From: Lactobacillus sp. W8174
GTDB lineage: Bacteria; Bacillota; Bacilli; Lactobacillales; Lactobacillaceae
DNA: 64,000 nt
NCBI RefSeq assembly: GCF_016100975.1
Contig: NZ_JACFRN010000003.1
Coordinates: 62,001 to 126,000 of the forward strand
Direction: 5' to 3'
The translations under genes were made by a program, and so were the position numbers. Positions 1-64,000 of the stretch are shown here, in pieces; positions within the stretch are counted from its first letter, which is position 1; each line of letters starts with the position of its first letter. Below the pieces are notes generated by a model, which was given only the letters and a program-made list of their open reading frames with translations, did not search any database and was not told the DNA's origin.

Positions 1-507
1 AAACGTAATGACTAACGCCATTAATAAATAGGGCAAAGACCAGGAGAAAAACTGCAGAGCACTAACAGAATATTTACTGACCAAAAAGATATTGTGGGGA
101 TTGCCCCAAGGAGTAAAGGCCGCCCCAATGTTTGCGCCCATTCCAATTAGAGTGACAGGTAAAATTTGCGGAAGGTTACATCTTTTGGCAATATTTAAAT
201 ACAGGGGAATCAATGTAAGCGCTGTTATGTCATTGCCAAGAAACATCCCGGCAATAATCGCTAGAAGCGTAAACAAAATGTTTAATTTCTGCATATTATC
301 GGCAATACTGGTCAGTTTATACGCCAGCACGTCTAACACGTGCAAGTAAGCGTATATTTGAATAATGATTAGCATCGCGGCGACTGAAAAAATCGTATGT
401 AAGTTGATATCCTCAAGCCGCGGCCTAGCAAAAAAAAGACTGATAATCGTTATTACAAAAGTAATCTGCAGGATTTTATCACTAAAAACCTTTTTCAAGA
501 CGGTCAT
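1..507 (-). CDS. SLC13/ArsB-CitM-type anion permease, 5' part (cut by window edge)
   Basis: This reading frame runs open from the ATG at 507 off the left edge, giving 169 residues of N-terminal sequence. It is strongly hydrophobic with several membrane segments. It carries GNDITALTLIPLYL (about residues 93-106) and NIGAAFTPWGNPHNIF (about 129-144), which resemble the conserved asparagine/proline loops of the citrate-transporter/ArsB superfamily (CitMHS, ArsB, NhaD, SLC13). The role is therefore uptake or export of an inorganic or organic anion across the membrane; the substrate cannot be read from this part. An AAAGGGGAC ribosome binding site lies just upstream of the ATG. The gene is divergent from the HesB-like gene. 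The family is fairly secure, the substrate unknown. Confidence 0.8.
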   Translation of the reverse strand, partial: MTVLKKVFSDKILQITFVITIISLFFARPRLEDINLHTIFSVAAMLIIIQIYAYLHVLDVLAYKLTSIADNMQKLNILFTLLAIIAGMFLGNDITALTLIPLYLNIAKRCNLPQILPVTLIGMGANIGAAFTPWGNPHNIFLVSKYSVSALQFFSWSLPYLLMALVITF

Positions 508-630
508 AAAATGTCCCCTTTCACAAGTTATAATCATCTATAATCGCTATATACATTTTGACCTTTTTTTTTGTTATACGCAATAATAAATTTTTCATGG
601 TGAAAAGCACTTTTACTATAAACATAATTT

Positions 631-660
631 TTGACACTATAACTTAATATATCCTATACT
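631..660 (+). promoter_or_regulatory. Sigma-A promoter of the HesB-like gene
   Basis: A TTGACA -35 box (631-636) is separated by 18 bp from TATACT (655-660). An AGGAGG ribosome binding site at 681-686 precedes the ATG at 697. Confidence 0.75.
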
Positions 661-696
661 TGAGAAAATTGCTAAAGATTAGGAGGAAATATTAAA

Positions 697-1056
697 ATGA
701 GTAATTCCGAATCAGTTAAGATGAATATTAAAGCAGGTGCTGCTGAGAAAATCAAGAAAAGTGTGCAAGACGGACAAGTTGTTTTGCTTTCATTAAATGA
801 CGGCTCCAACAAATATTCTAACATTGCCGGTAGCTGTGCTGCCGGGACTCGTTTTCAATTTGTAGTATTGGATAAGCAAGATCCAGATTTTGCAATTAAA
901 GTTGAAAATAATGCCGGCTTAGACTTATATACCAGTCCAGCAGAAATGCAATATTTAGGCAATGATTTAGTAGTAGATGAAAAAAATGCTGCAATCAGTT
1001 TGGCAGATGATAGTGGCGTAATTGATGCTGCCATGACAGTTAGTGAAAATAATTAG
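697..1056 (+). CDS. HesB/IscA-like iron-sulfur biosynthesis family protein
   Basis: This 119-residue cytoplasmic protein resembles the HesB/IscA-like proteins that lactobacilli carry as single genes. The pattern is an N-terminal KxxAAEKIKKS helix, then VVLLSLNDGSNKYSNIAGSC, a FQFVVLDKQDPDF strand pair and a C-terminal acidic tail. Classical A-type carriers hold the cluster with three cysteines (one central, two in a C-terminal CxC). Here I see only one cysteine (in GSCAAG), so iron-sulfur carrier activity is doubtful and the name reflects fold similarity only. The start is set by AGGAGG at 681-686. It has its own promoter and its own terminator and is probably monocistronic. Confidence 0.7.
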   Translation: MSNSESVKMNIKAGAAEKIKKSVQDGQVVLLSLNDGSNKYSNIAGSCAAGTRFQFVVLDKQDPDFAIKVENNAGLDLYTSPAEMQYLGNDLVVDEKNAAISLADDSGVIDAAMTVSENN

Positions 1057-1099
1057 TGTATTTAACTAATAATATGTACTCAAAAATCACTTTATTTTT

Positions 1100-1129
1100 A
1101 GCGTTCCAAAATGGAGCGCTTTTTATTTT
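1100..1129 (+). terminator. Rho-independent terminator after the HesB-like gene
   Basis: The arms AGCGTTCCA (1100-1108) and TGGAGCGCT (1112-1120) pair with one G-T wobble and are followed by a T-rich tract. Confidence 0.8.
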
Positions 1130-1198
1130 AAATGGTAAAAGATAATGGCGCAATATCAGCAAATCTTGCTTCAAAAAGTCCTAAGTGTTAAACTATAT

Positions 1199-1216
1199 AA
1201 GATTTTCGAAAATCTT
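1199..1216. promoter_or_regulatory. 18-bp perfect palindrome in the leader of the 46-residue gene
   Basis: AAGATTTTCGAAAATCTT is a perfect 18-bp palindrome. It ends one base before the AAAGGAAG ribosome binding site (1218-1225) of the gene at 1235. A candidate promoter (TTGCTT 1166-1171, 17 bp, TAAACT 1189-1194) lies immediately upstream. It could be a repressor operator, or a small hairpin affecting translation. Confidence 0.5.
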
Positions 1217-1234
1217 GAAAGGAAGTATAGTACT

Positions 1235-1375
1235 ATGCGTAAAGGTGAAAATTACAACACTGGTTGTGAACCAAACCAAAGACCTAAGAACAAGAAGAAC
1301 GGCAAGAAACGTGTTGCGCACGTGGCAGCAGTTGTTGCTTTCTTGAACAAGGCCAAAGCAGACGAAAATAAATAG
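1235..1375 (+). CDS. Small basic protein of unknown function (46 residues)
   Basis: I chose the ATG at 1235 because AAAGGAAG (1218-1225) sits at proper spacing. An upstream in-frame ATG at 1145 has no such site and would run through the palindrome at 1199-1216. The protein is rich in lysine, arginine and asparagine in its first half (MRKGENYNTGCEPNQRPKNK...). It ends in a short alanine/valine helix (AHVAAVVAFLNKAKA). There is one cysteine, no signal peptide and no recognised domain. It stands alone between two terminators, which supports a real gene rather than a chance frame. The function is unknown; a nucleic-acid-binding role is possible from charge alone. Confidence 0.6.
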   Translation: MRKGENYNTGCEPNQRPKNKKNGKKRVAHVAAVVAFLNKAKADENK

Positions 1376-1395
1376 TTTGTTTTTAATTAAGACTA

Positions 1396-1429
1396 AAAGG
1401 TGGATGAAACTTTCGTCCGCCTTTTTTTA
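1396..1429 (+). terminator. Rho-independent terminator after the 46-residue gene
   Basis: The arms AAGGTGGA and TCCGCCTT (one G-T pair) enclose a short loop and are followed by seven T residues. Confidence 0.8.
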
Positions 1430-1495
1430 TTGCTCTAAATTGAGTAGAATTAGATTAATGATACATACATTTTGCTCTAAGGAGAATGCTTAAAA

Positions 1496-2413
1496 GTGAA
1501 GTTTCAATGCAGCGCGTGTGGATTGCGCATAAATGCCAAACATTTTAAACAAACGGGTCTGATTAATCCTAAACTGACCAGTATTTGCGATCTATGCATT
1601 CAAAGAGGAGAAAAGCCGGAAGACTTTGCCAATATTGCGGTTAATGTTTTTGCACAATGCCTACTGTTTACTTTTGTAGGAAAAGATGAAGTCGCAGATA
1701 ATTCAACATTTTTGGTTGCTAAAAATGACCTGCGTAAGCGTTATGAAGCCTTTATTCAGGATTATGATGGGAATGAATTAGCCCAGCAACAACTATCAGC
1801 ACATAATTTTAACCAGGCAGTAATTGACAGCGAGACAGGTCAAACTGACTTTGTGCCCAGCAGCGAATTTACTTTTGCCGAAAATCTGAGTAAATTAGGA
1901 TTAACCGTCGACTTTAAACTCAATGAAGTGGATTATATTGACCGTGAGCGCATTCGCGCTAAATACCATTATCGCTGCCAATATTGCGGCAGGCGCGGAC
2001 GTAGCGTCGATCACAAAGACCCAGTTTCACTGTCACATAATAATGATTTTGACAACCTGATTTTATCCTGCACGGAATGCAATCGCATCAAGTCCAACAT
2101 GCCGTATAAATTATTTGTCAGTTTAAATAATGAAATTCCTGAAGTTAACCGAAAACTGGTCAAATATGAAGACGCTCTTGCTACTTTGAAGGGTGAATTT
2201 GAGGAAAGACGACGCGAATTAGCCGCTAAAATGCACCTGAAGGGTGTTGTTAATGATCCTGAACTTGACCAGATCCGTAAGCAAAACAAAAAACTGCAGG
2301 ATGCAATTGATAGCCTGGAGAGTGATTATACTGACTTGCGTTCTTTACGCGAGCAGCACTTTATGACTGGCTGGAAACTAGCGCAAGTAAACGCAAAAGA
2401 AGATATTATTTAA
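1496..2413 (+). CDS. HNH endonuclease with N-terminal zinc finger and C-terminal coiled coil
   Basis: The 305-residue protein starts at GTG 1496 with a TAAGGAG site about 12 bases upstream. Cys5/Cys8 and Cys31/Cys34 form two CxxC pairs, probably a zinc ribbon. The HNH core is near residues 161-196: CQYCG (161-165), VDHKDP (171-176, with the DH metal/base pair), N187, and CTECN (192-196). The four cysteines would hold the structural zinc of an McrA-type HNH fold. Residues about 215-290 are charged and heptad-like (coiled coil). No methylase or other restriction partner is adjacent. It could be a stand-alone DNA nuclease or nickase; the biological role is unknown. Confidence 0.8.
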   Translation: MKFQCSACGLRINAKHFKQTGLINPKLTSICDLCIQRGEKPEDFANIAVNVFAQCLLFTFVGKDEVADNSTFLVAKNDLRKRYEAFIQDYDGNELAQQQLSAHNFNQAVIDSETGQTDFVPSSEFTFAENLSKLGLTVDFKLNEVDYIDRERIRAKYHYRCQYCGRRGRSVDHKDPVSLSHNNDFDNLILSCTECNRIKSNMPYKLFVSLNNEIPEVNRKLVKYEDALATLKGEFEERRRELAAKMHLKGVVNDPELDQIRKQNKKLQDAIDSLESDYTDLRSLREQHFMTGWKLAQVNAKEDII

Positions 2414-2460
2414 CTTTTAAAAGGCTTACAATGAAATTAAGAGGAAAAGGAGGTCAAAAA

Positions 2461-4419
2461 ATGAAGTCAACTAAATTCAAGCAAAATATTTTAGCAAAAA
2501 TGAGTATCAGTACGGTTGCCGCAGTCTTGGGCATGATGAGTGGCGCTAATCTGATCCAAAATGTTTTGGCAGATTCTGCTGCACCTGCTGCTAACAATCA
2601 AACTGCAAAAAAAGCACCGACTGCAACCAGTACTGTCAATAATCAGCTGGGCTTTTGGACTGGCACGGATGGCAGCTGCACGTGGCAATATGATGTCCTT
2701 ACTAATACTCTGACTATCAGTGGTGCTAAAGGAGCACAATTGTCAAGTACACCTTTTACCAAAGAATTCAAATGGGCTGGAAGTATTGAGCATATCGTTT
2801 TTGAAGGTCCGTTTAAGTTACCTGCAAATTCAAAACAAAAATTTGCCAATTTGAGATATTTGTCTGATATTAAGGGTTTAGAAAACGCTGATACTAGTGA
2901 TGTAACCAATATGTCTGGTTTATTTGCCGGTGATACAAAACTTACTAGTTTAGATATTAGTAATTTTAATACTGATAAAGTTACAGATATGAGTAACATG
3001 TTCAACAGATTAGGTATGGATAATGCTACTGCTACAGCAATAGATTTGAGTAAATTGAATACCGCAAATGTAACCACTATGAACAACATGTTTGCGGCAG
3101 CCAATTTTAAAAAGCTGGATTTAAAAAATTTTAATACTAGCAAAGTAACCGATATGGCAAATATGTTTTCCAGTTCCAAGGCAGAAACAATTAATGTAGC
3201 TAACTTTGATACCAGTAAAGTACAAAATATGAGCGGAATGTTCGATAATTGCATGATTAAACAGCTCGACTGCTCAGGCTTTAATACCAAAAACGTAACG
3301 GACATGAGCAGCATGTTTTCTCATAGTAGGAACATAACAACTCTAAACTTGAACAATTTTAATACTAGTAATGTCCAAAATATGAAAACTATGTTTTTTG
3401 GGGATTCAAATCTGACCAGTTTGGATTTGAGTAATTTTGATACTAGTAAAGTAACTAATATGTCAGGCATGTTTTCAAACGATACAGCATTAAAACAACT
3501 TAATTTAACGGGCTGGAATACTGCCAATGTTACTGATATGAGCACTATGTTTGCCGGATTAAAGAATATCGTCAGTTTAAATATTAAGCACTTTAATACT
3601 AGCAAGGTAACTGATATGTTTAGCATGTTTAACGGTGCTGAAAATTTAACTGATTTTGATATTAGTCATTTTGATACCAGCAAGGTAACTAATACCAGCT
3701 ATATGTTTTCTGGTATGAAAAAAATAACCAGCATAGATTTAAGTCATTTTAATACTAAGTCTAATACGACCTTGTTAGGCATGTTTAGTGATGATGACAA
3801 TTTAAAGACGGTTAATTTGAAAGGCTGGAATACCAAACGGGTCAGAAGTATGAGTCGCATGTTTAAAAACGACCCGCAGCTGGTCAATATTAATTTAAGT
3901 CATCTTAAAACTAATAGTCTCACTGAAGCATATGAGATGTTTAAAAATGATCGGAATCTCAAAACTGTTGATTTACATAATTGGAACACCCGCAAATTAA
4001 CTGAAGTAAGTGAGATGTTTGCTCAATGTCCTAATCTTACTAATGTTAATTTACACGGCTGGCACATGCCTAAACTAACTGATTCGACAGATATGTTTAT
4101 GCAGGACAAGAAATTAGCAGGGGTTGATCTGACTAATTTTAATATTCATAACAGCAGGATTTTAAATCAGGCAGGCAATCCAAAAGGGTTTGCTGTGAAG
4201 CTGGGCCACTACCGTTTGCGTAAAAGTTCAGGTGTAGGTCAAGGATTTAAGCACATTCAAGCTGTAGGCAAAGGAACAATTAGAAAACCGAAAGGCAAAA
4301 AATATACTACAAAGCAATTATTTAAGCTGTATAATCACTCTGCCAAAAAGAGCCCTAGAGAAACCTATGTCATGTATAACGGTAAAAAACCACAGTTACC
4401 AAAATCATTTCATTTTTGA
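2461..4419 (+). CDS. BspA-type leucine-rich-repeat (DUF285) surface protein 1
   Basis: This is a secreted protein of 652 residues. The ATG at 2461 is preferred over the one at 2431 because AAAGGAGGTC ends just before it. A signal peptide (residues 1 to about 37, cleavage after NVLA) is followed by a short Ala/Thr linker and a motif shared with its two paralogues (WTGTDGSCTWQYDV). About 16 DUF285 repeats of 24-26 residues follow, each of the form FNTSKVTDMSxMF...LxxLDLS. The last 80 or so residues form a strongly basic domain (GHYRLRKSSGVG ... NHSAKKSPRETYVMYNGKKPQLP). There is no LPxTG sorting signal, so wall attachment may use that domain. BspA repeats in other bacteria bind host matrix or other cells; the ligand here is unknown. 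Confidence 0.85.
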   Translation: MKSTKFKQNILAKMSISTVAAVLGMMSGANLIQNVLADSAAPAANNQTAKKAPTATSTVNNQLGFWTGTDGSCTWQYDVLTNTLTISGAKGAQLSSTPFTKEFKWAGSIEHIVFEGPFKLPANSKQKFANLRYLSDIKGLENADTSDVTNMSGLFAGDTKLTSLDISNFNTDKVTDMSNMFNRLGMDNATATAIDLSKLNTANVTTMNNMFAAANFKKLDLKNFNTSKVTDMANMFSSSKAETINVANFDTSKVQNMSGMFDNCMIKQLDCSGFNTKNVTDMSSMFSHSRNITTLNLNNFNTSNVQNMKTMFFGDSNLTSLDLSNFDTSKVTNMSGMFSNDTALKQLNLTGWNTANVTDMSTMFAGLKNIVSLNIKHFNTSKVTDMFSMFNGAENLTDFDISHFDTSKVTNTSYMFSGMKKITSIDLSHFNTKSNTTLLGMFSDDDNLKTVNLKGWNTKRVRSMSRMFKNDPQLVNINLSHLKTNSLTEAYEMFKNDRNLKTVDLHNWNTRKLTEVSEMFAQCPNLTNVNLHGWHMPKLTDSTDMFMQDKKLAGVDLTNFNIHNSRILNQAGNPKGFAVKLGHYRLRKSSGVGQGFKHIQAVGKGTIRKPKGKKYTTKQLFKLYNHSAKKSPRETYVMYNGKKPQLPKSFHF

Positions 4420-4432
4420 TTTTTAGTAAAAT

Positions 4433-4515
4433 AAAAGGATTAGCTCATTGATATGACCTCCAAATTTAGGACAAATTTGAGAGTTCACATCACATTTCAG
4501 AACTAATCCTTTTTA
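4433..4515. terminator. Bidirectional terminator hairpin split by a palindromic insert
   Basis: The arms AAAAGGATTAG (4433-4443) and CTAATCCTTTT (4503-4513) pair perfectly and serve two convergent genes (the BspA gene ending at 4419 and the SLAP gene ending at 4536). The 44-bp element at 4449-4492 sits inside the loop. Confidence 0.65.
4449..4492. mobile_element. 44-bp palindromic miniature element, copy 1
   Basis: The element begins TGATATGACCTCCAAATTT and ends with a sequence whose reverse complement is TGATGTGAACTCTCAAATTT, joined by AGGAC. The inverted TG...CA ends and the CCTCCAAATTT core resemble the ends of IS3/IS150-type insertion sequences. It is flanked by CAT on both sides (4446-4448 and 4493-4495), consistent with a 3-bp target duplication. 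A related copy lies at 49736-49778. It contains no coding sequence. Confidence 0.5.
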
Positions 4516-4535
4516 GTTTGTCTTTTTAGTAAACT

Positions 4536-6059
4536 TTAGGCAAATTCAGGGAAGTTTAAAGTTTTTATCTGTGTTTTAGTGGTTTTTAACAACCAGATTG
4601 CCTGGTCTACTTGCGCCAGTGTCGCTTTGCTCGACCGTAAGACAACAGCAGCATTAGCTAAAGCATAGTCATAGCTCTGCATAAGTGCATCATAATGGAC
4701 ACTCTCGTTAATAGTTTGCTGTCCAGAGTCAAAGTCTTTCTGGAGCTTCACTTTATCGCTGTCGGTTGCTACTTTTTGTTTCTGCTCAGCTGCTAACGAA
4801 GTGTTTACAGGAGAAAGTTTTATGCCCCTGCTAAATTTCACATCACTTGCTTTAACGAAACTGTTAACTGCTATTATTTTTTCACTGGTGGTTAGAGTGA
4901 TTGGACCATATTTTTTGTCAGTCGCTGGAGCCTTTAGTTGTGTGCCATCATTATTGATAAGGGCTTTTCTGTCTAAATTGTTACTCAGAAGGTGATAATA
5001 CAACTCCGTTTTGTTTGTAGCCGCATTCCAAATATAGAATAAGCCGTCAACATTAAAGTCAGACTGCTTTGCAGTATTAAAACTAATTCCAACGGGTTTT
5101 CCTGTGGCGTCATAAAGCTTAACGTTTGCAGTAGTCTTTGCAGTAACAAAACTATAGGTTAAATCAGAGTAGTCGGTCGTTGGTAAGTAATTTCTCAGGT
5201 TGATACAGTTTTCATCTATGTATTCATCATGATGATTATGCAGGCGGAAAATATAGCCTTCAAAATCTTCTGCCCAAGGTTCAACAGCCAAATCAACTTT
5301 TATTTTCTGACCCTTTTTTAAAATATGTTTGGTTTTCATTTCGTTTAAAGTCTGAGTTGCTGTCTTTTTAAGAACGATGGCCGTTGTAACCCCATTGTAA
5401 GTTAAAGGATAACCATCTAAACTTGCAACATTATAGGCTTTGACATAGCGATTTTGACCAATAGCATAATAATTTTTTCCTTTAATTTTTGTGAGTGGCA
5501 GATAGTAAATATGCTCATTATTATCTGATTTAAAGTATTTACTATAATAGTATTTTGGTCTTGACTTAACTTGTTTAACTTTGCCCTGATACTTAACAAT
5601 AGCGCGCTTAGGTAAAGTATGGCCAGTCTTGTTACCGGCTTTAGTATAAATAGCTGATTTCTGTAATAAAACCAATTTGCCCTTTTTGCTGTTCTTACCA
5701 TTGACTTCTTTAATATCCGCCGTACTAATGTAGCAACCATCACCAATATTATAGAATTTTTGTCCATTAATTATTTTGGTGGCGTAATATTGCATAACAT
5801 CTGCATTAAATCCTGGAATGTACTTATAGCCATTGGCATCATCTTCAGCATAAGGCACATATTTGTTCTTGTTTTTAATTTTGTGACCATATTTATTATA
5901 AAGATGGGCATCATAGATTAACGTGATTTTACCCTTTGCGGTCTTTTTACTGCTTTTGGCAGCTGCAACTGTCTGTATTTGATTGCAATTTACTAAAAAA
6001 GGTGTGACGACTAATGCCAAAGCCGTGATCGCCAAACAGATTTTTTTGGTTAATTTCAT
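4536..6059 (-). CDS. SLAP-domain S-layer-associated surface protein A1
   Basis: This secreted protein of 507 residues starts at the ATG at 6059 with TAAGGAGGT upstream. The signal peptide ends near TVAAA (about residue 33). Then come SLAP (surface layer protein A) modules of the form GKLVLLQKSAIYTKAG...KYQGKV...KIKGKNYYAIGQNRYVKAYNV. At least two are clear (about residues 43-120 and 125-215) and probably two more diverged ones follow. The last 70 or so residues form a helical FIVAR-like module (ALANAAVVLRSSKATLAQVD). SLAP domains hold proteins non-covalently on the wall of lactobacilli. The closest relative in the window is the protein at 14631-16154. It converges on BspA 1 and is divergent from BspA 2, so the two classes alternate. 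Confidence 0.85.
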   Translation of the reverse strand: MKLTKKICLAITALALVVTPFLVNCNQIQTVAAAKSSKKTAKGKITLIYDAHLYNKYGHKIKNKNKYVPYAEDDANGYKYIPGFNADVMQYYATKIINGQKFYNIGDGCYISTADIKEVNGKNSKKGKLVLLQKSAIYTKAGNKTGHTLPKRAIVKYQGKVKQVKSRPKYYYSKYFKSDNNEHIYYLPLTKIKGKNYYAIGQNRYVKAYNVASLDGYPLTYNGVTTAIVLKKTATQTLNEMKTKHILKKGQKIKVDLAVEPWAEDFEGYIFRLHNHHDEYIDENCINLRNYLPTTDYSDLTYSFVTAKTTANVKLYDATGKPVGISFNTAKQSDFNVDGLFYIWNAATNKTELYYHLLSNNLDRKALINNDGTQLKAPATDKKYGPITLTTSEKIIAVNSFVKASDVKFSRGIKLSPVNTSLAAEQKQKVATDSDKVKLQKDFDSGQQTINESVHYDALMQSYDYALANAAVVLRSSKATLAQVDQAIWLLKTTKTQIKTLNFPEFA

Positions 6060-6094
6060 GATTTACCTCCTTACTAATCCTTTCTACTAAATTT

Positions 6095-6211
6095 ATTATA
6101 ACCTAATATAGGTGCAGCAATACATGTCTTACGATAAATGAATAAAAGGCTGACAAAGTTTAACTTAAGTTTCAAATCATTAATAAGTTTTAAGCAAAAA
6201 ACCCGTATAAT
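6095..6211. promoter_or_regulatory. Divergent promoter region between SLAP A1 and BspA 2
   Basis: For the minus-strand SLAP gene a TATAAT box reads at 6100-6095. For the plus-strand BspA gene TATAAT lies at 6206-6211, about 26 bases before the start codon. I see no strong -35 box for either. Confidence 0.5.
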
Positions 6212-6237
6212 TAGGGTAAGAGAAAAGAGGTATCAAG

Positions 6238-8079
6238 ATGAAGCTTCCAAATTTAATCAAGTTTGAAAAAACTGGGATAGGGATTGCAACAATGGCATTA
6301 GGTTTAGTCGTAACGGTGCAAACAAACGAAAATGTAGCTGCTGCAACGGAAACTCCTGCTGTTGTCCCAATTAGTGCGACAGGTTTGCCATCTGATGCCG
6401 GACTGTGGACTGGCACTGATGGCAGTTGCACATGGCAATACGATGTTATTAGTAGAACTCTGCGGATTAGTGGCGCGCAAAAAAGCAGTCAATTATCCAG
6501 CACACCATTTTTAAAGCAGTTTAAATGGTCTGGCAATATTGAGCATATTGTGTTTGAAACACCAGTTCAAATGGCTCCGAATTCGGCAGAAAAGTTTTCC
6601 GGTCTTGAGTATTTGGAGGATATTACGGGCCTCGACAAAGTTGATACTAGTCAAGTGACAAATATGGCTTTGCTTTTTACTAATGACAAAGCTCTAACTA
6701 AAGCTGATGTGAGTCACTTTGATACCAGCCAAGTGACTAGCATGGAACGAATGTTTGACAACACAGCCTTAACAGAAGTAGATTTGAGCAGTTTTAATAC
6801 AAACAAAGTCACAAATATGAGCGGTATGTTTAGAAACAGCCCGATGAAACATCTTAATTTGAAAAGTTTTGCTACCAGCCATGTGACCGATATGGCAGAG
6901 ATGTTTGCGGATAGCGATGTGGCAGAGCTTGATCTGGCTAATTTTGATACCGGTAATGTCACTAACATGTCTGGTATGTTTGCTGGAATAAAAGTTCCTG
7001 AACTAAATCTTGAGCACTTTAACACTAGTAAAGTTAATAATATGTCTGGTATGTTTTCCAGTACCCAAAATCTGTCAAGTCTTGATTTGAGTAATTTTGC
7101 TACTAGTCAAGTGACCGATATGGAGGAAATGTTTAGGGGTAGTACTGTTACTCACTTAAATTTGGCTAATTGGAACACCAAAAACGTCACCAGTATGAAA
7201 AATATGTTCCAAGCGTGTTCTAACTTAACTAAACTTGACTTAAGTGGCTTTAATACCGGTAATGTTACAGACATGTCGGGTATGTTTGCAAAATTTGCTC
7301 ATTTGGATCAGCTAAATTTCAGTCACTTTGATACGAGTAAAGTTAAAGATATGAGAGAAATGTTCGCAGACAATCCAGCTGTTACTAGTTTGGATTTAAG
7401 CAGTTTTGATACCAGCAACGTTACTAATATGATCTCGCTGTTTTCTGGAGACAGCTCTTTGGCTAAGCTCAATTTAACGGGCTGGAATACCAAGAACGTA
7501 CGCTGGATGAATTCAATGTTCAGTGGTGACAGCAGTCTAAAAGACATTGACTTGAGACACTTTAATACTGCCCAAGTTACTGATATGCTTAGGATGTTTA
7601 AAGGTGCAAAAAGTCTTGAACAGCTTGACCTGCATACTTGGGATACACGTCAGGTTACCAGGGTCAGCCAAATGTTTATGGACTGTGATAATCTTGTTTT
7701 TGTTGATTTGCGTGGCTGGCGGTTACCAAAAATGTATGATTCAACGGAAATGTTTACTAATGATCAGAAGCTAGCTGGAGTTGATTTAAGCCATTTTAAT
7801 ATTCATAATAGTCAGATTTTACTCAACGCCGGTAATCGCAAAGGCTTTGTTGTCAAGCTCGGGCATTACCGCTTGCGTAAGAGTTCAGGAGTAGGTCAAG
7901 GATTTAAATATATTCAAGCTGTTGGCAAGGGAACAATTAGCAAACCTAAAGGCAAGAAATATACTGCAAAACAATTGCTAAAACTGTATAACCATTCGGC
8001 TAAAAAGAGTCCTAAAGAAACTTATGTTATGTATAATGGCAAAAAGCCCCAGCTGCCTGAAGGGTTTAAACTTAAATAG
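6238..8079 (+). CDS. BspA-type leucine-rich-repeat (DUF285) surface protein 2
   Basis: A 613-residue paralogue of the gene at 2461. The order is signal peptide (about 1-36, ending NVAAA), the shared WTGTDGSCTWQYDV motif (from about residue 59), about 15 DUF285 repeats, and the same basic C-terminal domain (GHYRLRKSSGVG ... YNGKKPQLPEGF). An AAAGAGGT ribosome binding site lies just before the ATG. No LPxTG motif is present. From about 7790 to the stop the DNA is nearly identical to the end of BspA 3, including the terminator, while the repeat regions differ more. A surface adhesin or matrix-binding role is inferred from the repeat family. It is divergent from SLAP A1 and convergent with SLAP B1. 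Confidence 0.85.
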   Translation: MKLPNLIKFEKTGIGIATMALGLVVTVQTNENVAAATETPAVVPISATGLPSDAGLWTGTDGSCTWQYDVISRTLRISGAQKSSQLSSTPFLKQFKWSGNIEHIVFETPVQMAPNSAEKFSGLEYLEDITGLDKVDTSQVTNMALLFTNDKALTKADVSHFDTSQVTSMERMFDNTALTEVDLSSFNTNKVTNMSGMFRNSPMKHLNLKSFATSHVTDMAEMFADSDVAELDLANFDTGNVTNMSGMFAGIKVPELNLEHFNTSKVNNMSGMFSSTQNLSSLDLSNFATSQVTDMEEMFRGSTVTHLNLANWNTKNVTSMKNMFQACSNLTKLDLSGFNTGNVTDMSGMFAKFAHLDQLNFSHFDTSKVKDMREMFADNPAVTSLDLSSFDTSNVTNMISLFSGDSSLAKLNLTGWNTKNVRWMNSMFSGDSSLKDIDLRHFNTAQVTDMLRMFKGAKSLEQLDLHTWDTRQVTRVSQMFMDCDNLVFVDLRGWRLPKMYDSTEMFTNDQKLAGVDLSHFNIHNSQILLNAGNRKGFVVKLGHYRLRKSSGVGQGFKYIQAVGKGTISKPKGKKYTAKQLLKLYNHSAKKSPKETYVMYNGKKPQLPEGFKLK

Positions 8080-8086
8080 ATAAGAC

Positions 8087-8125
8087 AAAAAAGCTAATTC
8101 GTTTTAATTACGAATTAGCCTTTTT
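8087..8125. terminator. Bidirectional terminator between BspA 2 and SLAP B1
   Basis: The perfect arms GCTAATTCGT (8093-8102) and ACGAATTAGC (8110-8119) are flanked by A and T runs, so it serves both convergent genes. The same hairpin follows BspA 3. Confidence 0.85.
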
Positions 8126-8142
8126 CTATAAGTCTAAAAGAT

Positions 8143-9663
8143 TTAATCGCCCTGAGGAACAGACATAGTTGTCAGTTGCTCTTTAGCAGTTTTAACATAC
8201 CAGACAGCTTCAGCAACTTGGGCGACAGTTGCTTTATCAGATCTTATTATGGCAGAGGCATTACTTAAGGAGCTGTCATAATTATTCATTAGGTCTGTAT
8301 CGTATTTAGCATTTTGATCTAAATCTTTGCCCTCATTAAAAAGTGCTAGTAATTCTTGCTTGTCAGCAGTCGTTGCAATTCTTTGACCATTTTTGGCCTG
8401 CTCAACCGTATTAAGTGCTTTCAGCTTTAACCCGCTGACGTATTTAACATCGCTAACTTTGATAAAGTTATTGCCATAGTTTAATTTTTGGTTATTACTG
8501 TGGGTTACTGAATCTTGATCTGGTATCGGATTTGGTTGCTTGTCATCAATCACATTAGTATCGCTGTAATTTAGACAGTGATAAAACAGTTCCGCCTTGT
8601 TTTTCTCAGGAATCCACAAGTACATTAAGCCATCAACCGTCAGATTACTATGTGTCGGCTTCATGATATGCTTGCCAGTTGCCTTGCCAAAAGTATCATA
8701 AAGTTCAACGCTGTTGCCTGCTAATGGGGTGACATAAGTGTAGACTAAGTCGCTATAGTCAATGATAGGCAGGTTCCTTTTCAGTTTAACTTCGTATTCT
8801 GAAACATATTCATCTGGGTGATCGTGCAATCTGTATATATAACCCTCAAAGCCATCAATTTCGTATGGAATAACAGTTAAATCAAGTTTAATCTTTTGTC
8901 CTTTTTTCAGTTTCCGCTTTGCAGCAGAATAATTTACCGTTGTGCTGGAGGTGTTCCTAAGGACAGTCGCTGACGAAACACCATTGTAGCGAGCAATGTG
9001 ACCATTAATGTAGCCGACATTAGCTGCCTTAATGTAGCGCTTATGTCCTAAAGAGTAATAATATTTCCCTTTAATTTTATGAGTAGGTATATATCTGGGC
9101 TTGAAGTATCTGTCTAAATCGTTAAGATAATAAAAGTATTTGGGTGTTTTAGTAGCAGTCTTAGCTTTTCCTTGATACTTGACAATTGCATCAGTTCTTA
9201 ATTTCTTACCAGTTGCTTTGCCAGTCTTGGTGTAAATCAATGAATTGTGACTTAATACTAGTTTGCCTTTTTTAATATTATGGCCTTTTACTTCTAAAAT
9301 ATCGGCATTTTTAACGTAATAGTTATGACCAAGGTTGTAAAATTTTTGCCCGTTAATTTTTTTAGTGCCGTAGTAGGAATAACTGGTTCTGCCATCGCTG
9401 TATTCATCAATTTCCATGTCAGTAATCACGTAGCCCTTGGAATCAGCGCTAAAACCTTCAGGAACAGTAAAGCCGTGAGAAATATTCAATTTTATTTTAT
9501 GACCTGACGGATTGTAAACATAATCGTTTTTAAGCAGCGTAACTTCTCCTTTGGCTTTCTGAGCAGCTTCTACTGTTTGGAAATTGGTGATATTTGGCAA
9601 TAATGGACCAGCAGTTAATAATAAGGCTGTTAGTCCAATATAAATTTTCTTAAAACGTTTCAT
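8143..9663 (-). CDS. SLAP-domain S-layer-associated surface protein B1
   Basis: A secreted 506-residue protein whose ATG at 9663 is preceded by GTGAGGTC. The layout is signal peptide (to about residue 33, ...TVEAA), SLAP modules (KGEVTLLKNDYVYNPSGHKI; KKGKLVLSHNSLIYTKTGK; KIKGKYYYSLGHKRYIKAANV), a middle region with FEGYIYRLHDHPDEYV and VDGLMYLWIPEKNKAELFYH, and a C-terminal FIVAR-like helical module. It is strikingly similar over its whole length to the protein at 12912-14435, so these two form subfamily B. The promoter region also shares a TGGCTTTCAnTATTTT stretch with that gene. It probably acts on the cell surface, held by the SLAP domains; its partner is unknown. Confidence 0.85.
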   Translation of the reverse strand: MKRFKKIYIGLTALLLTAGPLLPNITNFQTVEAAQKAKGEVTLLKNDYVYNPSGHKIKLNISHGFTVPEGFSADSKGYVITDMEIDEYSDGRTSYSYYGTKKINGQKFYNLGHNYYVKNADILEVKGHNIKKGKLVLSHNSLIYTKTGKATGKKLRTDAIVKYQGKAKTATKTPKYFYYLNDLDRYFKPRYIPTHKIKGKYYYSLGHKRYIKAANVGYINGHIARYNGVSSATVLRNTSSTTVNYSAAKRKLKKGQKIKLDLTVIPYEIDGFEGYIYRLHDHPDEYVSEYEVKLKRNLPIIDYSDLVYTYVTPLAGNSVELYDTFGKATGKHIMKPTHSNLTVDGLMYLWIPEKNKAELFYHCLNYSDTNVIDDKQPNPIPDQDSVTHSNNQKLNYGNNFIKVSDVKYVSGLKLKALNTVEQAKNGQRIATTADKQELLALFNEGKDLDQNAKYDTDLMNNYDSSLSNASAIIRSDKATVAQVAEAVWYVKTAKEQLTTMSVPQGD

Positions 9664-9840
9664 ATTATGACCTCACAAATTATGACCTTACAAAGATGAG
9701 CTTATAATTTAATGTTATCGTAACCCAAAATGAAACTCAAATTTATTTTATCTGGTAAATTTAATGGATTTTGTCTGGCTTTCATTATTTTTTACAACCA
9801 GGAAAACTATATTTTGCAATATTTTGGATTTGAAACGGCT

Positions 9841-9846
9841 TATAAT
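9841..9846 (+). promoter_or_regulatory. Candidate -10 box of BspA 3
   Basis: TATAAT lies 27 bases before the chosen start codon. No convincing -35 box at standard spacing is visible. Confidence 0.45.
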
Positions 9847-9873
9847 TAAGTTAATGAAAAGGAGGTCATGATA

Positions 9874-11880
9874 ATGAATCACAACCATTCAAAACAAATT
9901 TTAGGTTTAGTTAAAAAAGTTGGTATTAGCAGCAGTCTTGCTTTTTGTGGTCTGAACTTAATGGCAGCTGCTGTTAAGCCGGTTTCTGCTACAACTAATA
10001 AACCTGATGCTAGCGACCAAGTGAATAATGATATTCAGGAAATACCAGGTATTTGGTCGGGCAAAGATGGTGACTGCAACTGGAATTATGATATTGTTAC
10101 CAGAACTCTGACAATTAAAGGAACTCAGAAAAATAGCACTCTTTCGAGTCGCCCGTTTAATGAAGAATGGAGTTGGGGGAATAATATTACCCATATTGTT
10201 TTTGCCTCCCCCGTAAAACTTCCTGCAGATTCAAAATATAAGTTTAGCGAGCTAAATAATTTGAAAGACATTAAGGGACTGGACTTAGTTGACACTAGTG
10301 AAGTCACTGACATGAGTGGCTTGTTTGATATGGATCAGGCTCTGACTGAACTTGATTTAAGTCACTTTCAAACTGATAAAGTAACTGATATGAGTAGGAT
10401 GTTTGAGTCTACGGGACTATCAAAGCTAGATTTGAGCAGTTTTAATACTAGCAATGTCACTAACATGAATTATATGTTTAGTAATTGCACTGCTGAAAAC
10501 ATCAACCTGACCAGTTTTAATACTAGCAATGTCACTAAAATGGATTATATGTTTAATGGTTGCACTGCCAAAAGCATTAACTTGAGTAGTTTTAATACCA
10601 GTCGCGTTACTGAAATGAGTAATATGTTTAGTCTAACCAAACTTCAAAATCTTAATTTTGCTGACCTTGATACAAGCAATGTGACTAATATGTCAGGAAT
10701 GTTTGAGCGGGCTGATATTTCTAATTTAGATTTTGCCAAACTCAATACTAGTAAAGTTACAGACATGGAATACATGTTCTCAGGAACAACCGGGGTAAAG
10801 GCCCTGGATCTTAGCTCATTAGATACCAGTAATGTTATTAAGATGTCAAATATGTTTGCTTCAAGCAAAATAACAAAATTAGTTTTAGACAATTGGAACA
10901 CCAATAAGGTAACAGATATGTCGTATATGTTTGCTGACTGTCCTAATTTAACGGATGTTGACTTGAGCAAATTGCATACGGCGAATGTCACAAACATGTC
11001 ATACATGTTCGAAGGCTTTTCACAGCTAGAGCAATTAAATCTAGCCAAACTTGATACTCATAATGTTAAAAACATGAGAGGAATGTTTGCTAAAAATCCT
11101 AATTTAAAAAGCATAAATTTGAATCATTTAGATACATCAAATGTAACCAATATGCGGGAAATGTTTGCGAAAAATCCTAATATAAAAAGCATAAATTTAA
11201 ATCATTTAGATACATCAAATGTAACCAATATGCGGGAAATGTTTGCGGAAGATCCTAATATAGAAAGTTTAGATTTAAGTCATTTAAATACTGCTAAAGT
11301 TACCACCGTGTGGGGGATGTTTACTGGAGATTATTCTTTAACCAATTTGAACCTGGATGGCTGGAATACTGAGAATGTTAAAGACATGACTTATATGTTT
11401 GCTGATAATAAGAGTTTGGTTAGCATAGATCTTTCGCATTTCAGAATGACTAATGTTACTAGTACAACTGGGATGTTTAATGATTGTACTAATCTGATGT
11501 ATGTGAATTTAAGTGGCTGGCATTTACCAAAATTAAAATCTTCAACTATAATGTTTGAAAACGATAAAAAATTAGTTGGAGTTGATTTAAGCCATTTTAA
11601 TATTCATAACAGTCAGATTTTGCTCAACGCTGGTAATCCTAAAGGCTTTGTTGTCAAGCTCGGGCATTACCGCTTACGTAAGAGTTCGGGAGTAGGCAAG
11701 GGCTTTAAGCATATCCAAGCAGTTGGCAAAGGCACAATTAGAAAGCCGAGAGGCAAGAAATATACAGAAAAACAATTGCTAAAACTATATAACCATTCGG
11801 CTAAAAAGAGTCCCAAGGAAACTTATGTCATGTATAATGGCAAAAGGCCCAAACTTCCTAAAGGGTTCAAGCTTAAATAG
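9874..11880 (+). CDS. BspA-type leucine-rich-repeat (DUF285) surface protein 3
   Basis: This is the largest of the three paralogues at 668 residues. The ATG at 9874 is preferred over 9868 because AAAAGGAGG ends at 9865, giving 8-base spacing instead of 2. A signal peptide (about 1-40, ending PVSA) leads to the shared domain (WSGKDGDCNWNYDI), about 17 DUF285 repeats and the basic C-terminal domain (GHYRLRKSSGVG ... YNGKRPKLPKGF). Two adjacent repeats at 11092-11169 and 11170-11247 are near-identical 78-bp copies differing at two bases, a recent tandem duplication. No sorting signal is present. The function is inferred as surface binding; the ligand is unknown. Confidence 0.85.
   Translation: MNHNHSKQILGLVKKVGISSSLAFCGLNLMAAAVKPVSATTNKPDASDQVNNDIQEIPGIWSGKDGDCNWNYDIVTRTLTIKGTQKNSTLSSRPFNEEWSWGNNITHIVFASPVKLPADSKYKFSELNNLKDIKGLDLVDTSEVTDMSGLFDMDQALTELDLSHFQTDKVTDMSRMFESTGLSKLDLSSFNTSNVTNMNYMFSNCTAENINLTSFNTSNVTKMDYMFNGCTAKSINLSSFNTSRVTEMSNMFSLTKLQNLNFADLDTSNVTNMSGMFERADISNLDFAKLNTSKVTDMEYMFSGTTGVKALDLSSLDTSNVIKMSNMFASSKITKLVLDNWNTNKVTDMSYMFADCPNLTDVDLSKLHTANVTNMSYMFEGFSQLEQLNLAKLDTHNVKNMRGMFAKNPNLKSINLNHLDTSNVTNMREMFAKNPNIKSINLNHLDTSNVTNMREMFAEDPNIESLDLSHLNTAKVTTVWGMFTGDYSLTNLNLDGWNTENVKDMTYMFADNKSLVSIDLSHFRMTNVTSTTGMFNDCTNLMYVNLSGWHLPKLKSSTIMFENDKKLVGVDLSHFNIHNSQILLNAGNPKGFVVKLGHYRLRKSSGVGKGFKHIQAVGKGTIRKPRGKKYTEKQLLKLYNHSAKKSPKETYVMYNGKRPKLPKGFKLK
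11092..11247 (+). repeat. Near-identical 78-bp tandem duplication inside BspA 3
   Basis: Two 26-codon units (11092-11169 and 11170-11247) differ at only two positions, one of them silent. They encode the same DUF285 repeat with one Leu/Ile change. Other repeats in the gene are far more diverged. Confidence 0.85.
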
Positions 11881-11892
11881 ACAAGACAAAAA

Positions 11893-11927
11893 GACTAATT
11901 CGTTTTTAATTACGAATTAGCCTTTTT
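11893..11927. terminator. Bidirectional terminator between BspA 3 and the Lys-rich secreted protein
   Basis: The arms CTAATTCGT (11895-11903) and ACGAATTAG (11912-11920) are followed by a T run on the plus strand and preceded by an A run. It is almost the same sequence as the terminator at 8087-8125. Confidence 0.8.
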
Positions 11928-11947
11928 ATTGGTAAAGAAATAGAAAA

Positions 11948-12709
11948 TTATTTTAATTTGCCTTCATCAATAAGTTTATCGTCACGTTTTGCTAGTTTCT
12001 TGTTATGTGCTTCATAACCTTTATCAGACATATCAGCATTAAATTTATACCCACGTTTCTTCAAAGCCTTAATATCTTGCTTCATTAACGGTGTATTTAC
12101 TTTAGGATTTTTCTTATAATATTTATAATCATTTAAATAATTATCATATAAAATTGTATTACCCCATCCTTCATGATGCTTAGGTTCTTTTTTAGGAGGG
12201 TTTACAGGTTGTGGCTTCAAATCACCTGATGGTTTAGTAGTAGGAACATCTTTCTTAATTTGTCTCTTTAGCCACTTAATTTCAGCATTAAGATAATTCT
12301 TGAAAGTCTTGGCATACTTAGTCTTATAATTTCTAAAATGCTTCAAGGTCTTCTTGTATAGGGCTAATTTTTTAGTCTTATTCGTTAACTTCTGCCCCTT
12401 CTTGACGTTCTTATTGAAATAATTATTTGCTTTTTGGTGGCGTTTTGACCAAGTTTTCTTAGTCTTGTGGATATTGGTCTGAGGCTCGGGATCATTATCT
12501 TGGATAGGTTGCGAAATTGGTTCAGCTACAGGAGTTTCAGTCTTATCTGTTGCACTTGTATCTGGATTATTTGTATTAGTGTTGGTATTTATATTTGTTT
12601 GATTAGTTGCAGCCACATCTGCTAAAACAGCTGAAGTTTGACTAATAACTGGCGCTAAAACGGTAATACCCGCAACAGCTGCAACAATAATATTTTTATG
12701 TAATTTCAC
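11948..12709 (-). CDS. Secreted lysine-rich protein of unknown function
   Basis: A 253-residue protein with a GTG start at 12709 and AGGAG nine bases upstream. A signal peptide (about 1-31, ending AVLA) is followed by a low-complexity Asn/Thr/Pro region (about 32-80). Next comes a very basic helical stretch (about 83-155, KKTWSKRHQKANNYFNK, KKLALYKKTLKHFRNYK), a Pro-rich spacer (about 156-180) and a second charged region with a tyrosine cluster (YDNYLNDYKYYKKN). No LPxTG or SLAP domain is visible. The high positive charge could let it bind teichoic acids or S-layer. I do not recognise the family. A decayed fragment of a second copy lies at 12745-12840, so the gene was once duplicated within this island. 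Confidence 0.7.
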   Translation of the reverse strand: MKLHKNIIVAAVAGITVLAPVISQTSAVLADVAATNQTNINTNTNTNNPDTSATDKTETPVAEPISQPIQDNDPEPQTNIHKTKKTWSKRHQKANNYFNKNVKKGQKLTNKTKKLALYKKTLKHFRNYKTKYAKTFKNYLNAEIKWLKRQIKKDVPTTKPSGDLKPQPVNPPKKEPKHHEGWGNTILYDNYLNDYKYYKKNPKVNTPLMKQDIKALKKRGYKFNADMSDKGYEAHNKKLAKRDDKLIDEGKLK

Positions 12710-12744
12710 TTTGGTTTACTCCTTTAAATTTGATTTCAATATCC

Positions 12745-12840
12745 TTTATCGTTAGGCTGGTCATCACGTTTTGTCAGTTGATAGCTATTTTTAAATAACT
12801 AATAAATCAGCATTAAACTGATAGTCTCGTTTTTGCCAGG
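12745..12840 (-). pseudogene. Decayed 3' fragment of a second copy of the Lys-rich secreted protein
   Basis: Read on the minus strand, this stretch encodes QKRDYQFNAD, then a stop and frame change, then SYQLTKRDDQPNDK. These match KKRGYKFNAD and NKKLAKRDDKLIDE in the C-terminus of the protein at 11948-12709 in the same order. DNA identity is also visible (ATCAGCATTAAA and TCACGTTTTG are shared). No start or signal peptide remains, so it is a non-functional remnant. Confidence 0.65.
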
Positions 12841-12911
12841 CTCTACATATTGTCTATTATATTTGCTTGGACTATTTTTGTAAAACTAATATTGCTCTGA
12901 CCAGTAGCCAT

Positions 12912-14435
12912 TTAATCACCGGGAGGAGTAGACATAGTTGTCAGCTGCTTTTTAGCGGTTTTAACATACCAGACAGCTTCATCTACTTGCGTGACAGTTG
13001 CCTTATCAGACCTTAAAATAGCAGAAGCGTTTCTTAAGGCGCAATCATAATTAGACATGAGATTATCATAAGCGCTATTTTGAGCTAGATCTTTTCCCTC
13101 GTTAAAAAGTGTGAGCAGCTCCTGCTTGTCAGCTCCTGTCGCAATCTTTTGCCCATTTTCAGCCTGCTCAATCGTATTCAGTGCTTTTAGCTTTAACCCG
13201 CTGACGTATTTCACATCGTTCACCTTAATAAAGTTATTGCCATAGATTAATGCTTGCTTTTTTGCAGGGTAAGTTGGTTCTGAATTTGGCACCGAGTTTG
13301 GTTGGTTGGCATCAATCACACTAGCGTCACTGTAATTTAAACAATGATAAAACAGTTCCGCCTTATTTTCCTCAGGTACCCAGAGATACATTAAGCCATC
13401 AACTGTTAGATTACTGTATTGCGGCTTTATAATACGTTTACCAATTGTCTTGCCAGATGTGTCATAAAGTTCAACGCTGTTGTCTGTCACTGGCGTAACG
13501 TAAGTATAAACTAAGTCGCGGTAGTCAATGATAGGCAAATTCTTTTTCAATTTAACATTGTCCTCATCAACGTATTCATCCGGATAGTCGTGCAGTCTGT
13601 AAAGATAACCCTCAAAGCCATCATTTTGGTAAGGAATAACAGTTAAATCAAGTTTAATCTTCTGTCCTTTTTTCAGTTTACGTTTAACGGCAGAATAATT
13701 TACCGTTATGCTAGCGGTGTTCTTAAGAACAGTCGCTGACGAAACGCCGTTGTAGCGAGCGATGTGACCGTTAATATAGCCGACGTTAGCTGCTTTAATG
13801 TAACTATTATGTCCTAAAGAGTAAAAATATTTTCCTTTTATTTTGTGGGTAGGTACGTATTTGGGCTGGAAGTACCTTGCGACATCATTAAGGTAGTAAA
13901 AATATTTGGGTGCTTTGGTAGCAGTCTTAGCTTTTCCCTGGTACTTAACAACTGTATTAGTTCTTAGTTTCTTTCCCGTTGTTTTGCCAGTCTTGGTGTA
14001 AATCAGTACATCGTGTTTGATAGTCAATTTACCTTGTGTGATATTGCGCCCATTGACTTTTAAAACATTAGCACTATTAATGTAATAGTTATGTCCCAAG
14101 TGGTAAAACTTTTGTCCGTTAATTTTTTTAGTGCCGTAGTAGGGATAACTGGTTCTACTGTCATCATCATAAACTATCATTTCTGTAGTTAAATAGCCCT
14201 TGGGATCAGCGCTAAAGCCGTTAGGAATGTTATAGCTATGTGTACCCCGATTTTGCTTCAATTTTATTTTATGGCCTGACGGGTTGTAAACATAATCACT
14301 CTCAAGCAGTGTGACTTTTCCTTTGGCTTTCTGAGCTGCTTCTACTGTTTGGGGGTTAGCGGTATATGGCAAAAATTGAGTGGTGGATAAAGCCAGGGCT
14401 GTTAAGCCAATGCCAACTTTCTTGAAAAATTTCAT
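12912..14435 (-). CDS. SLAP-domain S-layer-associated surface protein B2
   Basis: A 507-residue secreted protein whose ATG at 14435 has GTGAGGTC upstream and a TACAAT box further up. Signal peptide to about residue 34 (QTVEAA), SLAP modules (KGKVTLLESDYVYNPSGHKI; QGKLTIKHDVLIYTKTGK; KIKGKYFYSLGHNSYIKAANV), a middle region (FEGYLYRLHDYPDEYV, VDGLMYLWVPEENKAELFYH) and a C-terminal FIVAR-like helical module. It is the near twin of the protein at 8143-9663, so it probably arose by duplication or gene conversion. It is followed on the minus strand by the remnant at 12745-12840. Surface display by SLAP domains is expected; the specific function is unknown. Confidence 0.85.
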   Translation of the reverse strand: MKFFKKVGIGLTALALSTTQFLPYTANPQTVEAAQKAKGKVTLLESDYVYNPSGHKIKLKQNRGTHSYNIPNGFSADPKGYLTTEMIVYDDDSRTSYPYYGTKKINGQKFYHLGHNYYINSANVLKVNGRNITQGKLTIKHDVLIYTKTGKTTGKKLRTNTVVKYQGKAKTATKAPKYFYYLNDVARYFQPKYVPTHKIKGKYFYSLGHNSYIKAANVGYINGHIARYNGVSSATVLKNTASITVNYSAVKRKLKKGQKIKLDLTVIPYQNDGFEGYLYRLHDYPDEYVDEDNVKLKKNLPIIDYRDLVYTYVTPVTDNSVELYDTSGKTIGKRIIKPQYSNLTVDGLMYLWVPEENKAELFYHCLNYSDASVIDANQPNSVPNSEPTYPAKKQALIYGNNFIKVNDVKYVSGLKLKALNTIEQAENGQKIATGADKQELLTLFNEGKDLAQNSAYDNLMSNYDCALRNASAILRSDKATVTQVDEAVWYVKTAKKQLTTMSTPPGD

Positions 14436-14579
14436 TTTATGACCTCACAAAAAACGCTTATGTTAATATCATTGTACCCTAAACTGATGTCTGAAATTGT
14501 TTTATTATATAAATTGTTAGAACTTTTGCGTGGCTTTCAATATTTTCGCATGATTTAGTTAGTTTTCAAATTAAGCAAT

Positions 14580-14628
14580 AAAAATAGAGTTAAACCACTC
14601 TTGTTTGGTGGATTAACTCTATTTTTTA
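14580..14628 (-). terminator. Strong hairpin terminator downstream of SLAP A2
   Basis: The arms TAGAGTTAAACCAC (14585-14598) and GTGGATTAACTCTA (14608-14621) are flanked by A-rich and T-rich runs. Read on the minus strand it ends the gene at 14631. Confidence 0.8.
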
Positions 14629-14630
14629 AT

Positions 14631-16154
14631 TTAACTCCATTCAGCGAAGTTTAAAGTACTTAATTGAATTTTGGTTGTGTCAAGTAGCCAAATTGCCTGT
14701 TTTACTTGAGCAATCGTTGCTTTTGGAGATTGTAAAATAGCAGAAGCAATCATCAAAGCATTATTATAATTACTTACTGCACTTTGTTGCTCACACTTAA
14801 CATTCTTGTTATTCTTATTTTCCACAAATTTTCTTTGCAATTCTTGCTTATCCTTATCTGTTGCTACTTTCTGATCGTTCTCAGCGTCTTTAGCAGTATT
14901 GAGAGGGGTAAGTTTAATTCCACTGGCAAAAGTAACATCACTAGCTTTGACAAAGCTGTTAGTATAGCGAATCTTATCTTCTGTCGATTCAATCAGTTTA
15001 TTGTTTTTGTCAAACTCTGGTTTTTTAAGGTCAGTACCGTCGTTATTAACAAAATAGTTTCTGTCTATTCTGTAGGTTAAAAAGTGATAAAACAGTTCTG
15101 CTTTGTTTTCGCTAGGTACCCATAAGTAATAAAGACCATCAACGGTCAAGGGGCTTTGCTTACGGTTCCTGTAACTGATACCTGTTGGAGTACCGTCAAA
15201 ATTATAGAATTTAGTATTTGTCGTAGTATTAGGTCTTACATAGGTGAATGTAAGTTCATCGTAACTTGATGTTGGCAAATAGTTTCTCAATTTAATGTAA
15301 TTTTGACCAACATATTCGTTAGGATAATCGTGCAGGCGATAGATATAGCCTTCAAAGTCTTCTGCCCAAGGCTGGACCGCTAAATCAACTTTAATTTTTT
15401 GGTCCTTTTTTAGAACGTGTTTAGTAGAATCATTGGTTAATGTTTGAGTTGTCGTATTTTTGAGAACAGTGGCATAGGTAACGCCATTATACATAAGAGG
15501 ATACCCATCTATGCTGTCAACGTTATTTGCTCTAATATAACGATTTTTCCCTATTGCATAACAGTCTTTACCATTAACTGTTTCTGTCGGCAAATAATAA
15601 AAGGTTGCCTTTTGCTCAGAAACGTTAAATTTTGCAAAGTAATATTTTTGCTTGGATTGAGTTTGCTTAACCTGACCCTGATAGTTAACGACTGATTTAA
15701 CTGGTAGAGTCTTGCCTTTTAGTTTACCGGTTTTAGTATAGATCGCAGATCTGTGATTCAAAACCAGCTTACCGGTCTTAGAGCTCTTGCCGTTAACGTT
15801 ATTGACATCACCGTCATTAATATATTCTCCTTGACCAATTTTATAGTATTTTTGCCCATTAATCATTATTGTGCCGTAATAATCTAAGGAGTCGACATCA
15901 AAAGAAGAAACATAGCAGAAACCATTAACATCTGCTTCAATTACAGAATAATTCCCGTTTTTTCTTGCTTTAAGTCTTTGACCATATTGATTATATACGG
16001 GTGCGTCATTGACTAAAGTAATTCTGTTTTTAGCTAGTTTTTGTGTTTTTGGCGCAGCTTGCACTGTTTGAATATGATTTAGACTTGGCAGCAGCGGACT
16101 AATTGTCAACACGGTTGCGGCTAAGCCAAGACCAATTTTCTTGAAAAATTTCAT
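14631..16154 (-). CDS. SLAP-domain S-layer-associated surface protein A2
   Basis: A 507-residue secreted protein starting at the ATG at 16154 (AATGAGGTG upstream, TATAAT at 16198-16193). Signal peptide to about residue 33 (TVQAA), SLAP modules (KNRITLVNDAPVYNQYG; KTGKLVLNHRSAIYTKTG; TVNGKDCYAIGKNRYIRANNV), a middle region (FEGYIYRLHDYPNEYV, VDGLYYLWVPSENKAELFYH) and a FIVAR-like C-terminal helix bundle (ASAILQSPKATIAQV). It is closest to the protein at 4536-6059 (subfamily A). It is the outermost member of the island and is divergent from rarA. The role is that of a wall-bound surface protein, inferred from the domains. Confidence 0.85.
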   Translation of the reverse strand: MKFFKKIGLGLAATVLTISPLLPSLNHIQTVQAAPKTQKLAKNRITLVNDAPVYNQYGQRLKARKNGNYSVIEADVNGFCYVSSFDVDSLDYYGTIMINGQKYYKIGQGEYINDGDVNNVNGKSSKTGKLVLNHRSAIYTKTGKLKGKTLPVKSVVNYQGQVKQTQSKQKYYFAKFNVSEQKATFYYLPTETVNGKDCYAIGKNRYIRANNVDSIDGYPLMYNGVTYATVLKNTTTQTLTNDSTKHVLKKDQKIKVDLAVQPWAEDFEGYIYRLHDYPNEYVGQNYIKLRNYLPTSSYDELTFTYVRPNTTTNTKFYNFDGTPTGISYRNRKQSPLTVDGLYYLWVPSENKAELFYHFLTYRIDRNYFVNNDGTDLKKPEFDKNNKLIESTEDKIRYTNSFVKASDVTFASGIKLTPLNTAKDAENDQKVATDKDKQELQRKFVENKNNKNVKCEQQSAVSNYNNALMIASAILQSPKATIAQVKQAIWLLDTTKIQLSTLNFAEWS

Positions 16155-16266
16155 ATCTTCACCTCATTATATGTGACTTTATAATCAATATAATTATAAC
16201 GCAAACTAGTTATTAAAATCAGAGCAAACAGACGTTCATTTATTTTTGCTAGCGGACAAATACTTG

Positions 16267-16272
16267 TATAAT
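16267..16272 (+). promoter_or_regulatory. -10 box of rarA
   Basis: TATAAT lies 40 bases before the rarA start. A TTGCTA hexamer at 16246-16251 with a 15-bp gap is a possible -35 box. Confidence 0.5.
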
Positions 16273-16311
16273 TAGGTTAGTAAGTATCTAGAAGTAAATA
16301 AAGAAGATGTA

Positions 16312-17637
16312 ATGATGAAGCAAGAATCATTATTTGCAAACAGTGGGCAAAATGAACCTTTGGCTAACCGCGTACGTCCCCAAAATCTAGCTCAGTTTGT
16401 AGGACAAGAACAGCTGCTGGGACAGGGAAAAATTTTGCGAGAAATCATTGATAATGACCAGGTTTCCTCAATGATTTTTTGGGGACCACCGGGAGTCGGC
16501 AAAACGACTTTGGCTGAAATAATTGCCCGGCAGAGTCAAGCGAGCTTTTTTAATTTTAGTGCGGTTGACAGCAGCATTACTAAAATCCGCAAAATTATGA
16601 AGCAGGCTGAAGCTGAACACGAAGTGGGGCAAAAAACGCTGGTATTTGTAGATGAAATCCATCGTTTTAATAAAGCACAACAAGATGCTTTTTTACCCTA
16701 CGTTGAACGTGGCAGCATCATTTTAATTGGTGCTACGACCGAAAATCCTTCCTTTGAAATTAACTCGGCGCTGCTTTCACGCTGCAAGGTTTTTGTCCTA
16801 AAACCGCTTGAAGTCAAAGATATTATTAAGTTATTGCAAAACGCTCTGCACAACCCTAACGGTTTTGGCAAGTTAACCGTCAAAATCAGTGAACAGGAGA
16901 TTAAAGCCATTGCCAAATTTGCCAACGGTGACGCCAGAACAGCTTTAAATACGCTGGAGATGGCAGTTTTAAACGGTCATAAAACTGGTAATACGATTGC
17001 TGTGACTATGGAAAGTCTGGGACAATTAATTACCCAAAAGTCGGTCCTGTATGATAAAGACGGAGAAGAACACTACAATATCATCTCCGCTTTGCATAAA
17101 TCAATGCGTAACAGCGATGTTGACGCGGCAATTTATTGGCTGTCGCGGATGCTTGAAGGGGGAGAAGATCCGCTTTATATTGCACGTAGACTAGTGCGCT
17201 TTGCCAGCGAAGATATTGGCTTGGCAGATACTAATGCGCTGAATGTGGCGGTCAACGTCTTTCAGGCTTGCCAATTTATAGGGATGCCGGAATGTGATGT
17301 GCATTTGACAGAAGCTGTGATTTATCTGTCACTTGCTCCGAAATCAAACGCAGTTTATAAGGCTAGATTAGCCGCTGAAGAAGATGTTAAGAAGACTATT
17401 GATGAACCAGTACCTTTGCAGATTCGCAACGCTCCGACTAAGTTAATGAAAGATTTGGGCTATGGTAAAGGTTACCAGCTCGCGCATTATGCTAAAGACA
17501 AGTTAACGACAATGAAAACTATGCCACCGAGTTTAGAGGGACACGAATATTATTTGCCAACCTCGCAGGGTCATGAAGACCGTTTTAAAAAGAGGCTGGA
17601 ACAAATTAAAGAATGGCACAAAGAACACGATGATTAA
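16312..17637 (+). CDS. rarA: Replication-associated recombination protein A (AAA+ ATPase)
   Basis: This 441-residue cytoplasmic ATPase has the length and all main motifs of RarA/MgsA, which acts at stalled replication forks with SSB and the clamp-loader fold. The Walker A motif is GPPGVGKT (residues about 59-66). The Walker B motif is VFVDEIHRFNKAQQDAFLP (about 111-129), and sensor 1 is GATTENPSFEINSALLSR (about 139-156). The C-terminal region (SALHKSMRNSDVDAAIYWLSRMLEGGEDP) matches the tetramerisation part. AAGAAG precedes the tandem ATGs at 16312 and 16315; either may be used. It is monocistronic, with a downstream terminator at 17760-17796. Confidence 0.95.
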   Translation: MMKQESLFANSGQNEPLANRVRPQNLAQFVGQEQLLGQGKILREIIDNDQVSSMIFWGPPGVGKTTLAEIIARQSQASFFNFSAVDSSITKIRKIMKQAEAEHEVGQKTLVFVDEIHRFNKAQQDAFLPYVERGSIILIGATTENPSFEINSALLSRCKVFVLKPLEVKDIIKLLQNALHNPNGFGKLTVKISEQEIKAIAKFANGDARTALNTLEMAVLNGHKTGNTIAVTMESLGQLITQKSVLYDKDGEEHYNIISALHKSMRNSDVDAAIYWLSRMLEGGEDPLYIARRLVRFASEDIGLADTNALNVAVNVFQACQFIGMPECDVHLTEAVIYLSLAPKSNAVYKARLAAEEDVKKTIDEPVPLQIRNAPTKLMKDLGYGKGYQLAHYAKDKLTTMKTMPPSLEGHEYYLPTSQGHEDRFKKRLEQIKEWHKEHDD

Positions 17638-17759
17638 GACGGGGCTTTTAAAGTCTAGCCTCATTAATTTTAATTACCGGAACACTAAAAGAATAATATA
17701 ACAGATTGATTAGCTAGATGATGAATTAAGCGGACACTGCTATTTGAGCATCAACTAAA

Positions 17760-17796
17760 AAGCGGGCAAACCACAAATTGAATGGTTTGCCTGTTT
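17760..17796. terminator. Bidirectional terminator after rarA and the 103-residue membrane protein
   Basis: The perfect 9-bp arms GGCAAACCA (17765-17773) and TGGTTTGCC (17783-17791) have a T-rich tract on the right and AAAAAGC on the left. Confidence 0.8.
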
Positions 17797-17837
17797 TTGT
17801 GTTCTTTCTTTTTTGTGGCGATATTTATTTAAATTTA

Positions 17838-18149
17838 TTATTTAACGAAAAGCATGTTGCCTGAAGCCCACATAATATAAAAAAACAGAATAACACCAAT
17901 TATTAGAGCTAATAGCCAACCTAAAACCAAACTTATAATAAAGGTAATATGTTTGTGTTGAAAAAATGTTGTCAATACTTCCGCCAAAGCTGATAGTAGA
18001 AGACCTAAGGCGCAAACGCTTAAATCAACAGATTTGAAAAACGGTAAGATTAAAACCAATAAGAATGCGCCTAATACAATAAACCATAAATATTTATAGC
18101 CATGATCTATTAGCAGTTGTTCTTTCATCGTAGTCTGGTTTTTGATCAT
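17838..18149 (-). CDS. Small integral membrane protein of unknown function
   Basis: A 103-residue protein. I placed the start at the ATG at 18149, nine bases after GGAG; a TTG five codons upstream would remove that site. Three hydrophobic segments are visible: YLWFIVLGAFLLVLILPFF (about 22-40), LSVCALGLLLSALAEVLTTFF (about 44-64) and FIISLVLGWLLALIIGVILF (about 70-89). I recognise no family. It is convergent with rarA and faces an AT-rich upstream gap. It could be a small accessory or immunity-like membrane protein, but nothing in the sequence proves this. Confidence 0.6.
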   Translation of the reverse strand: MIKNQTTMKEQLLIDHGYKYLWFIVLGAFLLVLILPFFKSVDLSVCALGLLLSALAEVLTTFFQHKHITFIISLVLGWLLALIIGVILFFYIMWASGNMLFVK

Positions 18150-18525
18150 TATTAATAGCTCCAATCATGATATTACCAAGATTTATTATGCACAAAGCAA
18201 TATTAAATTTTTCACAGATACTAACTTTTTTATGTCTCTCTGAATTTTTTCAGATACAAAAAGCAGTTTTAATTTAACTTAAAACTTTAGTTATATCTAT
18301 GATAATAATAACTTATAGGTTAGTACATAACTATTAAGATGTAAAGTGATTAATTAAAATTAAATTAAATTAAATCTATTGCTAAATATCAGGAAATAAG
18401 CGCAGCATTTTTTATGATTTAACTGCAATTACTGATTAGACTATTGATTATCTTTATATTTCATTTATAATTATAAATTATACAATAATTAAAAAATTCA
18501 AAAAAGAAAGGTTATAGGAAATGAG
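18150..18525. other. AT-rich intergenic gap without recognised gene
   Basis: About 375 bases, very AT-rich, with a short AATTAAATTAAATTAAAT run near 18355-18374. It must hold the promoters of the two divergent membrane-protein genes, but I see no clear -35/-10 pair and no RNA gene. Confidence 0.5.
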
Positions 18526-18903
18526 ATGAAAATGAAATTAGCAAGAGCCGCTTTACTATTGTTATGTTCATTTGGAATGGCGCTTTTTTTCTCCAATAAG
18601 CCGAATTTTAACTTAATATGGTCAATTAGTGCGTTTATCATGACAATAATTGCTACAGCTTGGTTTGAAGTAAAAGAAGATACATTTATTGACCAAGTCG
18701 AAAATGATTTAATTTACTGTATGGTATTACAAGGTGCACCTATTAGTTTTGAAACTTTATATTTATTGAATATGACAGATGAGCAAGAAGACCACCCGTT
18801 ATTGATACTCTTGATTATTGTCTTAAATTTAATCTGTGTGTTCTTACTTGACTATTTAATTAATCGAGTTAAATTTTACAAAGTTGAAGATAAAAATGAT
18901 TAG
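18526..18903 (+). CDS. Small integral membrane protein of unknown function
   Basis: A 125-residue protein with the ATG at 18526 and a weak AGGAAATGAG site just upstream. Hydrophobic segments are LARAALLLLCSFGMALFF (about 4-21), LIWSISAFIMTIIATAWF (about 30-47) and LLILLIIVLNLICVFLLDYLI (about 92-112). A more polar stretch (EVKEDTFIDQVENDL) lies between the second and third. I recognise no domain. The gene has its own terminator and is flanked by AT-rich DNA. Base composition is more AT-rich than rarA next to it, which may indicate accessory origin. Confidence 0.6.
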   Translation: MKMKLARAALLLLCSFGMALFFSNKPNFNLIWSISAFIMTIIATAWFEVKEDTFIDQVENDLIYCMVLQGAPISFETLYLLNMTDEQEDHPLLILLIIVLNLICVFLLDYLINRVKFYKVEDKND

Positions 18904-18920
18904 AATTTAACATAATTTGC

Positions 18921-18956
18921 GTACCAGGCTATTAAAATGCTTGGTGCTTTTTTTAG
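18921..18956 (+). terminator. Terminator after the 125-residue membrane protein
   Basis: The arms ACCAGGC (18923-18929) and GCTTGGT (18939-18945) contain one G-T pair and are followed by GCTTTTTTT. The remaining 250 bases up to 19211 show no gene. Confidence 0.7.
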
Positions 18957-19210
18957 CATGAAGTTCGTCAGACTATTTAATATATACAGGTTTTTCATTT
19001 TTACAGCAATACTAAATTCTTATAGAAGTTAATATTCCTGAATCTATTTGATATCCTTACCAATATAAGTGTTGGTCATAGGAAATAATGAATTGATTAC
19101 GCAGCTAATTATACTGTTAGATTAAAACAAATAGTTTTCTGTCCCTGAATCAAGATTTAAAGAAGTGAAAGTCTGAAAAATTATAATTTTGACTTTTATT
19201 AGTGAGCTTA

Positions 19211-20026
19211 TTAAATCCAATTTTCTAAATTTTGTAATACTTTTTGTACTTGAGGATTGTCTACCTCTTTTAAAAAATCGTGATCTAAGTAATAAAGCGG
19301 GTAAAAAACATTATTTGGGGAGAGAGCTTTTAATGATTTGCTGTACTTAAAGGGAACTTCTTTGTCTGATATACTGGCAGCGGAAAAGATAGGAGGAAAT
19401 TTTTTTAACTCCTCTTTAGTAATTGAATATTTGCTAACTTCGTTTTCCTTGATATCATAAGCTTTTTGCAACTCGCATTTTTCTACTAAATATAAGTATA
19501 GGGGATATCTGGACAAAGCCGAGTCATCATGAATAAAGTTAGTTGTATTTATTGAGAGAATTAAATCTTTTGAAATAGGTTTATCTGTTAGTTTTTTACT
19601 CCGATTGCTATCTTTGAGATCATAATAGCCATAAAAATTAATAATCTTAGTGGGGTTTTTAATAGTGCTTAGTTTGATAATCTGGTTAACTAACCAGAAC
19701 ATAATGAAGCCCCCAGCCGAACGACCACATAACATGTAATTGAAATTTTGTGGCTTAATTATAGTTTGATATAATTCTAAGAATGATTGTAAAGAAGTTT
19801 CTAAAATTGTATTTAAGGATGAATTTGGAGCTAATGGGTAATCTAGAGCAATAACTTCAACCCCCTTTTTTAAGAAAGTACTAGTTAAAGCGTATGGAAT
19901 ATCGTTTCGTGTTCCATATATTAAACCACCTCCGTGAAAATAAATTAAGATGTTAGAAACTGGGCTTTCAGGCATCCATATAGTGTATTGCATTGAATTT
20001 GATAATTTTTGAATATTAGGTTTCAT
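19211..20026 (-). CDS. Alpha/beta hydrolase (HSL/esterase type) linked to the PucR gene
   Basis: A 271-residue cytoplasmic hydrolase. The oxyanion-hole motif FHGGG is near residues 30-34, the nucleophile elbow is GRSAGG (about 100-105), an acid candidate is the Asp in SISDKE, and the histidine is in LDHDFL near the end. This is the order of the hormone-sensitive-lipase type of alpha/beta hydrolase, which cleaves esters or amides of small molecules. It overlaps the 3' end of the PucR gene by 11 bases on the same strand, with GGAG seven bases before the ATG. It is therefore cotranscribed with the regulator of the divergent carbamoyl cluster. It may release or prepare the substrate of that cluster; this is inference. 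Confidence 0.75.
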   Translation of the reverse strand: MKPNIQKLSNSMQYTIWMPESPVSNILIYFHGGGLIYGTRNDIPYALTSTFLKKGVEVIALDYPLAPNSSLNTILETSLQSFLELYQTIIKPQNFNYMLCGRSAGGFIMFWLVNQIIKLSTIKNPTKIINFYGYYDLKDSNRSKKLTDKPISKDLILSINTTNFIHDDSALSRYPLYLYLVEKCELQKAYDIKENEVSKYSITKEELKKFPPIFSAASISDKEVPFKYSKSLKALSPNNVFYPLYYLDHDFLKEVDNPQVQKVLQNLENWI

Positions 20027-21596
20027 TATTTTTCTCCATACTAAGTAAATAAGTTGAAATTTGATAATTGATCAAGTCGATCTGATTTTCAAAATCAATG
20101 TGTAATAAATTTTGAATCTTTTTTATCCTATAACGCACTGTTTTTTCATGTACAAATAGTATTTCAGATGCTTTTTTGTAATTTTTGTTGCTATCAAAAA
20201 ACACTTTTAGCGTTCTAAATAAATCATTATTTTTCTTCTTTAAATCTATCAGGTTTTGCGGGATAAATTTGTTTAAAGCATTAGGATTTTTAACTGATAA
20301 AAAGTATCTAAATATGCCCAAGTGTTCTATTGAAAAAGCGTGACCAATGAAAATTTTTGAATTGAAACTCAAGGCTTTTAAGCATTCATCTAAAATAGTT
20401 TGCATGTTGCGTCTTGTTTTGACTGAGCTAATAACAACTGAAAGATTTGCGTGAAGATTAAAATATTTAGACAATTTCTTTTCAATTGTTTCTGAGTTTA
20501 GCTGATTGGAGAGGGCTTCAATATTAAAAAGTATGATTATATAATCACGATGTTCAGAATAAATACTATATCTTTCACAATTTTGAAGTATTGTTCTGAT
20601 ATTATAAAGCTCTATTTTGCTCAAATCTGAAGTAAAAAAAGCACAGGCTTGATAATATTTATAATGGTTTAAATTAACTTCGTCTAATAAAGTTTCGAGT
20701 TCTCTGTCGTCTAAAACAGGATATTGCAATATAGTGTCTGCAATGTTGTTAAAATGAGCATATTCTTTTTGCTTTAGGGCATACTCTGTTTGTAATTTAT
20801 TTTGAATAATATCAATAAAATTTTCGAAAATCATTGTATCTGATTCACTTAATTTTTGAGAATCATGAATTACTAACAGTGAATTGTTTTCAGTTGTATT
20901 GTTGTTTGTAAATTCAATTTTTGTAGCATTATATGTTTGATAATTATCAAATGATTCAAGTCTAAATAAATAATATTTATTTTTGACAAATTCAGAATCT
21001 TCTTCCGTATAAGGTCTCCCTTCATCAATCACTACATTTTTAGGCATGTCTTTGCTTCTATAATAGGTCGAGTTTGACGCTAAATATAATAAGCAGGGAT
21101 AGTGAGTTATATTATTAAACTCTCTTAGTAAAATTTCGTAAGAGACAAAACTATCAGCTAAAGGTATCAACCTCTGTCTTGTTTTGTAGTAGTTTTCCAA
21201 AACTAGTGATTGATTATTTAAAATTGGTTGATATATCGCTAATAAAATTTTTTCATAATTTAACTCAGTACCAACTTTGATTAACGGAATTCTATATTTA
21301 TAGCACAAGTTTATAAACCAACGTGGTACCAATTTAATAAGTCTATCAACTTTTACTATAATGCCGCTAATTCCGATCTTCACCATCTTTTTAAAAAAAG
21401 TATTCACTTCGTCATATGACAATTTCTGTAAAGCATAAAAAGATGTTAAAATCATTTGATTTTTACGTGACCATTTTTCTATGTCCAAAGCTTCTAATAC
21501 CATTACTGAATTAATCTCAGTATTTTTTTTCAAATTTGGTGTTAGAAGCTTGCTTTCTTTAAAAATAGGTAATTCTAACAGATCGTATAGTTTCAT
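20016..21596 (-). CDS. PucR-family transcriptional regulator
   Basis: A 526-residue cytoplasmic regulator. The N-terminal 120 or so residues match the PucR ligand-sensing domain (LLELPIFKESKLLTPNLKKNTEINSV start, GISGIIVKVDR, IPLIKVGTELNYE). The C-terminus holds the PucR-type helix-turn-helix (LKVFFDSNKNYKKASEILFV, HEKTVRYRIKKIQNLL, about residues 460-500). PucR of Bacillus subtilis controls purine and ureide breakdown. Here the gene is divergent from the FdrA-YlbE fusion (143-base gap), so it most likely controls that operon and itself in response to a ureide-like molecule. The downstream hydrolase overlaps it. The family assignment is secure; the effector is unknown. Confidence 0.88.
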   Translation of the reverse strand: MKLYDLLELPIFKESKLLTPNLKKNTEINSVMVLEALDIEKWSRKNQMILTSFYALQKLSYDEVNTFFKKMVKIGISGIIVKVDRLIKLVPRWFINLCYKYRIPLIKVGTELNYEKILLAIYQPILNNQSLVLENYYKTRQRLIPLADSFVSYEILLREFNNITHYPCLLYLASNSTYYRSKDMPKNVVIDEGRPYTEEDSEFVKNKYYLFRLESFDNYQTYNATKIEFTNNNTTENNSLLVIHDSQKLSESDTMIFENFIDIIQNKLQTEYALKQKEYAHFNNIADTILQYPVLDDRELETLLDEVNLNHYKYYQACAFFTSDLSKIELYNIRTILQNCERYSIYSEHRDYIIILFNIEALSNQLNSETIEKKLSKYFNLHANLSVVISSVKTRRNMQTILDECLKALSFNSKIFIGHAFSIEHLGIFRYFLSVKNPNALNKFIPQNLIDLKKKNNDLFRTLKVFFDSNKNYKKASEILFVHEKTVRYRIKKIQNLLHIDFENQIDLINYQISTYLLSMEKNNET

Positions 21597-21669
21597 ACTA
21601 AATCTCCTTAAATTATTTTTCTTTATCCATTTGGATAAAAAAAGATTAAATAGTTTTACTTTTTTACCA

Positions 21670-21698
21670 TTGTAAGCGCTTATTAGCTTCCATACAAT
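21670..21698 (+). promoter_or_regulatory. Promoter with overlapping cre site upstream of the FdrA-YlbE operon
   Basis: TTGTAA (21670-21675), 17 bp, TACAAT (21693-21698). TGTAAGCGCTTATT (21671-21684) matches the CcpA cre consensus at 12 of 14 positions and covers the -35 box, which predicts repression by preferred sugars. Confidence 0.65.
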
Positions 21699-21738
21699 GT
21701 GAATTGTAAAACTTAATAAATAAATTGGAGGTATGAAA

Positions 21739-24700
21739 ATGCTTAAGACGGTGATCTTAAAAGATAACTATCAAGATTCAATTAATCTTATGTTATTAAC
21801 AAATAAGATTAATGATTTGTCTGAAGTTCAGATGAGTCAAATAATGATGGGTACAGAAGCCAACAAGGATATTTTAAATAATACTAATTTATTGACTGAA
21901 GAAGCTGAAGCTGCATCACCTAATGACTTAATGATAGTTGTTAGAAGTGATGATGATAAGGTTATGGATAAGGTTTTACCAGCAGTCCATTCATTTCTTG
22001 AAGATCTTTCTACTAAAAAAGATGATTCAGGTAATGAAATTGAATCAGTAGATAATTGGGATGATGCTCTAAAGGCAATGCCTGATGCAAATTTAGCCCT
22101 ATTTAGTATTCCTGGAGAGTATGGTGCTCCAGAAATGGAAAAGGCTTTAAGACATGATTTAAATGTGTTCTCTTTCACAGATAATGTCTCTATAGAAGAT
22201 GAAGTCAAACTAAAAAAGCTGGCTCATAAAAAGGGACTTTTAATGATGGGTCCCGATTGTGGCACAGGAATTATTTCAAGTATTCCATTGGCATTTACTA
22301 ATGTTGTATCACCAGGCAATATTGGTATTGTCGGAGCATCAGGTACTGGAATTCAAGAAGTAACTACTATTATAGACAGACTGGGCAATGGTGTTATCCA
22401 CGCTATTGGTACTGGTGGACGCGATTTGAGCGACAAAGTAGATGCAATTACTGTTAAGGATGCTATTGCAGCTTTAGAAGACCACGAACCTACAGATGTT
22501 ATTTGTGTCATATCTAAGCCACCTGCAAAGGAAGTTAGAGATGAAGTTATGGAAATCCTTGAAAGCTGTAATAAACCGGTTGTTGCAGACTTTCTAGGTG
22601 AAAGACCTACCCATTATGAGGGTAATGTGTACTTAGCACATACATTGGAAGAGACAGCAAAAATTGCAGTTGACTTAGCAGCAGGTCAAAAAGTTAAAGA
22701 GAATTATTTTGAAAAAGTTGAATTACCAGCTAATGTAAAAACTTTATCAAAAGATAAAACTATTAAGGGTTTATATTCTGGCGGTACTTTAGCTAATGAA
22801 GCCGGCATGTTAATTTCTGAAGCACTTGACTTAGGTCATTTGACTAAAGAAGAAGGTTATATTCTAAAAACGGATGGATATGATGTCATTGACTTGGGAG
22901 ATGATGTTTATACCCAAGGTAAGCCACACCCAATGATTGATCCTGAGGTTCGCATTAATAAGATGCGCGAATATTGTCAAGATCCACATACAGGTGTTAT
23001 TTTGCTTGATGTTGTTTTGGGTTATGGTGCAAGTGATGACATGGCAGGTGCTTTAATTCCTGTAATTGATGAAGAAAAAGCCAAGGCTCAGAAAGAAGGC
23101 AGACCACTTTACTTTGTGGCTACAGTTGTAGGAACTAATAAAGATCCACAAAACTATGACGAAACAGTTGAACGCTTAAAAAATCATGGAGTTTTGGTTC
23201 AAAAGAGTAATGCAAAAGCTGTTCAGTTAGCTTTGAAATTAAAGGGAATACAGATATCTGAACCAGATAAGAAAGTCGTACCTTATACTGGTAAAAAGGT
23301 TGCTTTACCAAAAGTTAATGATAATGTAAAAGAATTATTAACCACAAAACCTAGAGTAATTAATGTAGGTATTAGTAGTTTTAATGAATCAATCGTCAAA
23401 TATGGTGGCAAAACTGTTCAATTTAATTGGAAACCACGTGCTAATGGCAACAAGCGAATGATCAAGTTGCTCGATGCCTTAGAAAAATATGATGATGAAA
23501 TTGATAGGGATAATGATAAAGTAATCCAAAGATTTAAGGATGCTAAGCCTTTCTTAGTTGACGTGGTTCCAGCTAAGACAGTTATCCCGGAATTAAATAC
23601 AGAAAATAAAACTTTGTTACATGCGGGTCCACCAATTACCTATACAGAAATGACAGGTCCAATGCAAGGTTCATGTGTTGGTGCAGCTATATTTGAAGGC
23701 TGGGCAGAAAATGAATCTGAGGCTCGAAAGTTACTGGAAAATGGAGAAGTAAAATTAATGCCTTGTCATTCTGTTCATGCAGTAGGGCCAATGGGAGGCA
23801 TTACTTCAGGTAATATGCCTGTAGTTATTGTTGAAAACAGATTGGACAATACAAGAGCATATTGTACCTTGAACGAAGGTATTGGTAAGGTATTAAGATT
23901 TGGTGCATATTCCCAAGAGGTTATTGATCGTTTAGTTTGGATGAGGGATGTTCTAGGCCCGGTTTTATCAAAAGCTTTGAAGAAAACTGATGATGGTCTT
24001 AACTTAAATGTCTTAATTGCTCGCTCAATTACAATGGGTGATGAATTTCATCAAAGGAATATTGCTGCTTCGGCCAACTTCTTGTGTGCAATGGCACCAC
24101 TTATTACTGAATTAGATATTAGTAAAAAAGACAGGTATGACGTAATTAAGTTCTTGGCAGATACTGACCAGTTTTTCCTTAACATTATGATGGCTACTGG
24201 TAAGTCAATTGCTGATGCCGCTAGAAAGTACCAAAAAGGAACTATCGTAACTGCCATGGCTAGAAATGGACGTGACTTTGGTATCAGAATTGCCGGTATG
24301 GGAGACCAATGGTTTAAGGCACCTGTAAATACTCCTAAAGGTCTTTACTTTGCAGGATTTTCTGAAGATGATGCGAATCCGGATATTGGTGACTCTTCAA
24401 TTACAGAAACTGTTGGTGTCGGTGGCATGGCCATGGTAGCAGCTCCTGGTGTAACCAGATTTGTCGGTGCTGGCGGATTTGAAGACGCATTAAGAATTTC
24501 TAACTCGATGGAAAAAATTAATACAACTCATAATCCTAATTGGACCATCCCAACCTGGGATTTTAAGGGTACAAATTTAGGTATTGATATTAGAAAAGTT
24601 GTGGAAACTGGGATTGAACCAATTATTAATACGGGTATTGCACATAAAAAACCAGGTGTCGGTCAAATTGGTGCTGGTACGGTTAAAGCTCCGCTGACTT

Positions 24701-24756
24701 GCTTTGAAAAAGCTCTGGAGGCTTATGCTAAAACTCTAGGTATTACAGTTGACTGA
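21739..24756 (+). CDS. Fused FdrA (AllF) - YlbE (AllG, DUF1116) protein, carbamoyltransferase-type
   Basis: A 1005-residue protein. The ATG at 21739 is preferred over 21733 because GGAGG ends at 21731. Residues about 1-510 are FdrA-like, with a CoA-ligase/succinyl-CoA-synthetase-like core (GPDCGTGI, GNIGIVGASGTGIQEVT, GTGGRDLSD, VADFLGERP, SGGTLANEA, LLDVVLGYGAS). Residues about 525-1005 are DUF1116/YlbE-like (LLHAGPPITYTEMTGPMQG, HSVHAVGPMGGITSGNMPV, LNEGIGKVLRFGA, MGDEFHQRN). In E. coli these are separate genes, fdrA (allF) and ylbE (allG); with ylbF (allH) they were reported to form oxamate carbamoyltransferase. Here they are one chain followed by the AllH-like and carbamate kinase genes. 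Activity is inferred as carbamoyl transfer to phosphate; the actual substrate is unproven. Confidence 0.85.
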   Translation: MLKTVILKDNYQDSINLMLLTNKINDLSEVQMSQIMMGTEANKDILNNTNLLTEEAEAASPNDLMIVVRSDDDKVMDKVLPAVHSFLEDLSTKKDDSGNEIESVDNWDDALKAMPDANLALFSIPGEYGAPEMEKALRHDLNVFSFTDNVSIEDEVKLKKLAHKKGLLMMGPDCGTGIISSIPLAFTNVVSPGNIGIVGASGTGIQEVTTIIDRLGNGVIHAIGTGGRDLSDKVDAITVKDAIAALEDHEPTDVICVISKPPAKEVRDEVMEILESCNKPVVADFLGERPTHYEGNVYLAHTLEETAKIAVDLAAGQKVKENYFEKVELPANVKTLSKDKTIKGLYSGGTLANEAGMLISEALDLGHLTKEEGYILKTDGYDVIDLGDDVYTQGKPHPMIDPEVRINKMREYCQDPHTGVILLDVVLGYGASDDMAGALIPVIDEEKAKAQKEGRPLYFVATVVGTNKDPQNYDETVERLKNHGVLVQKSNAKAVQLALKLKGIQISEPDKKVVPYTGKKVALPKVNDNVKELLTTKPRVINVGISSFNESIVKYGGKTVQFNWKPRANGNKRMIKLLDALEKYDDEIDRDNDKVIQRFKDAKPFLVDVVPAKTVIPELNTENKTLLHAGPPITYTEMTGPMQGSCVGAAIFEGWAENESEARKLLENGEVKLMPCHSVHAVGPMGGITSGNMPVVIVENRLDNTRAYCTLNEGIGKVLRFGAYSQEVIDRLVWMRDVLGPVLSKALKKTDDGLNLNVLIARSITMGDEFHQRNIAASANFLCAMAPLITELDISKKDRYDVIKFLADTDQFFLNIMMATGKSIADAARKYQKGTIVTAMARNGRDFGIRIAGMGDQWFKAPVNTPKGLYFAGFSEDDANPDIGDSSITETVGVGGMAMVAAPGVTRFVGAGGFEDALRISNSMEKINTTHNPNWTIPTWDFKGTNLGIDIRKVVETGIEPIINTGIAHKKPGVGQIGAGTVKAPLTCFEKALEAYAKTLGITVD

Positions 24757-25582
24757 TTCATGTGTTGCTCAAATTAGTAGTTATATCTATCCTGTTAACA
24801 AATTTGGTCAAATTGGCAGAGTACATTCAATTTTTGCACATTCACTTAATATTCAAGTTGGTTTGCGATTAATAAATATAAGTTGCTTTGATAATTACCT
24901 GTCATGTTTTGGCATAAATATTTCTGAAAAAAATTTAAAGTCAGTTATCCAAAGTGTAACCGAAAACAATATAGTTAAATTTTTGGATAATAATATAGTT
25001 TTTTACACGCAAGACGGGATTAAAAGAATCGATGTTAAAAACTTTAATATAGTCGAATTGAAAATTAATCCTCTAAATTATTTTCCAGAAAAGGGACTAA
25101 AGAAAACTTTAGAAGTCTTAAACAATTATAAAGTGGATCAAAGAATAGGTATTCCTAATAATACTTTATTAAAAAAATTCTCTGATGAAATGACTACATT
25201 TAAAGATTTCAATCCAGAGCAAATTGTTACTTGGCTACTTGGTAGAGGAAAGGGATTAACGCCAAGCGGTGATGATATTCTTTGTGGATATATTTTTGTG
25301 CTATTGCTTGTCGATAAAGCAAATACTTATTTATCTAGTTTGGTTAAACAAATAAGAAATAATTTAAAGCTTACTACAGACGTTAGTAAAGCTTATCTAA
25401 TCTGTGCAACGCAAGGATATGTTAATTCCAAAGTTTATCAATTATATAAATCCTTTAAAAACCATAATTTTAAAGATATAGACAGTGAGCTGAATTCCAT
25501 TCTTGAAATTGGTCATACATCCGGCAAAGATTTGAGTTATGGAATTAAACTAGGAATTTTAGCTAGTTTAAACACTCCTTAG
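24749..25582 (+). CDS. DUF2877 / AllH (YlbF)-like subunit
   Basis: A 277-residue protein starting at TTG 24749, overlapping the end of the fusion gene by 8 bases, so it is probably translationally coupled. The DUF2877 signature GRGKGLTPSGDDILCG lies near residues 168-183, with a second conserved piece GHTSGKDLSYGI near the C-terminus. DUF2877 (YlbF/AllH) is the third partner of FdrA and YlbE in the E. coli allantoin region and is reported as a subunit of oxamate carbamoyltransferase. The gene order here (F-G fusion, H, transporter, carbamate kinase) supports the same enzyme complex. It is more AT-rich than its neighbours. Confidence 0.85.
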   Translation: MTDSCVAQISSYIYPVNKFGQIGRVHSIFAHSLNIQVGLRLINISCFDNYLSCFGINISEKNLKSVIQSVTENNIVKFLDNNIVFYTQDGIKRIDVKNFNIVELKINPLNYFPEKGLKKTLEVLNNYKVDQRIGIPNNTLLKKFSDEMTTFKDFNPEQIVTWLLGRGKGLTPSGDDILCGYIFVLLLVDKANTYLSSLVKQIRNNLKLTTDVSKAYLICATQGYVNSKVYQLYKSFKNHNFKDIDSELNSILEIGHTSGKDLSYGIKLGILASLNTP

Positions 25583-25601
25583 TCTATGAAAGGAGCGAAT
25601 A

Positions 25602-26843
25602 ATGAAAAAAGATGAAGAGGGCGTAAAAGTTTCCAAAAATTATTGGATAAGAGTTGTCATTATATTTTTCCTAGGCTGGATATTGATGTATGGTACACGA
25701 ACCATTTTCAATCCTATTATGGGTATCGTTGGCAAGCAATTTGGCTTAAACAACACACAATTAGGATTAGCAAATAGTATTTTCTTTTTAACTTATGCCA
25801 TTTTCCAGGTACCATTTGGTGCTTTGGGTGATAAGTATGGAAGAAAATTAGTGATTACAATAGGTTTTATTGTATTAGCTGTAATGAGCTGGCTATCCGG
25901 AATTGCTGCAAGTTTTACTTTGTTTTTAATTATTAGAGCCCTTGCGGGTGTGGGACAAGCCTCTTATTATGGTCCGCAGTACGCTTTGTCATCAGAAGCT
26001 ATTCCACAAGATAAACTTACTTTAGGTACCGCTATTATCAATTCTGGGATGGCCTTTGGTACTTCTGGCGGATACTTGCTTTCAAGCTATTTAGTTTTAC
26101 AAAACCATCAAAGTTGGAAAGTACCATTCTTTGTGGTAGCAATTCCAACATTCATCCTGGCGATAGTGTTCTTTACATGTTTAAAGGAAAAAGTTTATAG
26201 ACCTAAAGAAAATGAAGTGCAGGAGAAACAACCAGAAGAAAAAGTTTCCCTTAAAAAAATTTTTACAGACAAGAATCTAGTTGCAGCCTTTATTCTTTGC
26301 TTCTGCAGTATTTACGCTAACTTTGTGATTATTACTTGGCTACCATCTTTCTTAATTTCCAATAGAGGATTTCAAGGTGGCAGTGTAGGCTTTATTTCTT
26401 CCTTGGTACCATGGGCTTCAATACCAGGAGCATTAATTTTTGCGAAATTAGCTGATAAAACTGGTAGCACTAAAAAATGGATATATATTTTAGTTCCACT
26501 TTCAATCATTTCAGTATTTGCAATTGCTTTCGTTTCTAATAAAACTTTGCTGATTGCAGTGTTGATCTTATATGGCTTGACGGGTAAATTAGCGATTGAT
26601 CCTATCATAGTGGCTTATGTAACTAAAAAGGCACCTTATGGTTCTTTGTCAACTACATTAAGTGCCTACAATTTTATAGGTATGTCTGGCTCTATTTTGG
26701 CACCATATATTACTGGCTGGTTAGCAGATGTAACAGGACAAATGGAAATTGGCTTTTACTTAGGTTGTGGTTTGCTAATAATTGGCTTGATTGTCTTTGC
26801 TGTAATGGCAACTGACTCAGAGAAAGGGGAGACAGCTGTATAA
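25602..26843 (+). CDS. Major facilitator superfamily transporter of the carbamoyl cluster
   Basis: A 413-residue membrane protein with 12 predicted membrane segments. AAAGGAG lies seven bases before the ATG. The MFS loop 2-3 motif is GALGDKYGRKLV (about 75-86). The start FLGWILMYGTRTIFNPIMGIVGKQFGLNNTQLGLANSIFFLTYAIFQVP resembles the anion:cation symporter branch that takes up organic anions. The stop codon overlaps the start of carbamate kinase (TAATG at 26841-26845). Genomic position argues that it imports the carbamoyl substrate (an oxalurate- or ureide-like anion) or exports the product. The substrate is not determined. Confidence 0.85.
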   Translation: MKKDEEGVKVSKNYWIRVVIIFFLGWILMYGTRTIFNPIMGIVGKQFGLNNTQLGLANSIFFLTYAIFQVPFGALGDKYGRKLVITIGFIVLAVMSWLSGIAASFTLFLIIRALAGVGQASYYGPQYALSSEAIPQDKLTLGTAIINSGMAFGTSGGYLLSSYLVLQNHQSWKVPFFVVAIPTFILAIVFFTCLKEKVYRPKENEVQEKQPEEKVSLKKIFTDKNLVAAFILCFCSIYANFVIITWLPSFLISNRGFQGGSVGFISSLVPWASIPGALIFAKLADKTGSTKKWIYILVPLSIISVFAIAFVSNKTLLIAVLILYGLTGKLAIDPIIVAYVTKKAPYGSLSTTLSAYNFIGMSGSILAPYITGWLADVTGQMEIGFYLGCGLLIIGLIVFAVMATDSEKGETAV

Positions 26844-27778
26844 TGGCAACTAGTGTAATCGCCCTTGGTGGAAATGCGATCTTAGAAAAGGATCCAACAG
26901 ACATTGGGCAAAAAGAAACGGTTAATAGAGCTACACGCTATATTGTTGAATATATTATGGCTGGAAATAAGGTGGCGATTTGTCACGGTAATGGACCTCA
27001 AGTAGGTAATTTGTTACTACAACAAAGTGCTGCTAATTCAAAAAAGAATCCAGCATTTAAGCTAGATACTTGTGGAGCAATGACGGAAGGTAGTATTGGC
27101 TACTGGATTCAGCAGGGCTTGGACAATGCATCTCAAGAGCTGGGTGAAAATGTTAAGTCCCTGACTGTTATTACTCAATCTGAAGTTGATAAAAATGATC
27201 CTTCGTTTAAATCTCCGAGCAAGCCTATAGGTCCTTTTTATACTAAAGAAGAAGTGGTTGAGCTTCAAAGAAACAGTAATGATACATTTATTGAAGACGC
27301 GGGTCGTGGCTATAGAAAAGTTGTACCTTCTCCTAAGCCAGTAAAAATAGTTGAAGGGGATATTATTAAGGATACTGTTAACGCTGGCATTGTACCAATC
27401 GTTGCCGGTGGTGGCGGTATACCAGTTATTATAGAAGAAAATAAAATTAAGGGCGTAGAGGCTGTTATTGATAAAGATTTTGGCTCTGAAAAAGTTGCAG
27501 AAGGAATCTCAGCAGATAATTTAATAATTTTAACAGCCGTAGATAATGTTTACATCAATTTTGGAAAAAAAGATCAAAAAGCTTTGAGTCATATTACAGT
27601 TTCTGAAGCTGAAATATATATAAAACAGGGACAATTTGCGAAAGGAAGTATGTTACCTAAGATTCAAGCAGCTATTTTGTTTGTTAAAAATCACCCAGAT
27701 AGAAAAGCAATTATAACTTCAATTTCTAATTTACCAAATATTTCAGAAAATGTTGGAACCATAATTACTTACAAATAA
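26843..27778 (+). CDS. arcC: Carbamate kinase (catabolic)
   Basis: A 311-residue cytoplasmic kinase of usual family length: carbamoyl phosphate + ADP gives ATP + carbamate (then ammonia and CO2). It carries the amino-acid-kinase motifs IALGGNAIL (about 5-13), ICHGNGPQVGNLLLQQ (about 47-62), PIVAGGGGIPVI (about 188-199), VIDKDFGSEKVA and LTAVDNVYINFG. It lies in the AllFGH-type operon rather than with arcA/arcB, so it is the functional analogue of E. coli AllK (YbcF), harvesting ATP from carbamoyl phosphate released upstream. The start overlaps the MFS stop. The symbol is family-based. Confidence 0.93.
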   Translation: MATSVIALGGNAILEKDPTDIGQKETVNRATRYIVEYIMAGNKVAICHGNGPQVGNLLLQQSAANSKKNPAFKLDTCGAMTEGSIGYWIQQGLDNASQELGENVKSLTVITQSEVDKNDPSFKSPSKPIGPFYTKEEVVELQRNSNDTFIEDAGRGYRKVVPSPKPVKIVEGDIIKDTVNAGIVPIVAGGGGIPVIIEENKIKGVEAVIDKDFGSEKVAEGISADNLIILTAVDNVYINFGKKDQKALSHITVSEAEIYIKQGQFAKGSMLPKIQAAILFVKNHPDRKAIITSISNLPNISENVGTIITYK

Positions 27779-27796
27779 AGAAACGTAGGTACTACC

Positions 27797-29017
27797 ATGA
27801 GAAAAAAAGTAAAGTTGTCAATGGTTAATCAGATTTTGATAGCCGTTATTCTTGGTGTAATATTTGGGTTTGCATTACCTGGTTTTTCAGTTCAATTAAA
27901 GATAATTGGTGATATTTTTTTAAAATTAATGCAGATGTCCATACCAATTTTGGTACTGGGTCAAATAATTCAGGCAGTAGGAGGTATTAAACCTAATGAA
28001 CTGAGTAAATTAGGAATTAAAACTATTGTCATTTTTGCAATCTCCTCATTACTTGCTGCTGCTTTCGGTGCATTAGTTGGAATATTATTTAAACCTGGAA
28101 TTGGTGTGCATCTCACCAAGGTTGCTGAAAAAGCAATACATGTTAAGTCCGTTTCGTTAAGTGAAACAATTTTAAGCTTTTTTACTAGCAACATCTTCGA
28201 ATCTTTATCTAATGGGACAATTATTCAGATTATTATTTTTGCGATTTTTTTTGGTATTGGATTAAGCAAATTTATGGAGAAAAAGCCTAAATCAAAATTG
28301 CTTGACTTAATAATCGACTTTAATGATGTCATTATTCAATTAGTAACCTGTGTAATGTTCTTTGCCCCAATAGGCATCTTTGCACTGATTGCTTCTACTA
28401 TTAGCAATTTGGGTATTAAAATAATTTTGCCGCTGATAAAATACTTATTCTCCTATGGGTTTGCAACATTCGCTTATTTGTTAATTTGGATTGTAATTAT
28501 ATCTTTATATCTTAAAGTTAACCCAATTAAATTAATCAGCAATATGTCAGAAATGTCGTTGATGGCTTTAGCTACTACTTCCTCGGCGATTACTTTACCG
28601 ATTGAAATGAATGAAGCTAAAAACAAACTAGGCTTAAAAGATAGAATTACTAACTTGGTTTTACCATTAGGCATGTCATTAAATTCTAATGGTTCTGCCA
28701 TGCATATGGCCATAACGGTGATTACAATTGCGCAATTATATAATATTAACTTTACTTTAGATAAGATGTTTTATCTTATTGTAATATCAACATTTGTGTC
28801 ACTTGCTAATGCTGTTGTTCCAGGAGCAGGTTTGGTTTCACTAGCAATAATTGTTCCTCAAATGGGATTACCAGTTGAAAGTATAGCAATTTTTGCAGGT
28901 GTAGAATGGTTCGTAGGGATGCTCAGAACTATTTTAAACGTTAATTCTGATGTTTATTCTGCACTAATGGTTGGAAAGTCGGCTGATGCCATTGATTATG
29001 AAGTATTTAATAAATAG
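27797..29017 (+). CDS. Dicarboxylate/amino acid:cation symporter (DAACS family)
   Basis: A 406-residue membrane protein with eight main membrane segments. It has the DAACS signatures: SSLLAAAFGALVG, a serine-rich loop (LMALATTSSAITLPIEMNEA, about 253-272) and SLNSNGSAMHMAITVI (about 293-308), which takes the place of the NMDG region. The family imports glutamate, aspartate, serine or C4-dicarboxylates with Na+ or H+. It is the last gene of the carbamoyl operon (18 bases after carbamate kinase) and is followed by a strong terminator. It may import the substrate or exchange the keto/amido-acid product. The ribosome binding site is weak (GTAGG). Confidence 0.85.
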   Translation: MRKKVKLSMVNQILIAVILGVIFGFALPGFSVQLKIIGDIFLKLMQMSIPILVLGQIIQAVGGIKPNELSKLGIKTIVIFAISSLLAAAFGALVGILFKPGIGVHLTKVAEKAIHVKSVSLSETILSFFTSNIFESLSNGTIIQIIIFAIFFGIGLSKFMEKKPKSKLLDLIIDFNDVIIQLVTCVMFFAPIGIFALIASTISNLGIKIILPLIKYLFSYGFATFAYLLIWIVIISLYLKVNPIKLISNMSEMSLMALATTSSAITLPIEMNEAKNKLGLKDRITNLVLPLGMSLNSNGSAMHMAITVITIAQLYNINFTLDKMFYLIVISTFVSLANAVVPGAGLVSLAIIVPQMGLPVESIAIFAGVEWFVGMLRTILNVNSDVYSALMVGKSADAIDYEVFNK

Positions 29018-29087
29018 GTGTAAGAAAGAAGTGATTTACTAAGTAAAAATACTGTCTATTCTTCTACAAATTCTCACTTATTTTAAC

Positions 29088-29128
29088 TAAGGACTGAGAC
29101 CGATATTATTTCGGTCTCAGTCCTTTTA
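29088..29128 (+). terminator. Strong terminator of the carbamoyl operon
   Basis: The perfect 13-bp arms GGACTGAGACCGA (29091-29103) and TCGGTCTCAGTCC (29111-29123) are followed by TTTT. The remaining 200 bases to 29329 hold no supported gene. Confidence 0.9.
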
Positions 29129-29328
29129 ATTATTACAGTTTTCTCAGCTCGCTCTTCCGATAGCTTTTTTAGTTTAGAGTAGTACAAGTATGAGCCTTTA
29201 TTCGATAAAAATTGCGTCAGCCTTATAAATATAATTTGCAATTTACAAGGTAGCGACATTAATAATATACTTAAATAAAGTAGCAGTGTATGCATAATAA
29301 CAGTTGATTATATGAATATAGGCAAAAA

Positions 29329-30246
29329 ATGAGTAGTACATCAGTGATAGAAAACGTAGAAATTAACGGCACTAAACTTTATTTTTCAATTAGTTCAAAG
29401 CAAGGCCGAAAACCAATCATTTTATATTTGCACGGTGGACCAGGCGATGCTTGCATCCCCTTGACCAAAAAGTTTAATAGTGAACTAGAAGATCATTTTA
29501 TCTTTGTCAATCTGGAACAAAGAGGCAGCGGTCTGTCTTATTATAAATTCTCACCTGAAGAAAACTTGTCTATTAGTACCATCTTGACAGATATTCATCA
29601 GTTTGTGCTTTATTTATTAAAACGGTTAAGACAGGATAAATTGATTATCATGGGTCATTCTTGGGGCACGGTTTTAGGGCTCTATTTTATTCAAAAGTAT
29701 CCAGACCTGGTTACGCAATACATCGGAATTGGTCAAGTCGTTAATATGAAAAAGAATATTGCTTTACAAAAAGCTTTTTTACGAACAAAAATGAAAAACA
29801 CTGCCAAACTTGATCAGCTTGATTTTGTTCACGAACCAATTGATGCCAGCCTGAAATTAACTAAAATGATTGTAGCTTATGGCGGCTCAATCTATGGCGC
29901 TAAAAACTACCGTAAATTAATTTGGCCGTTTATATCTGCTAAAGATTATTCTTTTAAAGACTTAATTCATCGTTTGCAAGGCTCGAAGCAATCGATTCAA
30001 TACTTCTGGGAAGAACTAATGGACGTTAATTTTGAAAATATCCTGCATTTTGCCATTCCCATCACTTTCTGTGAGGGCGGGCATGACCATCATGTGTCCT
30101 CGCAGTTGACTGCAGAATATGCTGCTAAAATTACTAGTCCGTGCAATATAATTTGGTTTGACCATTCCGGGCATTTCCCGCAGTGGGAGGAGCCAACTAA
30201 ATTTAATCAGGAAATTATTGGACTTTTAGAGCCACAAGCAAACTAA
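29329..30246 (+). CDS. Alpha/beta hydrolase, proline iminopeptidase-like
   Basis: A 305-residue cytoplasmic enzyme. The oxyanion motif HGGPGD (about residues 34-39) is typical of prolyl aminopeptidase-like hydrolases. The nucleophile elbow is GHSWGT (about 106-111), the acid is in EGGHDHHVS (about 254-262), and the histidine is in DHSGHFPQWEEP (about 281-292). All three catalytic residues are present. Such enzymes release N-terminal proline or hydrolyse small esters and lactones. No signal peptide. It stands alone between terminators. Specificity cannot be set from sequence, so I give no symbol. Confidence 0.8.
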   Translation: MSSTSVIENVEINGTKLYFSISSKQGRKPIILYLHGGPGDACIPLTKKFNSELEDHFIFVNLEQRGSGLSYYKFSPEENLSISTILTDIHQFVLYLLKRLRQDKLIIMGHSWGTVLGLYFIQKYPDLVTQYIGIGQVVNMKKNIALQKAFLRTKMKNTAKLDQLDFVHEPIDASLKLTKMIVAYGGSIYGAKNYRKLIWPFISAKDYSFKDLIHRLQGSKQSIQYFWEELMDVNFENILHFAIPITFCEGGHDHHVSSQLTAEYAAKITSPCNIIWFDHSGHFPQWEEPTKFNQEIIGLLEPQAN

Positions 30247-30294
30247 AAAACTGGCAAATCACGTTATTCATCACGTAGATTTACCAGTTTTTTA
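30244..30294. terminator. Bidirectional terminator
   Basis: The arms AACTGGCAAATC and GATTTACCAGTT (one G-T pair) are flanked by an A run and a T run. It separates the convergent hydrolase and ABC ATPase genes. Confidence 0.85.
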
Positions 30295-30311
30295 TTTTTA
30301 ATTAGACCTTA

Positions 30312-31061
30312 TTAGTTATTCTGAAAATTACTCAAAAACTTGACGGTTTTTTCATTTTGCGGGTGATTGAATAATTGATCAGGTTTACCTTGTTCAATAA
30401 TTATTCCGTCGCTGATGAAAAACATTTGATCGGAAATCTCCTTCGCAAACGCCATTTCGTGGGTTACGATAATCATCGTTAAACCAGTAGTAGCCAGATT
30501 CTTCATGACGCTTAAAACTTCACCGACCATTTCAGGATCCAAAGCACTAGTAGGCTCATCAAATAACAGAATTTCAGGATCCATGCAGATAGCACGGGCA
30601 ATCGCAACCCGTTGTTGTTGTCCACCTGAAAGTTGGCTGGGACGAGCATTAACGTATTGCTCCATACCTACTTTTTTCAGATTAGCAAGTGCAATTTTAC
30701 GCGCCTCGTCTTTTGACCGTTTCAATACTAATTCTTGACCTACCATACAATTAGCTAAAACGTTCTTATTTTCAAACAAGTCAAATTGTTGGAAAACCAT
30801 GCCGACTTTAGCACGATAAATATTACGATTGTAGTTTGGTGCCAAAACATTTTCACCACGAAAATCAACTTCACCGGCAGTAGGTTCTTCAAGCAGATTG
30901 ATACAGCGCAAAGTAGTTGATTTACCGCCACCTGAAGGACCGATAATGGTGGCAATTTCACCTTTATTAATGTCAAAAGAGATATCTTTTAACACTTGGT
31001 GTTCACCGAATGTTTTCTTGATGTGCTTTAAACTTAAAATAGTTTCGTTTGTTTCAGTCAT
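30312..31061 (-). CDS. Polar amino-acid ABC transporter ATP-binding protein (lysine-regulated)
   Basis: A 249-residue ATPase: Walker [10 protein letters not shown] (about 39-47), Q-loop [14 protein letters not shown], signature LSGGQQQR (about 143-150), Walker [16 protein letters not shown]-loop VTHEM. These are the GlnQ/ArtP-type features of ABC importers for polar amino acids. The start codon overlaps the stop of the upstream fused binding protein-permease (shared base at 31061), so the two form one transporter. A lysine riboswitch leads the operon, which points to lysine or another cationic amino acid as substrate. Confidence 0.92.
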
Positions 31062-32686
31062 TAGTTCTTAGCCTCCATGTCTTTTGGTGTGCCCACTTGA
31101 ACTTGGTTTGCCATTAAGTTGTAATTCTTACTTCCTTGGAGGTGTTTTTCAATTAAATTGAAAATTCTGGTAATGGTAAAGGTCAAGATGAGGTAGATAG
31201 CAGAAATTGTCAGGTAAGTTGGGAAGAACTTAAATGTCTGACTCGCAATAGTTGAACCAACGAAGAACAACTCTGATACGGAGATGATACTCAAAACTGA
31301 GGTATCCTTGATATTAACGATAAATTCGTTAGTAATTGAAGGAAGACAGTTTTTGATTGCTTGTGGCAGAATAATGTGCCACATTCTCTGGTTGTGGGTC
31401 ATTCCTAACGCACTGGCTGCTTCAAATTGACCTTCGGGTGTAGAAATAATTCCTCCCCGAATAATTTCGGCTAAATATGCTCCAGTGTTAATGGAAACAA
31501 TGATTAGTGCGGCCACCGTTCTGTCAATATTCAAGTGCCAGAACTGAGCAATACCATAGTAAATCACGGCGGCTTGAACCATCATTGGCGTACCCCGAAA
31601 AATCTCGATATAAACTGAAAGCAGCCAGTTGACAAACTTAAGCAGCCATCTTTTACCGGTAGTAGTTGGTGTAGGAATAGTTCTCACAATACCCACTGCC
31701 AGACCGATAAAGAAACCTACAATGGTACCAACTGAAGCTAAAAGCAAGGTCATACCGATACCGTTTAAAATCATGCCGCCATATTGGCGCCACATTGATA
31801 CTAACCACGGTTCTGATTTAGCCTTTTTGCCTTTTTTATCACTATCAGTTTTAGGCTGCTCCTTAACAGCTTCAGTCATTAACCTTACCCTTTTTGCTTG
31901 GGGAATAGTAGCTAAAATTTGGTTAACGCTCTTAAGCAGCGCCTTGTTGGGCTTGGCAATTCCGATTGAAGTGACAGATTCTTCTTTAGTAGCGTGAAAA
32001 CCAGCCATTTTGCTGACAGGAATTGACTTAATGTCAGGATCAACCATCTTAAAGGAAGTTGACTCAGTGTCTTCGGCAACATAGCCGTCAATGGTACCGG
32101 AGATTAAACTTTGCCGCATTGCCGCAAAATCGCGCATAGCCGGTTGTCTCTTAGCACCTTTTAACTGCTTGATCAGATCATAGTGGAAAGTACCTTGTTG
32201 TGCTGTTAATTTAGCACCCTTAAAGTCGGTCAGCTTTTTAGCGTTGGCATATCTGCTGTTAATCTTGGTAATTACCACAAAAGTACTGTTTCTATATGGC
32301 TTAGAGAAATTAATGGCTTTTTCACGTTCAGCTGTTGGACTCATCCCAGCGATAATCAAATCAGCTTTGCCACTGGTTAAAGCAGGAAGCAAACCGTCCC
32401 ATTCGGTCTTAACAACTTCTACTTTTCTATGTAATTTTTGACCAATAATTTTGGCAATTTTAACGTCATAACCATTGGCGTATTCTTTTGAGCCCTCAAT
32501 TGGCACAGCACCATTGGCATTATTAGTCTGTGTCCAATTGTACGGCTGATAATTAGCTTCCATGGCGACTTTTAGCGTACCATCGTCCTTTTTGGCGTTA
32601 ACTTCATTCAGACTAAAATTAGCCCCAATGCCCAAACAGGTGAATAAGGCAACTAAGGTAGCCAGCCACTTAAATCTTGACTTCAT
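31061..32686 (-). CDS. Fused substrate-binding protein and permease of an amino-acid ABC transporter
   Basis: 541 residues from the ATG at 32686 (GGAGG eight bases upstream; the longer reading frame to 32770 would run through the riboswitch terminator). A signal sequence or anchor (1 to about 35, ...NEVNA) is followed by a family-3 solute-binding domain (about 40-275: LKVAMEANYQPYNW, GYDVKIAKIIGQKL, WDGLLPALTSGKADLIIAGMSPTAERE). The permease domain follows (about 300-525), with the EAA loop (EAASALGMTHNQRMWHIILP). Such SBP-permease fusions are common in lactic acid bacteria for glutamine, arginine or lysine. The lysine riboswitch in the leader suggests lysine. It forms an operon with the ATPase downstream. 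Confidence 0.92.
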   Translation of the reverse strand: MKSRFKWLATLVALFTCLGIGANFSLNEVNAKKDDGTLKVAMEANYQPYNWTQTNNANGAVPIEGSKEYANGYDVKIAKIIGQKLHRKVEVVKTEWDGLLPALTSGKADLIIAGMSPTAEREKAINFSKPYRNSTFVVITKINSRYANAKKLTDFKGAKLTAQQGTFHYDLIKQLKGAKRQPAMRDFAAMRQSLISGTIDGYVAEDTESTSFKMVDPDIKSIPVSKMAGFHATKEESVTSIGIAKPNKALLKSVNQILATIPQAKRVRLMTEAVKEQPKTDSDKKGKKAKSEPWLVSMWRQYGGMILNGIGMTLLLASVGTIVGFFIGLAVGIVRTIPTPTTTGKRWLLKFVNWLLSVYIEIFRGTPMMVQAAVIYYGIAQFWHLNIDRTVAALIIVSINTGAYLAEIIRGGIISTPEGQFEAASALGMTHNQRMWHIILPQAIKNCLPSITNEFIVNIKDTSVLSIISVSELFFVGSTIASQTFKFFPTYLTISAIYLILTFTITRIFNLIEKHLQGSKNYNLMANQVQVGTPKDMEAKN

Positions 32687-32742
32687 TTTGAAAACCTCCA
32701 CAAAATATGTTTCAAATAAAGCCAATACAATAAAAGCGTAAA

Positions 32743-32777
32743 CAAAAACCTCGCTGTTAGTCAAAAACAACGAGGTT
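32743..32777 (-). terminator. Riboswitch expression-platform terminator
   Basis: On the minus strand AACCTCG pairs with CGAGGTT and is followed by a T run, between the lysine aptamer and the start codon at 32686. It is the likely attenuator controlled by lysine. Confidence 0.8.
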
Positions 32778-32799
32778 ATAATCTATTTTTTAAACAAAT

Positions 32800-32968
32800 C
32801 ATATAGCGCTCCCTGGAGATGAACCAGGACAGTCTGCAAAATATTCTCTTGCAGCCCAACAAAAAGATTGAAACGAACAACATTTTTGTTTCGGCAGTAA
32901 TTCTTACGCTAACCTTCAAAGTGTTCGCTCACTCAGATTAGTTTCGTAACAACCGCGACCTCTATTGC
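32800..32968 (-). ncRNA. Lysine riboswitch (L box)
   Basis: Read on the minus strand, the leader contains the conserved L-box blocks in order: AGAGGTCGCGG at 32964-32954, GAAGGTTAGCGTAAG, TGCCGAAAC, TTGGGCTGC, GACTGTC and GGGAGCGCTAT at the end. These form the five-way junction of the lysine aptamer. A terminator follows at 32743-32777. Binding of lysine should cause termination and reduce the ABC transporter, so that uptake rises when lysine is scarce. Confidence 0.88.
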
Positions 32969-32993
32969 ATTGGAAATTATTTAACTTAGAAAA

Positions 32994-33022
32994 ATAATAG
33001 GCTATTAAGAGTGACTTGTCAA
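32994..33022 (-). promoter_or_regulatory. Sigma-A promoter of the lysine riboswitch/ABC operon
   Basis: On the minus strand TTGACA (33022-33017) is exactly 17 bp from TATTAT (32999-32994), about 30 bases before the aptamer. Confidence 0.85.
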
Positions 33023-33101
33023 TAATTTTATTTAAAAAATATTTTATAATTATCTCATTTATTATCTTTTACTATTTTAAAAGGCTGCTGGGATCCTGCT
33101 C

Positions 33102-33734
33102 TCACTGCCAGCCATTATCCTTTTGATAGGCACTTTTTTTCATTCTGGAAACATAGGGATTACCTGCTACATAGTAACGTAATTTTTTATTGGCCCATTC
33201 TAATTCAGATTGACTCACGCCAATTCTGGCACTGGTTTTAATTTCCTTAGCCCACTTTTTATGACTGTCGTCTAAATCAATTTTAAATGGAGAGTCAGAC
33301 AGGAAGTGTAAATTCCATTTTTTATCGTGAATACCAAAAGCCTGCATCATTTTAGCAGGACCATTAGTTAAAAGCACGCCATTTTTACCGGCACGGTTTT
33401 TAATCATCTGCTCTATGCCCCAGACTGGTTCGATAGCCCTGATTAAAACTCCTTGTGGCTCATTATATTCTTGTGCTGCGACATCGAAAAAGAAATACTG
33501 TCTTTGGGCGTAAATGTAGATAGTTCCGCCTTTACGATAAAGCCCCTCATTAGCCGGACTGCGATGACCGCCATAAGAATGTGCTGCCCGGTCTTTAACG
33601 CCCAGGTAAGCTTCTGCTTCCACAATATAGCCACCCATTATATTCTGGCCATCATTATATGTTAATGGTCTGCCAATCAAATCTTTAGTAATGGCAGCAG
33701 TTGATCTATTAGAGAAATAAGTTGAATAATTCAT
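33102..33734 (-). CDS. DNA-3-methyladenine glycosylase (AAG/MPG type)
   Basis: A 210-residue base-excision repair enzyme of usual family length. It has the MPG-type motifs: VEAEAYLGVKDRAAHSYGGHR (about 37-57, holding the catalytic Glu), NEGLYRKGGTIYIYAQRQYFFFDV (about 61-84), GVLIRAIEPVWGIEQM, LLTNGPAKMMQAFGI (about 121-135). It excises alkylated purines from DNA in the cytoplasm. The ATG lies 45 bases from the divergent DUF488 start, so the two share a promoter region. Confidence 0.9.
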   Translation of the reverse strand: MNYSTYFSNRSTAAITKDLIGRPLTYNDGQNIMGGYIVEAEAYLGVKDRAAHSYGGHRSPANEGLYRKGGTIYIYAQRQYFFFDVAAQEYNEPQGVLIRAIEPVWGIEQMIKNRAGKNGVLLTNGPAKMMQAFGIHDKKWNLHFLSDSPFKIDLDDSHKKWAKEIKTSARIGVSQSELEWANKKLRYYVAGNPYVSRMKKSAYQKDNGWQ

Positions 33735-33778
33735 TTTTTCTTCCGTGTAGTAAACTTAAACTAAAAGGAGATATTACA

Positions 33779-34138
33779 ATGACAAAGATAAAATTAGTAC
33801 GCATTTACGAACATGAGCAGCCTGCTGGCTACCGCATTTTAGTTGATCGTCTGTGGCCACGAGGCAAAAGCAAAAAAGATGCTAATTTGGATGAGTGGGT
33901 TAAAGAAATTGGTCCCAGCACCGAATTGCGTAAGTGGTTCAATCACGATGATACTAAATATCCTGAGTTTAGGCAAAAGTACATTGCTGAATTAGAACAT
34001 AATCCTGTGACTGCCAGTTTTGTCACCCGAGTGAAAGACGAACTTGCAAAACAAGATGTCCTTTTTCTTTATGGTGCAAAGAATAAAGAGCACAACCAGG
34101 CAGTTGTGCTCAAAGAATACGTTGAACAAAGATTATAG
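33779..34138 (+). CDS. DUF488 family protein
   Basis: 119 residues from the ATG at 33779 (AAAAGGAG about nine bases upstream; an in-frame ATG at 33722 lacks a site and overlaps the glycosylase start). Motifs typical of DUF488 are RILVDRLWPRGKSK (about 19-32), LDEWVKEIGPSTELRKWFNHD and a C-terminal LFLYGAKNKEHNQAVVLKEY. The family is widespread and its biochemical function is not established. It ends six bases inside the convergent TerC gene. Confidence 0.85.
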   Translation: MTKIKLVRIYEHEQPAGYRILVDRLWPRGKSKKDANLDEWVKEIGPSTELRKWFNHDDTKYPEFRQKYIAELEHNPVTASFVTRVKDELAKQDVLFLYGAKNKEHNQAVVLKEYVEQRL

Positions 34139-34912
34139 TTTCCGTCTTTTCTTTTTTGCTCGTATAAAATGAAAAGCAATAGTTAAGAGAAGAATACCGA
34201 ACACAATAAAGGCAAAAGTTGTATTAGGCAGTTCGTAATGTAACGGTGGTAAAGACAATAAAAGTTTAAGAGCAATGATAGCAATTAAAACGTAAGCCAT
34301 CGGTTGCAGTTCAGGAATAATGTCCATCAATTTGATGATGATTTCGGCAACACCGCGCATACATAAGATACCAATCATGCCACCAATTAATACTACTACC
34401 GGATTATTGGAAACCGCTAGGGCAGCTAACACTGAATCAATTGAAAATACGATATCCATTGCTTCAATTGAAATAACGGTCCGCCAGAAAAGTGACAGAA
34501 AATGTTTGCCCTTTTTGGGGGAATGCTTAGTAATTTTTGCACTTTCAATCTTTGCGCTTGCGGCAGCCTTTTGGGGATGCCTTTGCTCGTAGAAAAACTT
34601 GAAGGATAGATAAAAAAGATAGAGACTGCCTGCTAGTTTAATTTCCCAAAAATTGATCAGATAAGTACCAATGCCGATCACAATGAAACGAAAAATGTAT
34701 GCGCCCCAAAGACCATAGAATAATGATTTTTCCTGTTGTTTCTTGTCAGGCAAAACCTTGGTTTGCGCTGCCAAAACAACTGCATTATCAACAGAAAGCA
34801 GGCATTCCATTAGAATCAAGGTTAAGATGACGAGCCAATCTTTGCCACTGGTCAGTACGTGAATCCAATTACTTCCACTGAAAAAGGGAGCATACATTTT
34901 AAAAATTGCCAT
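34133..34912 (-). CDS. TerC family integral membrane protein
   Basis: A 259-residue membrane protein with about seven membrane segments. The TerC acidic motifs are present in the membrane: LMECLLSVDNAVVLA (about 34-48) and SIEAMDIVFSIDSVLAALAVS (about 148-168). A charged cytoplasmic loop (KKAAASAKIESAKITKHSPKKGK) lies between the halves. TerC proteins of Gram-positive bacteria have been linked to manganese export and to metal loading of exported enzymes. Here no tellurite-resistance genes are nearby, so a metal-homeostasis role is more likely than tellurite resistance. Confidence 0.88.
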   Translation of the reverse strand: MAIFKMYAPFFSGSNWIHVLTSGKDWLVILTLILMECLLSVDNAVVLAAQTKVLPDKKQQEKSLFYGLWGAYIFRFIVIGIGTYLINFWEIKLAGSLYLFYLSFKFFYEQRHPQKAAASAKIESAKITKHSPKKGKHFLSLFWRTVISIEAMDIVFSIDSVLAALAVSNNPVVVLIGGMIGILCMRGVAEIIIKLMDIIPELQPMAYVLIAIIALKLLLSLPPLHYELPNTTFAFIVFGILLLTIAFHFIRAKKKRRKL

Positions 34913-35038
34913 TTAAAAGCTCTTTTCTAGTTCAGAATTATTTTTAATTACTGTGTCGTATTTTAGCACAAGTAATTTATAGCATCCGGGTAAAAAAGCA
35001 ATTCTGTTGGTTTAAAGGGCTTTCTTTTTAAAAACTAG

Positions 35039-35743
35039 TTAAAGCTGTTTAAAAACATCTAGTGCATCCGCAATAATGGAGGAAATTCCTTCTGCTGGAA
35101 TGGCAGTTTTATTAATTGCCCAAACTTTTGCTCCAGCTTGTCTGTAAGATAAAAGCTGGGCAAAAGGGTACACGACGAAACTGGTGCCTGAAATAATTAC
35201 AAGGTCAGAATTTTGCATTGCATTGACAGATTTGGCTAAACTGTCTCCGTTAATGGCTTCACCGTATAAAACAATTCCTGGTCTGATAATACCGCCACAA
35301 TTTTCATGCTGGTAAGATTTGGCGTATTCAACGTATGAAACTGGTTTATGACACTTAGTGCAGTAAATATTATAAAGACAGCCATGAAATTCGGTTACGT
35401 GTTTATTGCCGGCTTTGGTATCCAAGCCATCAACATTTTGTGTGATTAGATCGCCTTTTTCGTTGCAGATCTCGGCAATTTTCTGGTGGATTTCATTTGG
35501 CTTGGCTTCAGGGAAATACATATTATCCATCACAAATTTGTAGAAGAATTCTGGTCGCTGATAAAGTGTTTCCTCACTTAAAATTGTTTCCGGACTTTCA
35601 GAGACGCCATCATAAATACCGTTTTTAGAGCGATAATCAGGAATACCAGAATGAGTTGAAACTCCGGCACCAGTCAGAAAAGTAATGTGGCGTGCCTGAT
35701 CAATATCATTTTTTAACTCAGCTATTTCATTTGCATCAATCAT
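35039..35743 (-). CDS. Sir2-family NAD-dependent protein deacylase (sirtuin)
   Basis: A 234-residue sirtuin: NAD motif FLTGAGVSTHSGIPDYRS (about 19-36), TQNVDGLDTKAG (about 97-108), catalytic His in VTEFHGCLY (about 111-119), GIVLYGEAI and ISGTSFVVYPF. It removes acyl groups from lysine side chains using NAD+. The zinc site reads CTKC (about 124-127) and then HENCGG (about 142-147). The third ligand of the usual CxxC...CxxC is therefore His instead of Cys. Metal binding may still work as Cys3His. Monocistronic. Confidence 0.9.
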   Translation of the reverse strand: MIDANEIAELKNDIDQARHITFLTGAGVSTHSGIPDYRSKNGIYDGVSESPETILSEETLYQRPEFFYKFVMDNMYFPEAKPNEIHQKIAEICNEKGDLITQNVDGLDTKAGNKHVTEFHGCLYNIYCTKCHKPVSYVEYAKSYQHENCGGIIRPGIVLYGEAINGDSLAKSVNAMQNSDLVIISGTSFVVYPFAQLLSYRQAGAKVWAINKTAIPAEGISSIIADALDVFKQL

Positions 35744-36324
35744 AATTTTGCCTTTCTTAAAACTAGTTCTGCTACTGCTAGTTTACTACAAGATTTTGTC
35801 TAACATATAGGGTTATTGCAATAAATGTTCGATAGTGTTACTTTAAGTGATTTGTCAAGATACTCATACATAGGTTTTACTCTTACGCAAAAATAGTGAA
35901 TCGAATCAACGAAACTAAGCAAAAATTCAAACGAACAAGGTGAAAAAGACCATGAGGATTAAAATAAAATAATACAGAGTTAATCAAAAGTCTGCTCTTA
36001 AAAGAGAATTTAGTCTAAGAAAAGGGAAAGTATATGACTATTTACATTTCGCTTAGTGACAAAATAGGTCTTAAAAAAGGAATATGGTTCTGTCAGCTCA
36101 TTAATTGGAGAAATCGCTGCAGAATTTGAGATAGAACTGGATGATGACTTGAATGAAAATAATTAGAATATAATAGAGCAATTTTAAATAAATAGAAAGA
36201 CTTGCTATTAAAATTTTGTCCCAATTGACTAATCATTTTTGTTAAATTGAATAATCCTGAATCTCTGGAAATAAATTGTGAACCTTTATGTTATTCTAGA
36301 TTATAAGATTACGAGGTGAGGTTA
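35744..36324. other. Long intergenic stretch with only a broken small reading frame
   Basis: About 580 bases between the sirtuin and the DUF3883 gene. It contains the frameshifted small gene described separately at 36034-36166. Apart from that I see only AT-rich DNA and the two flanking promoter regions, with no RNA gene or clear hairpin. Confidence 0.5.
36034..36166 (+). pseudogene. Frameshifted small reading frame
   Basis: An ATG at 36034 with AAAGGGAAAG upstream begins MTIYISLSDKIGLKKGIW and then stops early. In the next frame the sequence continues as GSVSSLIGEIAAEFEIELDD and ends at 36166. Joined, this would be a protein of roughly 43 residues. The good ribosome binding site and the protein-like second half suggest a recently broken small gene, or a sequencing indel. 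I do not recognise the family. Confidence 0.35.
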
Positions 36325-37227
36325 ATGGTTCAATTTGTTTGGGTAAAACGAGTAAACGACCAAAAGCTTAATGATATCAGAGATAATGAATATCTTAAAA
36401 AAATATTTGAGCAATTCAAAAATTATGAGGAAGAGGAAAGCAAAGCGAAGAAAGCTACTAACAGTGGTAGACCCCATAGTTATCGAGACGGTATAATCAA
36501 GATGTTGTTCAATTATAAGACTATTTATGGATCTATTCCAGATGATGTCTTCAGTGATACTTTTAAGAAAAATCTGAGTGCAATTATGGAGTTAAATGGT
36601 TTTGCTAAATTTAATCAAGAAAACCATAGGTACCCTATGGCCAGCACCAAGGCTTTTCTAAAATTTCTCAACTCTTATTCCGATTATGATAATGCTAATT
36701 CAAATAGAGAATCATATACATATAAGGCCCCGATTGCAATTAATAAGAAAATAGTTAAGCATAAGAAGACTAGATCCAAATCTAAGACCAATAAGCTTCT
36801 TCCCAAGATTGACTATTTCGAAGAGGAGAAGAAAAAGACTGATATTGGAGCTGCTGGTGAGAAGCAGGTAATGCTCTATGAAGCCAATAGATTAAAGGAT
36901 TATCCTAAATTACAAGGTAGAATCATACAGAGATCAAATAAATCTGATTCATATGGGTATGACATTCTATCTTTTGAAAAAGACGGGACTGAACGTCATA
37001 TAGAGGTTAAGACAACCTCTACTAATATAAGTAATCAGATAACTTTCCAAATGTCAGAAGGTGAACGCCAACATGCGTTGGAATTCGATAATTATTGGAT
37101 TTACTTTGTTTTCTTTGATGGTAATCAACCTGTAATTTATCCATTTAAGAATCCTATAATTAGACCTGAAGATGAAGTTAGGGCAGTGCCTATCAAATAT
37201 CAGGTATCCTTCAATATTAATGATTAA
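36325..37227 (+). CDS. DUF3883 domain protein, putative PD-(D/E)xK nuclease
   Basis: 300 residues from the ATG at 36325 (GAGGTGAGG just upstream; a GTG at 36316 lies inside that site). The N-terminal half (about 1-165) is charged, with a lysine-rich linker (KKTRSKSKTNK). The C-terminal half matches DUF3883: GAAGEKQVMLYEANRLKD (about 178-195), SDSYGYDILSFEKDGTERHI, EVKTTSTN and a closing ITFQMSEGERQHALEFDNYW. The order Glu ... Asp-(I)-(L) ... Glu-Val-Lys is the PD-(D/E)xK nuclease core. DUF3883 is often found in restriction and defence genes, so this may be a stand-alone defence nuclease. No methylase or helicase is adjacent. The gene is AT-rich and isolated between long spacers. Confidence 0.75.
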   Translation: MVQFVWVKRVNDQKLNDIRDNEYLKKIFEQFKNYEEEESKAKKATNSGRPHSYRDGIIKMLFNYKTIYGSIPDDVFSDTFKKNLSAIMELNGFAKFNQENHRYPMASTKAFLKFLNSYSDYDNANSNRESYTYKAPIAINKKIVKHKKTRSKSKTNKLLPKIDYFEEEKKKTDIGAAGEKQVMLYEANRLKDYPKLQGRIIQRSNKSDSYGYDILSFEKDGTERHIEVKTTSTNISNQITFQMSEGERQHALEFDNYWIYFVFFDGNQPVIYPFKNPIIRPEDEVRAVPIKYQVSFNIND

Positions 37228-37299
37228 AAACTCATTACATATGATAGCTTTTTTGTTTGCCTCTGGGTTCTTAGTTAGTCATCAACAGGATAAATTATA

Positions 37300-37342
37300 G
37301 AGCCAAAAAACCGTGCCATCAATTTTGACAGCATGGTTTTCA
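37300..37342 (-). terminator. Terminator of asnA
   Basis: On the minus strand AACCATGC pairs imperfectly with GCACGGTT and is followed by TTTT, just after the asnA stop. Confidence 0.6.
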
Positions 37343-37346
37343 TTTG

Positions 37347-38360
37347 TTATAGAATTTGAATGTCATGTTCTTTGCATTTAGTAATCATATCATGAGGCCA
37401 AACACTGGCTTGAACTTCACCAATGTGAGCTTTGCCAAGCAAAAGCATGCATAAGCGAGATTGCCCAATCCCACCACCAATGGTATAAGGTAATTCTCCA
37501 GCAAGCAACATGCGGTGAAATTCCAATTTTTCACGATCAAGGCAATCTGCCTTCTTCAGTTGTTCGTGCAGACTTTCAGGACTAACGCGAATCCCCATCG
37601 AAGAAATTTCGATTTTTTGCTTTAACGGTTCATACCAGAAAATCAGGTCACCGTTTAATTCCCAGTCATCATAATCGGGTGCACGACCATCGTGTGGTTT
37701 GCCGCTTCTCTTCAGTTTATCGCCGACTTTCATTATAAAGACAGCCTTTTCTTCAGCAGTTATTTTGTTTTCTCTTTCTTCAGGGCTGATATCCGGCCAG
37801 CGATCTTCTAATTCTTGCGTAGTAATAAAGTAAAGTTTTTCTGGTAAACGGTAAGTAGAAGCAGGGTAACGGGAAACACAGCCAGCTTCAATTTCCTTTA
37901 TTGCAGCAAAAATCTTGGTAACGGTACTTTTAAGAGTTTCTATCGTTCTTTCCTCTTTGGCAATGATTTTTTCCCAATCCCATTGATCTACATAAATTGA
38001 GTGAAAATTGTCTAAATCTTCATCGCGGCGAATGGCGTTCATGTTGGTAAAAAGGCCCTCATGCATGTTAAAGCCATATTTCTTCAGTGCCATTCTTTTC
38101 CATTTGGCAAGGGAATGCACGATTTCAACTGTGTCATCTGCTGGTAAATCCTTGGCATCAAAAGCAACTGGACGTTCAACGCCATTCAGGTTATCATTAA
38201 GTCCTGTATGCTTTTCGACGAACAGTGGGGCAGACATTCGTTGTAAATGTAATTTTTTAGCTAAAACCTTTTGAAATTCTTCACGGATATAAACAATTGC
38301 TGCTTCGGTATCGCGAATTGTGAGAGTTGGATGATAATCTTCGGGTAAAATTAAAGTCAT
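37347..38360 (-). CDS. asnA: Aspartate-ammonia ligase (asparagine synthetase A)
   Basis: 337 residues from the ATG at 38360, with CAGGAGGTC upstream. The longer frame to 38480 runs through the T-box leader and is not used. It makes asparagine from aspartate, ammonia and ATP in the cytoplasm and has a class-II aminoacyl-tRNA-synthetase fold. Visible family pieces are [23 protein letters not shown] (about 22-44), [24 protein letters not shown] (about 128-136), [16 protein letters not shown] and a C-terminal [28 protein letters not shown] (about 295-322). The length is typical. Expression is controlled by the T-box leader upstream. Confidence 0.95.
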
Positions 38361-38383
38361 TGTTTTGACCTCCTGTAAATTTA

Positions 38384-38655
38384 AGGAAAAGAAAAAGCCC
38401 TTTATCCCGTTTTTAATAAAAACAAGGACGAAAGGCTTTTTCCGCGGTACCACCTTAATTGCCCCAAAGGGCCAACTCATGAAGCACTATCATGCTTCAC
38501 CAGCGTGGTAACGTACTGGAGACGACACAACCTACTCTTACAAGAATTTCAGCGTGCTGCTAAAAGTGTTTTTCAATAACCCAGGGTCTAACGGTTTTCC
38601 ACTATCACCGATTCACTTAAAGAGGTAAGTTATCTACTCGTCTTTTTCATTGCAT
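38384..38655 (-). promoter_or_regulatory. T-box leader upstream of asnA (tRNA-Asn sensing)
   Basis: On the minus strand the T-box sequence AATTAAGGTGGTACCGCGGA occupies 38460-38441. It is directly followed by a terminator (AAAGGCTTTTT paired with AAAAAGCC, 38441-38392) and preceded by about 190 bases of structured leader. Uncharged tRNA should favour the antiterminator and turn on asnA. I infer tRNA-Asn from the gene; I could not place the specifier codon with confidence. Confidence 0.9.
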
Positions 38656-38743
38656 TTAATTTGATAATAATTTAATCATGATTTTAATAAAAATGCAAGT
38701 AAAATATCATTAATGTTGAAAAAATATCTAACGACTGTCAATC

Positions 38744-38752
38744 TGTTATAAT
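38744..38752 (+). promoter_or_regulatory. Extended -10 promoter of the 158-residue membrane protein gene
   Basis: TGTTATAAT is an extended -10 element 28 bases before the ATG at 38781, which has GAGGAG upstream. Confidence 0.6.
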
Positions 38753-38780
38753 AGATGAAAATACAATTGAGGAGAGTTAT

Positions 38781-39257
38781 ATGATAGTTTTTTATCTGAT
38801 TTTGGATGCCTTGCTTTTAGGCTACACTTGTTATAGTTGGTACTGGCAAGCAAATATTGACTTAAAGGGACATTATCGCTCGTCTTCAGTTATTTGGGCC
38901 GTAATTTTTATTTGGATAGGTTTTGCCTGGCAATTAATTGAAAAGGGCGATCCAGGTCTCAATATTTTTTTGGCAATCTTCTTGTTGATTGGTATTATTG
39001 ATGGTTTTACGGGTCTCGCGCCTAAAAGGGCTGTTGTTTCAGGTTACTTTCGGCGGACAGTCTCATATTCAGAGATTGCGATGGTCACTTTAATTAAAGT
39101 GCCTAATCCGAAGAAAAAGCAGGTAATTTGTATTTTAACAACCCAGAAGAACAGACAATATTATCTTCGCTTTTCCTATGGCGTAGCACAAATTGTTGAG
39201 GCACTTAAAAACCATATTCACCATGATATTCGGATTGAAATTCAAGACATTTTTTAA
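38781..39257 (+). CDS. Membrane protein of unknown function
   Basis: 158 residues. Three hydrophobic segments fill the N-terminal half: VFYLILDALLLGYTCYSWYW (about 3-22), SVIWAVIFIWIGFAWQLI (about 36-53) and LNIFLAIFLLIGIIDGFTGL (about 60-79). The C-terminal 75 or so residues are soluble and basic (SGYFRRTVSYSEIAMVTLIK, NRQYYLRFSYGVAQIVEALK). The shape, a membrane anchor plus a small beta-rich domain, is seen in bacterial YobS/DUF-type proteins, but I cannot name the family. It has its own promoter and terminator. Confidence 0.7.
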   Translation: MIVFYLILDALLLGYTCYSWYWQANIDLKGHYRSSSVIWAVIFIWIGFAWQLIEKGDPGLNIFLAIFLLIGIIDGFTGLAPKRAVVSGYFRRTVSYSEIAMVTLIKVPNPKKKQVICILTTQKNRQYYLRFSYGVAQIVEALKNHIHHDIRIEIQDIF

Positions 39258-39284
39258 GTCACACATTAACGTGGCTTTTTTCAT
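39256..39284 (+). terminator. Terminator after the 158-residue membrane protein
   Basis: AGTCAC pairs with GTGGCT (one G-T pair) and is followed by TTTTTT. Confidence 0.65.
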
Positions 39285-39288
39285 GGGC

Positions 39289-39591
39289 TTATTTTTCTTC
39301 CCAATTCATTTCTAGATATTTTGTAAAGCCGCCCTTAAGGGCGCGCTTTTCTTTTACTTGTTTTAAAAAAGTAGCTTGATCAACATTTTTAAATTTGAGG
39401 TATGCCAAAATGACTTCGTAAACATCACCTAATTCTTCAATTAAATTAGTTTCAGTTTTAGCAGCAAGAACTTCATTAGTTTCTTCAATTAATTTTTTCT
39501 TTAAAGCTGGTTCAATTTCTGCGTGACTAAGTTCACGATAAGTAGCATAGTGCGCAAATTCTGGTATTTTGTCTCTAACTAATTTTTTCAT
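39289..39591 (-). CDS. MazG-like / PRA-PH-type nucleotide pyrophosphohydrolase
   Basis: A 100-residue cytoplasmic protein. It begins with the MKKLVRDKIPE motif common in this group, followed by KKKLIEETNEVLAA (about 31-44) and NLIEELGDVYEVILAYLKFK (about 49-68). The ExxE...ExxD pattern is the metal-binding helix pair of MazG-type all-alpha NTP pyrophosphatases. The likely job is hydrolysis of non-canonical nucleoside triphosphates. It is not a histidine-pathway gene by context. It is convergent with the membrane protein gene. Confidence 0.8.
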   Translation of the reverse strand: MKKLVRDKIPEFAHYATYRELSHAEIEPALKKKLIEETNEVLAAKTETNLIEELGDVYEVILAYLKFKNVDQATFLKQVKEKRALKGGFTKYLEMNWEEK

Positions 39592-39727
39592 TTTTATGGC
39601 CTTCCTTACTTATAATATTTAAATTTTATTATACTGCTAATTTTGTCGAAAAATTATGTGAAAAAGATAACAAAATGTAGTAAAATTAACATAGTAGAGA
39701 TATATTTATATTAGAAAGTGTGAAGAT

Positions 39728-40369
39728 ATGCGTAATAACGATTTTAATGATGTAGTACAAAACCGTCATTCTGTGCGCCATTTTGATAAAAGTGTCAAAA
39801 TTCCGCGTTCAGAATTTAAAGAAATGTTTGAAGAAACAGTAACGGCTCCTTCCGGCTGCAATTTACAAGGCTGGCACTTTGAAGTAGCAGATACCCCGGA
39901 AACTATTGCTAAAGTTAAGAAATACATGTTGAGATTTAACGATCCCCAGATGGACAGCTGTGCTGCTGTTGTGCAAGTCTTTGCTGATGTTTATGCTTAT
40001 AAAAAATATCGTGAAAATTGGACCAAGGAATATGAGACAGGCAATATCACTAAGGAAAAATTAGACGAAGTCTTAAGAACCTTTTTGCCATCTTATGAAA
40101 ATGGCACATATTATTCTTGTGCAATTGATTCCATTAGGTCTTGCTCACTTGCTGCTATGCAGTTTATGCTTGTTGCCCGCAATCATGGTTACGACACTAA
40201 CCCAATTGCTGGCTATGACGAATCTAAAATTGCCAGAACCTTTAACTTAGAGCCCAAACGCTACTTACCAGTTATGGCAATAGTAATTGGTAAGAGCAAT
40301 GAAACCGAAGAAACTATGGCTAAAACAACTCGCTATCCAGCTGAAACTGTTTATCACTTTGCGGAATAA
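39728..40369 (+). CDS. Nitroreductase family protein
   Basis: A 213-residue FMN-dependent oxidoreductase of typical length. It begins FNDVVQNRHSVRHFDKSVKIPRSEFKEM, the usual RRSxRxF FMN-phosphate region. It continues with ETVTAPSGCNLQGWHFEV (about 37-54) and ends with YLPVMAIVIGKSNETEE. A cysteine-rich stretch (YYSCAIDSIRSCSLAAMQFMLVARNHGYDT) covers the active-site helix. It would reduce nitro or quinone compounds with NAD(P)H. The physiological substrate is unknown. It is followed by a bidirectional terminator shared with the cardiolipin synthase gene. Confidence 0.88.
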   Translation: MRNNDFNDVVQNRHSVRHFDKSVKIPRSEFKEMFEETVTAPSGCNLQGWHFEVADTPETIAKVKKYMLRFNDPQMDSCAAVVQVFADVYAYKKYRENWTKEYETGNITKEKLDEVLRTFLPSYENGTYYSCAIDSIRSCSLAAMQFMLVARNHGYDTNPIAGYDESKIARTFNLEPKRYLPVMAIVIGKSNETEETMAKTTRYPAETVYHFAE

Positions 40370-40390
40370 ATAAATAAAAATAGCGCATTT

Positions 40391-40420
40391 TAAAAGCCTT
40401 CCGTCTTGGAAGGCTTTTTA
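40391..40420. terminator. Bidirectional terminator
   Basis: The perfect arms AAAGCCTTCC and GGAAGGCTTT with loop GTCTT are followed by a T run. It lies between the convergent nitroreductase and cardiolipin synthase genes. Confidence 0.85.
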
Positions 40421-40424
40421 GCTG

Positions 40425-41882
40425 CTATAAAATTGGTGAAAGCATCCGTGAAAAGCTTTGCAAAATCTTAAGCCAACGACCTTGTTTGGCAATATCTTGG
40501 GGTGTCAATAATGAAGAAACTTTCATATCGTCTTCAAATGATTTAGCAACCTCACGAGTGAAATTTTTATCATAAAAAACGGCAATATCTTCAAAGTTAA
40601 GATCATATGAGCGGTAATCCTGATTCATTGATCCCACTGTAGAAAAAGTGTCGTCTACTACAATTGTTTTGGCATGAATGAATCCTTTGTTGTAAATATA
40701 AATTTTAATACCATAACGGGATAATTCATTGGCATACCATTGTGTAGCGCGATAAATAAATGGGTGGTCAGGTTTACACGGTATCATAATTCGTAAGTCT
40801 ACTCCTGACTGGGCAATTGTTTGCAAAGTGGCAAACATCGCATCATCAGGAATTAAATACGGTGTTTGAATCCAGAGCCGTTTTTTTGCTAGAGACATTA
40901 GCCGCATAATACCATTACGCATATTGGCATTATAGCGGTCAGGTCCGTCTGAAACTATTTGCGTTGCTACATCACCAGCATGAATCTCATTTTCATCTAA
41001 GTTGGGAAAAAGAATGGTATTGAAAGCAATGACTTGGTTTTCTTTTTGAATTGAGGCATTCCAATCCATCACAAACCGCTCTTGCAAAAGTAAAGAAGCA
41101 GATCCGACAATCCTTACCTGACTGTCACGCCAGTAACCAAATTTTTTCTTGCGACTCAGGTACTGGTCACCTATATTAAAGCCACCAGTCCAAGAAGTTT
41201 TGCCGTCAACTACTACAATTTTACGGTGCAGGTGGTAGTTAATCCGGTACCGCGTAATCATGTTGCGTGAGGTAATAAAGGGCAGGACTACGCCGCCAGC
41301 TTTTCTTAACTGATCAAACCAGGTCTTGGTTGCACCCATTGAACCCCAGGCATCATAGAGCAAACGCACAGATACGCCTTCTTGTGCTTTTTTAATCAGC
41401 AAATCAAGAAAGTCATTGCCAATATCATCATTATAAAAGGTATAAAATTCCACGTTCACTGATTGTTTGGCATTTTTAATATCAGCCATCATGTCGTGAA
41501 ACATGATTTCACCATCGGTATAGAGCTTAACGTGATTGTTTTTGCTCAACGGTGACTCGCCATCATGATCAAAAAAGTGCACCACCATTTTGGCTTTATT
41601 TGAGGTATCAGAAGCACTGATTTTTTTAGGTGCAGCAGTAATTGATTTTTGCACATTCCGCAATCCAATATGATGTTGCTTGTTAATAGCAAAAATATTT
41701 TCTTGTGAAATTCCCCGACCAAAAAAGCCGTAAATGATCATCCCTAAAACTGGAAAAACCAGCAGGATAATCAGCCAAGCCCAAGTTGTTGAAACAGAGC
41801 GTCTTCTATGAAAGACAATATAAAAGGCTAAGATAGTATTAGTAATAATGATGATGCGTCCTATATCGCGGAGCAGAATCAC
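40425..41882 (-). CDS. cls: Cardiolipin synthase
   Basis: 485 residues from a GTG at 41882 placed eight bases after GGAGG; the longer frame to 42023 overlaps the upstream hydrolase and lacks a site. Two N-terminal membrane segments (IIIITNTILAFYIVF and TWAWLIILLVFPVLGMIIYGFF) are followed by two phospholipase-D domains. Each has its HxKxxxxD motif: HRKIVVVDGKTSWTGGFNIGD and HAKTIVVDDTFSTVGSMNQD. It joins two phosphatidylglycerol molecules into cardiolipin and glycerol at the membrane. The upstream alpha/beta hydrolase gene is 22 bases away on the same strand, probably in one operon. Confidence 0.93.
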   Translation of the reverse strand: MILLRDIGRIIIITNTILAFYIVFHRRRSVSTTWAWLIILLVFPVLGMIIYGFFGRGISQENIFAINKQHHIGLRNVQKSITAAPKKISASDTSNKAKMVVHFFDHDGESPLSKNNHVKLYTDGEIMFHDMMADIKNAKQSVNVEFYTFYNDDIGNDFLDLLIKKAQEGVSVRLLYDAWGSMGATKTWFDQLRKAGGVVLPFITSRNMITRYRINYHLHRKIVVVDGKTSWTGGFNIGDQYLSRKKKFGYWRDSQVRIVGSASLLLQERFVMDWNASIQKENQVIAFNTILFPNLDENEIHAGDVATQIVSDGPDRYNANMRNGIMRLMSLAKKRLWIQTPYLIPDDAMFATLQTIAQSGVDLRIMIPCKPDHPFIYRATQWYANELSRYGIKIYIYNKGFIHAKTIVVDDTFSTVGSMNQDYRSYDLNFEDIAVFYDKNFTREVAKSFEDDMKVSSLLTPQDIAKQGRWLKILQSFSRMLSPIL

Positions 41883-41904
41883 ACGTGTTTCCTCCAAAAT
41901 TAAA

Positions 41905-42837
41905 TTATTTTTTAAGACCAATAAACTTATCAATAATGTCGATGACAAATGGGTTATCGTGCATCCAGCTGTGTTCAGCGTACTTTTTACCCCGAATCTC
42001 AACTTCATGATAAGATTTGGCATAAGGTGCTAGAATATAGCGGATGCTTTTAGCCGAAGTGACGGAAATAAACTTGTCGCTGTTGGTGTTGTCCAAAACA
42101 TTGCCATAAATATTTAATACTGAAATGTTGGGATTAAACCGTTTGCGTCTGAACAAGAGGTACAGATAATGCAGATTCACCACAGCTGGACGACCTTTGT
42201 GGTTAAAGGCGTTGACGTTAGGGATATCTCCTAAATAAACTACACCATCAAAAGGTCCCGCAATGAAAGCACATTTAACTAAATGAGGGAAGTTTTTCTT
42301 CCGGTATTCACGCATTTCGGTTCGTACTATGCAGGGGCAGGCCAAAGAGTGTGCGATTGCCGAATAGTGTGAAAAGTGGTACTTTTGCGCTAAAAATGGT
42401 AATGTGAAACGCAGGTAGTAGTCAATTGCATACACACCAACAAGACGCTGGCGAAAAACAACCTGCACAATTGGATTAGGATCACCAGTCCAAGTTCCTT
42501 CTAGCTTAAAGTTACCCAGTAAATCAGCAGTAACTTTGAGATACTTGGGATTGCCTTTATCAGCAAGTGCCTGCTTGACCATTACCTTTGTAGTGTAGTC
42601 ACCGCCACGAAAGCCATGAAAATATATAATAGGTACTTGTTCAAAATCGCCTTTTTTTGGTTCAATTGTGGCATTATCTTCAATCCTTTTTTTATGTAAA
42701 CGAAAGAAAACACGAGTAGGTGCAAAAGTTGCCAAGATAGCCAAGAAAAGCATGCTTAGTCTGCTAGGTTCCTTTGCAAGGTCGCGTTTGTGGTTTTTCT
42801 CCACTTCTTCCTTGTATTTTTTAGTATTGAAGAACAT
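41905..42837 (-). CDS. Alpha/beta hydrolase (DUF915-like)
   Basis: A 310-residue protein. The N-terminus (about 28-46) has a hydrophobic stretch (LSMLFLAILATFAPTRVFF), so it is probably membrane-anchored or exported. VPIIYFHGFRGGDYTTKVMV (about 68-87) matches the start of DUF915-type hydrolases. The nucleophile elbow reads IAHSLACP, with HS in place of the usual GNSMG form. A late histidine lies in YAEHSWMHDNP (about 290-300). Such proteins are lipase/esterase-like, but their substrates are unknown. It lies upstream of cls on the same strand and is divergent from rnhA. Confidence 0.75.
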   Translation of the reverse strand: MFFNTKKYKEEVEKNHKRDLAKEPSRLSMLFLAILATFAPTRVFFRLHKKRIEDNATIEPKKGDFEQVPIIYFHGFRGGDYTTKVMVKQALADKGNPKYLKVTADLLGNFKLEGTWTGDPNPIVQVVFRQRLVGVYAIDYYLRFTLPFLAQKYHFSHYSAIAHSLACPCIVRTEMREYRKKNFPHLVKCAFIAGPFDGVVYLGDIPNVNAFNHKGRPAVVNLHYLYLLFRRKRFNPNISVLNIYGNVLDNTNSDKFISVTSAKSIRYILAPYAKSYHEVEIRGKKYAEHSWMHDNPFVIDIIDKFIGLKK

Positions 42838-42907
42838 AATACCACCTTAAAAAATAGAACTACTTATATTTTAGCATTGACTGGAAATTTTAGTGATAGG
42901 GGAGCAT

Positions 42908-43708
42908 ATGAAATTTTATGCAGTAAAAAAGGGCCGCAAACCAGGTGTTTATCGCACTTGGGAAGATGCCCGAAAACAAGTTGAAGGCTATTCTGGTGCC
43001 GAATACAAATCTTTTGCCAAAATAACTGATGCCACTGAATATTTAGCTTGGGATCGCGAAGCTGTTCATCAAGTCTTTCAAAAAGATGAGGATTCATTAC
43101 AAAAAGCAATTGCCAAGATTCAAAAAGAAAGTCGCAAAATCAAGCAAAATCCTGCTACAACAACTTCTTCTAAAAAGGATAAGGCGTTAGGCAAGCCAAT
43201 TAAGGCAAAATCATCCAAATTTTTTGCCACAATTTATACTGACGGCGGTACCCGCAACACCGGTAACTTTAAGGGCGGTCATGTGCGTACGACTGACAAG
43301 GCTGCTTGGGCTTATCTAATTGAATGGCAAGAAGATGGCCAGCAAAAGTCTACTTATAACTCAAATGGTGAGTTTGGTGCGACTAATAATAAGATGGAAC
43401 TAACAGCTTTAATAGAAGCACTCAAAAAATTGCTCGAGTTGGGTTTCAACGAAAAGCCATTATTATTTGTACTGGATTCACAGTACGTTTTAAATCCAAT
43501 TACTAAGGGCTGGCTTAAAAAATGGAAAAAACGGGGCTGGACCAAAAGTACAAAAGGTGCAATTGCCAACCTTGAGTGTTGGCAGGAGCTGGAGCAGCTT
43601 TTAAGTAAATTTTCTCAAACTAAATTCGAATGGACTAAAGGACACGCTAATAATCGTGGCAATGAATTTGTCGATCATACGTTAAACAAATTCATGGACC
43701 AAATGTAA
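42908..43708 (+). CDS. rnhA: Ribonuclease H type 1 with N-terminal viroplasmin domain
   Basis: 266 residues from the ATG at 42908 (GGGGAG upstream; an in-frame GTG at 42893 is less likely). The N-terminal KFYAVKKGRKPGVYRTWEDARKQVEGYSGAEYKSF (residues about 2-36) is the hybrid-binding caulimovirus viroplasmin domain. A lysine-rich linker follows. The RNase H domain (about 110-266) has all catalytic acids: Asp in TDGGTRNTG, Glu in NKMELTAL, Asp in VLDSQYV, and the final Asp in GHANNRGNEFVDH. It removes RNA from RNA-DNA hybrids in the cytoplasm. The stop abuts the convergent DUF1002 gene. Confidence 0.92.
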   Translation: MKFYAVKKGRKPGVYRTWEDARKQVEGYSGAEYKSFAKITDATEYLAWDREAVHQVFQKDEDSLQKAIAKIQKESRKIKQNPATTTSSKKDKALGKPIKAKSSKFFATIYTDGGTRNTGNFKGGHVRTTDKAAWAYLIEWQEDGQQKSTYNSNGEFGATNNKMELTALIEALKKLLELGFNEKPLLFVLDSQYVLNPITKGWLKKWKKRGWTKSTKGAIANLECWQELEQLLSKFSQTKFEWTKGHANNRGNEFVDHTLNKFMDQM

Positions 43709-44677
43709 TTAATTAAAAGCAGCCACAATTAGGCCACTAAAAAGGTGACTGAAAAATGAAGTAATATTATGCCAAATTTGTTCAAACCAGTTACGATTTT
43801 CTGGGGTATTGATTTTATCAAAGATTCCTTTAGCGTTCTTTTTGATGTTTTTGGATAAAGCATCAGCCTGGTCCTTGAATTTGTGATTTTTTAAAGCACC
43901 GGAATCACGGACTTCAATTAAGACGTTAATAATCTGCTGCTTTTGATTATTATTAATGACGTCACCAAGATGATTAATGTTGATCTGATTATTTACAATA
44001 TCATGAATTTGACTATCTGACACATTGTTGCCGATTTTACCCATTTCCTGTTTAGCGCCGGCAACTGCATTATTTAATTGGGCGTCGCTATAACCGCTTT
44101 TATCCTTATTTTCCTTGGTAATTTTACTTAAGGTGTTCATTTCGTCTTGTGCTGCGTTTACTTGATTTTGATTTAAATTTTCTCCGGTTTTGTTATAGGC
44201 AGCATAAACACCGGCTAGAGCACCGGAACCATCAATTGGCACAGCACTGGTAACATAAATATTGGCGTCAGAGATACCGGCAGTTAAAGCGGCATTTTTA
44301 TATTGATCGGCTGTAATGGTAGTAATATTATTGCGTCCCTGGTAGTCAAGGATGTGAACGTTGATACCACTACCTTGTGCTTCTTTTTCAATCATGGCAC
44401 TGGACCAGACGCCAGAGTGAGTTGTAAAGTTCGCACCCGAAGGATTAAGATATTTGACCAAATCTTCACCGGTGATGGTAATTGTTTGGTAGCTGCTGCC
44501 ATTTAGTGGCTCACTAAGGGTTTTTAGCGTACCGCTTTTTTGGGAAGCGGTTAAAGAAGTTCCAAGACAGACAACCGGTAATTCATCTGCCTTAACGGTT
44601 TGTGTAACAGTGCCGCACATGAGCATACTAAACAATAACAGTGTAATAATAGTTGAAAATGTTTTTGCTTTTTTCAT
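43709..44677 (-). CDS. Secreted DUF1002 protein
   Basis: A 322-residue protein with a signal peptide (about 1-31, ...VKADE). The DUF1002 region follows (VVCLGTSLTASQKSGTL at about 35-51; ITITGEDLVKYLNPSG; IYVTSAVPIDGSGALAGVYAAY at about 139-160), as found in many firmicutes. The middle is helical and Asn/Gln-rich, and the C-terminus is a single hydrophobic segment (ITSFFSHLFSGLIVAAFN) that may anchor it. The function of the family is unknown. It faces rnhA with no gap and has no visible terminator of its own. Confidence 0.85.
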   Translation of the reverse strand: MKKAKTFSTIITLLLFSMLMCGTVTQTVKADELPVVCLGTSLTASQKSGTLKTLSEPLNGSSYQTITITGEDLVKYLNPSGANFTTHSGVWSSAMIEKEAQGSGINVHILDYQGRNNITTITADQYKNAALTAGISDANIYVTSAVPIDGSGALAGVYAAYNKTGENLNQNQVNAAQDEMNTLSKITKENKDKSGYSDAQLNNAVAGAKQEMGKIGNNVSDSQIHDIVNNQININHLGDVINNNQKQQIINVLIEVRDSGALKNHKFKDQADALSKNIKKNAKGIFDKINTPENRNWFEQIWHNITSFFSHLFSGLIVAAFN

Positions 44678-44815
44678 AAAATAATTAACTCCTTTTGACT
44701 GTTCCTAATTATACTAAATGCTAAAAGCAAAAGGTTAAATAATAGTTATGTACCACTTACTTTACGTTATTTTTAATATTTAAGATGGTATAATAACAAG
44801 TTAAAGGAGGGAGCT

Positions 44816-45661
44816 ATGATTCAGCAACCTGAATTAACTGTCATTATGCCTGTTTACAATGTCGAAAGATATTTAGAGCGGGCACTTGATCATTTGGCTA
44901 AGCAAGATGATCCCAATTTTAAGTTGTTAATTGTCAATGATGGTTCAACGGATAATACGCGAAAAATAGCAGAAAGCTATCGGGAAAAATTCCGTTACTT
45001 CAAGATAATAAACAAGCACAATGGTGGTCTGTCTGATGCACGCAATGTCGGTATTGCCAACGTTGATACGCCATATTTTACTTTTCATGATGGTGACGAC
45101 TGGGTAGATTCCGATTATACAGCATTTTTTGTAAATGCTTTTCACGACCATCCTGATGCAGCAATGGTTTCCTGTGGTTTCTGGCTTGATTATGAAAACA
45201 AACCAGGTTCAATTCCTGTCACCAAAAAAGTGGTGCGCGGCATGAAAGGCAAGGCCCGAACCTACCAATTAATCAGTAATCCATTAGGCTCTTTGTGTGA
45301 TAATCATTGCCTGGCTACTCCAGTCAAGGGCTATACCTGGAACAAGGGCTATAAATTATCGGTCGTGCGACAGAATCATCTTCACTTCATGGAAAATTTA
45401 GCTTTTATGGAAGATCAGATATTTAATGTGCAATATTTGTCCTTAACAGAAGGTTTTTATTGTGATAGCAAGCCTATCTATCATTATTGGCAGCGTAAGG
45501 ACAGCATGGTTCATCACTTTAACGCCAAAATGATTCCTGATAATTTTAAGGCTAACTATATTATTGCTAAGATCATTGTCCGCAGCTTGTGGCATGAACA
45601 TAAGAAAGAAAAAAGTTCTAATCAAAATTTGGTAGAGGCTAGCGAAAGAGACCAAAGATGA
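44816..45661 (+). CDS. Glycosyltransferase family 2
   Basis: A 281-residue GT-A enzyme. LTVIMPVYNVERYLERAL (about 5-22), LLIVNDGSTDNT (about 37-48), NKHNGGLSDARNVGI and the metal-binding FHDGDDWV (about 87-94) are standard family-2 motifs. An AAAGGAGGGAG site precedes the ATG, and TATAAT lies at 44789-44794. It transfers a sugar from a nucleotide sugar to a lipid, wall or surface glycan acceptor at the inner membrane face; the sugar is unknown. The next gene overlaps by 4 bases (ATGA), so the two are cotranscribed. Confidence 0.9.
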   Translation: MIQQPELTVIMPVYNVERYLERALDHLAKQDDPNFKLLIVNDGSTDNTRKIAESYREKFRYFKIINKHNGGLSDARNVGIANVDTPYFTFHDGDDWVDSDYTAFFVNAFHDHPDAAMVSCGFWLDYENKPGSIPVTKKVVRGMKGKARTYQLISNPLGSLCDNHCLATPVKGYTWNKGYKLSVVRQNHLHFMENLAFMEDQIFNVQYLSLTEGFYCDSKPIYHYWQRKDSMVHHFNAKMIPDNFKANYIIAKIIVRSLWHEHKKEKSSNQNLVEASERDQR

Positions 45662-46314
45662 GAGAAAAAGTTAATGGTAACGAACTTTATTACAGTAAGT
45701 TAGGCAAGGGTGCCCCGCTGCTTTTATTACACGGACACCATTTAGATGGTGGCATGTTTGACCAAATTGTTGCCCCGCTTTCTCTTTACTATACGGTTTA
45801 TGTTCTGGATATGAGAGGCCATGGTCTCAGTCAGGGAGAACCTGCCGAGCACTATCAAACAGAAGTTGAAGACCTGGCTGCTTTTATTAAGCAGGTGAAT
45901 ATCAGAGGCTGCTATTGTTTTGGCTTTGATGCTGGCGGCTTGGTAGCAATGATGCTTGCAAGTCAGGATCAAAATATCTTTAAAAAGCTCATGGTAGCTG
46001 GTGTCTTTGTGAACGGCAATGGTATCAAATCATATCATTATTTGACTGAAGGCTTTCTGCGTTTTTTGCGCATGAACCGTGATAGTAAGGTGGAATTATC
46101 AGAAAGTTTCATGTCTGTTGATAGCTTGAAGGCAATCAAGATACCAACTTATTGTGTCGTGGGAGAAAAAGACTGGGTTAAAGTAGAACACGTTCGCTGG
46201 TACAGTCAAATTATTCCTCAAGGACAGCTTCTGATTATGCCTAGACAAAAGCATGAAAGTTACGCAGTTAAGAGTTTTAAACTGCTAAACTTAATGGAAG
46301 ACTTTTTTAAGTAG
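45658..46314 (+). CDS. Alpha/beta hydrolase with Asp at the nucleophile position
   Basis: A 218-residue cytoplasmic hydrolase-fold protein overlapping the glycosyltransferase by 4 bases. The oxyanion motif LLLLHGHHLDG (about 20-30), VLDMRGHGLS (about 49-58), acid in VVGEKDWVK and histidine in RQKHESY are in order. The nucleophile elbow reads FGFDAGG (about 87-93), where related proteins have GFSDGG. The usual serine is therefore Asp, as in haloalkane dehalogenases and epoxide hydrolases, or the enzyme is altered or inactive. Followed by a terminator. Confidence 0.8.
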   Translation: MREKVNGNELYYSKLGKGAPLLLLHGHHLDGGMFDQIVAPLSLYYTVYVLDMRGHGLSQGEPAEHYQTEVEDLAAFIKQVNIRGCYCFGFDAGGLVAMMLASQDQNIFKKLMVAGVFVNGNGIKSYHYLTEGFLRFLRMNRDSKVELSESFMSVDSLKAIKIPTYCVVGEKDWVKVEHVRWYSQIIPQGQLLIMPRQKHESYAVKSFKLLNLMEDFFK

Positions 46315-46359
46315 TTTATTTAATTTAAGAATACTTTTACTTTCAATTTAATATTTAAC

Positions 46360-46386
46360 AGCCGATATTAGCTTCGGCTTTTTGTT
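46360..46386 (+). terminator. Terminator after the glycosyltransferase/hydrolase pair
   Basis: AGCCGA (46360-46365) pairs with TCGGCT (46374-46379) and is followed by a T run. Confidence 0.7.
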
Positions 46387-46471
46387 TGAATTATTACTTT
46401 TCTAGGCACTGGGGACTTTTTTGGTTATAATAGACTTGCAAAGATTGTAATTTTTAAAAAACGAGGTAGTC

Positions 46472-47452
46472 ATGAACAAGGAAGAACTTCTTCAAATATT
46501 GCACCCGATGAAGCTGATTGGGTTAGGCGGAAATCCCGCATTAAATGAAAAAATTGCACAAATCTTGAAAAAGCCGTTAATTGAAACTGCTGTGCAACAT
46601 TTCAGTGACGGTGAAATTCAAGTTAATATTGGCGAAAGTGTCAGAGGATGTGACGTTTTCGTTATTCAGTCAATTCAGGATCCCGTAAATGAAAACTTTA
46701 TGGAACTGGAAATTGTTTTGGACGCATTACATCGCGCCTCAGCACACAGAATCAATGTGGTAGTGCCATACCTGGCTTATTCACGTTCAGATACCAAAAC
46801 TCGTTCGCGCGAACCAATAACTGCTAAACTCATAGCTAATTTATTACAAATTACTGGTCTAGATCACTTAATTGCTCTCGATTTACATGCTTCGCAAATT
46901 CAAGGCTTTTATAATGTGCCAGTTGATCATTTGCATGCTATGCCACTTTTAGCACAATATTTTATTGATAACGGTATTGCTACCAAAGAGGAAGACGATA
47001 TTGTAGTTGTTTCTCCCGATCATTCTGGGGCTAAACTCGCTCGTAATTTTGGTCAGTGCTTTGATGCGCCAATTGCGATTGTTGATCAGCGCCACGCACG
47101 TTATGACGCAGATGTACATGACATGATTGGTGATGTTAAGGACAAAAAATGTATTATTGTAGATGATTTAATTGATACGGGATCACGTATTTCTTCTTCA
47201 ACTAAATCAGTTCTAGCGGCAGGCGCCAAGAAAGTTTACGTTGCTGCAACACACGCATTATTATCACAAAATGCTACTGAAGTTCTGAATGAGTTGCCAA
47301 TTGAACAGATAGTGGTAACTGATACTATTAAACACAGCCATTATCCAGATAGAATGGTTCGTATTTCAGTAGATTTGCTTTTAGCGCGTGGAATTAATTA
47401 TGTATATAATGACCGTTCAATGCATTTGTTAAGTGAAAGTAAATTAAAGTAA
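46472..47452 (+). CDS. prs: Ribose-phosphate pyrophosphokinase, divergent paralogue
   Basis: A 326-residue protein aligned end to end with bacterial PRPP synthases: HFSDGEIQVNIGESVRGCDVF (about 43-63), MELEIVLDALHRASA (about 77-91), RSREPITAKLIANLL, LDLHASQIQGF and VDHLHAMPL. It starts at the ATG at 46472 (GAGG upstream, TATAAT at 46426-46431). Several key places differ from the consensus. The ATP-binding YARQDRK is YSRSDTK (103-109), the catalytic-loop DKRR is DQRH (205-208), and the ribose-phosphate loop DDxIDTAGT is DDLIDTGSR (231-239). It may be a low-activity or regulatory second Prs; the housekeeping copy would lie elsewhere. Confidence 0.85.
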   Translation: MNKEELLQILHPMKLIGLGGNPALNEKIAQILKKPLIETAVQHFSDGEIQVNIGESVRGCDVFVIQSIQDPVNENFMELEIVLDALHRASAHRINVVVPYLAYSRSDTKTRSREPITAKLIANLLQITGLDHLIALDLHASQIQGFYNVPVDHLHAMPLLAQYFIDNGIATKEEDDIVVVSPDHSGAKLARNFGQCFDAPIAIVDQRHARYDADVHDMIGDVKDKKCIIVDDLIDTGSRISSSTKSVLAAGAKKVYVAATHALLSQNATEVLNELPIEQIVVTDTIKHSHYPDRMVRISVDLLLARGINYVYNDRSMHLLSESKLK

Positions 47453-47550
47453 TAACATATTAAACGGCTTGCTTTTAGTATATGTTTCTTTAGTAAAAAC
47501 TATCAGCCAATAATATACCAGTGCCTTTTTGTTTATTTATTCTATATCAT

Positions 47551-47559
47551 TGGTATAAT
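47551..47559 (+). promoter_or_regulatory. Extended -10 promoter of the TetR gene
   Basis: TGGTATAAT is an extended -10 element about 34 bases before the ATG at 47593, which has TAGGAG upstream. Confidence 0.6.
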
Positions 47560-47592
47560 TAAGGCAAAATATATAGGAGCTGAGAAAACATT

Positions 47593-48276
47593 ATGGCACG
47601 ACGTAAAAATTATAAAAGAAGACGTACAATTTTAAGTAATACTTTTCACTTAATTAGAGAAAATGGTATGGACAGTGTTTCATTTCAAATGATTGCAGAA
47701 AAGTCTGGCATTTCCAAATCATTACTGCAGTCATATTATCCCCATAAATCAAACTTGATTGCTGATGTAGTTCGGAACATTCTCAATACACTAGACAAGC
47801 AAGTGCAGAAGTTTAGTGTTAATAAAGAAGACGAAGTATGTGCTCGCACCAAAGCTTTTATTTATGCGATTGAAATGCTGGGAATTTATGATGAAGGTCT
47901 TAAACGTATTATTACTGAGGTGTTTAAGAGTAACGAATCGCTGGACTTTTGGAGTAAAACTATCAACGACTGGTTGAAAGAAAAGCAGTTGTTTGATCAC
48001 TTTGACTTCGATCCCAAAGAAGTGCGGATGGGGATTGCCTTTGCCGTAACTGGTGTGAGTCGTCTTTATTATGATAATAAAGAATATGAAGTTTCTCCTG
48101 AGGAAATAGCTGATTATGGTACCAAAGCATTCATGTACAGCTTTTTACATTCCTCAAAACCAACTATTGAAAAGGCGCTTAAAGAGGGTCATGAGATTAT
48201 TGAATCTACTGACATTAAGACCATTCATCATGCAATAGATACGATGTTTGATGAAGACAAGGAGATTGTCTGTTAG
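47593..48276 (+). CDS. TetR-family transcriptional regulator
   Basis: A 227-residue regulator. The N-terminal helix-turn-helix covers about residues 8-55 (RRTILSNTFHLIRENGMDSV, SFQMIAEKSGISKSLLQSYY, PHKSNLIADVV), the usual TetR order. The rest is an all-helical ligand-binding domain with no family-specific motif I can place. It is cotranscribed with the membrane protein gene 12 bases downstream, so it probably senses a compound handled or resisted by that protein and represses its own operon. Confidence 0.88.
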   Translation: MARRKNYKRRRTILSNTFHLIRENGMDSVSFQMIAEKSGISKSLLQSYYPHKSNLIADVVRNILNTLDKQVQKFSVNKEDEVCARTKAFIYAIEMLGIYDEGLKRIITEVFKSNESLDFWSKTINDWLKEKQLFDHFDFDPKEVRMGIAFAVTGVSRLYYDNKEYEVSPEEIADYGTKAFMYSFLHSSKPTIEKALKEGHEIIESTDIKTIHHAIDTMFDEDKEIVC

Positions 48277-48287
48277 AAAGGAAAAAT

Positions 48288-49118
48288 ATGGCAAATGGCG
48301 CGCGAGATGGTTTGCACAGAATAAGTCAAGAACAGAACAACCAATACAAACAGGTTCTGTCCTTTATCATTTTTCTGGTTGTATCGCTAACCATGATTAC
48401 CGCGACTTTCCTTAATCCCTTTTTTATGAAGGGACAAATTAGAAACAGTAGTAATGAGGCTGTAGTAGTTAGACAAGTAAACAAGCATTTTGATGCACTG
48501 GCAGAAGCAATTGGAGCTAATAAAAATGGTAATGCCAATCTGCTAACTACTAAGCAAACTCAACCAATTGCTGATCATATTATTGACTATACCCTTGGGA
48601 GACCTTGGTTCAAGTTCAGTAATATGAAATTGGCCAAACAAATTTTACATGACATTGATTTAAACATTGATCAAGGTGCATCTAGTGATGCCCAGTTAGT
48701 ACAAGAAAAATTAAAGGAGCAGGAAAATAATGCTCCATTTGATGTAATCGATACTTTTAATCTGAACACAATTACTCTTGGAAGCAATATTGCTTTCATC
48801 TTATTAATTGTCAATGTAATTATACTGATAATGGCTATTATTAGTTTACGTTCATTAATAAGTGATATGAAGTTATTTTTTAATTCAAAAATGCTGACTC
48901 ACGAAGTTACCGCATGTGGTATGTGGGCAGGTTTTTGGTTAATATTAATTGCGGGCATATTGGCTATTATTCCAGTAATTTTTAATGTTGAAGGTTTAGC
49001 TGTATTAGGTTTTGTGTTAGAAATAAGCAGCAGTATCTTTCTGGACTTTGTTATTGTAGGAGTTGTTCTTTATATTTTAAGTGCAATTCCGTGGGAAATC
49101 AGTTCTCCCAATAATTAG
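48288..49118 (+). CDS. Membrane protein of unknown function, partner of the TetR gene
   Basis: A 276-residue protein; AAAGG precedes the ATG. One N-terminal membrane segment (VLSFIIFLVVSLTMITATFLNPFF, about 23-46) is followed by an external domain of about 120 residues (AVVVRQVNKHFDALAEAIGA ... ADHIIDYTLGRPWFKF). Three C-terminal membrane segments come next (ITLGSNIAFILLIVNVIILI, AGFWLILIAGILAIIPVIF, IFLDFVIVGVVLYIL). I do not recognise the family. The pairing with a TetR repressor is common for transport or stress-response membrane proteins, but the function cannot be given. Confidence 0.75.
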   Translation: MANGARDGLHRISQEQNNQYKQVLSFIIFLVVSLTMITATFLNPFFMKGQIRNSSNEAVVVRQVNKHFDALAEAIGANKNGNANLLTTKQTQPIADHIIDYTLGRPWFKFSNMKLAKQILHDIDLNIDQGASSDAQLVQEKLKEQENNAPFDVIDTFNLNTITLGSNIAFILLIVNVIILIMAIISLRSLISDMKLFFNSKMLTHEVTACGMWAGFWLILIAGILAIIPVIFNVEGLAVLGFVLEISSSIFLDFVIVGVVLYILSAIPWEISSPNN

Positions 49119-49164
49119 TCTCTCTGTTTTAAAATAATTAATCGTTTTTTCAAAGGAAACATAT

Positions 49165-49638
49165 ATGAAAATTTATTTTGCAAATGCTCTGTTTTCACAA
49201 GCAGAAATTAATTACAACGCGCAATTGGCGGCTAAAATACGTCAAATAGATAATTCAATTGATTTATATTTGCCCCAGGAAAACGCGTCAATTAATGATA
49301 AACAGGCTTATGCTGATTCTAAAATGATTGCTCAAGCTGATACTGAAAAATTGCTTAATAGCGATTTGATGATTGCCGTTCTTGACGGCCTCAGCATTGA
49401 CAATGGTGTAGCGAGTGAAATAGGCGTAGCTTATGCAAAAGAAATTCCGATAATTGGTTTATATACAGATACTCGTCAGCAGGGAGCTACTAACCAAAAG
49501 AAGCTACAAGCTTTGACCCAAATTGCAGAAAACCAATTCCATTATGTTAACTTGTATACTACTGGGCTGATCAAACTTAATGGCACCATAGTTAATAATG
49601 AAAAAGATTTATTAGCTGCCGTAGCCAACTATATTTAA
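49165..49638 (+). CDS. ntd: Nucleoside 2-deoxyribosyltransferase
   Basis: A 157-residue cytoplasmic enzyme of the Lactobacillus type, which swaps bases between deoxynucleosides in purine/pyrimidine salvage. Family motifs are IYFANALFSQAEINYN (about 3-18), LYLPQENASINDKQAYADS (about 34-52), IAQADTEKLLNSDLMIAVLDG (about 55-75, with the conserved Asp residues) and GVASEIGVAYAKEIPIIGLYTD (about 81-102, holding the catalytic Glu in VASEIG). The length is typical for the type I/II enzymes. Upstream AAAGGAAAC is the ribosome binding site. It is followed by the hairpin at 49713-49798. Confidence 0.93.
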   Translation: MKIYFANALFSQAEINYNAQLAAKIRQIDNSIDLYLPQENASINDKQAYADSKMIAQADTEKLLNSDLMIAVLDGLSIDNGVASEIGVAYAKEIPIIGLYTDTRQQGATNQKKLQALTQIAENQFHYVNLYTTGLIKLNGTIVNNEKDLLAAVANYI

Positions 49639-49712
49639 AATTAACTCAGTTCGCTTAATAACTATCTAAAGATGCAATTATCTCTCTAAGAAGGGATACT
49701 AATTTTTAAAAT

Positions 49713-49798
49713 AAAAACCATATTTCACTTAAGTTTGATATGAACCCTAAAATTAGGACAAATTTGGGGGCCATACCATTTTGAAATATGGTTTTTAT
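49713..49798. terminator. Terminator hairpin split by the second palindromic insert
   Basis: The perfect 15-bp arms AAAAACCATATTTCA (49713-49727) and TGAAATATGGTTTTT (49782-49796) enclose the 43-bp element at 49736-49778. It lies downstream of ntd. Confidence 0.7.
49736..49778. mobile_element. 43-bp palindromic miniature element, copy 2
   Basis: It begins TGATATGAACCCTAAAATT and ends with the reverse complement of TGGTATGGCCCCCAAATT. It shares the core TTAGGACAAATTTG and the TG/CA ends with the element at 4449-4492. No clear target duplication is visible here (GTT left, TTT right). It too sits in the loop of a terminator hairpin. Confidence 0.5.
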
Positions 49799-49806
49799 TT
49801 ATTTAA

Positions 49807-49861
49807 TTTTATCTATATTATACCCTGTTGTTACATATAATGGGGTATAATATAGATAAAA
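49807..49861. promoter_or_regulatory. Operator/promoter of the AbiE toxin-antitoxin pair: 19-bp perfect inverted repeats
   Basis: TTTTATCTATATTATACCC (49807-49825) and GGGTATAATATAGATAAAA (49843-49861) are exact inverted repeats with a 17-bp spacer. The spacer holds a TATAAT at 49836-49841 and a second TATAAT is part of the right arm. AbiEi antitoxins repress their own promoter by binding inverted repeats, so this is very likely the autoregulatory operator. Confidence 0.8.
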
Positions 49862-49873
49862 GGATGTGATTAA

Positions 49874-50464
49874 ATGGCTAATAAATCTGAATTGGAAAAT
49901 TTGTTAAAGCAAAATAATTATGTGCTGTCTAGAAAACAACTTACGAAGAAAAACTTTTCAGGACAACAAATAAAGAGCTTCCTTAAAAACAACGTATTGA
50001 TTTTAATTGACAAAGGAATTTATGGCAGTCCAAATCATTTGGAAGATGCTTTTTATACTATTCAGCTGAGACTCAAAAAGGGAATAATATCGTTAAGCTC
50101 CGCCCTTTATTTATATGGTTTGAGTGATCGTGTTCCAGATAAAATTGAGCTTACTTTTCCGAGGGGGTACAAAAACTCGGAGTTAAAAGAACAAATTGTG
50201 CCTCATCAACAAGTACCTCAAATGTATAATCTGGGTATTGTAATAGTAAAAACTCCTAATGGAAATAATGTTAGGGTTTATTCTATTGATCGAACTATGG
50301 CAGAAATATTACGCCCACAAAATCACGTTGATCCTGAAATGATAAATAAGGCATATAAGCAGTATTTAAAACAGCCCAATAAAAATATTGCTAAATTGCT
50401 GTACTTTGCAAGAAAATTCAAAACTGTTAAGAAAGTTCAGGAATACATAGAAATATTGCTATAA
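49874..50464 (+). CDS. AbiEi-type antitoxin of a type IV toxin-antitoxin system
   Basis: A 196-residue cytoplasmic protein. The N-terminal winged-helix region (about 1-55: ENLLKQNNYVLSRKQLTKKN, FSGQQIKSFLKNNVLILIDKGIYG) is followed by the AbiEi-type C-terminal domain (LSSALYLYGLSDRVPDKIELTFPRGY, VRVYSIDRTMAEILRPQNHV). The antitoxin counteracts the nucleotidyltransferase toxin without binding it and represses the operon. The toxin gene starts 3 bases after the stop. The ribosome binding site AAAGGATG lies about seven bases upstream. Family identification is from the pair and the motifs. Confidence 0.85.
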   Translation: MANKSELENLLKQNNYVLSRKQLTKKNFSGQQIKSFLKNNVLILIDKGIYGSPNHLEDAFYTIQLRLKKGIISLSSALYLYGLSDRVPDKIELTFPRGYKNSELKEQIVPHQQVPQMYNLGIVIVKTPNGNNVRVYSIDRTMAEILRPQNHVDPEMINKAYKQYLKQPNKNIAKLLYFARKFKTVKKVQEYIEILL

Positions 50465-50466
50465 AA

Positions 50467-51384
50467 ATGAATGATAAATTTCGAAGCTTCACTAATAATC
50501 AACAAATGATAGCTCATATACGTAAACTGGCAAAAGATAATAAAACATCTACACAGGTAATTTTAGAGGAGTTTACTTTAGATGATTTTGTACAAAGAAT
50601 AGCTAAATCAAAATATAAAAATAATTTAATCCTAAAGGGTGGATTTTTGCTGTCAAGTTTAATTGGTATTAATAACAGAACGACAGAAGATATTGATACA
50701 GATATTAAAGGGAAAAATTTGACTTCTTCCGAAGCAACAAAAATGGTTGATGAAATTTGCAATATTATTCCAAGTAAAAATGACCCAATTGAAATTAAAA
50801 GAGTTGGTAATGTACAAAAGATACATGAAGGAGCTGAATATGTTGGGTACCGAGTTCATTTACTGGGCACTCTTTATAAAAAATCTAGGGCCAATATCAA
50901 AATAGATATTTCTACCGGTGATATCATAACCCCTAAAGAAATCAAATATGAATATAATTCTTTGATCGATAACAGTCCAATAGAAATTTATGCTTATAAT
51001 AATGAAACTATCATTGCCCAAAAACTAGAAACAGTATTTAGTCGCAGTATTGTCAATACTCGAATGAAAGACTTTTATGACATATATATGTTAAACAAGC
51101 TTAGAAAGCAAACAGATTATAAAAAACTAAAGCTGAATTTACCCATAACTAGAACTGCTTTAGAAAATACTGCTAATTCAAGGAACAGCTTTAATGAAAT
51201 TTTTGAAAAAGTAAATAAGGAAAATTATTTATGGCAAATTACGTTAAATGACATAAAAAGTAGTAAGGCAATGCAAGACAAATGGAAAAATTATACACAT
51301 CAAAAAGCTTATGCCCGAAGGATAAACTTTCAAGACACTTTGAATGCAATTGAAGAACTTATGCTGGAACTTTTTGTTAATTAA
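50467..51384 (+). CDS. AbiEii-type nucleotidyltransferase toxin
   Basis: A 305-residue protein. The DNA polymerase beta-type nucleotidyltransferase core is visible: NNLILKGGFLLSSLIG (about 56-71, GG/S motif) followed by RTTEDIDTDIKG (about 75-86, metal-binding DxD). Further pieces are VGYRVHLLGTLYKKSRANIKIDISTG and IIAQKLETVFSRSIVNTRMKDFYDIYML (about 178-205), characteristic of AbiEii/AbiGii. Toxins of this family transfer nucleotides to cellular targets such as tRNA acceptor stems and stop growth during phage infection. It is cotranscribed with the antitoxin and is AT-rich. Confidence 0.88.
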   Translation: MNDKFRSFTNNQQMIAHIRKLAKDNKTSTQVILEEFTLDDFVQRIAKSKYKNNLILKGGFLLSSLIGINNRTTEDIDTDIKGKNLTSSEATKMVDEICNIIPSKNDPIEIKRVGNVQKIHEGAEYVGYRVHLLGTLYKKSRANIKIDISTGDIITPKEIKYEYNSLIDNSPIEIYAYNNETIIAQKLETVFSRSIVNTRMKDFYDIYMLNKLRKQTDYKKLKLNLPITRTALENTANSRNSFNEIFEKVNKENYLWQITLNDIKSSKAMQDKWKNYTHQKAYARRINFQDTLNAIEELMLELFVN

Positions 51385-51451
51385 TTTTTTCACTCATCTA
51401 GTAATGAAAATTCACGGTTGTTATAGGATACTTCTTTCTAGATGCTTTTTA

Positions 51452-52450
51452 TTATTCTATTGACTTGTTTTGAAGTTGAAACAGCTTAAAGGTGTAACTA
51501 GTTAAACCTGTGATTTTTACTTCATATTCGTGACCGAGAACTAGTGGAATTGAGCCTGGATAGTAGGTAATAATAGTTTCAAAATTGCCATAGCCTGTGT
51601 GACTATAATTGCGTACATTTTCTGCTTGATAAGCTTCACCAGTGTCTTTATCAGTTATGGTTATTTTTGGTGTGCCTTTATAAATTTTATTAGAGAGATA
51701 AATTGACCAGGCGATATTATCACCTTGTAAAAGCTCAATTGGAAAGACGCCACTATTGGGATAAGTTACCGTTTCTCGACTGGGAGTGCGAAAGACATCA
51801 GCGGCGTTAAAAACTTTTTGCACAGAATAGCGATACCCATTTTTGCCATAGGCTGCACCTGCGCCTGTTGTAGTTAAGCGCGTTGATAACAGCCATGCAC
51901 GGTGACCGGTGTCAGCACCGGTCAAGTTGTACCGATCAGTAATTAAGTCAGTGATAACTTCACCTGCAGTCTGGTCACTGGTATTAAAATTAAGATTGGC
52001 CATGCTGGAAATGTTGCGGGCTATTTGCCAAGTAGTTTTATTAATTATTTTCGGTCTTTTTTCGTAAGGCAAATTATGCTGATTGACCATCGGATTAGCG
52101 TCAAGAGCGGCTAAAACGGCAGCAGTTTTTTGAGCAGCAATATTATCTTGAAAATTTTCTTTAACGGGAGTCAAATTGAATAATTTTCTATAATAGTTTG
52201 TGTATGCCAATTGACTGTTAAGATAGTCCGGCACAAGTGCTCCCGACTTAAACTTGTTTTTAAACTGTGGCTTGTTTAAATAAAGGTTATTTAGATTATA
52301 AGCAGTGTTATCAAGTTGTGCATATTCCTGCTGCAAACGACTCACTTCATTCGTTTCACTTGGAGTGAGTTCTGTAGCAAAAACTTGTGTATTGCTAAAA
52401 GGAAAAGTGAAAAGCAAACAGAAGAGGGCAGAATAAAGTTTTTTTATCAT
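51452..52450 (-). CDS. Secreted CAP (SCP-like) domain protein
   Basis: A 332-residue protein with a signal peptide (1 to about 26, ...TQVFA). An N-terminal helical stretch leads to a CAP domain at about 80-200: LNSQLAYTNYYRKLFNLTPV, QKTAAVLAAL, NQHNLPYE (His), AGEVITDLITD and DTGHRAWLLSTRLTTTGAGAAYG. The TGHRAWLL block corresponds to the second His/Glu core of the CAP fold. The C-terminal 110 or so residues form a beta-rich domain (ITITDKDTGEAYQ, VLGHEYEVKITGLTSY). It has no wall anchor and is probably secreted. CAP proteins of lactobacilli have no settled function. It is divergent from the helveticin-like gene, about 130 bases away. Confidence 0.82.
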   Translation of the reverse strand: MIKKLYSALFCLLFTFPFSNTQVFATELTPSETNEVSRLQQEYAQLDNTAYNLNNLYLNKPQFKNKFKSGALVPDYLNSQLAYTNYYRKLFNLTPVKENFQDNIAAQKTAAVLAALDANPMVNQHNLPYEKRPKIINKTTWQIARNISSMANLNFNTSDQTAGEVITDLITDRYNLTGADTGHRAWLLSTRLTTTGAGAAYGKNGYRYSVQKVFNAADVFRTPSRETVTYPNSGVFPIELLQGDNIAWSIYLSNKIYKGTPKITITDKDTGEAYQAENVRNYSHTGYGNFETIITYYPGSIPLVLGHEYEVKITGLTSYTFKLFQLQNKSIE

Positions 52451-52583
52451 TTAAGATGCTCTCCTTTCTTTAGCATAAATTATAAGGCAAAATAAAACCG
52501 AGTAGAATTTTATTTTTAAAATAATAATTATCTTTAATAAATTGATTGAGTTTTTGGAAAAATTTAGTGAGGAAATGACGATC

Positions 52584-53621
52584 TTGGCTAATAATGAAAA
52601 GATGCAGGCAGCACAAAACGTCAAAATTGCTCTGCTAAGCAAGTTGGACGATTGGGATGGGGTAACTGGACCAGTAGATAAGGACTTGCGCCAAGTAGTA
52701 GTCCAGAAAACCAGCATTATTGACGGCTATACTTATGTTTTGCAACACGTAGCAGGAGACAACTTTGTTTATCGCGGCAAAAATGGCAATAATGTTTCTT
52801 TTAATAAGCAAATTCCAGTTTTGCATTTAACCGGCACCGCTGCAGGTCATACTCAGACGCTGGAGTATGCTGGAAGACCAGGGCAGTGGTTCGTTGGCAC
52901 AAAGCCAAACGACTTAAACCCCACCTGGTCGACTTGGTCTAAACAAATTGCGCGCATAAAAATTCCGCATTATTTTAAGATAGCGGCTAATACCAAAATG
53001 CAACCAAGATTATCAAATTTAAATTATGCGGGAGCTGATTTAGGCATAGGCTGTGCCGGCAATCAATTTTCCCGCGTAGAAGCTGCAGTTTCACCAGATT
53101 TGCGTTATTTTCTGCTTGCATACGGTGATAACGACTATACCGGTTATTTTGCGCTCTATTATTTAGCAGAAATTAATAAGGCGCTTGATGAAGCTGCAAC
53201 TGCAAGCAAATACGTTGATATCAGAACAATAAAAAGTATAGCCGCTTTTAAAATACCACAATTTTCTGGACGAGCTGGGTTAGTTGGTTCGCTGCAGGGC
53301 TTTGCTATTGATAACAACCGCACAATCTATATTTCCAGTCAATTTGCGGACGACAGGCTCGGTCAAAATAGAAAAATTGTTAAAATTCCTTGGGGAGAAG
53401 TTGATCCTGCATTTTGGGAGTTGGTAAATTTAGCTAACGATAGTAAACTGGAAATTCCGGGCTATTATACTGAGCTTGAGGGCATTCAACTGGCTAGCGT
53501 TAATGATCTTTACTTAACCGTAGCCTATCATCAGTCCTTTGATTCCACCGCCTTGGGCAAACATCCAACCAAAATCAATCAACTTTATGAAATCACTTGG
53601 GAATCGAATAGCAATTTTTAA
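52584..53621 (+). CDS. Helveticin J-like class III bacteriocin
   Basis: About 345 residues. I favour a TTG at 52584 because GAGGAA (52569-52574) lies nine bases before it; an ATG at 52575 and a TTG at 52542 are alternatives with poorer sites. It resembles helveticin J of L. helveticus throughout: GTAAGHTQTLEYAGRPGQWF, KQIARIKIPH, PRLSNLNYAG, RVEAAVSPDLRYFLLAYGD, GYFALYYLAEINKALDE, LQGFAIDNNRTIYISSQFAD, KIVKIPWGEVDPAFW, GYYTELEGIQLASVNDLYLT. Like helveticin J it has no signal peptide. No adjacent immunity or export gene is visible, so killing activity is not certain. The sequence suggests a beta-propeller-like repeat protein. Confidence 0.85.
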   Translation: MANNEKMQAAQNVKIALLSKLDDWDGVTGPVDKDLRQVVVQKTSIIDGYTYVLQHVAGDNFVYRGKNGNNVSFNKQIPVLHLTGTAAGHTQTLEYAGRPGQWFVGTKPNDLNPTWSTWSKQIARIKIPHYFKIAANTKMQPRLSNLNYAGADLGIGCAGNQFSRVEAAVSPDLRYFLLAYGDNDYTGYFALYYLAEINKALDEAATASKYVDIRTIKSIAAFKIPQFSGRAGLVGSLQGFAIDNNRTIYISSQFADDRLGQNRKIVKIPWGEVDPAFWELVNLANDSKLEIPGYYTELEGIQLASVNDLYLTVAYHQSFDSTALGKHPTKINQLYEITWESNSNF

Positions 53622-53733
53622 TATAGTATAAATTTTTCGGATATGATTTTGCCTTATGCAAGACTTTTTGCTTATAATAAAAAATATTCCTAAAAAATTG
53701 TCTAATTTACAGTTCTTCGGGTTTTTCTTGCCG

Positions 53734-53739
53734 TATAAT
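53734..53739 (+). promoter_or_regulatory. -10 box of ddl
   Basis: TATAAT lies 36 bases before the ddl ATG; AAGAGG is the ribosome binding site. No standard -35 box is clear. Confidence 0.5.
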
Positions 53740-53774
53740 TAAAAGTTAGAAACAATGACTAAGAGGTAAAAATA

Positions 53775-54860
53775 ATGACTAAGAAAACACAAGTTGGTTT
53801 AATTTTTGGCGGTAATTCATCTGAATACGAAGTCTCAATTATGTCTGGCCACAACATTTATAATGCCATCGATCAAAATAAGTTTGACGTCCACCCAATT
53901 TGGATTACCAATGACGGCTATTTAGCCAGTGAGGAGGACTCTTTTAAAGTCTTAAAGGATCCTAAATACACTATTGAGAATCCGCATGAAGTAGCCAACA
54001 TTTCAAATTTAATTCAACTAAAGAATTTACCGGAAATTGATGTTTTCTTCCCGATTGTGCACGGCAATTTAGGTGAAGACGGTTGTTTGCAAGGACTGTT
54101 CAGAATTTTAAACAAGCCTTTTGTTGGTGATGACGTCCTGGCTTCTGCAGTGACCATGGATAAGGAATTTACCAAGATTTTAGCACAGCGAGTTGGTGTT
54201 CCTGTAGCTGACTGGATCGCAATTAAGCGGTTTGAGTATGAAGATGCTAATAATGCTAAACGTGATTATGACAAAGTGAGCGCTAAACTGGGCAATGATC
54301 TTTTTGTTAAGCCGTCAAATCAAGGTTCTTCAGTTGGCGTTCATCATGTTACCAATAAAGAAGAATTTGCTGAAGCTCTGGCTGATGCTTTTAGATACGA
54401 TGATAAGGTCTTAATTGAAGAAACCATTCACGGTACAGAAGTTGAAACTGCTGTTTTAGGCAATGACAAGCCGATTGTTTCCGGTGTAGGACAAATTATT
54501 AATGCGGCGGGTACTTTTTACAGTTATGAAAATAAATACGATGATGATTCCACCACTACTTTGCAAATTCCTGCTAAATTACCTCAAGAAATTGTAGATA
54601 AGGTTAGAGCGAACGCCTTAAAAGTTTATCAAGTTACAGAATGCAATGGCTTAGCTCGGGTTGATTCCACTTTGCGTGAAAGTGATCATAAGGTAATCTT
54701 AACGGAAGTTAATGCCTTGCCCGGGTTTACCAATATTAGTATGTATCCTAAACTTTTTGAAGAAGCAGGAATTCCTTATTCGGAATTAATAACCCGTTTG
54801 ATTGTCAAAGCGCAGGAGCGTTTTGACCATAAGAAAAACTTGTTACACAAAATTGGTTAA
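53775..54860 (+). CDS. ddl: D-alanine--D-alanine ligase
   Basis: A 361-residue ATP-grasp enzyme that makes D-Ala-D-Ala for peptidoglycan. Motifs: GLIFGGNSSEYEVSIMSGHNI (about 8-28), FFPIVHGNLGEDGCLQGLF (about 91-109), PFVGDDVLASAVTMDKEFTK, LFVKPSNQGSSVGV (about 176-189), VLIEETIHGTEVE, GLARVDSTLRE, LTEVNALPGFTNISMYPK (about 315-332). The omega-loop reads SYENKY with tyrosine, the D-Ala-D-Ala type, not the Phe of D-Ala-D-Lac ligases. The cells are therefore expected to be vancomycin-sensitive. It is followed after 26 bases by the HTH gene on the same strand. Confidence 0.96.
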   Translation: MTKKTQVGLIFGGNSSEYEVSIMSGHNIYNAIDQNKFDVHPIWITNDGYLASEEDSFKVLKDPKYTIENPHEVANISNLIQLKNLPEIDVFFPIVHGNLGEDGCLQGLFRILNKPFVGDDVLASAVTMDKEFTKILAQRVGVPVADWIAIKRFEYEDANNAKRDYDKVSAKLGNDLFVKPSNQGSSVGVHHVTNKEEFAEALADAFRYDDKVLIEETIHGTEVETAVLGNDKPIVSGVGQIINAAGTFYSYENKYDDDSTTTLQIPAKLPQEIVDKVRANALKVYQVTECNGLARVDSTLRESDHKVILTEVNALPGFTNISMYPKLFEEAGIPYSELITRLIVKAQERFDHKKNLLHKIG

Positions 54861-54886
54861 TTTGATTGTGCTGGGGAGTATATCTG

Positions 54887-55666
54887 ATGAGCGAAGATAA
54901 GCATAATTTTGAAGAATTAACCGCGCCTTCTGCGACGGCTAAGAAATTGCACATTAGTGTTGCAACTTTACGTAAATATTCTTTAATTGTAGAAAAAGTT
55001 ACTGGTAAAACGGATTACTATGCACGGACCAAGCAAAATGCGCGCTTATACAGTAAGCAGGATGTGCAGGATCTCGAAGACTTTCACCAATTAGCGCAAG
55101 ATAATGGCTTGACCCTGCAAGAAGCCGCACAGCAAGTTTTTGCTGTTACTGACAAAAAAGACAAGCCTCAGCATATGGATAATGGCAAAAAGCAGGAGGT
55201 AATGTCTACTTCCCAGATGGTGAAATTACTGAATGCTTTGCAACAAACTATTGGCCAGCAAAATACTGCACTAAGCGACCTGCAGAAACAGTTGAACCGA
55301 ATTGAAAAGCAAAATAAAGAGTTGCTGAAAAAGCAAAAAGAGTTAGAAAAACCGCAAATTAAAGCAGCTGGTACTGATGATGATTTTAGTGTTTTACCGG
55401 ATATTTCAGGAATTGTTACCGATAACGGTGATGACATAACTGATGTGCAGGAAATGCCAGAGACGAAGCCTCTAACCGCGGCCGAAAAACGGGCTCAGGT
55501 GGCGCAGGATGAAGGAAAATCAAGTGAGCAGATGCATGAAGAGATTTTGGCTAAAGCTAAGGAAAATGCTGAAAAAAGTGCCAACTCTAATGCCCACCGC
55601 ACATTAGCAGATATGCAGATCGAACCGGAGAAAACTCACTGGTGGCAGCGGTTTTTAGATATGTAG
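54887..55666 (+). CDS. MerR/RacA-like HTH protein with coiled coil
   Basis: 259 residues from the ATG at 54887 (GGGGAG eight bases upstream; an in-frame start at 54866 is not supported). The N-terminal winged-helix (about 10-75: SATAKKLHISVATLRKYSLI ... RTKQNARLYSKQDVQDLEDF) is MerR/RacA-like. A coiled coil (about 110-155, TSQMVKLLNALQQTIGQQNT, LQKQLNRIEKQNKELLKKQK) and an acidic, disordered C-terminus ending WWQRFLDM follow. The architecture (DNA-binding head, coiled coil, aromatic amphipathic tail) is like RacA-type chromosome-anchoring or membrane-associated proteins. A regulatory or chromosome-organising role is inference. Cotranscription with ddl is likely. Confidence 0.75.
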   Translation: MSEDKHNFEELTAPSATAKKLHISVATLRKYSLIVEKVTGKTDYYARTKQNARLYSKQDVQDLEDFHQLAQDNGLTLQEAAQQVFAVTDKKDKPQHMDNGKKQEVMSTSQMVKLLNALQQTIGQQNTALSDLQKQLNRIEKQNKELLKKQKELEKPQIKAAGTDDDFSVLPDISGIVTDNGDDITDVQEMPETKPLTAAEKRAQVAQDEGKSSEQMHEEILAKAKENAEKSANSNAHRTLADMQIEPEKTHWWQRFLDM

Positions 55667-55676
55667 GCACATAAAG

Positions 55677-55704
55677 AACGACTTTTGGTTAAAAGTCGTT
55701 TTTA
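55677..55704 (+). terminator. Terminator after the HTH gene
   Basis: The perfect arms ACGACTTTT (55678-55686) and AAAAGTCGT (55691-55699) are followed by a T run. Confidence 0.85.
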
Positions 55705-55799
55705 TAATATTTAAATTTTACAAATTTAGCTTAAAATTAATGTCTAATAACTGTTTTTAAGTTACAGTAGGTAAGTATAAATCGATTGGAATGATTTGA

Positions 55800-56915
55800 T
55801 TGAAAAAAATTAAAAAGCGCTACTTATTTGCGGTATTAATAGCAGTTGTGGGGTTAATTTTAACTACCTGCACCTATTTTGCAACAGATATTTATTCTAA
55901 AAATGATGTGGCTGTGATCACCGACAGTAAAATCAAGGATACTTTGGAAGAAAAAAGTACAGATGTTTATGGCAATAAAGACGAAACCAGAAAACAAGTT
56001 CTTCATTTAAAAGTTTTGTCTGGCAAATTCAAGGGTCAAACCTTTCAGACTATCAATATGTATTATCCCTCGCAGTTAGTCACACAAAAGTTTCGTGCAG
56101 GTCAGCGCCTGTTTGTCAGTGTCAAACACGGTGAACCGGTTATTCAGGATCCTAAACGAGACTGGGTTTTGGTTTTGGCAATGACAGTAATGTCCACGCT
56201 GATGGTGGCAGTCTCAGGTAAAAAGTCGTTTAGTTTAATTGCATCGATGATACTCAGCTGGGTAATTTTCTACCTTGTGATTATGCTGGATATTAAACTA
56301 AATGGCTCTTATATCGTTTTACTGTTTGGCCTAGCCGATATTATTTTTTCATTCTTTAGTTTATTGGTTGTCCAAGGCTTTAACCGTAAGATGCTGGCAA
56401 CCTGGTTGGCAACAATTCTAGGCACTTTTGTTTCTTTTGCATTATGCTACTTAATCATGCGTTTGACAGGAGAATCGGAAATTAAATACGAAACAGGAGA
56501 TTATGCGACTCAGGATCCTCGTGGCATCTTTTTAGCACAAACATTACTGGGTATTTTAGGAGCCGTGATGGACGAAGCCACCGATATTATTTCCAGTCTT
56601 TACGAATTGATCCAGACTAAGGTCGATTTAACTGCCAAGCAGTTAATTCAAAGTGGACGCACAATGGGACAGGAAATAATGGGGCCACTGATTAACGTCT
56701 TGGTATTAATCTTTATGTCAGAAGAATTGCCGATGACGATTATCTATTTGCGGGATAATAACAGCTTGCGTTCTACTTTCGGCTTCACCCTTTCTCTTGG
56801 CGTTACACAAAGTATCATTTCCGCAATTGGTATTGTTTTGACGGTGGTCTTTGCCACGGGTTGCAGCCTGCTGTTTTTAGAAGAGAAAAAACAGAAAGCG
56901 GGGATCAGAAAATGA
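55800..56915 (+). CDS. YibE/F family membrane protein (first subunit)
   Basis: 371 residues from a TTG at 55800; an upstream ATG at 55791 stops at once. The first membrane segment (YLFAVLIAVVGLILTTCTYFA) is followed by an extracellular OB-like region (about 30-120, with QVLHLKVLSGKFKGQTFQTIN). Six or seven further membrane segments (VLVLAMTVMSTLMVAVSG, IASMILSWVIFYLVIML, ...) include the conserved GAVMDEATDIISSLYEL (about 258-274) and GRTMGQEIMGPLINVLVLIFM. YibE/F proteins are paired integral membrane proteins of unknown function, possibly transporters. The second subunit overlaps by four bases (ATGA at 56912). Confidence 0.88.
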   Translation: MKKIKKRYLFAVLIAVVGLILTTCTYFATDIYSKNDVAVITDSKIKDTLEEKSTDVYGNKDETRKQVLHLKVLSGKFKGQTFQTINMYYPSQLVTQKFRAGQRLFVSVKHGEPVIQDPKRDWVLVLAMTVMSTLMVAVSGKKSFSLIASMILSWVIFYLVIMLDIKLNGSYIVLLFGLADIIFSFFSLLVVQGFNRKMLATWLATILGTFVSFALCYLIMRLTGESEIKYETGDYATQDPRGIFLAQTLLGILGAVMDEATDIISSLYELIQTKVDLTAKQLIQSGRTMGQEIMGPLINVLVLIFMSEELPMTIIYLRDNNSLRSTFGFTLSLGVTQSIISAIGIVLTVVFATGCSLLFLEEKKQKAGIRK

Positions 56916-57682
56916 GTACCTTAACTGCCTTACTAATTGTGCTTGCAATCTTAATGACTGTTGTTGGCGGTGAAACAGGGATTCGCAGTTTCTTTAGTGT
57001 TTTAATCAATACTTTCTTATTAATTTTAGTGGCCATTCTGATTTCCTGGGGGATTAATATTCCACTTCTGATTTTAATTTTTGTCCCGTTAAAACTGGTG
57101 ACTATTATTTTCTTAGGAACGCATGATTATCAAGTTGCGAAAAACTCTTTTTATTCTTCACTAATTGTGTGCCTGGCAACTAGCATTATAATTCTGGGTT
57201 TTGAATGGTTGGCGCAAGCTGCCGGTCTTGGACCTGAAGCAGGCGAAATTCTGGTGGGCTTGTCTCAGATGCCGGGGTTAAGCTATCCTTTAATTGCAGT
57301 TGCGGTAGCTATCTTTTCCACACTGGGTGCTGTAGCAGAATCCGCTGTTGCTATGAGTTCAGGACTTTTAGAAATCAAAAAGCATAATCCAGATATATCA
57401 TATGAAGAGCTCAAGGCCAGTGGTGCTAAAATCGGTAATGACGTATTGGGGACAGCTATGAATACAATTTTATTTGGGATGTTCGGCAGCTTTCTTTCGT
57501 TATTCTTATGGTACATTCGTTTGAATTATACGTTAGGTGAGGTATTAAACGAAAAAATGTTTGTCAATGAGGCTTTGATTATAATGTACTCTCTAATTGG
57601 TGTATTATTAACAGTACCATTAGCAACAACATTTTTAGCAAAAAACATGGTAAAAGTGGGGGAAGAAAATGAAAGTAAATGA
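56912..57682 (+). CDS. YibE/F family membrane protein (second subunit)
   Basis: 256 residues from the ATG at 56912, overlapping the previous stop; the in-frame ATG at 56861 lies inside the upstream gene without its own site. About seven membrane segments. The family pieces are VFSTLGAVAESAVAMSSGLLEIKKHNPDISYEEL-like (about residues 132-165: SAVAMSSGLLEIKKHNP) and ASGAKIGNDVLGTAMNTILFGMFGSF, which parallel the DEATDIISSL and GQEIMGPL regions of the first subunit. The two probably work as a heteromer in the membrane. The substrate is unknown. The next gene starts 14 bases inside this one. Confidence 0.86.
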   Translation: MSTLTALLIVLAILMTVVGGETGIRSFFSVLINTFLLILVAILISWGINIPLLILIFVPLKLVTIIFLGTHDYQVAKNSFYSSLIVCLATSIIILGFEWLAQAAGLGPEAGEILVGLSQMPGLSYPLIAVAVAIFSTLGAVAESAVAMSSGLLEIKKHNPDISYEELKASGAKIGNDVLGTAMNTILFGMFGSFLSLFLWYIRLNYTLGEVLNEKMFVNEALIIMYSLIGVLLTVPLATTFLAKNMVKVGEENESK

Positions 57683-58487
57683 TTTAACGTTAACTAATTT
57701 TAACCAGCGCAAGTTCAACCTGCACACATACACCTTGGGTTCAATTGGTGAATTGGTAACTCCAAAACATCCTTTGGCGATAGTAGTTCCAGGTGGCAGT
57801 TTTGACCATTTGTCTAAAAGAGAGGGAGAGCCGGTTGCCCTGGCTTTCAATAATTGCGGCTTTAACAGTGTGGTCATGGAATACAACCTCGTGCAAGACG
57901 AAGGTGACATTTATCCGGATGCCGGGCTTGATGTCTTAAGCACTGTTAAATACTTTCGTGAGCATGCGCAAGACTATCAGATTGATCCAGATAAAATAGT
58001 CACAATCGGCTTTTCTGCTGGTGGTCATGTTGCCAGTTTTGCCAACAGTATGGCTAACTCTGCAAAATATCAAAAAGAGTTTGGTTTTAAGAGTGCGGAA
58101 GTTCTGCCTAATAAGACTATTTTGGGTTATCCCTTAATTAATCTGACTAAAATTGGCTTTGACATTCCAGAAGATGAACAAGATAAAGTACCCCAAGATG
58201 AATTTATTAAGGATAGTTCATTAGGTGTAACTGCAAATACTCCAGCAACTTTTATTTTTCATGCCTGGGATGATCCAGTTGTACTTGTAACCAATACGTT
58301 TGAATATGTGGAGGCCTTGCATAACAAGAAGGTTCCCTGTGAAGCCCATATATTCAATCGTGGTGGTCACGGTTTTTCCTTAGCTCGTAAAGATATGGTG
58401 GTTAAGGGTAGAGAATGGCAAGAGAATCTACACGCTGCCCACTGGTTCGAACTGGCACAGGAATGGCTGGCAAGTGAATGGCAATAA
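57669..58487 (+). CDS. Alpha/beta hydrolase, esterase (BD-FAE/acetyl-esterase-like)
   Basis: A 272-residue cytoplasmic enzyme cotranscribed with the YibE/F pair (14-base overlap, GGGGAAG upstream). Oxyanion region VVPGGSFDHLSKREGEPVAL (about 39-58), nucleophile elbow GFSAGGHVASFANSMA (about 116-131), acid in FHAWDDPVVLV (about 197-207), and histidine in NRGGHGFSLA (about 235-244): the full triad. Such enzymes remove acetyl or feruloyl groups from sugars or hydrolyse small esters. Its tie to YibE/F is unexplained; both could act on an imported ester. Confidence 0.86.
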   Translation: MKVNDLTLTNFNQRKFNLHTYTLGSIGELVTPKHPLAIVVPGGSFDHLSKREGEPVALAFNNCGFNSVVMEYNLVQDEGDIYPDAGLDVLSTVKYFREHAQDYQIDPDKIVTIGFSAGGHVASFANSMANSAKYQKEFGFKSAEVLPNKTILGYPLINLTKIGFDIPEDEQDKVPQDEFIKDSSLGVTANTPATFIFHAWDDPVVLVTNTFEYVEALHNKKVPCEAHIFNRGGHGFSLARKDMVVKGREWQENLHAAHWFELAQEWLASEWQ

Positions 58488-58516
58488 AAGGGGTACAGAT
58501 GCTGTACTCCTTTTTG
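58486..58516 (+). terminator. Terminator of the YibE/F-esterase operon
   Basis: The arms AAAAGGGGTACAG (58486-58498) and CTGTACTCCTTTT (58502-58514) pair with one mismatch and a T run follows. It overlaps the esterase stop codon. Confidence 0.85.
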
Positions 58517-58600
58517 TTCGGATTTTAGAAGATTTGATTATAAAATTATAATAATATTCATATTAGAAACAAAAAATTTAAATTATTTTAAGCAAAGGCC

Positions 58601-58628
58601 TTGCATTTATTTTTAAAGGGTATATAAT
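58601..58628 (+). promoter_or_regulatory. Promoter of the 87-residue membrane protein gene
   Basis: TTGCAT (58601-58606), 16 bp, TATAAT (58623-58628). Confidence 0.7.
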
Positions 58629-58663
58629 GCTGGTATTTAAATCGAAAGAAAGGACATGATTTT

Positions 58664-58927
58664 TTGAAGTTAACGAAAATGAAAATTTTAACGGCAGTTA
58701 ATGGCTTACTAACTCTAAGCAGTCTAATCATGTTATTCTTTGGATTATGCAATCAAGTTAATGAGTCAAAGAATCTGCTGGAAGAGGAACAGACAATTTC
58801 GCTGAACGATAATAATATGATTATTTTGGCAGCTGTAGTTGCTTTGATGGTCTTCGGCTATGCATTCTTTGCTACTTGGTTAAAAGGTGAACCCGCAAAG
58901 GCTCATTTATTAAGACACAGAGCGTAA
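58664..58927 (+). CDS. Small membrane protein of unknown function
   Basis: 87 residues starting at a TTG at 58664, with GAAAGGA about 12 bases upstream; the ATG at 58655 runs into a stop. Two membrane segments are seen (ILTAVNGLLTLSSLIMLFFGL, about 8-28, and MIILAAVVALMVFGYAFFATWL, about 52-73), separated by an acidic loop (NESKNLLEEEQTISLNDNN). No family is recognised. It has its own promoter and a strong terminator, so it is expressed as a single gene. Confidence 0.65.
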   Translation: MKLTKMKILTAVNGLLTLSSLIMLFFGLCNQVNESKNLLEEEQTISLNDNNMIILAAVVALMVFGYAFFATWLKGEPAKAHLLRHRA

Positions 58928-58936
58928 GATGATTAG

Positions 58937-58983
58937 AAAAGCTGGACTGCACTTCAATGGTTGAAGTGCAGCCCAGCTTTTTT
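58937..58983 (+). terminator. Very strong hairpin terminator
   Basis: The long arms AAAAGCTGG-A-CTGCACTTCAA and TTGAAGTGCAG-C-CCAGCTTTT contain a single central mismatch. Poly-T follows. It separates the small membrane protein from the convergent DeoR gene. Confidence 0.9.
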
Positions 58984-59053
58984 GTGTTTAGAATAATTCA
59001 GTTTTGCTAATCTGATATTTTAAAGACGCAGTTTCTAACATACTGGTTGAAAC

Positions 59054-59809
59054 TTACCAGATGACTTTAATTTGGTTTTTGTTACAGTATTTGATCGTAT
59101 CTTTTGGCGGTTTCTTATCAGAGATAATCGCTTTAAAAATTTTTAGATTACTAGCTTTAATAAAGTCACTCTGTTCAAACTTACTGCTGTCCATTAAAAG
59201 TATGCTTTCTTTTGCATTAGCAATCATTGCTAAACGAAAGTTTGCTTGCTCTTTGTCGGTTATATAAACGCTGTCATTTAATAAGCTTCCAAAAGAGACA
59301 ATTGCTAAATTCGTATTGTAGTTATTAATTTGAGCGATTGTGTCACTGCCAACAGTGCCGCCAAAGTTTCTGGGGTTATGCCCGCCTAAAGTATATAATG
59401 TAACATTTTCTAATTTGCTTAATTTATAGGCATGCAAAAGGCCATTTGTAATAAATACTAATTTGTTTTTTCTAAATAAATAATCTGGAATAAAGCTGGT
59501 GGTAGAACTTGAATCCAAAAATACAGCCATATTGTTGGTAATAAAAGAAGCTGCTTTTTCACAAATGTACTTTTTTCCTTTCACATTTTCTTGTTCACGC
59601 ACTGAATAAGGAAACTCTAAGTTTGCTTTTCCTAATAAGCTGACATAGCCAAACTTTCTGCTAATCATATTTTGCTTTTCTAATAGCACTAAATCTCGCC
59701 GCAATGTTGACTGACTGACGTAAACCTTAGTAGCTAACTCTGATGTTTTGATTTTTCCAACAGAATTTAAAATGTTCATAATTTGCTGTAATCTACTATC
59801 CTTATACAA
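59054..59809 (-). CDS. DeoR-family regulator of the galactitol operon
   Basis: A 251-residue regulator. N-terminal DeoR helix-turn-helix (about 1-55: RLQQIMNILNSVGKIKTSEL, KVYVSQSTLRRDLVLLEKQN). The C-terminal sugar-phosphate-binding domain (about 75-250) has VFLDSSSTTSFIPDYL, LVFITNGLLHAYKLSKLENV, YTLGGHNPRNFGGTVG and ESILLMDSSKFEQSDFIKAS. It is divergent from the gat-like genes (194-base gap), the position of GatR, so it probably represses the operon until a phosphorylated hexitol appears. Confidence 0.88.
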   Translation of the reverse strand: MYKDSRLQQIMNILNSVGKIKTSELATKVYVSQSTLRRDLVLLEKQNMISRKFGYVSLLGKANLEFPYSVREQENVKGKKYICEKAASFITNNMAVFLDSSSTTSFIPDYLFRKNKLVFITNGLLHAYKLSKLENVTLYTLGGHNPRNFGGTVGSDTIAQINNYNTNLAIVSFGSLLNDSVYITDKEQANFRLAMIANAKESILLMDSSKFEQSDFIKASNLKIFKAIISDKKPPKDTIKYCNKNQIKVIW

Positions 59810-59941
59810 AATATATCCTCCCTTTATAACTAATTTACAATTTTTGTGACTAAGTATGAATAAAATTAAGGAAAAAAGTGAACAAAATTCATAATGAATG
59901 AAACGTATTGCTTATACAGAATATTGATTTTACAATTAAAT

Positions 59942-59970
59942 TTGAAACCGGTTTCTAGAAAGATTATATA
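59942..59970 (+). promoter_or_regulatory. Promoter with overlapping cre site of the galactitol operon
   Basis: TTGAAA (59942-59947), 17 bp, TATATA (59965-59970). TGAAACCGGTTTCT (59943-59956) matches the CcpA cre consensus at 13 of 14 positions and overlaps the -35 box and spacer, predicting glucose repression. Confidence 0.75.
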
Positions 59971-60002
59971 GAAAAATTAACGTTAATGAAAGGAAAAGAA
60001 AA

Positions 60003-60401
60003 TTGATAAATTTTGTAAAAGCGCTTAATAAACTTTTTTTGGGCAATTTCGGCAAAGGAATCATCCATAATATTTCAACAAACATGATAGTTTATATGAT
60101 TGGCTTTTTAATTTATGGCTTTCTACTGATGTATGCTCGCATTATTTATCTTTTTTATGTTCCTAAGGAGATTGAAAAGATTGTATTAAAAAATAGAAAT
60201 TTGCCTCTTGGACAAATTTATGAATTGTGGCTAAAACACAAAAAAGCAATGGGTTTTTGGTTATTAGTACCAACTAAAAATGAGCTTTGGGTACAAAAAC
60301 TTAACTCCTCAAACGGTAGTTATGACGTTTTATTTTATAACAAAAATAATAGTTACCACTCTGAATATGATTTATTAACTACTATTTATCAGAAACTTTA
60401 A
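60003..60401 (+). CDS. Unknown single-membrane-segment protein, first gene of the galactitol operon
   Basis: 132 residues from a TTG at 60003 with AAAGGAAAAG upstream. One clear membrane segment (MIVYMIGFLIYGFLLMYARIIYLFYV, about 28-53) lies between a basic N-terminus (NKLFLGNFGKGIIHN) and a soluble C-terminal domain (WLLVPTKNELWVQKLNSSNG). I recognise no PTS domain: there is no active-site His of a IIA protein. It is 41 bases ahead of IIB and behind the cre-controlled promoter. A helper or membrane-localisation role for the PTS is possible; the function is unknown. Confidence 0.6.
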   Translation: MINFVKALNKLFLGNFGKGIIHNISTNMIVYMIGFLIYGFLLMYARIIYLFYVPKEIEKIVLKNRNLPLGQIYELWLKHKKAMGFWLLVPTKNELWVQKLNSSNGSYDVLFYNKNNSYHSEYDLLTTIYQKL

Positions 60402-60442
60402 TAAAGTAAATTTTTAGCCAAAGAAATACTGGGGAGAACAAT

Positions 60443-60736
60443 ATGAATAAAAAATTATTATATGTCTGTTGTGGTACAGGAATTGCCACATCAACGATCT
60501 TAAACAAAAAAGTAACTGAAATAGTCTCAGCATTGAAAGTGCCATTTGAAATAGTTCAATGTACCGTTGCTGATATACCAGCAAAAGTAGCTAGTAGAAA
60601 GCCAGACCTGATAGTATCTTCCACGATGATTTCCGCTGATATAGGAAATGTACCTGTAATCTTAGGTCAATCACTTTTAACTGGCATTGGTAAGGAAAAG
60701 ACAATTTCTAAAATACAAGAAATACTAAAAGATTAA
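60443..60736 (+). CDS. gatB: PTS galactitol-type IIB component
   Basis: A 97-residue cytoplasmic protein with the IIB phosphoryl-cysteine loop YVCCGTGIATSTIL (about 7-20); the cysteine next to GTGIATS is the expected phosphorylation site. It is followed by FEIVQCTVADIPAKV and DLIVSSTM, typical of galactitol IIB. It receives phosphate from IIA and gives it to the hexitol during transport by IIC. GGGGAGAAC upstream of the ATG is the ribosome binding site. No IIA gene is visible in this window; it may lie beyond the right edge. Confidence 0.9.
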   Translation: MNKKLLYVCCGTGIATSTILNKKVTEIVSALKVPFEIVQCTVADIPAKVASRKPDLIVSSTMISADIGNVPVILGQSLLTGIGKEKTISKIQEILKD

Positions 60737-60752
60737 AGCGGGGAAGTACATT

Positions 60753-62024
60753 ATGGAACTAATTCTCAATTTTTTCCAATATATCGTAAATTTAGGTGTT
60801 AGTGTCATGATGCCAATAATAATTACAGTGTTAGGTCTCATTTTTGGTAAAAAAATTGGAGTAGCTTTTAAAGCAGGATTAACTGTCGGAATTGGATTTG
60901 TCGGAATTAATGTAATGTCTGGAATGATGATGGACTCAATTTCGCCAGTAGTCAAAGCCCTCGTGAAGCAGTATCACTTTCATCTAATAGCAACTGATAC
61001 TGGGTGGCCTGTGGCTTCATCAATAGCTTGGGGCACACCGGTGGTACCATTTGTTTTCTTAGCAATTATTTTGACTAATGTTATTATGATTGCGTTTAAT
61101 TGGACAAAAACGATGGATATTGATATCTGGAATTATTGGCAACCCTTGTTTACAGCTAGTGCACTTTATTTAACTACGAAAAATATGTTTATAGCAGTAT
61201 TGAGTGCAGTAATTAATATGGCTATTATATTCAAATTGGCAGATTATACGCAAAAGGATGTGGAAGAAAACTTAGGTCTGGAAGGAGTTTCGTTTCCAGG
61301 ACTGCAAACTACGAACTGGGCAGTTATAGGTTATCCATTAAATTGGCTGCTTGACCAAATACCAGGTATCAAGAAAATAAGCTGGACACCAGAAAAGCTG
61401 CAACAACACCTAGGTATTTTTGGTGAGCCAATGATGATGGGCTTAATTATTGGTGGAGTTATGGCTGCAGTTGCAAGAATGTCTGTTGCTAAAATATTAA
61501 CCACAGCTGTGGCAATTTCAGCCAGTTTAGTTCTTATTCCCAGAATGGTTGCTATCTTAATGGATGGATTGTCAACAATTTCTGAAGCTGCACAGGAATT
61601 TATGCAGAAAAGGTTTAATGGTAAAAAGCTCTACATTGGTATGGATGCAGCTTTAGGAATTGGTAATCCATATGTTTTAACTTTGGGCTTAATAATGGTA
61701 CCAATTACGATGGTTTTAGCTTTTATACTTCCGGGTAATAAAGCAATGCCACTTGCAGATCTTACCGCGCTACCGTTTTACGTGATCTTTGCTATTGTAC
61801 CATCAAAAGGTAATTTATTCCGTGGGATAATCATTTCTATATTTATTTGTAGCATTACGCTTTATATGTCTAGTTTTGCTGCACCTCTATTAACTAATTT
61901 AGCATCTTCAATAGGCTATCATGTACCATCTGGAATAACACAAATAACTTCCTTGGCAATTGGTACACAGTGGTATTCATGGATAACATATTATTTACTT
62001 AAATTGTTAGCCGGAATTTTTTAG
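60753..62024 (+). CDS. gatC: PTS galactitol-type IIC permease
   Basis: A 423-residue integral membrane protein with about ten membrane segments, 16 bases after IIB. The start VNLGVSVMMPIIITVLGLIFGKKIGVAFKAGLTVGIGFVGINVMSGM is characteristic of galactitol IIC. The middle region FGEPMMMGLIIGGVMAAVAR and YIGMDAALGIGNPYVLTLGLIMVPITMVLAFILPGNKAMPLADL is conserved in the same family. It moves a hexitol (galactitol or a related polyol) across the membrane while IIB phosphorylates it. The next gene follows after 19 bases. Confidence 0.92.
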   Translation: MELILNFFQYIVNLGVSVMMPIIITVLGLIFGKKIGVAFKAGLTVGIGFVGINVMSGMMMDSISPVVKALVKQYHFHLIATDTGWPVASSIAWGTPVVPFVFLAIILTNVIMIAFNWTKTMDIDIWNYWQPLFTASALYLTTKNMFIAVLSAVINMAIIFKLADYTQKDVEENLGLEGVSFPGLQTTNWAVIGYPLNWLLDQIPGIKKISWTPEKLQQHLGIFGEPMMMGLIIGGVMAAVARMSVAKILTTAVAISASLVLIPRMVAILMDGLSTISEAAQEFMQKRFNGKKLYIGMDAALGIGNPYVLTLGLIMVPITMVLAFILPGNKAMPLADLTALPFYVIFAIVPSKGNLFRGIIISIFICSITLYMSSFAAPLLTNLASSIGYHVPSGITQITSLAIGTQWYSWITYYLLKLLAGIF

Positions 62025-62043
62025 ATAAGAGGTAAAAATAATT

Positions 62044-62985
62044 ATGATTCATTTAATTTGCCCTAATCCAGCAATTGACCGGACTTTACTTTTTGAAAAA
62101 ATAGTACGGGATAAACCTAATCGACCAATCAAATTGAAAGAGGTACCAGGTGGAAAAGGCTTTAATGTAGCGTATGCGCTGAGTTTTAATAACGATGTGA
62201 ACTTTAAAATTCATACAGTTCTTGGTGGTAAATATGGTGAACACTTTATTGAGTTAGCTGATTACTATCATTACCCAATAGTTAAAACAGCGGTTGATAC
62301 TAATACTAGGCTGTGCCATATTTTGGTAGATGAAAGTGATAGATCATTAGTTTTATCGCAAGAATATGGCTTCAAACTAAATAAACGACTATTTAACAGC
62401 TTTACTAATACACTTCTTGACAATGTTAAAACTGGCGATTATGTGGTATTTTCTGGTTCTTTGATGAAGGGCATGCCAGAAACTTATATAAGCGACGTAT
62501 ATGAGGAACTTCTGCAAAGAGGGATTAAAGCAAAATTAGTAGTTGATACTAGTGGTGCCCCTCTAAGACAGGCGTATAAATTAGCTCCTTATATGATTAA
62601 GATTAACAACGAAGAAATATTAGACATTTTCCCAGATAAGAAATTAGAAACCATTCAGGACTATCTTCATCTTTTACAATTTGAAGTTAATCCCACAATT
62701 ACTAATTTTATTATCACTTTGGGAGGAAAAGGGGCAATTGGTAGAATTGGTAATAAATACCTTTATGGTTATTCAGAACCGGTAGAAGTTAAAAATCCTA
62801 ATGCCTGCGGTGACTTTTTCTTAGGAAGATTCATGCATGGATTAGCGCAGAAAGAATCAGCAAGATCTACTTTACAGGAAGCGTTAGCTTTTTCAACTAG
62901 TAATGTTGAAAATTGGTTCCCTGAAGTTACTCAAAAGCAATTAGAAAAGGTAACAGAAAAAATACAAATAAAAGATTTAGTATAG
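62044..62985 (+). CDS. PfkB-family sugar-phosphate kinase (tagatose-6-phosphate kinase/1-phosphofructokinase type)
   Basis: A 313-residue ribokinase-fold kinase. PfkB signature 1 is KEVPGGKGFNVAYALSFNN (about 32-50). The anion-hole/catalytic block is NPNACGDFFLGRFMHGLA (about 252-269), where the usual AxGD is NACGD. VVFSGSLMKGMPETY is the phosphosugar region. In galactitol pathways GatD makes tagatose 6-phosphate, and a PfkB kinase then forms tagatose 1,6-bisphosphate. The position between IIC and the dehydrogenase supports this role over fructose 1-phosphate. A downstream aldolase gene would be expected past the right edge. Confidence 0.85.
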   Translation: MIHLICPNPAIDRTLLFEKIVRDKPNRPIKLKEVPGGKGFNVAYALSFNNDVNFKIHTVLGGKYGEHFIELADYYHYPIVKTAVDTNTRLCHILVDESDRSLVLSQEYGFKLNKRLFNSFTNTLLDNVKTGDYVVFSGSLMKGMPETYISDVYEELLQRGIKAKLVVDTSGAPLRQAYKLAPYMIKINNEEILDIFPDKKLETIQDYLHLLQFEVNPTITNFIITLGGKGAIGRIGNKYLYGYSEPVEVKNPNACGDFFLGRFMHGLAQKESARSTLQEALAFSTSNVENWFPEVTQKQLEKVTEKIQIKDLV

Positions 62986-63000
62986 GAGAAATACCAAGTA

Positions 63001-64000
63001 ATGAAAGCATTAGTAATTACTGCAAAAAATAAAATGGAGTTACAGGATATTCCTGTTCCAGAACTTAAAAATGACCAAGTATTAATTCATGTAGCATATG
63101 CAGGAATTTGTGGATCAGACCTGCCACGTTATTACGAAGGCAAGGTTCATCATTTTCCTCAAATTCCAGGACATGAATTTTCAGGCACTGTAGAAAAAAT
63201 AGGCAGTGATGTTAAAGGGCTAAATATTGGTGATAAAGTTAGTGTAGCCCCACTTATACCATGTGGAAAATGTGATGAATGTAAAGCGGGATTCCCATCT
63301 ATGTGTACAAATTATACTTTCATTGGATCAAGTGTTCCGGGAGCATTAGCTGAATATGTGGCTGTTCCAGCACAAAATTGTCTAGTCTTACCAGATAATG
63401 TCTCTTTAAAAGAAGCAGCAACTGTGGAACCACTTACGGTAGCGATTCATGGCATTGAGCGGGTCAATATCAAAGCGGGAGCAAATGTACTTGTTTTGGG
63501 TGTAGGCTCAGTTGGCTTACTGGCAGTGATGGCACTTAAAGCTAGAGGTGCAGGAAAAATTACTGTTGTTGATATTAAAGATTCTAGTTTAAAAGTTGCA
63601 CAAGAATGTGGTGCAGATATAGTAATAAATTCTGCCAAAATTAATTTGAGCGAATATTTTAAAACTCATAGCTTATTTGACGCAGTTTTTGAAACTGCAG
63701 GAAACCCAATTACTCAGGTTCAAGCAATCAAATATGCTGGCAAGCATGCCAAAGTAGTTTTTATCGGTAAGACTACTAGGCCTACAACCTTTCAGTATCA
63801 GGAATTTGAGCAGATTTTGCGCAAAGAACTTGAGATTACAGGCTCTTGGTTATCGTTCTCAGCACCGTTTCCAGGATATGAATGGCATGCAGCGATTGAT
63901 TACCTGTCATCAGGTAGAATCAACACTCAAAGACTTATTACCGGAACTTATAAATTAGAAGATAAAGATAAACCTTTTGCTGTACTTAGTGATAAAAATT
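63001..64000 (+). CDS. gatD: Galactitol-1-phosphate 5-dehydrogenase, 3' end beyond window
   Basis: The frame is open from the ATG at 63001 (AGGAG upstream) to the right edge, 333 codons of an expected 345 or so, so nearly complete. A zinc-dependent medium-chain dehydrogenase: catalytic zinc ligands in AGICGSDLPRYY (Cys about 38) and PGHEFSG (His-Glu about 60-61), structural zinc cysteines in PCGKCDECKAGFPSMC (about 88-103), and the NAD motif LVLGVGSVGLLAV (about 162-174). It oxidises galactitol 1-phosphate to tagatose 6-phosphate. The neighbours (galactitol IIB, IIC, PfkB kinase) define this substrate better than the family alone. Confidence 0.88.
   Translation, partial: MKALVITAKNKMELQDIPVPELKNDQVLIHVAYAGICGSDLPRYYEGKVHHFPQIPGHEFSGTVEKIGSDVKGLNIGDKVSVAPLIPCGKCDECKAGFPSMCTNYTFIGSSVPGALAEYVAVPAQNCLVLPDNVSLKEAATVEPLTVAIHGIERVNIKAGANVLVLGVGSVGLLAVMALKARGAGKITVVDIKDSSLKVAQECGADIVINSAKINLSEYFKTHSLFDAVFETAGNPITQVQAIKYAGKHAKVVFIGKTTRPTTFQYQEFEQILRKELEITGSWLSFSAPFPGYEWHAAIDYLSSGRINTQRLITGTYKLEDKDKPFAVLSDKN

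Follow-up and report, generated by a model that had tools for sequence, protein, structure and literature searches.

An AllF-AllG fusion in Lactobacillus contains a module that changes owner among its relatives

In a 64,000-nucleotide stretch of DNA from Lactobacillus sp. W8174 (here called the window), a single gene encodes homologues of Escherichia coli AllF (FdrA) and AllG (YlbE) as one chain of 1005 residues. The fusion itself is not new, because it is common and already present in databases. The new point is that a module of about 50 residues, lying between the two halves of the window protein, changes owner among relatives, belonging to AllF, to AllG, to a gene of its own or to a fusion. 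We consider it probable that the fusion, together with AllH, is an oxamate carbamoyltransferase that cleaves an N-carbamoyl compound taken up from outside, with oxalurate the likeliest candidate, and feeds carbamate kinase, with the module shared by AllF and AllG. A search of mainly open-licence literature showed no paper that describes either the fusion or the module, which is not proof of novelty.

RESULTS

The fused gene and its cluster

The gene and its neighbors comprise the following features, given in window coordinates.

21739 to 24756, + strand: fused AllF-module-AllG gene, 1005 residues (frame; Pfam, NCBIfam and PDB matches)
21739 to 23262, + strand: AllF (FdrA) core, residues 1 to 508 (Pfam, PDB sequence, alignment and structure matches)
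23317 to 23490, + strand: roving module, residues ~527 to 584 (junction alignment, profile, relatives)
23452 to 23538, + strand: predicted continuous helix, residues 572 to 600, across the E. coli-type boundary (model; spacing)
23500 to 24753, + strand: AllG (YlbE) part, residues 588 to 1005, PF06545 (Pfam, PDB sequence and structure matches)
24749 to 25582, + strand: AllH (PF11392), third subunit (Pfam, 99.9 bits against a cut-off of 25)
25602 to 26843, + strand: MFS transporter, candidate ureide importer (Pfam, NCBIfam)
26843 to 27778, + strand: carbamate kinase (TIGR00746, 380.6 bits against a cut-off of 358.25)
27797 to 29017, + strand: SDF-family symporter, dicarboxylate/amino acid type (Pfam)
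20016 to 21596, − strand: PucR-type regulator, divergent (Pfam)
19211 to 20026, − strand: alpha/beta hydrolase adjoining the regulator (Pfam)

The reading frame of the fusion runs from an ATG at 21739, with GGAGG immediately 5′ of it, to the stop codon at 24754 to 24756, and translation of its 1005 codons met no internal stop. The AllF core has a succinyl-CoA synthetase alpha-like fold at about residues 11 to 320, followed by the Ligase_CoA domain. Pfam placed CoA_binding (PF02629) at residues 192 to 284, Ligase_CoA (PF00549) at 345 to 499 and AllG (PF06545) at 671 to 886 (313.4 bits against a cut-off of 27), while the NCBIfam FdrA model NF004760 covered residues 1 to 581 (672.1 bits against a cut-off of 433). 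The PDB sequences 3dmy (FdrA) and 3clq (AllG) aligned to residues 96 to 583 and 586 to 1000, respectively. An earlier note, made from the sequence alone, had read FdrA and YlbE as a single chain, and the intact frame with both halves matched bears this out. The note had put the join at about residue 515, which is just N-terminal of the linking module; because 3dmy ends at 583 and 3clq begins at 586, the PDB and junction alignments move the E. coli-type boundary to about residues 584 to 588. PF06263, the family that the note had named for a domain search, was absent from the Pfam matches, AllG being PF06545.

The fusion occurs in 4 of 75 genomes of the genus; the other three copies are 92% identical to that of the window and have the same single frame, which is also found in many other genera. 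These genomes exclude a sequencing or assembly error as the origin of the fusion (the note had listed a sequencing error as what would refute it), an explanation to which we give virtually no credence. Nor is the fusion rare. A relative was found in 15 of 350 genomes of the family, of which 8 have it in one frame and 4 have stops between the halves (counts read from a table), the remaining three being a gene interrupted by unknown bases, a clearly split pair and a fragment. In the Lactobacillales, 84 of 295 genomes have a relative, and in 37 of the 84 a single open frame spans both halves (again read from a table). Among the 80 loci listed of 270 confirmed stretches, fetched with the window protein as bait and hence biased toward the fused state, 74 were fused and 6 were split. 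One such fusion, E. faecalis WP_002355249.1 (NZ_CP143580.1), is annotated as "acyl-CoA synthetase FdrA." Two apparent variants were rejected: a 1241-residue "AllH-AllF fusion" at one locus (L256) owes its added length to what looks like GC-rich read-through ahead of AllF, and an insertion within AllF of one genome (G304) is actually a run of unknown bases.

The cluster recurs with the fusion. In the DNA fetched for the 74 fused loci listed of the 270 stretches, we found the hydrolase in 67, PucR in 57, AllH in 63, carbamate kinase in 64, the MFS transporter in 42 and the SDF symporter in 43; a relative of the alpha/beta hydrolase lay within the same stretch in 101 of 120 loci examined. If its mechanically called TTG start is right, AllH shares 8 bases with the 3′ end of the fusion gene. 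We claim no known fold for AllH, because a PDB sequence search was empty, the best Foldseek match had an E value of 0.037 and the best VIA-align match had a Z of 5.1 over 73 residues.

A module found on AllF, on AllG or alone

In an alignment of the junction, residues ~527 to 584 proved not to be simply the end of AllF but a module of about 50 (~55) residues. In E. coli and in the split genes of the Lactobacillales it forms the C terminus of AllF, and in many other genomes of the phylum, belonging to a distant second clade, it forms the N terminus of AllG. Elsewhere in that clade it is absent from both proteins and is encoded instead by an intact small gene that lies between theirs. On a four-state tree, the placement of the module changed at least nine times.

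We built a profile of the module from 21 aligned rows in which all placements were represented and in which seven columns (N, G, F, W, P, G and L) were invariant; N542, G544, F548 and P566 of the window protein are among the conserved positions. Run over 398 genomes of the phylum, it gave 64 matches in 57 genomes; judged by frame size and position, 21 were stand-alone, 37 lay at the start of AllG, 4 lay at the end of AllF and 2 were fully fused. All 57 genomes fell within the 58 genomes of this sample that have AllF or AllG (lists compared by eye), and the exception (G675) had an AllG match only. There is no Pfam or NCBIfam family specific to the module, the sole convincing match being to the ~50 C-terminal positions of the FdrA model, and a PDB search with it gave 3dmy as the sole convincing match. 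On plasmids, no clear stand-alone module was seen among 50 rows listed of 156, which mostly carried DUF1116 or FdrA annotations. Matches also turned up in 6 of 50,697 phage records, which have no annotation there and look like host DNA.

At all 18 loci read of the 21 with a stand-alone form, the small gene separated AllF from AllG and shared their strand, with 53 to 79 codons as its longest frame; at one of them (L238), 1.3 kb separated it from AllG. Three genomes with this form (G802, G925 and G991) are single-contig assemblies, which makes draft errors improbable in them. Between the members of four closely related pairs of stand-alone genes there were 94 synonymous-codon and 33 amino acid changes over 224 codons, as expected from the sequences of translated, constrained small genes. 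A stretch resembling a ribosome-binding site lay upstream of most of them, 3 of the 18 scoring nothing on a simple scale. The module is, as far as these sequences go, not strictly constant: in 3 of the 18 the W of the 21 aligned rows is replaced by F, and the L238 gene lacks GG.

Spacing and predicted structure of the junction

We measured the spacing from W564 in the module to N592 in AllG (window numbering). It was 27 to 28 in 78 fusions of the window's clade, 27 to 31 in 16 fusions of a second clade (29 in 12 of them), 29 in a third fusion and 26 to 28 in 17 cases in which AllG carries the module; counted end to end in 27 cases on separate chains, it was 27 to 69. The spacing is nearly fixed where module and AllG share a chain.

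An AlphaFold2 model of the fusion was made from 45 related sequences (mean pLDDT, 86.5; pTM, 0.77). It predicts the module as helix-strand-helix-strand, followed by a single helix of residues 572 to 600 that crosses the E. coli-type boundary. The AllG part matched 3clq (Z, 48.3; rmsd, 2.3; 407 residues), and the AllF half had the succinyl-CoA synthetase alpha fold (Z, ~18). The whole model did not superpose on 3dmy (rmsd, ~19), and the arrangement of the AllF domains and the module is unsure because of this, the model resting on 45 sequences. In E. coli AllF, which was solved alone, the module region seems from the residue numbers to be at least partly visible, so the module can sit on AllF without AllG. 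Residue numbering in 3clq begins at about 54 to 56, which would fit an N-terminal module having been omitted from the crystallized protein.

Repeated changes between fused and split states

Trees of 143, 100 and 32 rows were built from the same loci. The 143-row tree of AllF plus AllG held 95 fused and 48 split rows, 19 of 162 loci having been dropped as cut short or identical. On it the fused state required at least three changes: a clade of 78 rows that includes the window protein, a clade of 16 rows drawn largely from Lachnospiraceae and their relatives, and a single Paenibacillus row (L106), to which a split row (L104) is closest. The number of changes was still three in the 100-row tree, from which the module columns had been removed. 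A single fused clade was rejected by an AU test on 32 rows under LG+G4 (p-AU, 7.6e-88; log-likelihood difference, 196). Three gains cost the same as one gain and two losses, and the trees therefore do not fix how many fusions took place: the fused/split state changed at least three times, either by fusing three times or by fusing once and splitting twice.

Beyond the genus, the closest relatives were in the Enterococcaceae (up to 78% identity, among the 80 loci listed of 270), and relatives in the window's own family had 63 to 65% identity over the full length. GC3 was 0.20 to 0.29 in the operon genes and 0.22 to 0.40 in nine other genes of the window, seven of which were at or above 0.33. These identities and GC3 values would be compatible with horizontal gain.

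Genes for making the substrate

Homologues of the allantoin-to-oxalurate genes were called at E 1e-20 for AllD and AllE, at 1e-60 for AllC and by the allantoinase model for AllB. In the window's own genome (99.99% complete) no AllD, AllE or AllC was found at these thresholds, and the allantoinase-model match was below its cut-off (256.7 against 357.85 bits). The substrate would therefore have to be imported.

We then compared 59 Lactobacillales genomes, comprising all 43 read as fused in the family and order surveys and a hand-picked subset of 16 that are split only. AllB, AllD and AllE were present in 16 of 16 split-only genomes, and AllC was over its cut-off in 15 and broken in one. The 43 fused genomes had AllD in 19, AllB in 11, AllC in 12 (6 over the cut-off) and AllE in 11, and 22, including that of the window, had none of the four; at least two of the 43 (G551 and G460) also have a split pair beside allantoin-type genes. 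In the DNA fetched around individual loci, 39 of the 74 fused loci listed had at least one of the four genes, and none was found near 1 of 6 split loci in the bait set and 1 of 20 in another set. Since split pairs without these genes nearby exist, the division is not clean, and since both gene content and the fused/split state follow lineage, their association is not independent evidence.

DISCUSSION

What the fusion may do

The function that we propose derives from E. coli. In PMC11326118, purified AllF-AllG-AllH makes oxalurate from carbamoyl phosphate and oxamate, and the activity needs the three genes allF, allG and allH. The E. coli enzyme was not assigned to these genes until 2024, and that paper gives no more than an estimate of its composition; with the genes assigned since then, the earlier note's "poorly studied enzyme" is out of date. 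Because AllH is also required in E. coli, the fusion by itself is probably an incomplete enzyme, and the "oxamate" assignment is inherited by analogy from E. coli. The window gene would encode the AllF core, a linking module of ~55 residues and AllG as one chain, which, with the separate AllH, would convert an imported N-carbamoyl compound (likely oxalurate) and phosphate to carbamoyl phosphate and the amide (oxamate). The neighboring carbamate kinase would then yield ATP, ammonia and CO2 from the carbamoyl phosphate. We infer the reaction, the substrate and its import in the window organism, and we think that the substrate is imported and most likely oxalurate, with ureidoglycolate as the alternative for clusters that include AllD.

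Because the upstream genes were not found, the substrate could be another carbamoyl compound, and the fused enzyme of genomes without allantoin genes might apply the same chemistry to it after import. The 22 of 43 fused genomes without AllB, AllC, AllD and AllE, set against the 16 of 16 picked split-only genomes with all of them (one AllC broken), agree with this, as do the transporters in many fused clusters (MFS in 42 and SDF in 43 of the 74 loci listed). However, AllD, the ureidoglycolate dehydrogenase, is present in 19 of the 43 fused genomes, and in several of them, such as E. faecalis, it ends the same cluster, an arrangement that favors ureidoglycolate or oxalurate. In addition, some split pairs have none of the four genes nearby (the 1 of 6 and 1 of 20 above), and an AllFGHK set without upstream genes is reported in nitrifiers (PMC12625717). 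On this evidence we hold a different substrate to be rather unlikely.

The database name would make the protein an acyl-CoA synthetase, with oxamate or some other acid as its substrate, a reading that strikes us as very improbable. The AllF half does have the SucD-like alpha fold (Z, ~18) with CoA_binding and Ligase_CoA domains, but no ATP-grasp domain was matched by Pfam within the 1005 residues. The His of the succinyl-CoA synthetase motif, aligned in the window protein, was not seen by eye in E. coli AllF, and the E. coli AllFGH reaction described in PMC11326118 yields oxalurate from carbamoyl phosphate and oxamate. An oxamate carbamoyltransferase made of the fusion and AllH remains our preferred reading.

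A possible four-module enzyme

The module changes owner, its spacing to AllG is nearly fixed and the predicted helix spans the boundary, so the "three-gene" oxamate carbamoyltransferase looks like a four-module enzyme. We lean toward a structure in which the module of ~50 residues sits at the AllF-AllG interface, either as a free small subunit, as in many genomes of the phylum, or joined to one or both of AllF and AllG, in which AllF completes AllG in trans in E. coli, and in which fusions lock a ready-made interface. A rigid helix would fix the module to AllG and the module would bridge to AllF, a structural role that we infer from the spacing and the model; in E. coli, part of AllF would thus serve AllG. 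With a module shared in this way, AllF and AllG could be encoded as two genes, either of which carries the module, as three genes with the module on its own, or as one fusion.

The earlier note had taken the fusion as direct evidence that FdrA and YlbE act together with 1:1 stoichiometry. Since they are covalently joined, AllF and AllG are indeed fixed at 1:1, and the recurrent fused/split changes fit the two acting together; the whole enzyme, however, probably needs AllH as well. The 1:1 ratio agrees with the E. coli work in PMC11326118, which gives similar amounts of AllF and AllG by SDS-PAGE, its authors adding that a western blot did not show so.

Comparison with known systems

For E. coli AllFGH (FdrA-YlbE-YlbF) and AllK (PMC11326118, PMC9843812), as in the window, homologues of AllF, AllG, AllH and carbamate kinase are in one operon, and E. 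coli AllF has the module, as does the window fusion. AllF, module and AllG form one chain in the window, whereas AllF and AllG are separate genes in E. coli; the window cluster has transporters of the MFS and SDF families together with a PucR-type regulator; and the allantoin-to-oxalurate genes, in contrast to E. coli, were not found in the window genome. The cluster around E. faecalis WP_002355249.1 is almost identical in content to that of the window, with hydrolase, PucR, fusion, AllH, MFS transporter, carbamate kinase and symporter, but continues with AllD, which was not found in the window genome. Of the solved structures, 3clq is an E. faecalis AllG relative with no function assigned and 3dmy is E. 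coli FdrA, each being one half alone.

In the arginine deiminase pathway, a catabolic ornithine transcarbamylase phosphorolyses a ureido compound to carbamoyl phosphate, from which carbamate kinase makes ATP. These last two steps of arginine fermentation resemble the chemistry proposed for AllFGH and carbamate kinase. No OTCase or ATCase Pfam domain was found in the fused chain, so its transcarbamylase family differs from that of the arginine deiminase pathway.

Implications

The roving module suggests where AllF and AllG meet, and it is a small piece that can be cut; with it, the assembly of a three-gene transcarbamylase becomes directly testable in E. coli K-12, and the natural single-chain AllF-AllG may offer a stable construct. 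Annotation may miss genes as small as those located between allF and allG. Since the cluster occurs without allantoin genes, some lactobacilli and enterococci may use ureides from others or from the host to obtain ATP and ammonia.

AllF/AllG copy number and decay in relatives

In three loci of relatives (L241, L244 and L254), the stand-alone module, encoded as its own small gene between allF and allG, was adjoined by two neighboring AllG genes. Within 12 kb, the Clostridium sp. MCC353 locus (L099) carried a fusion together with two extra AllG genes and a second AllF, the last of these being cut by the locus end. In another member of the Lactobacillaceae (locus L015, genome G154), we found an AllG-end remnant spanning residues 895 to 1002, with 65% identity, that contains a stop; this remnant is a product of operon decay.

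A relative of AllF/AllG was also present in 188 of the 72,556 records of a plasmid collection, some of these records being chromosome sized. The conjugative type accounted for 137 of the 188, and Escherichia was the source of 96.

Genes and sequences around the fusion

The sequence TGTAAGCGCTTA, lying 5' of the fusion within window 21597-21738, resembles a catabolite-response site. The third subunit is encoded separately, after the fusion:

24749-25582, AllH

Its predicted structure is confident (mean pLDDT, 95.2), and GLTPSGDD and GHTSG-like stretches are kept. Comparison of the model with the PDB by Foldseek and VIA-align found no strong match.

Elsewhere, the window encodes four proteins with SlpA surface-layer domains (506 to 507 residues each; 4536-16154, minus strand), three DUF285 proteins (2431 to 11880, plus strand) and a single-chain ABC transporter that combines solute-binding and permease domains (31061-32770).

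An alpha/beta hydrolase beside the cluster

19211-20026, alpha/beta hydrolase

Relatives of this hydrolase shared a fetched stretch with AllF at 101 of 120 loci, adjoining fused as well as split AllF/AllG clusters, and the seven relatives printed had HGGG and GRSAG motifs in common. The hydrolase is a possible candidate for an additional enzyme of ureide use.
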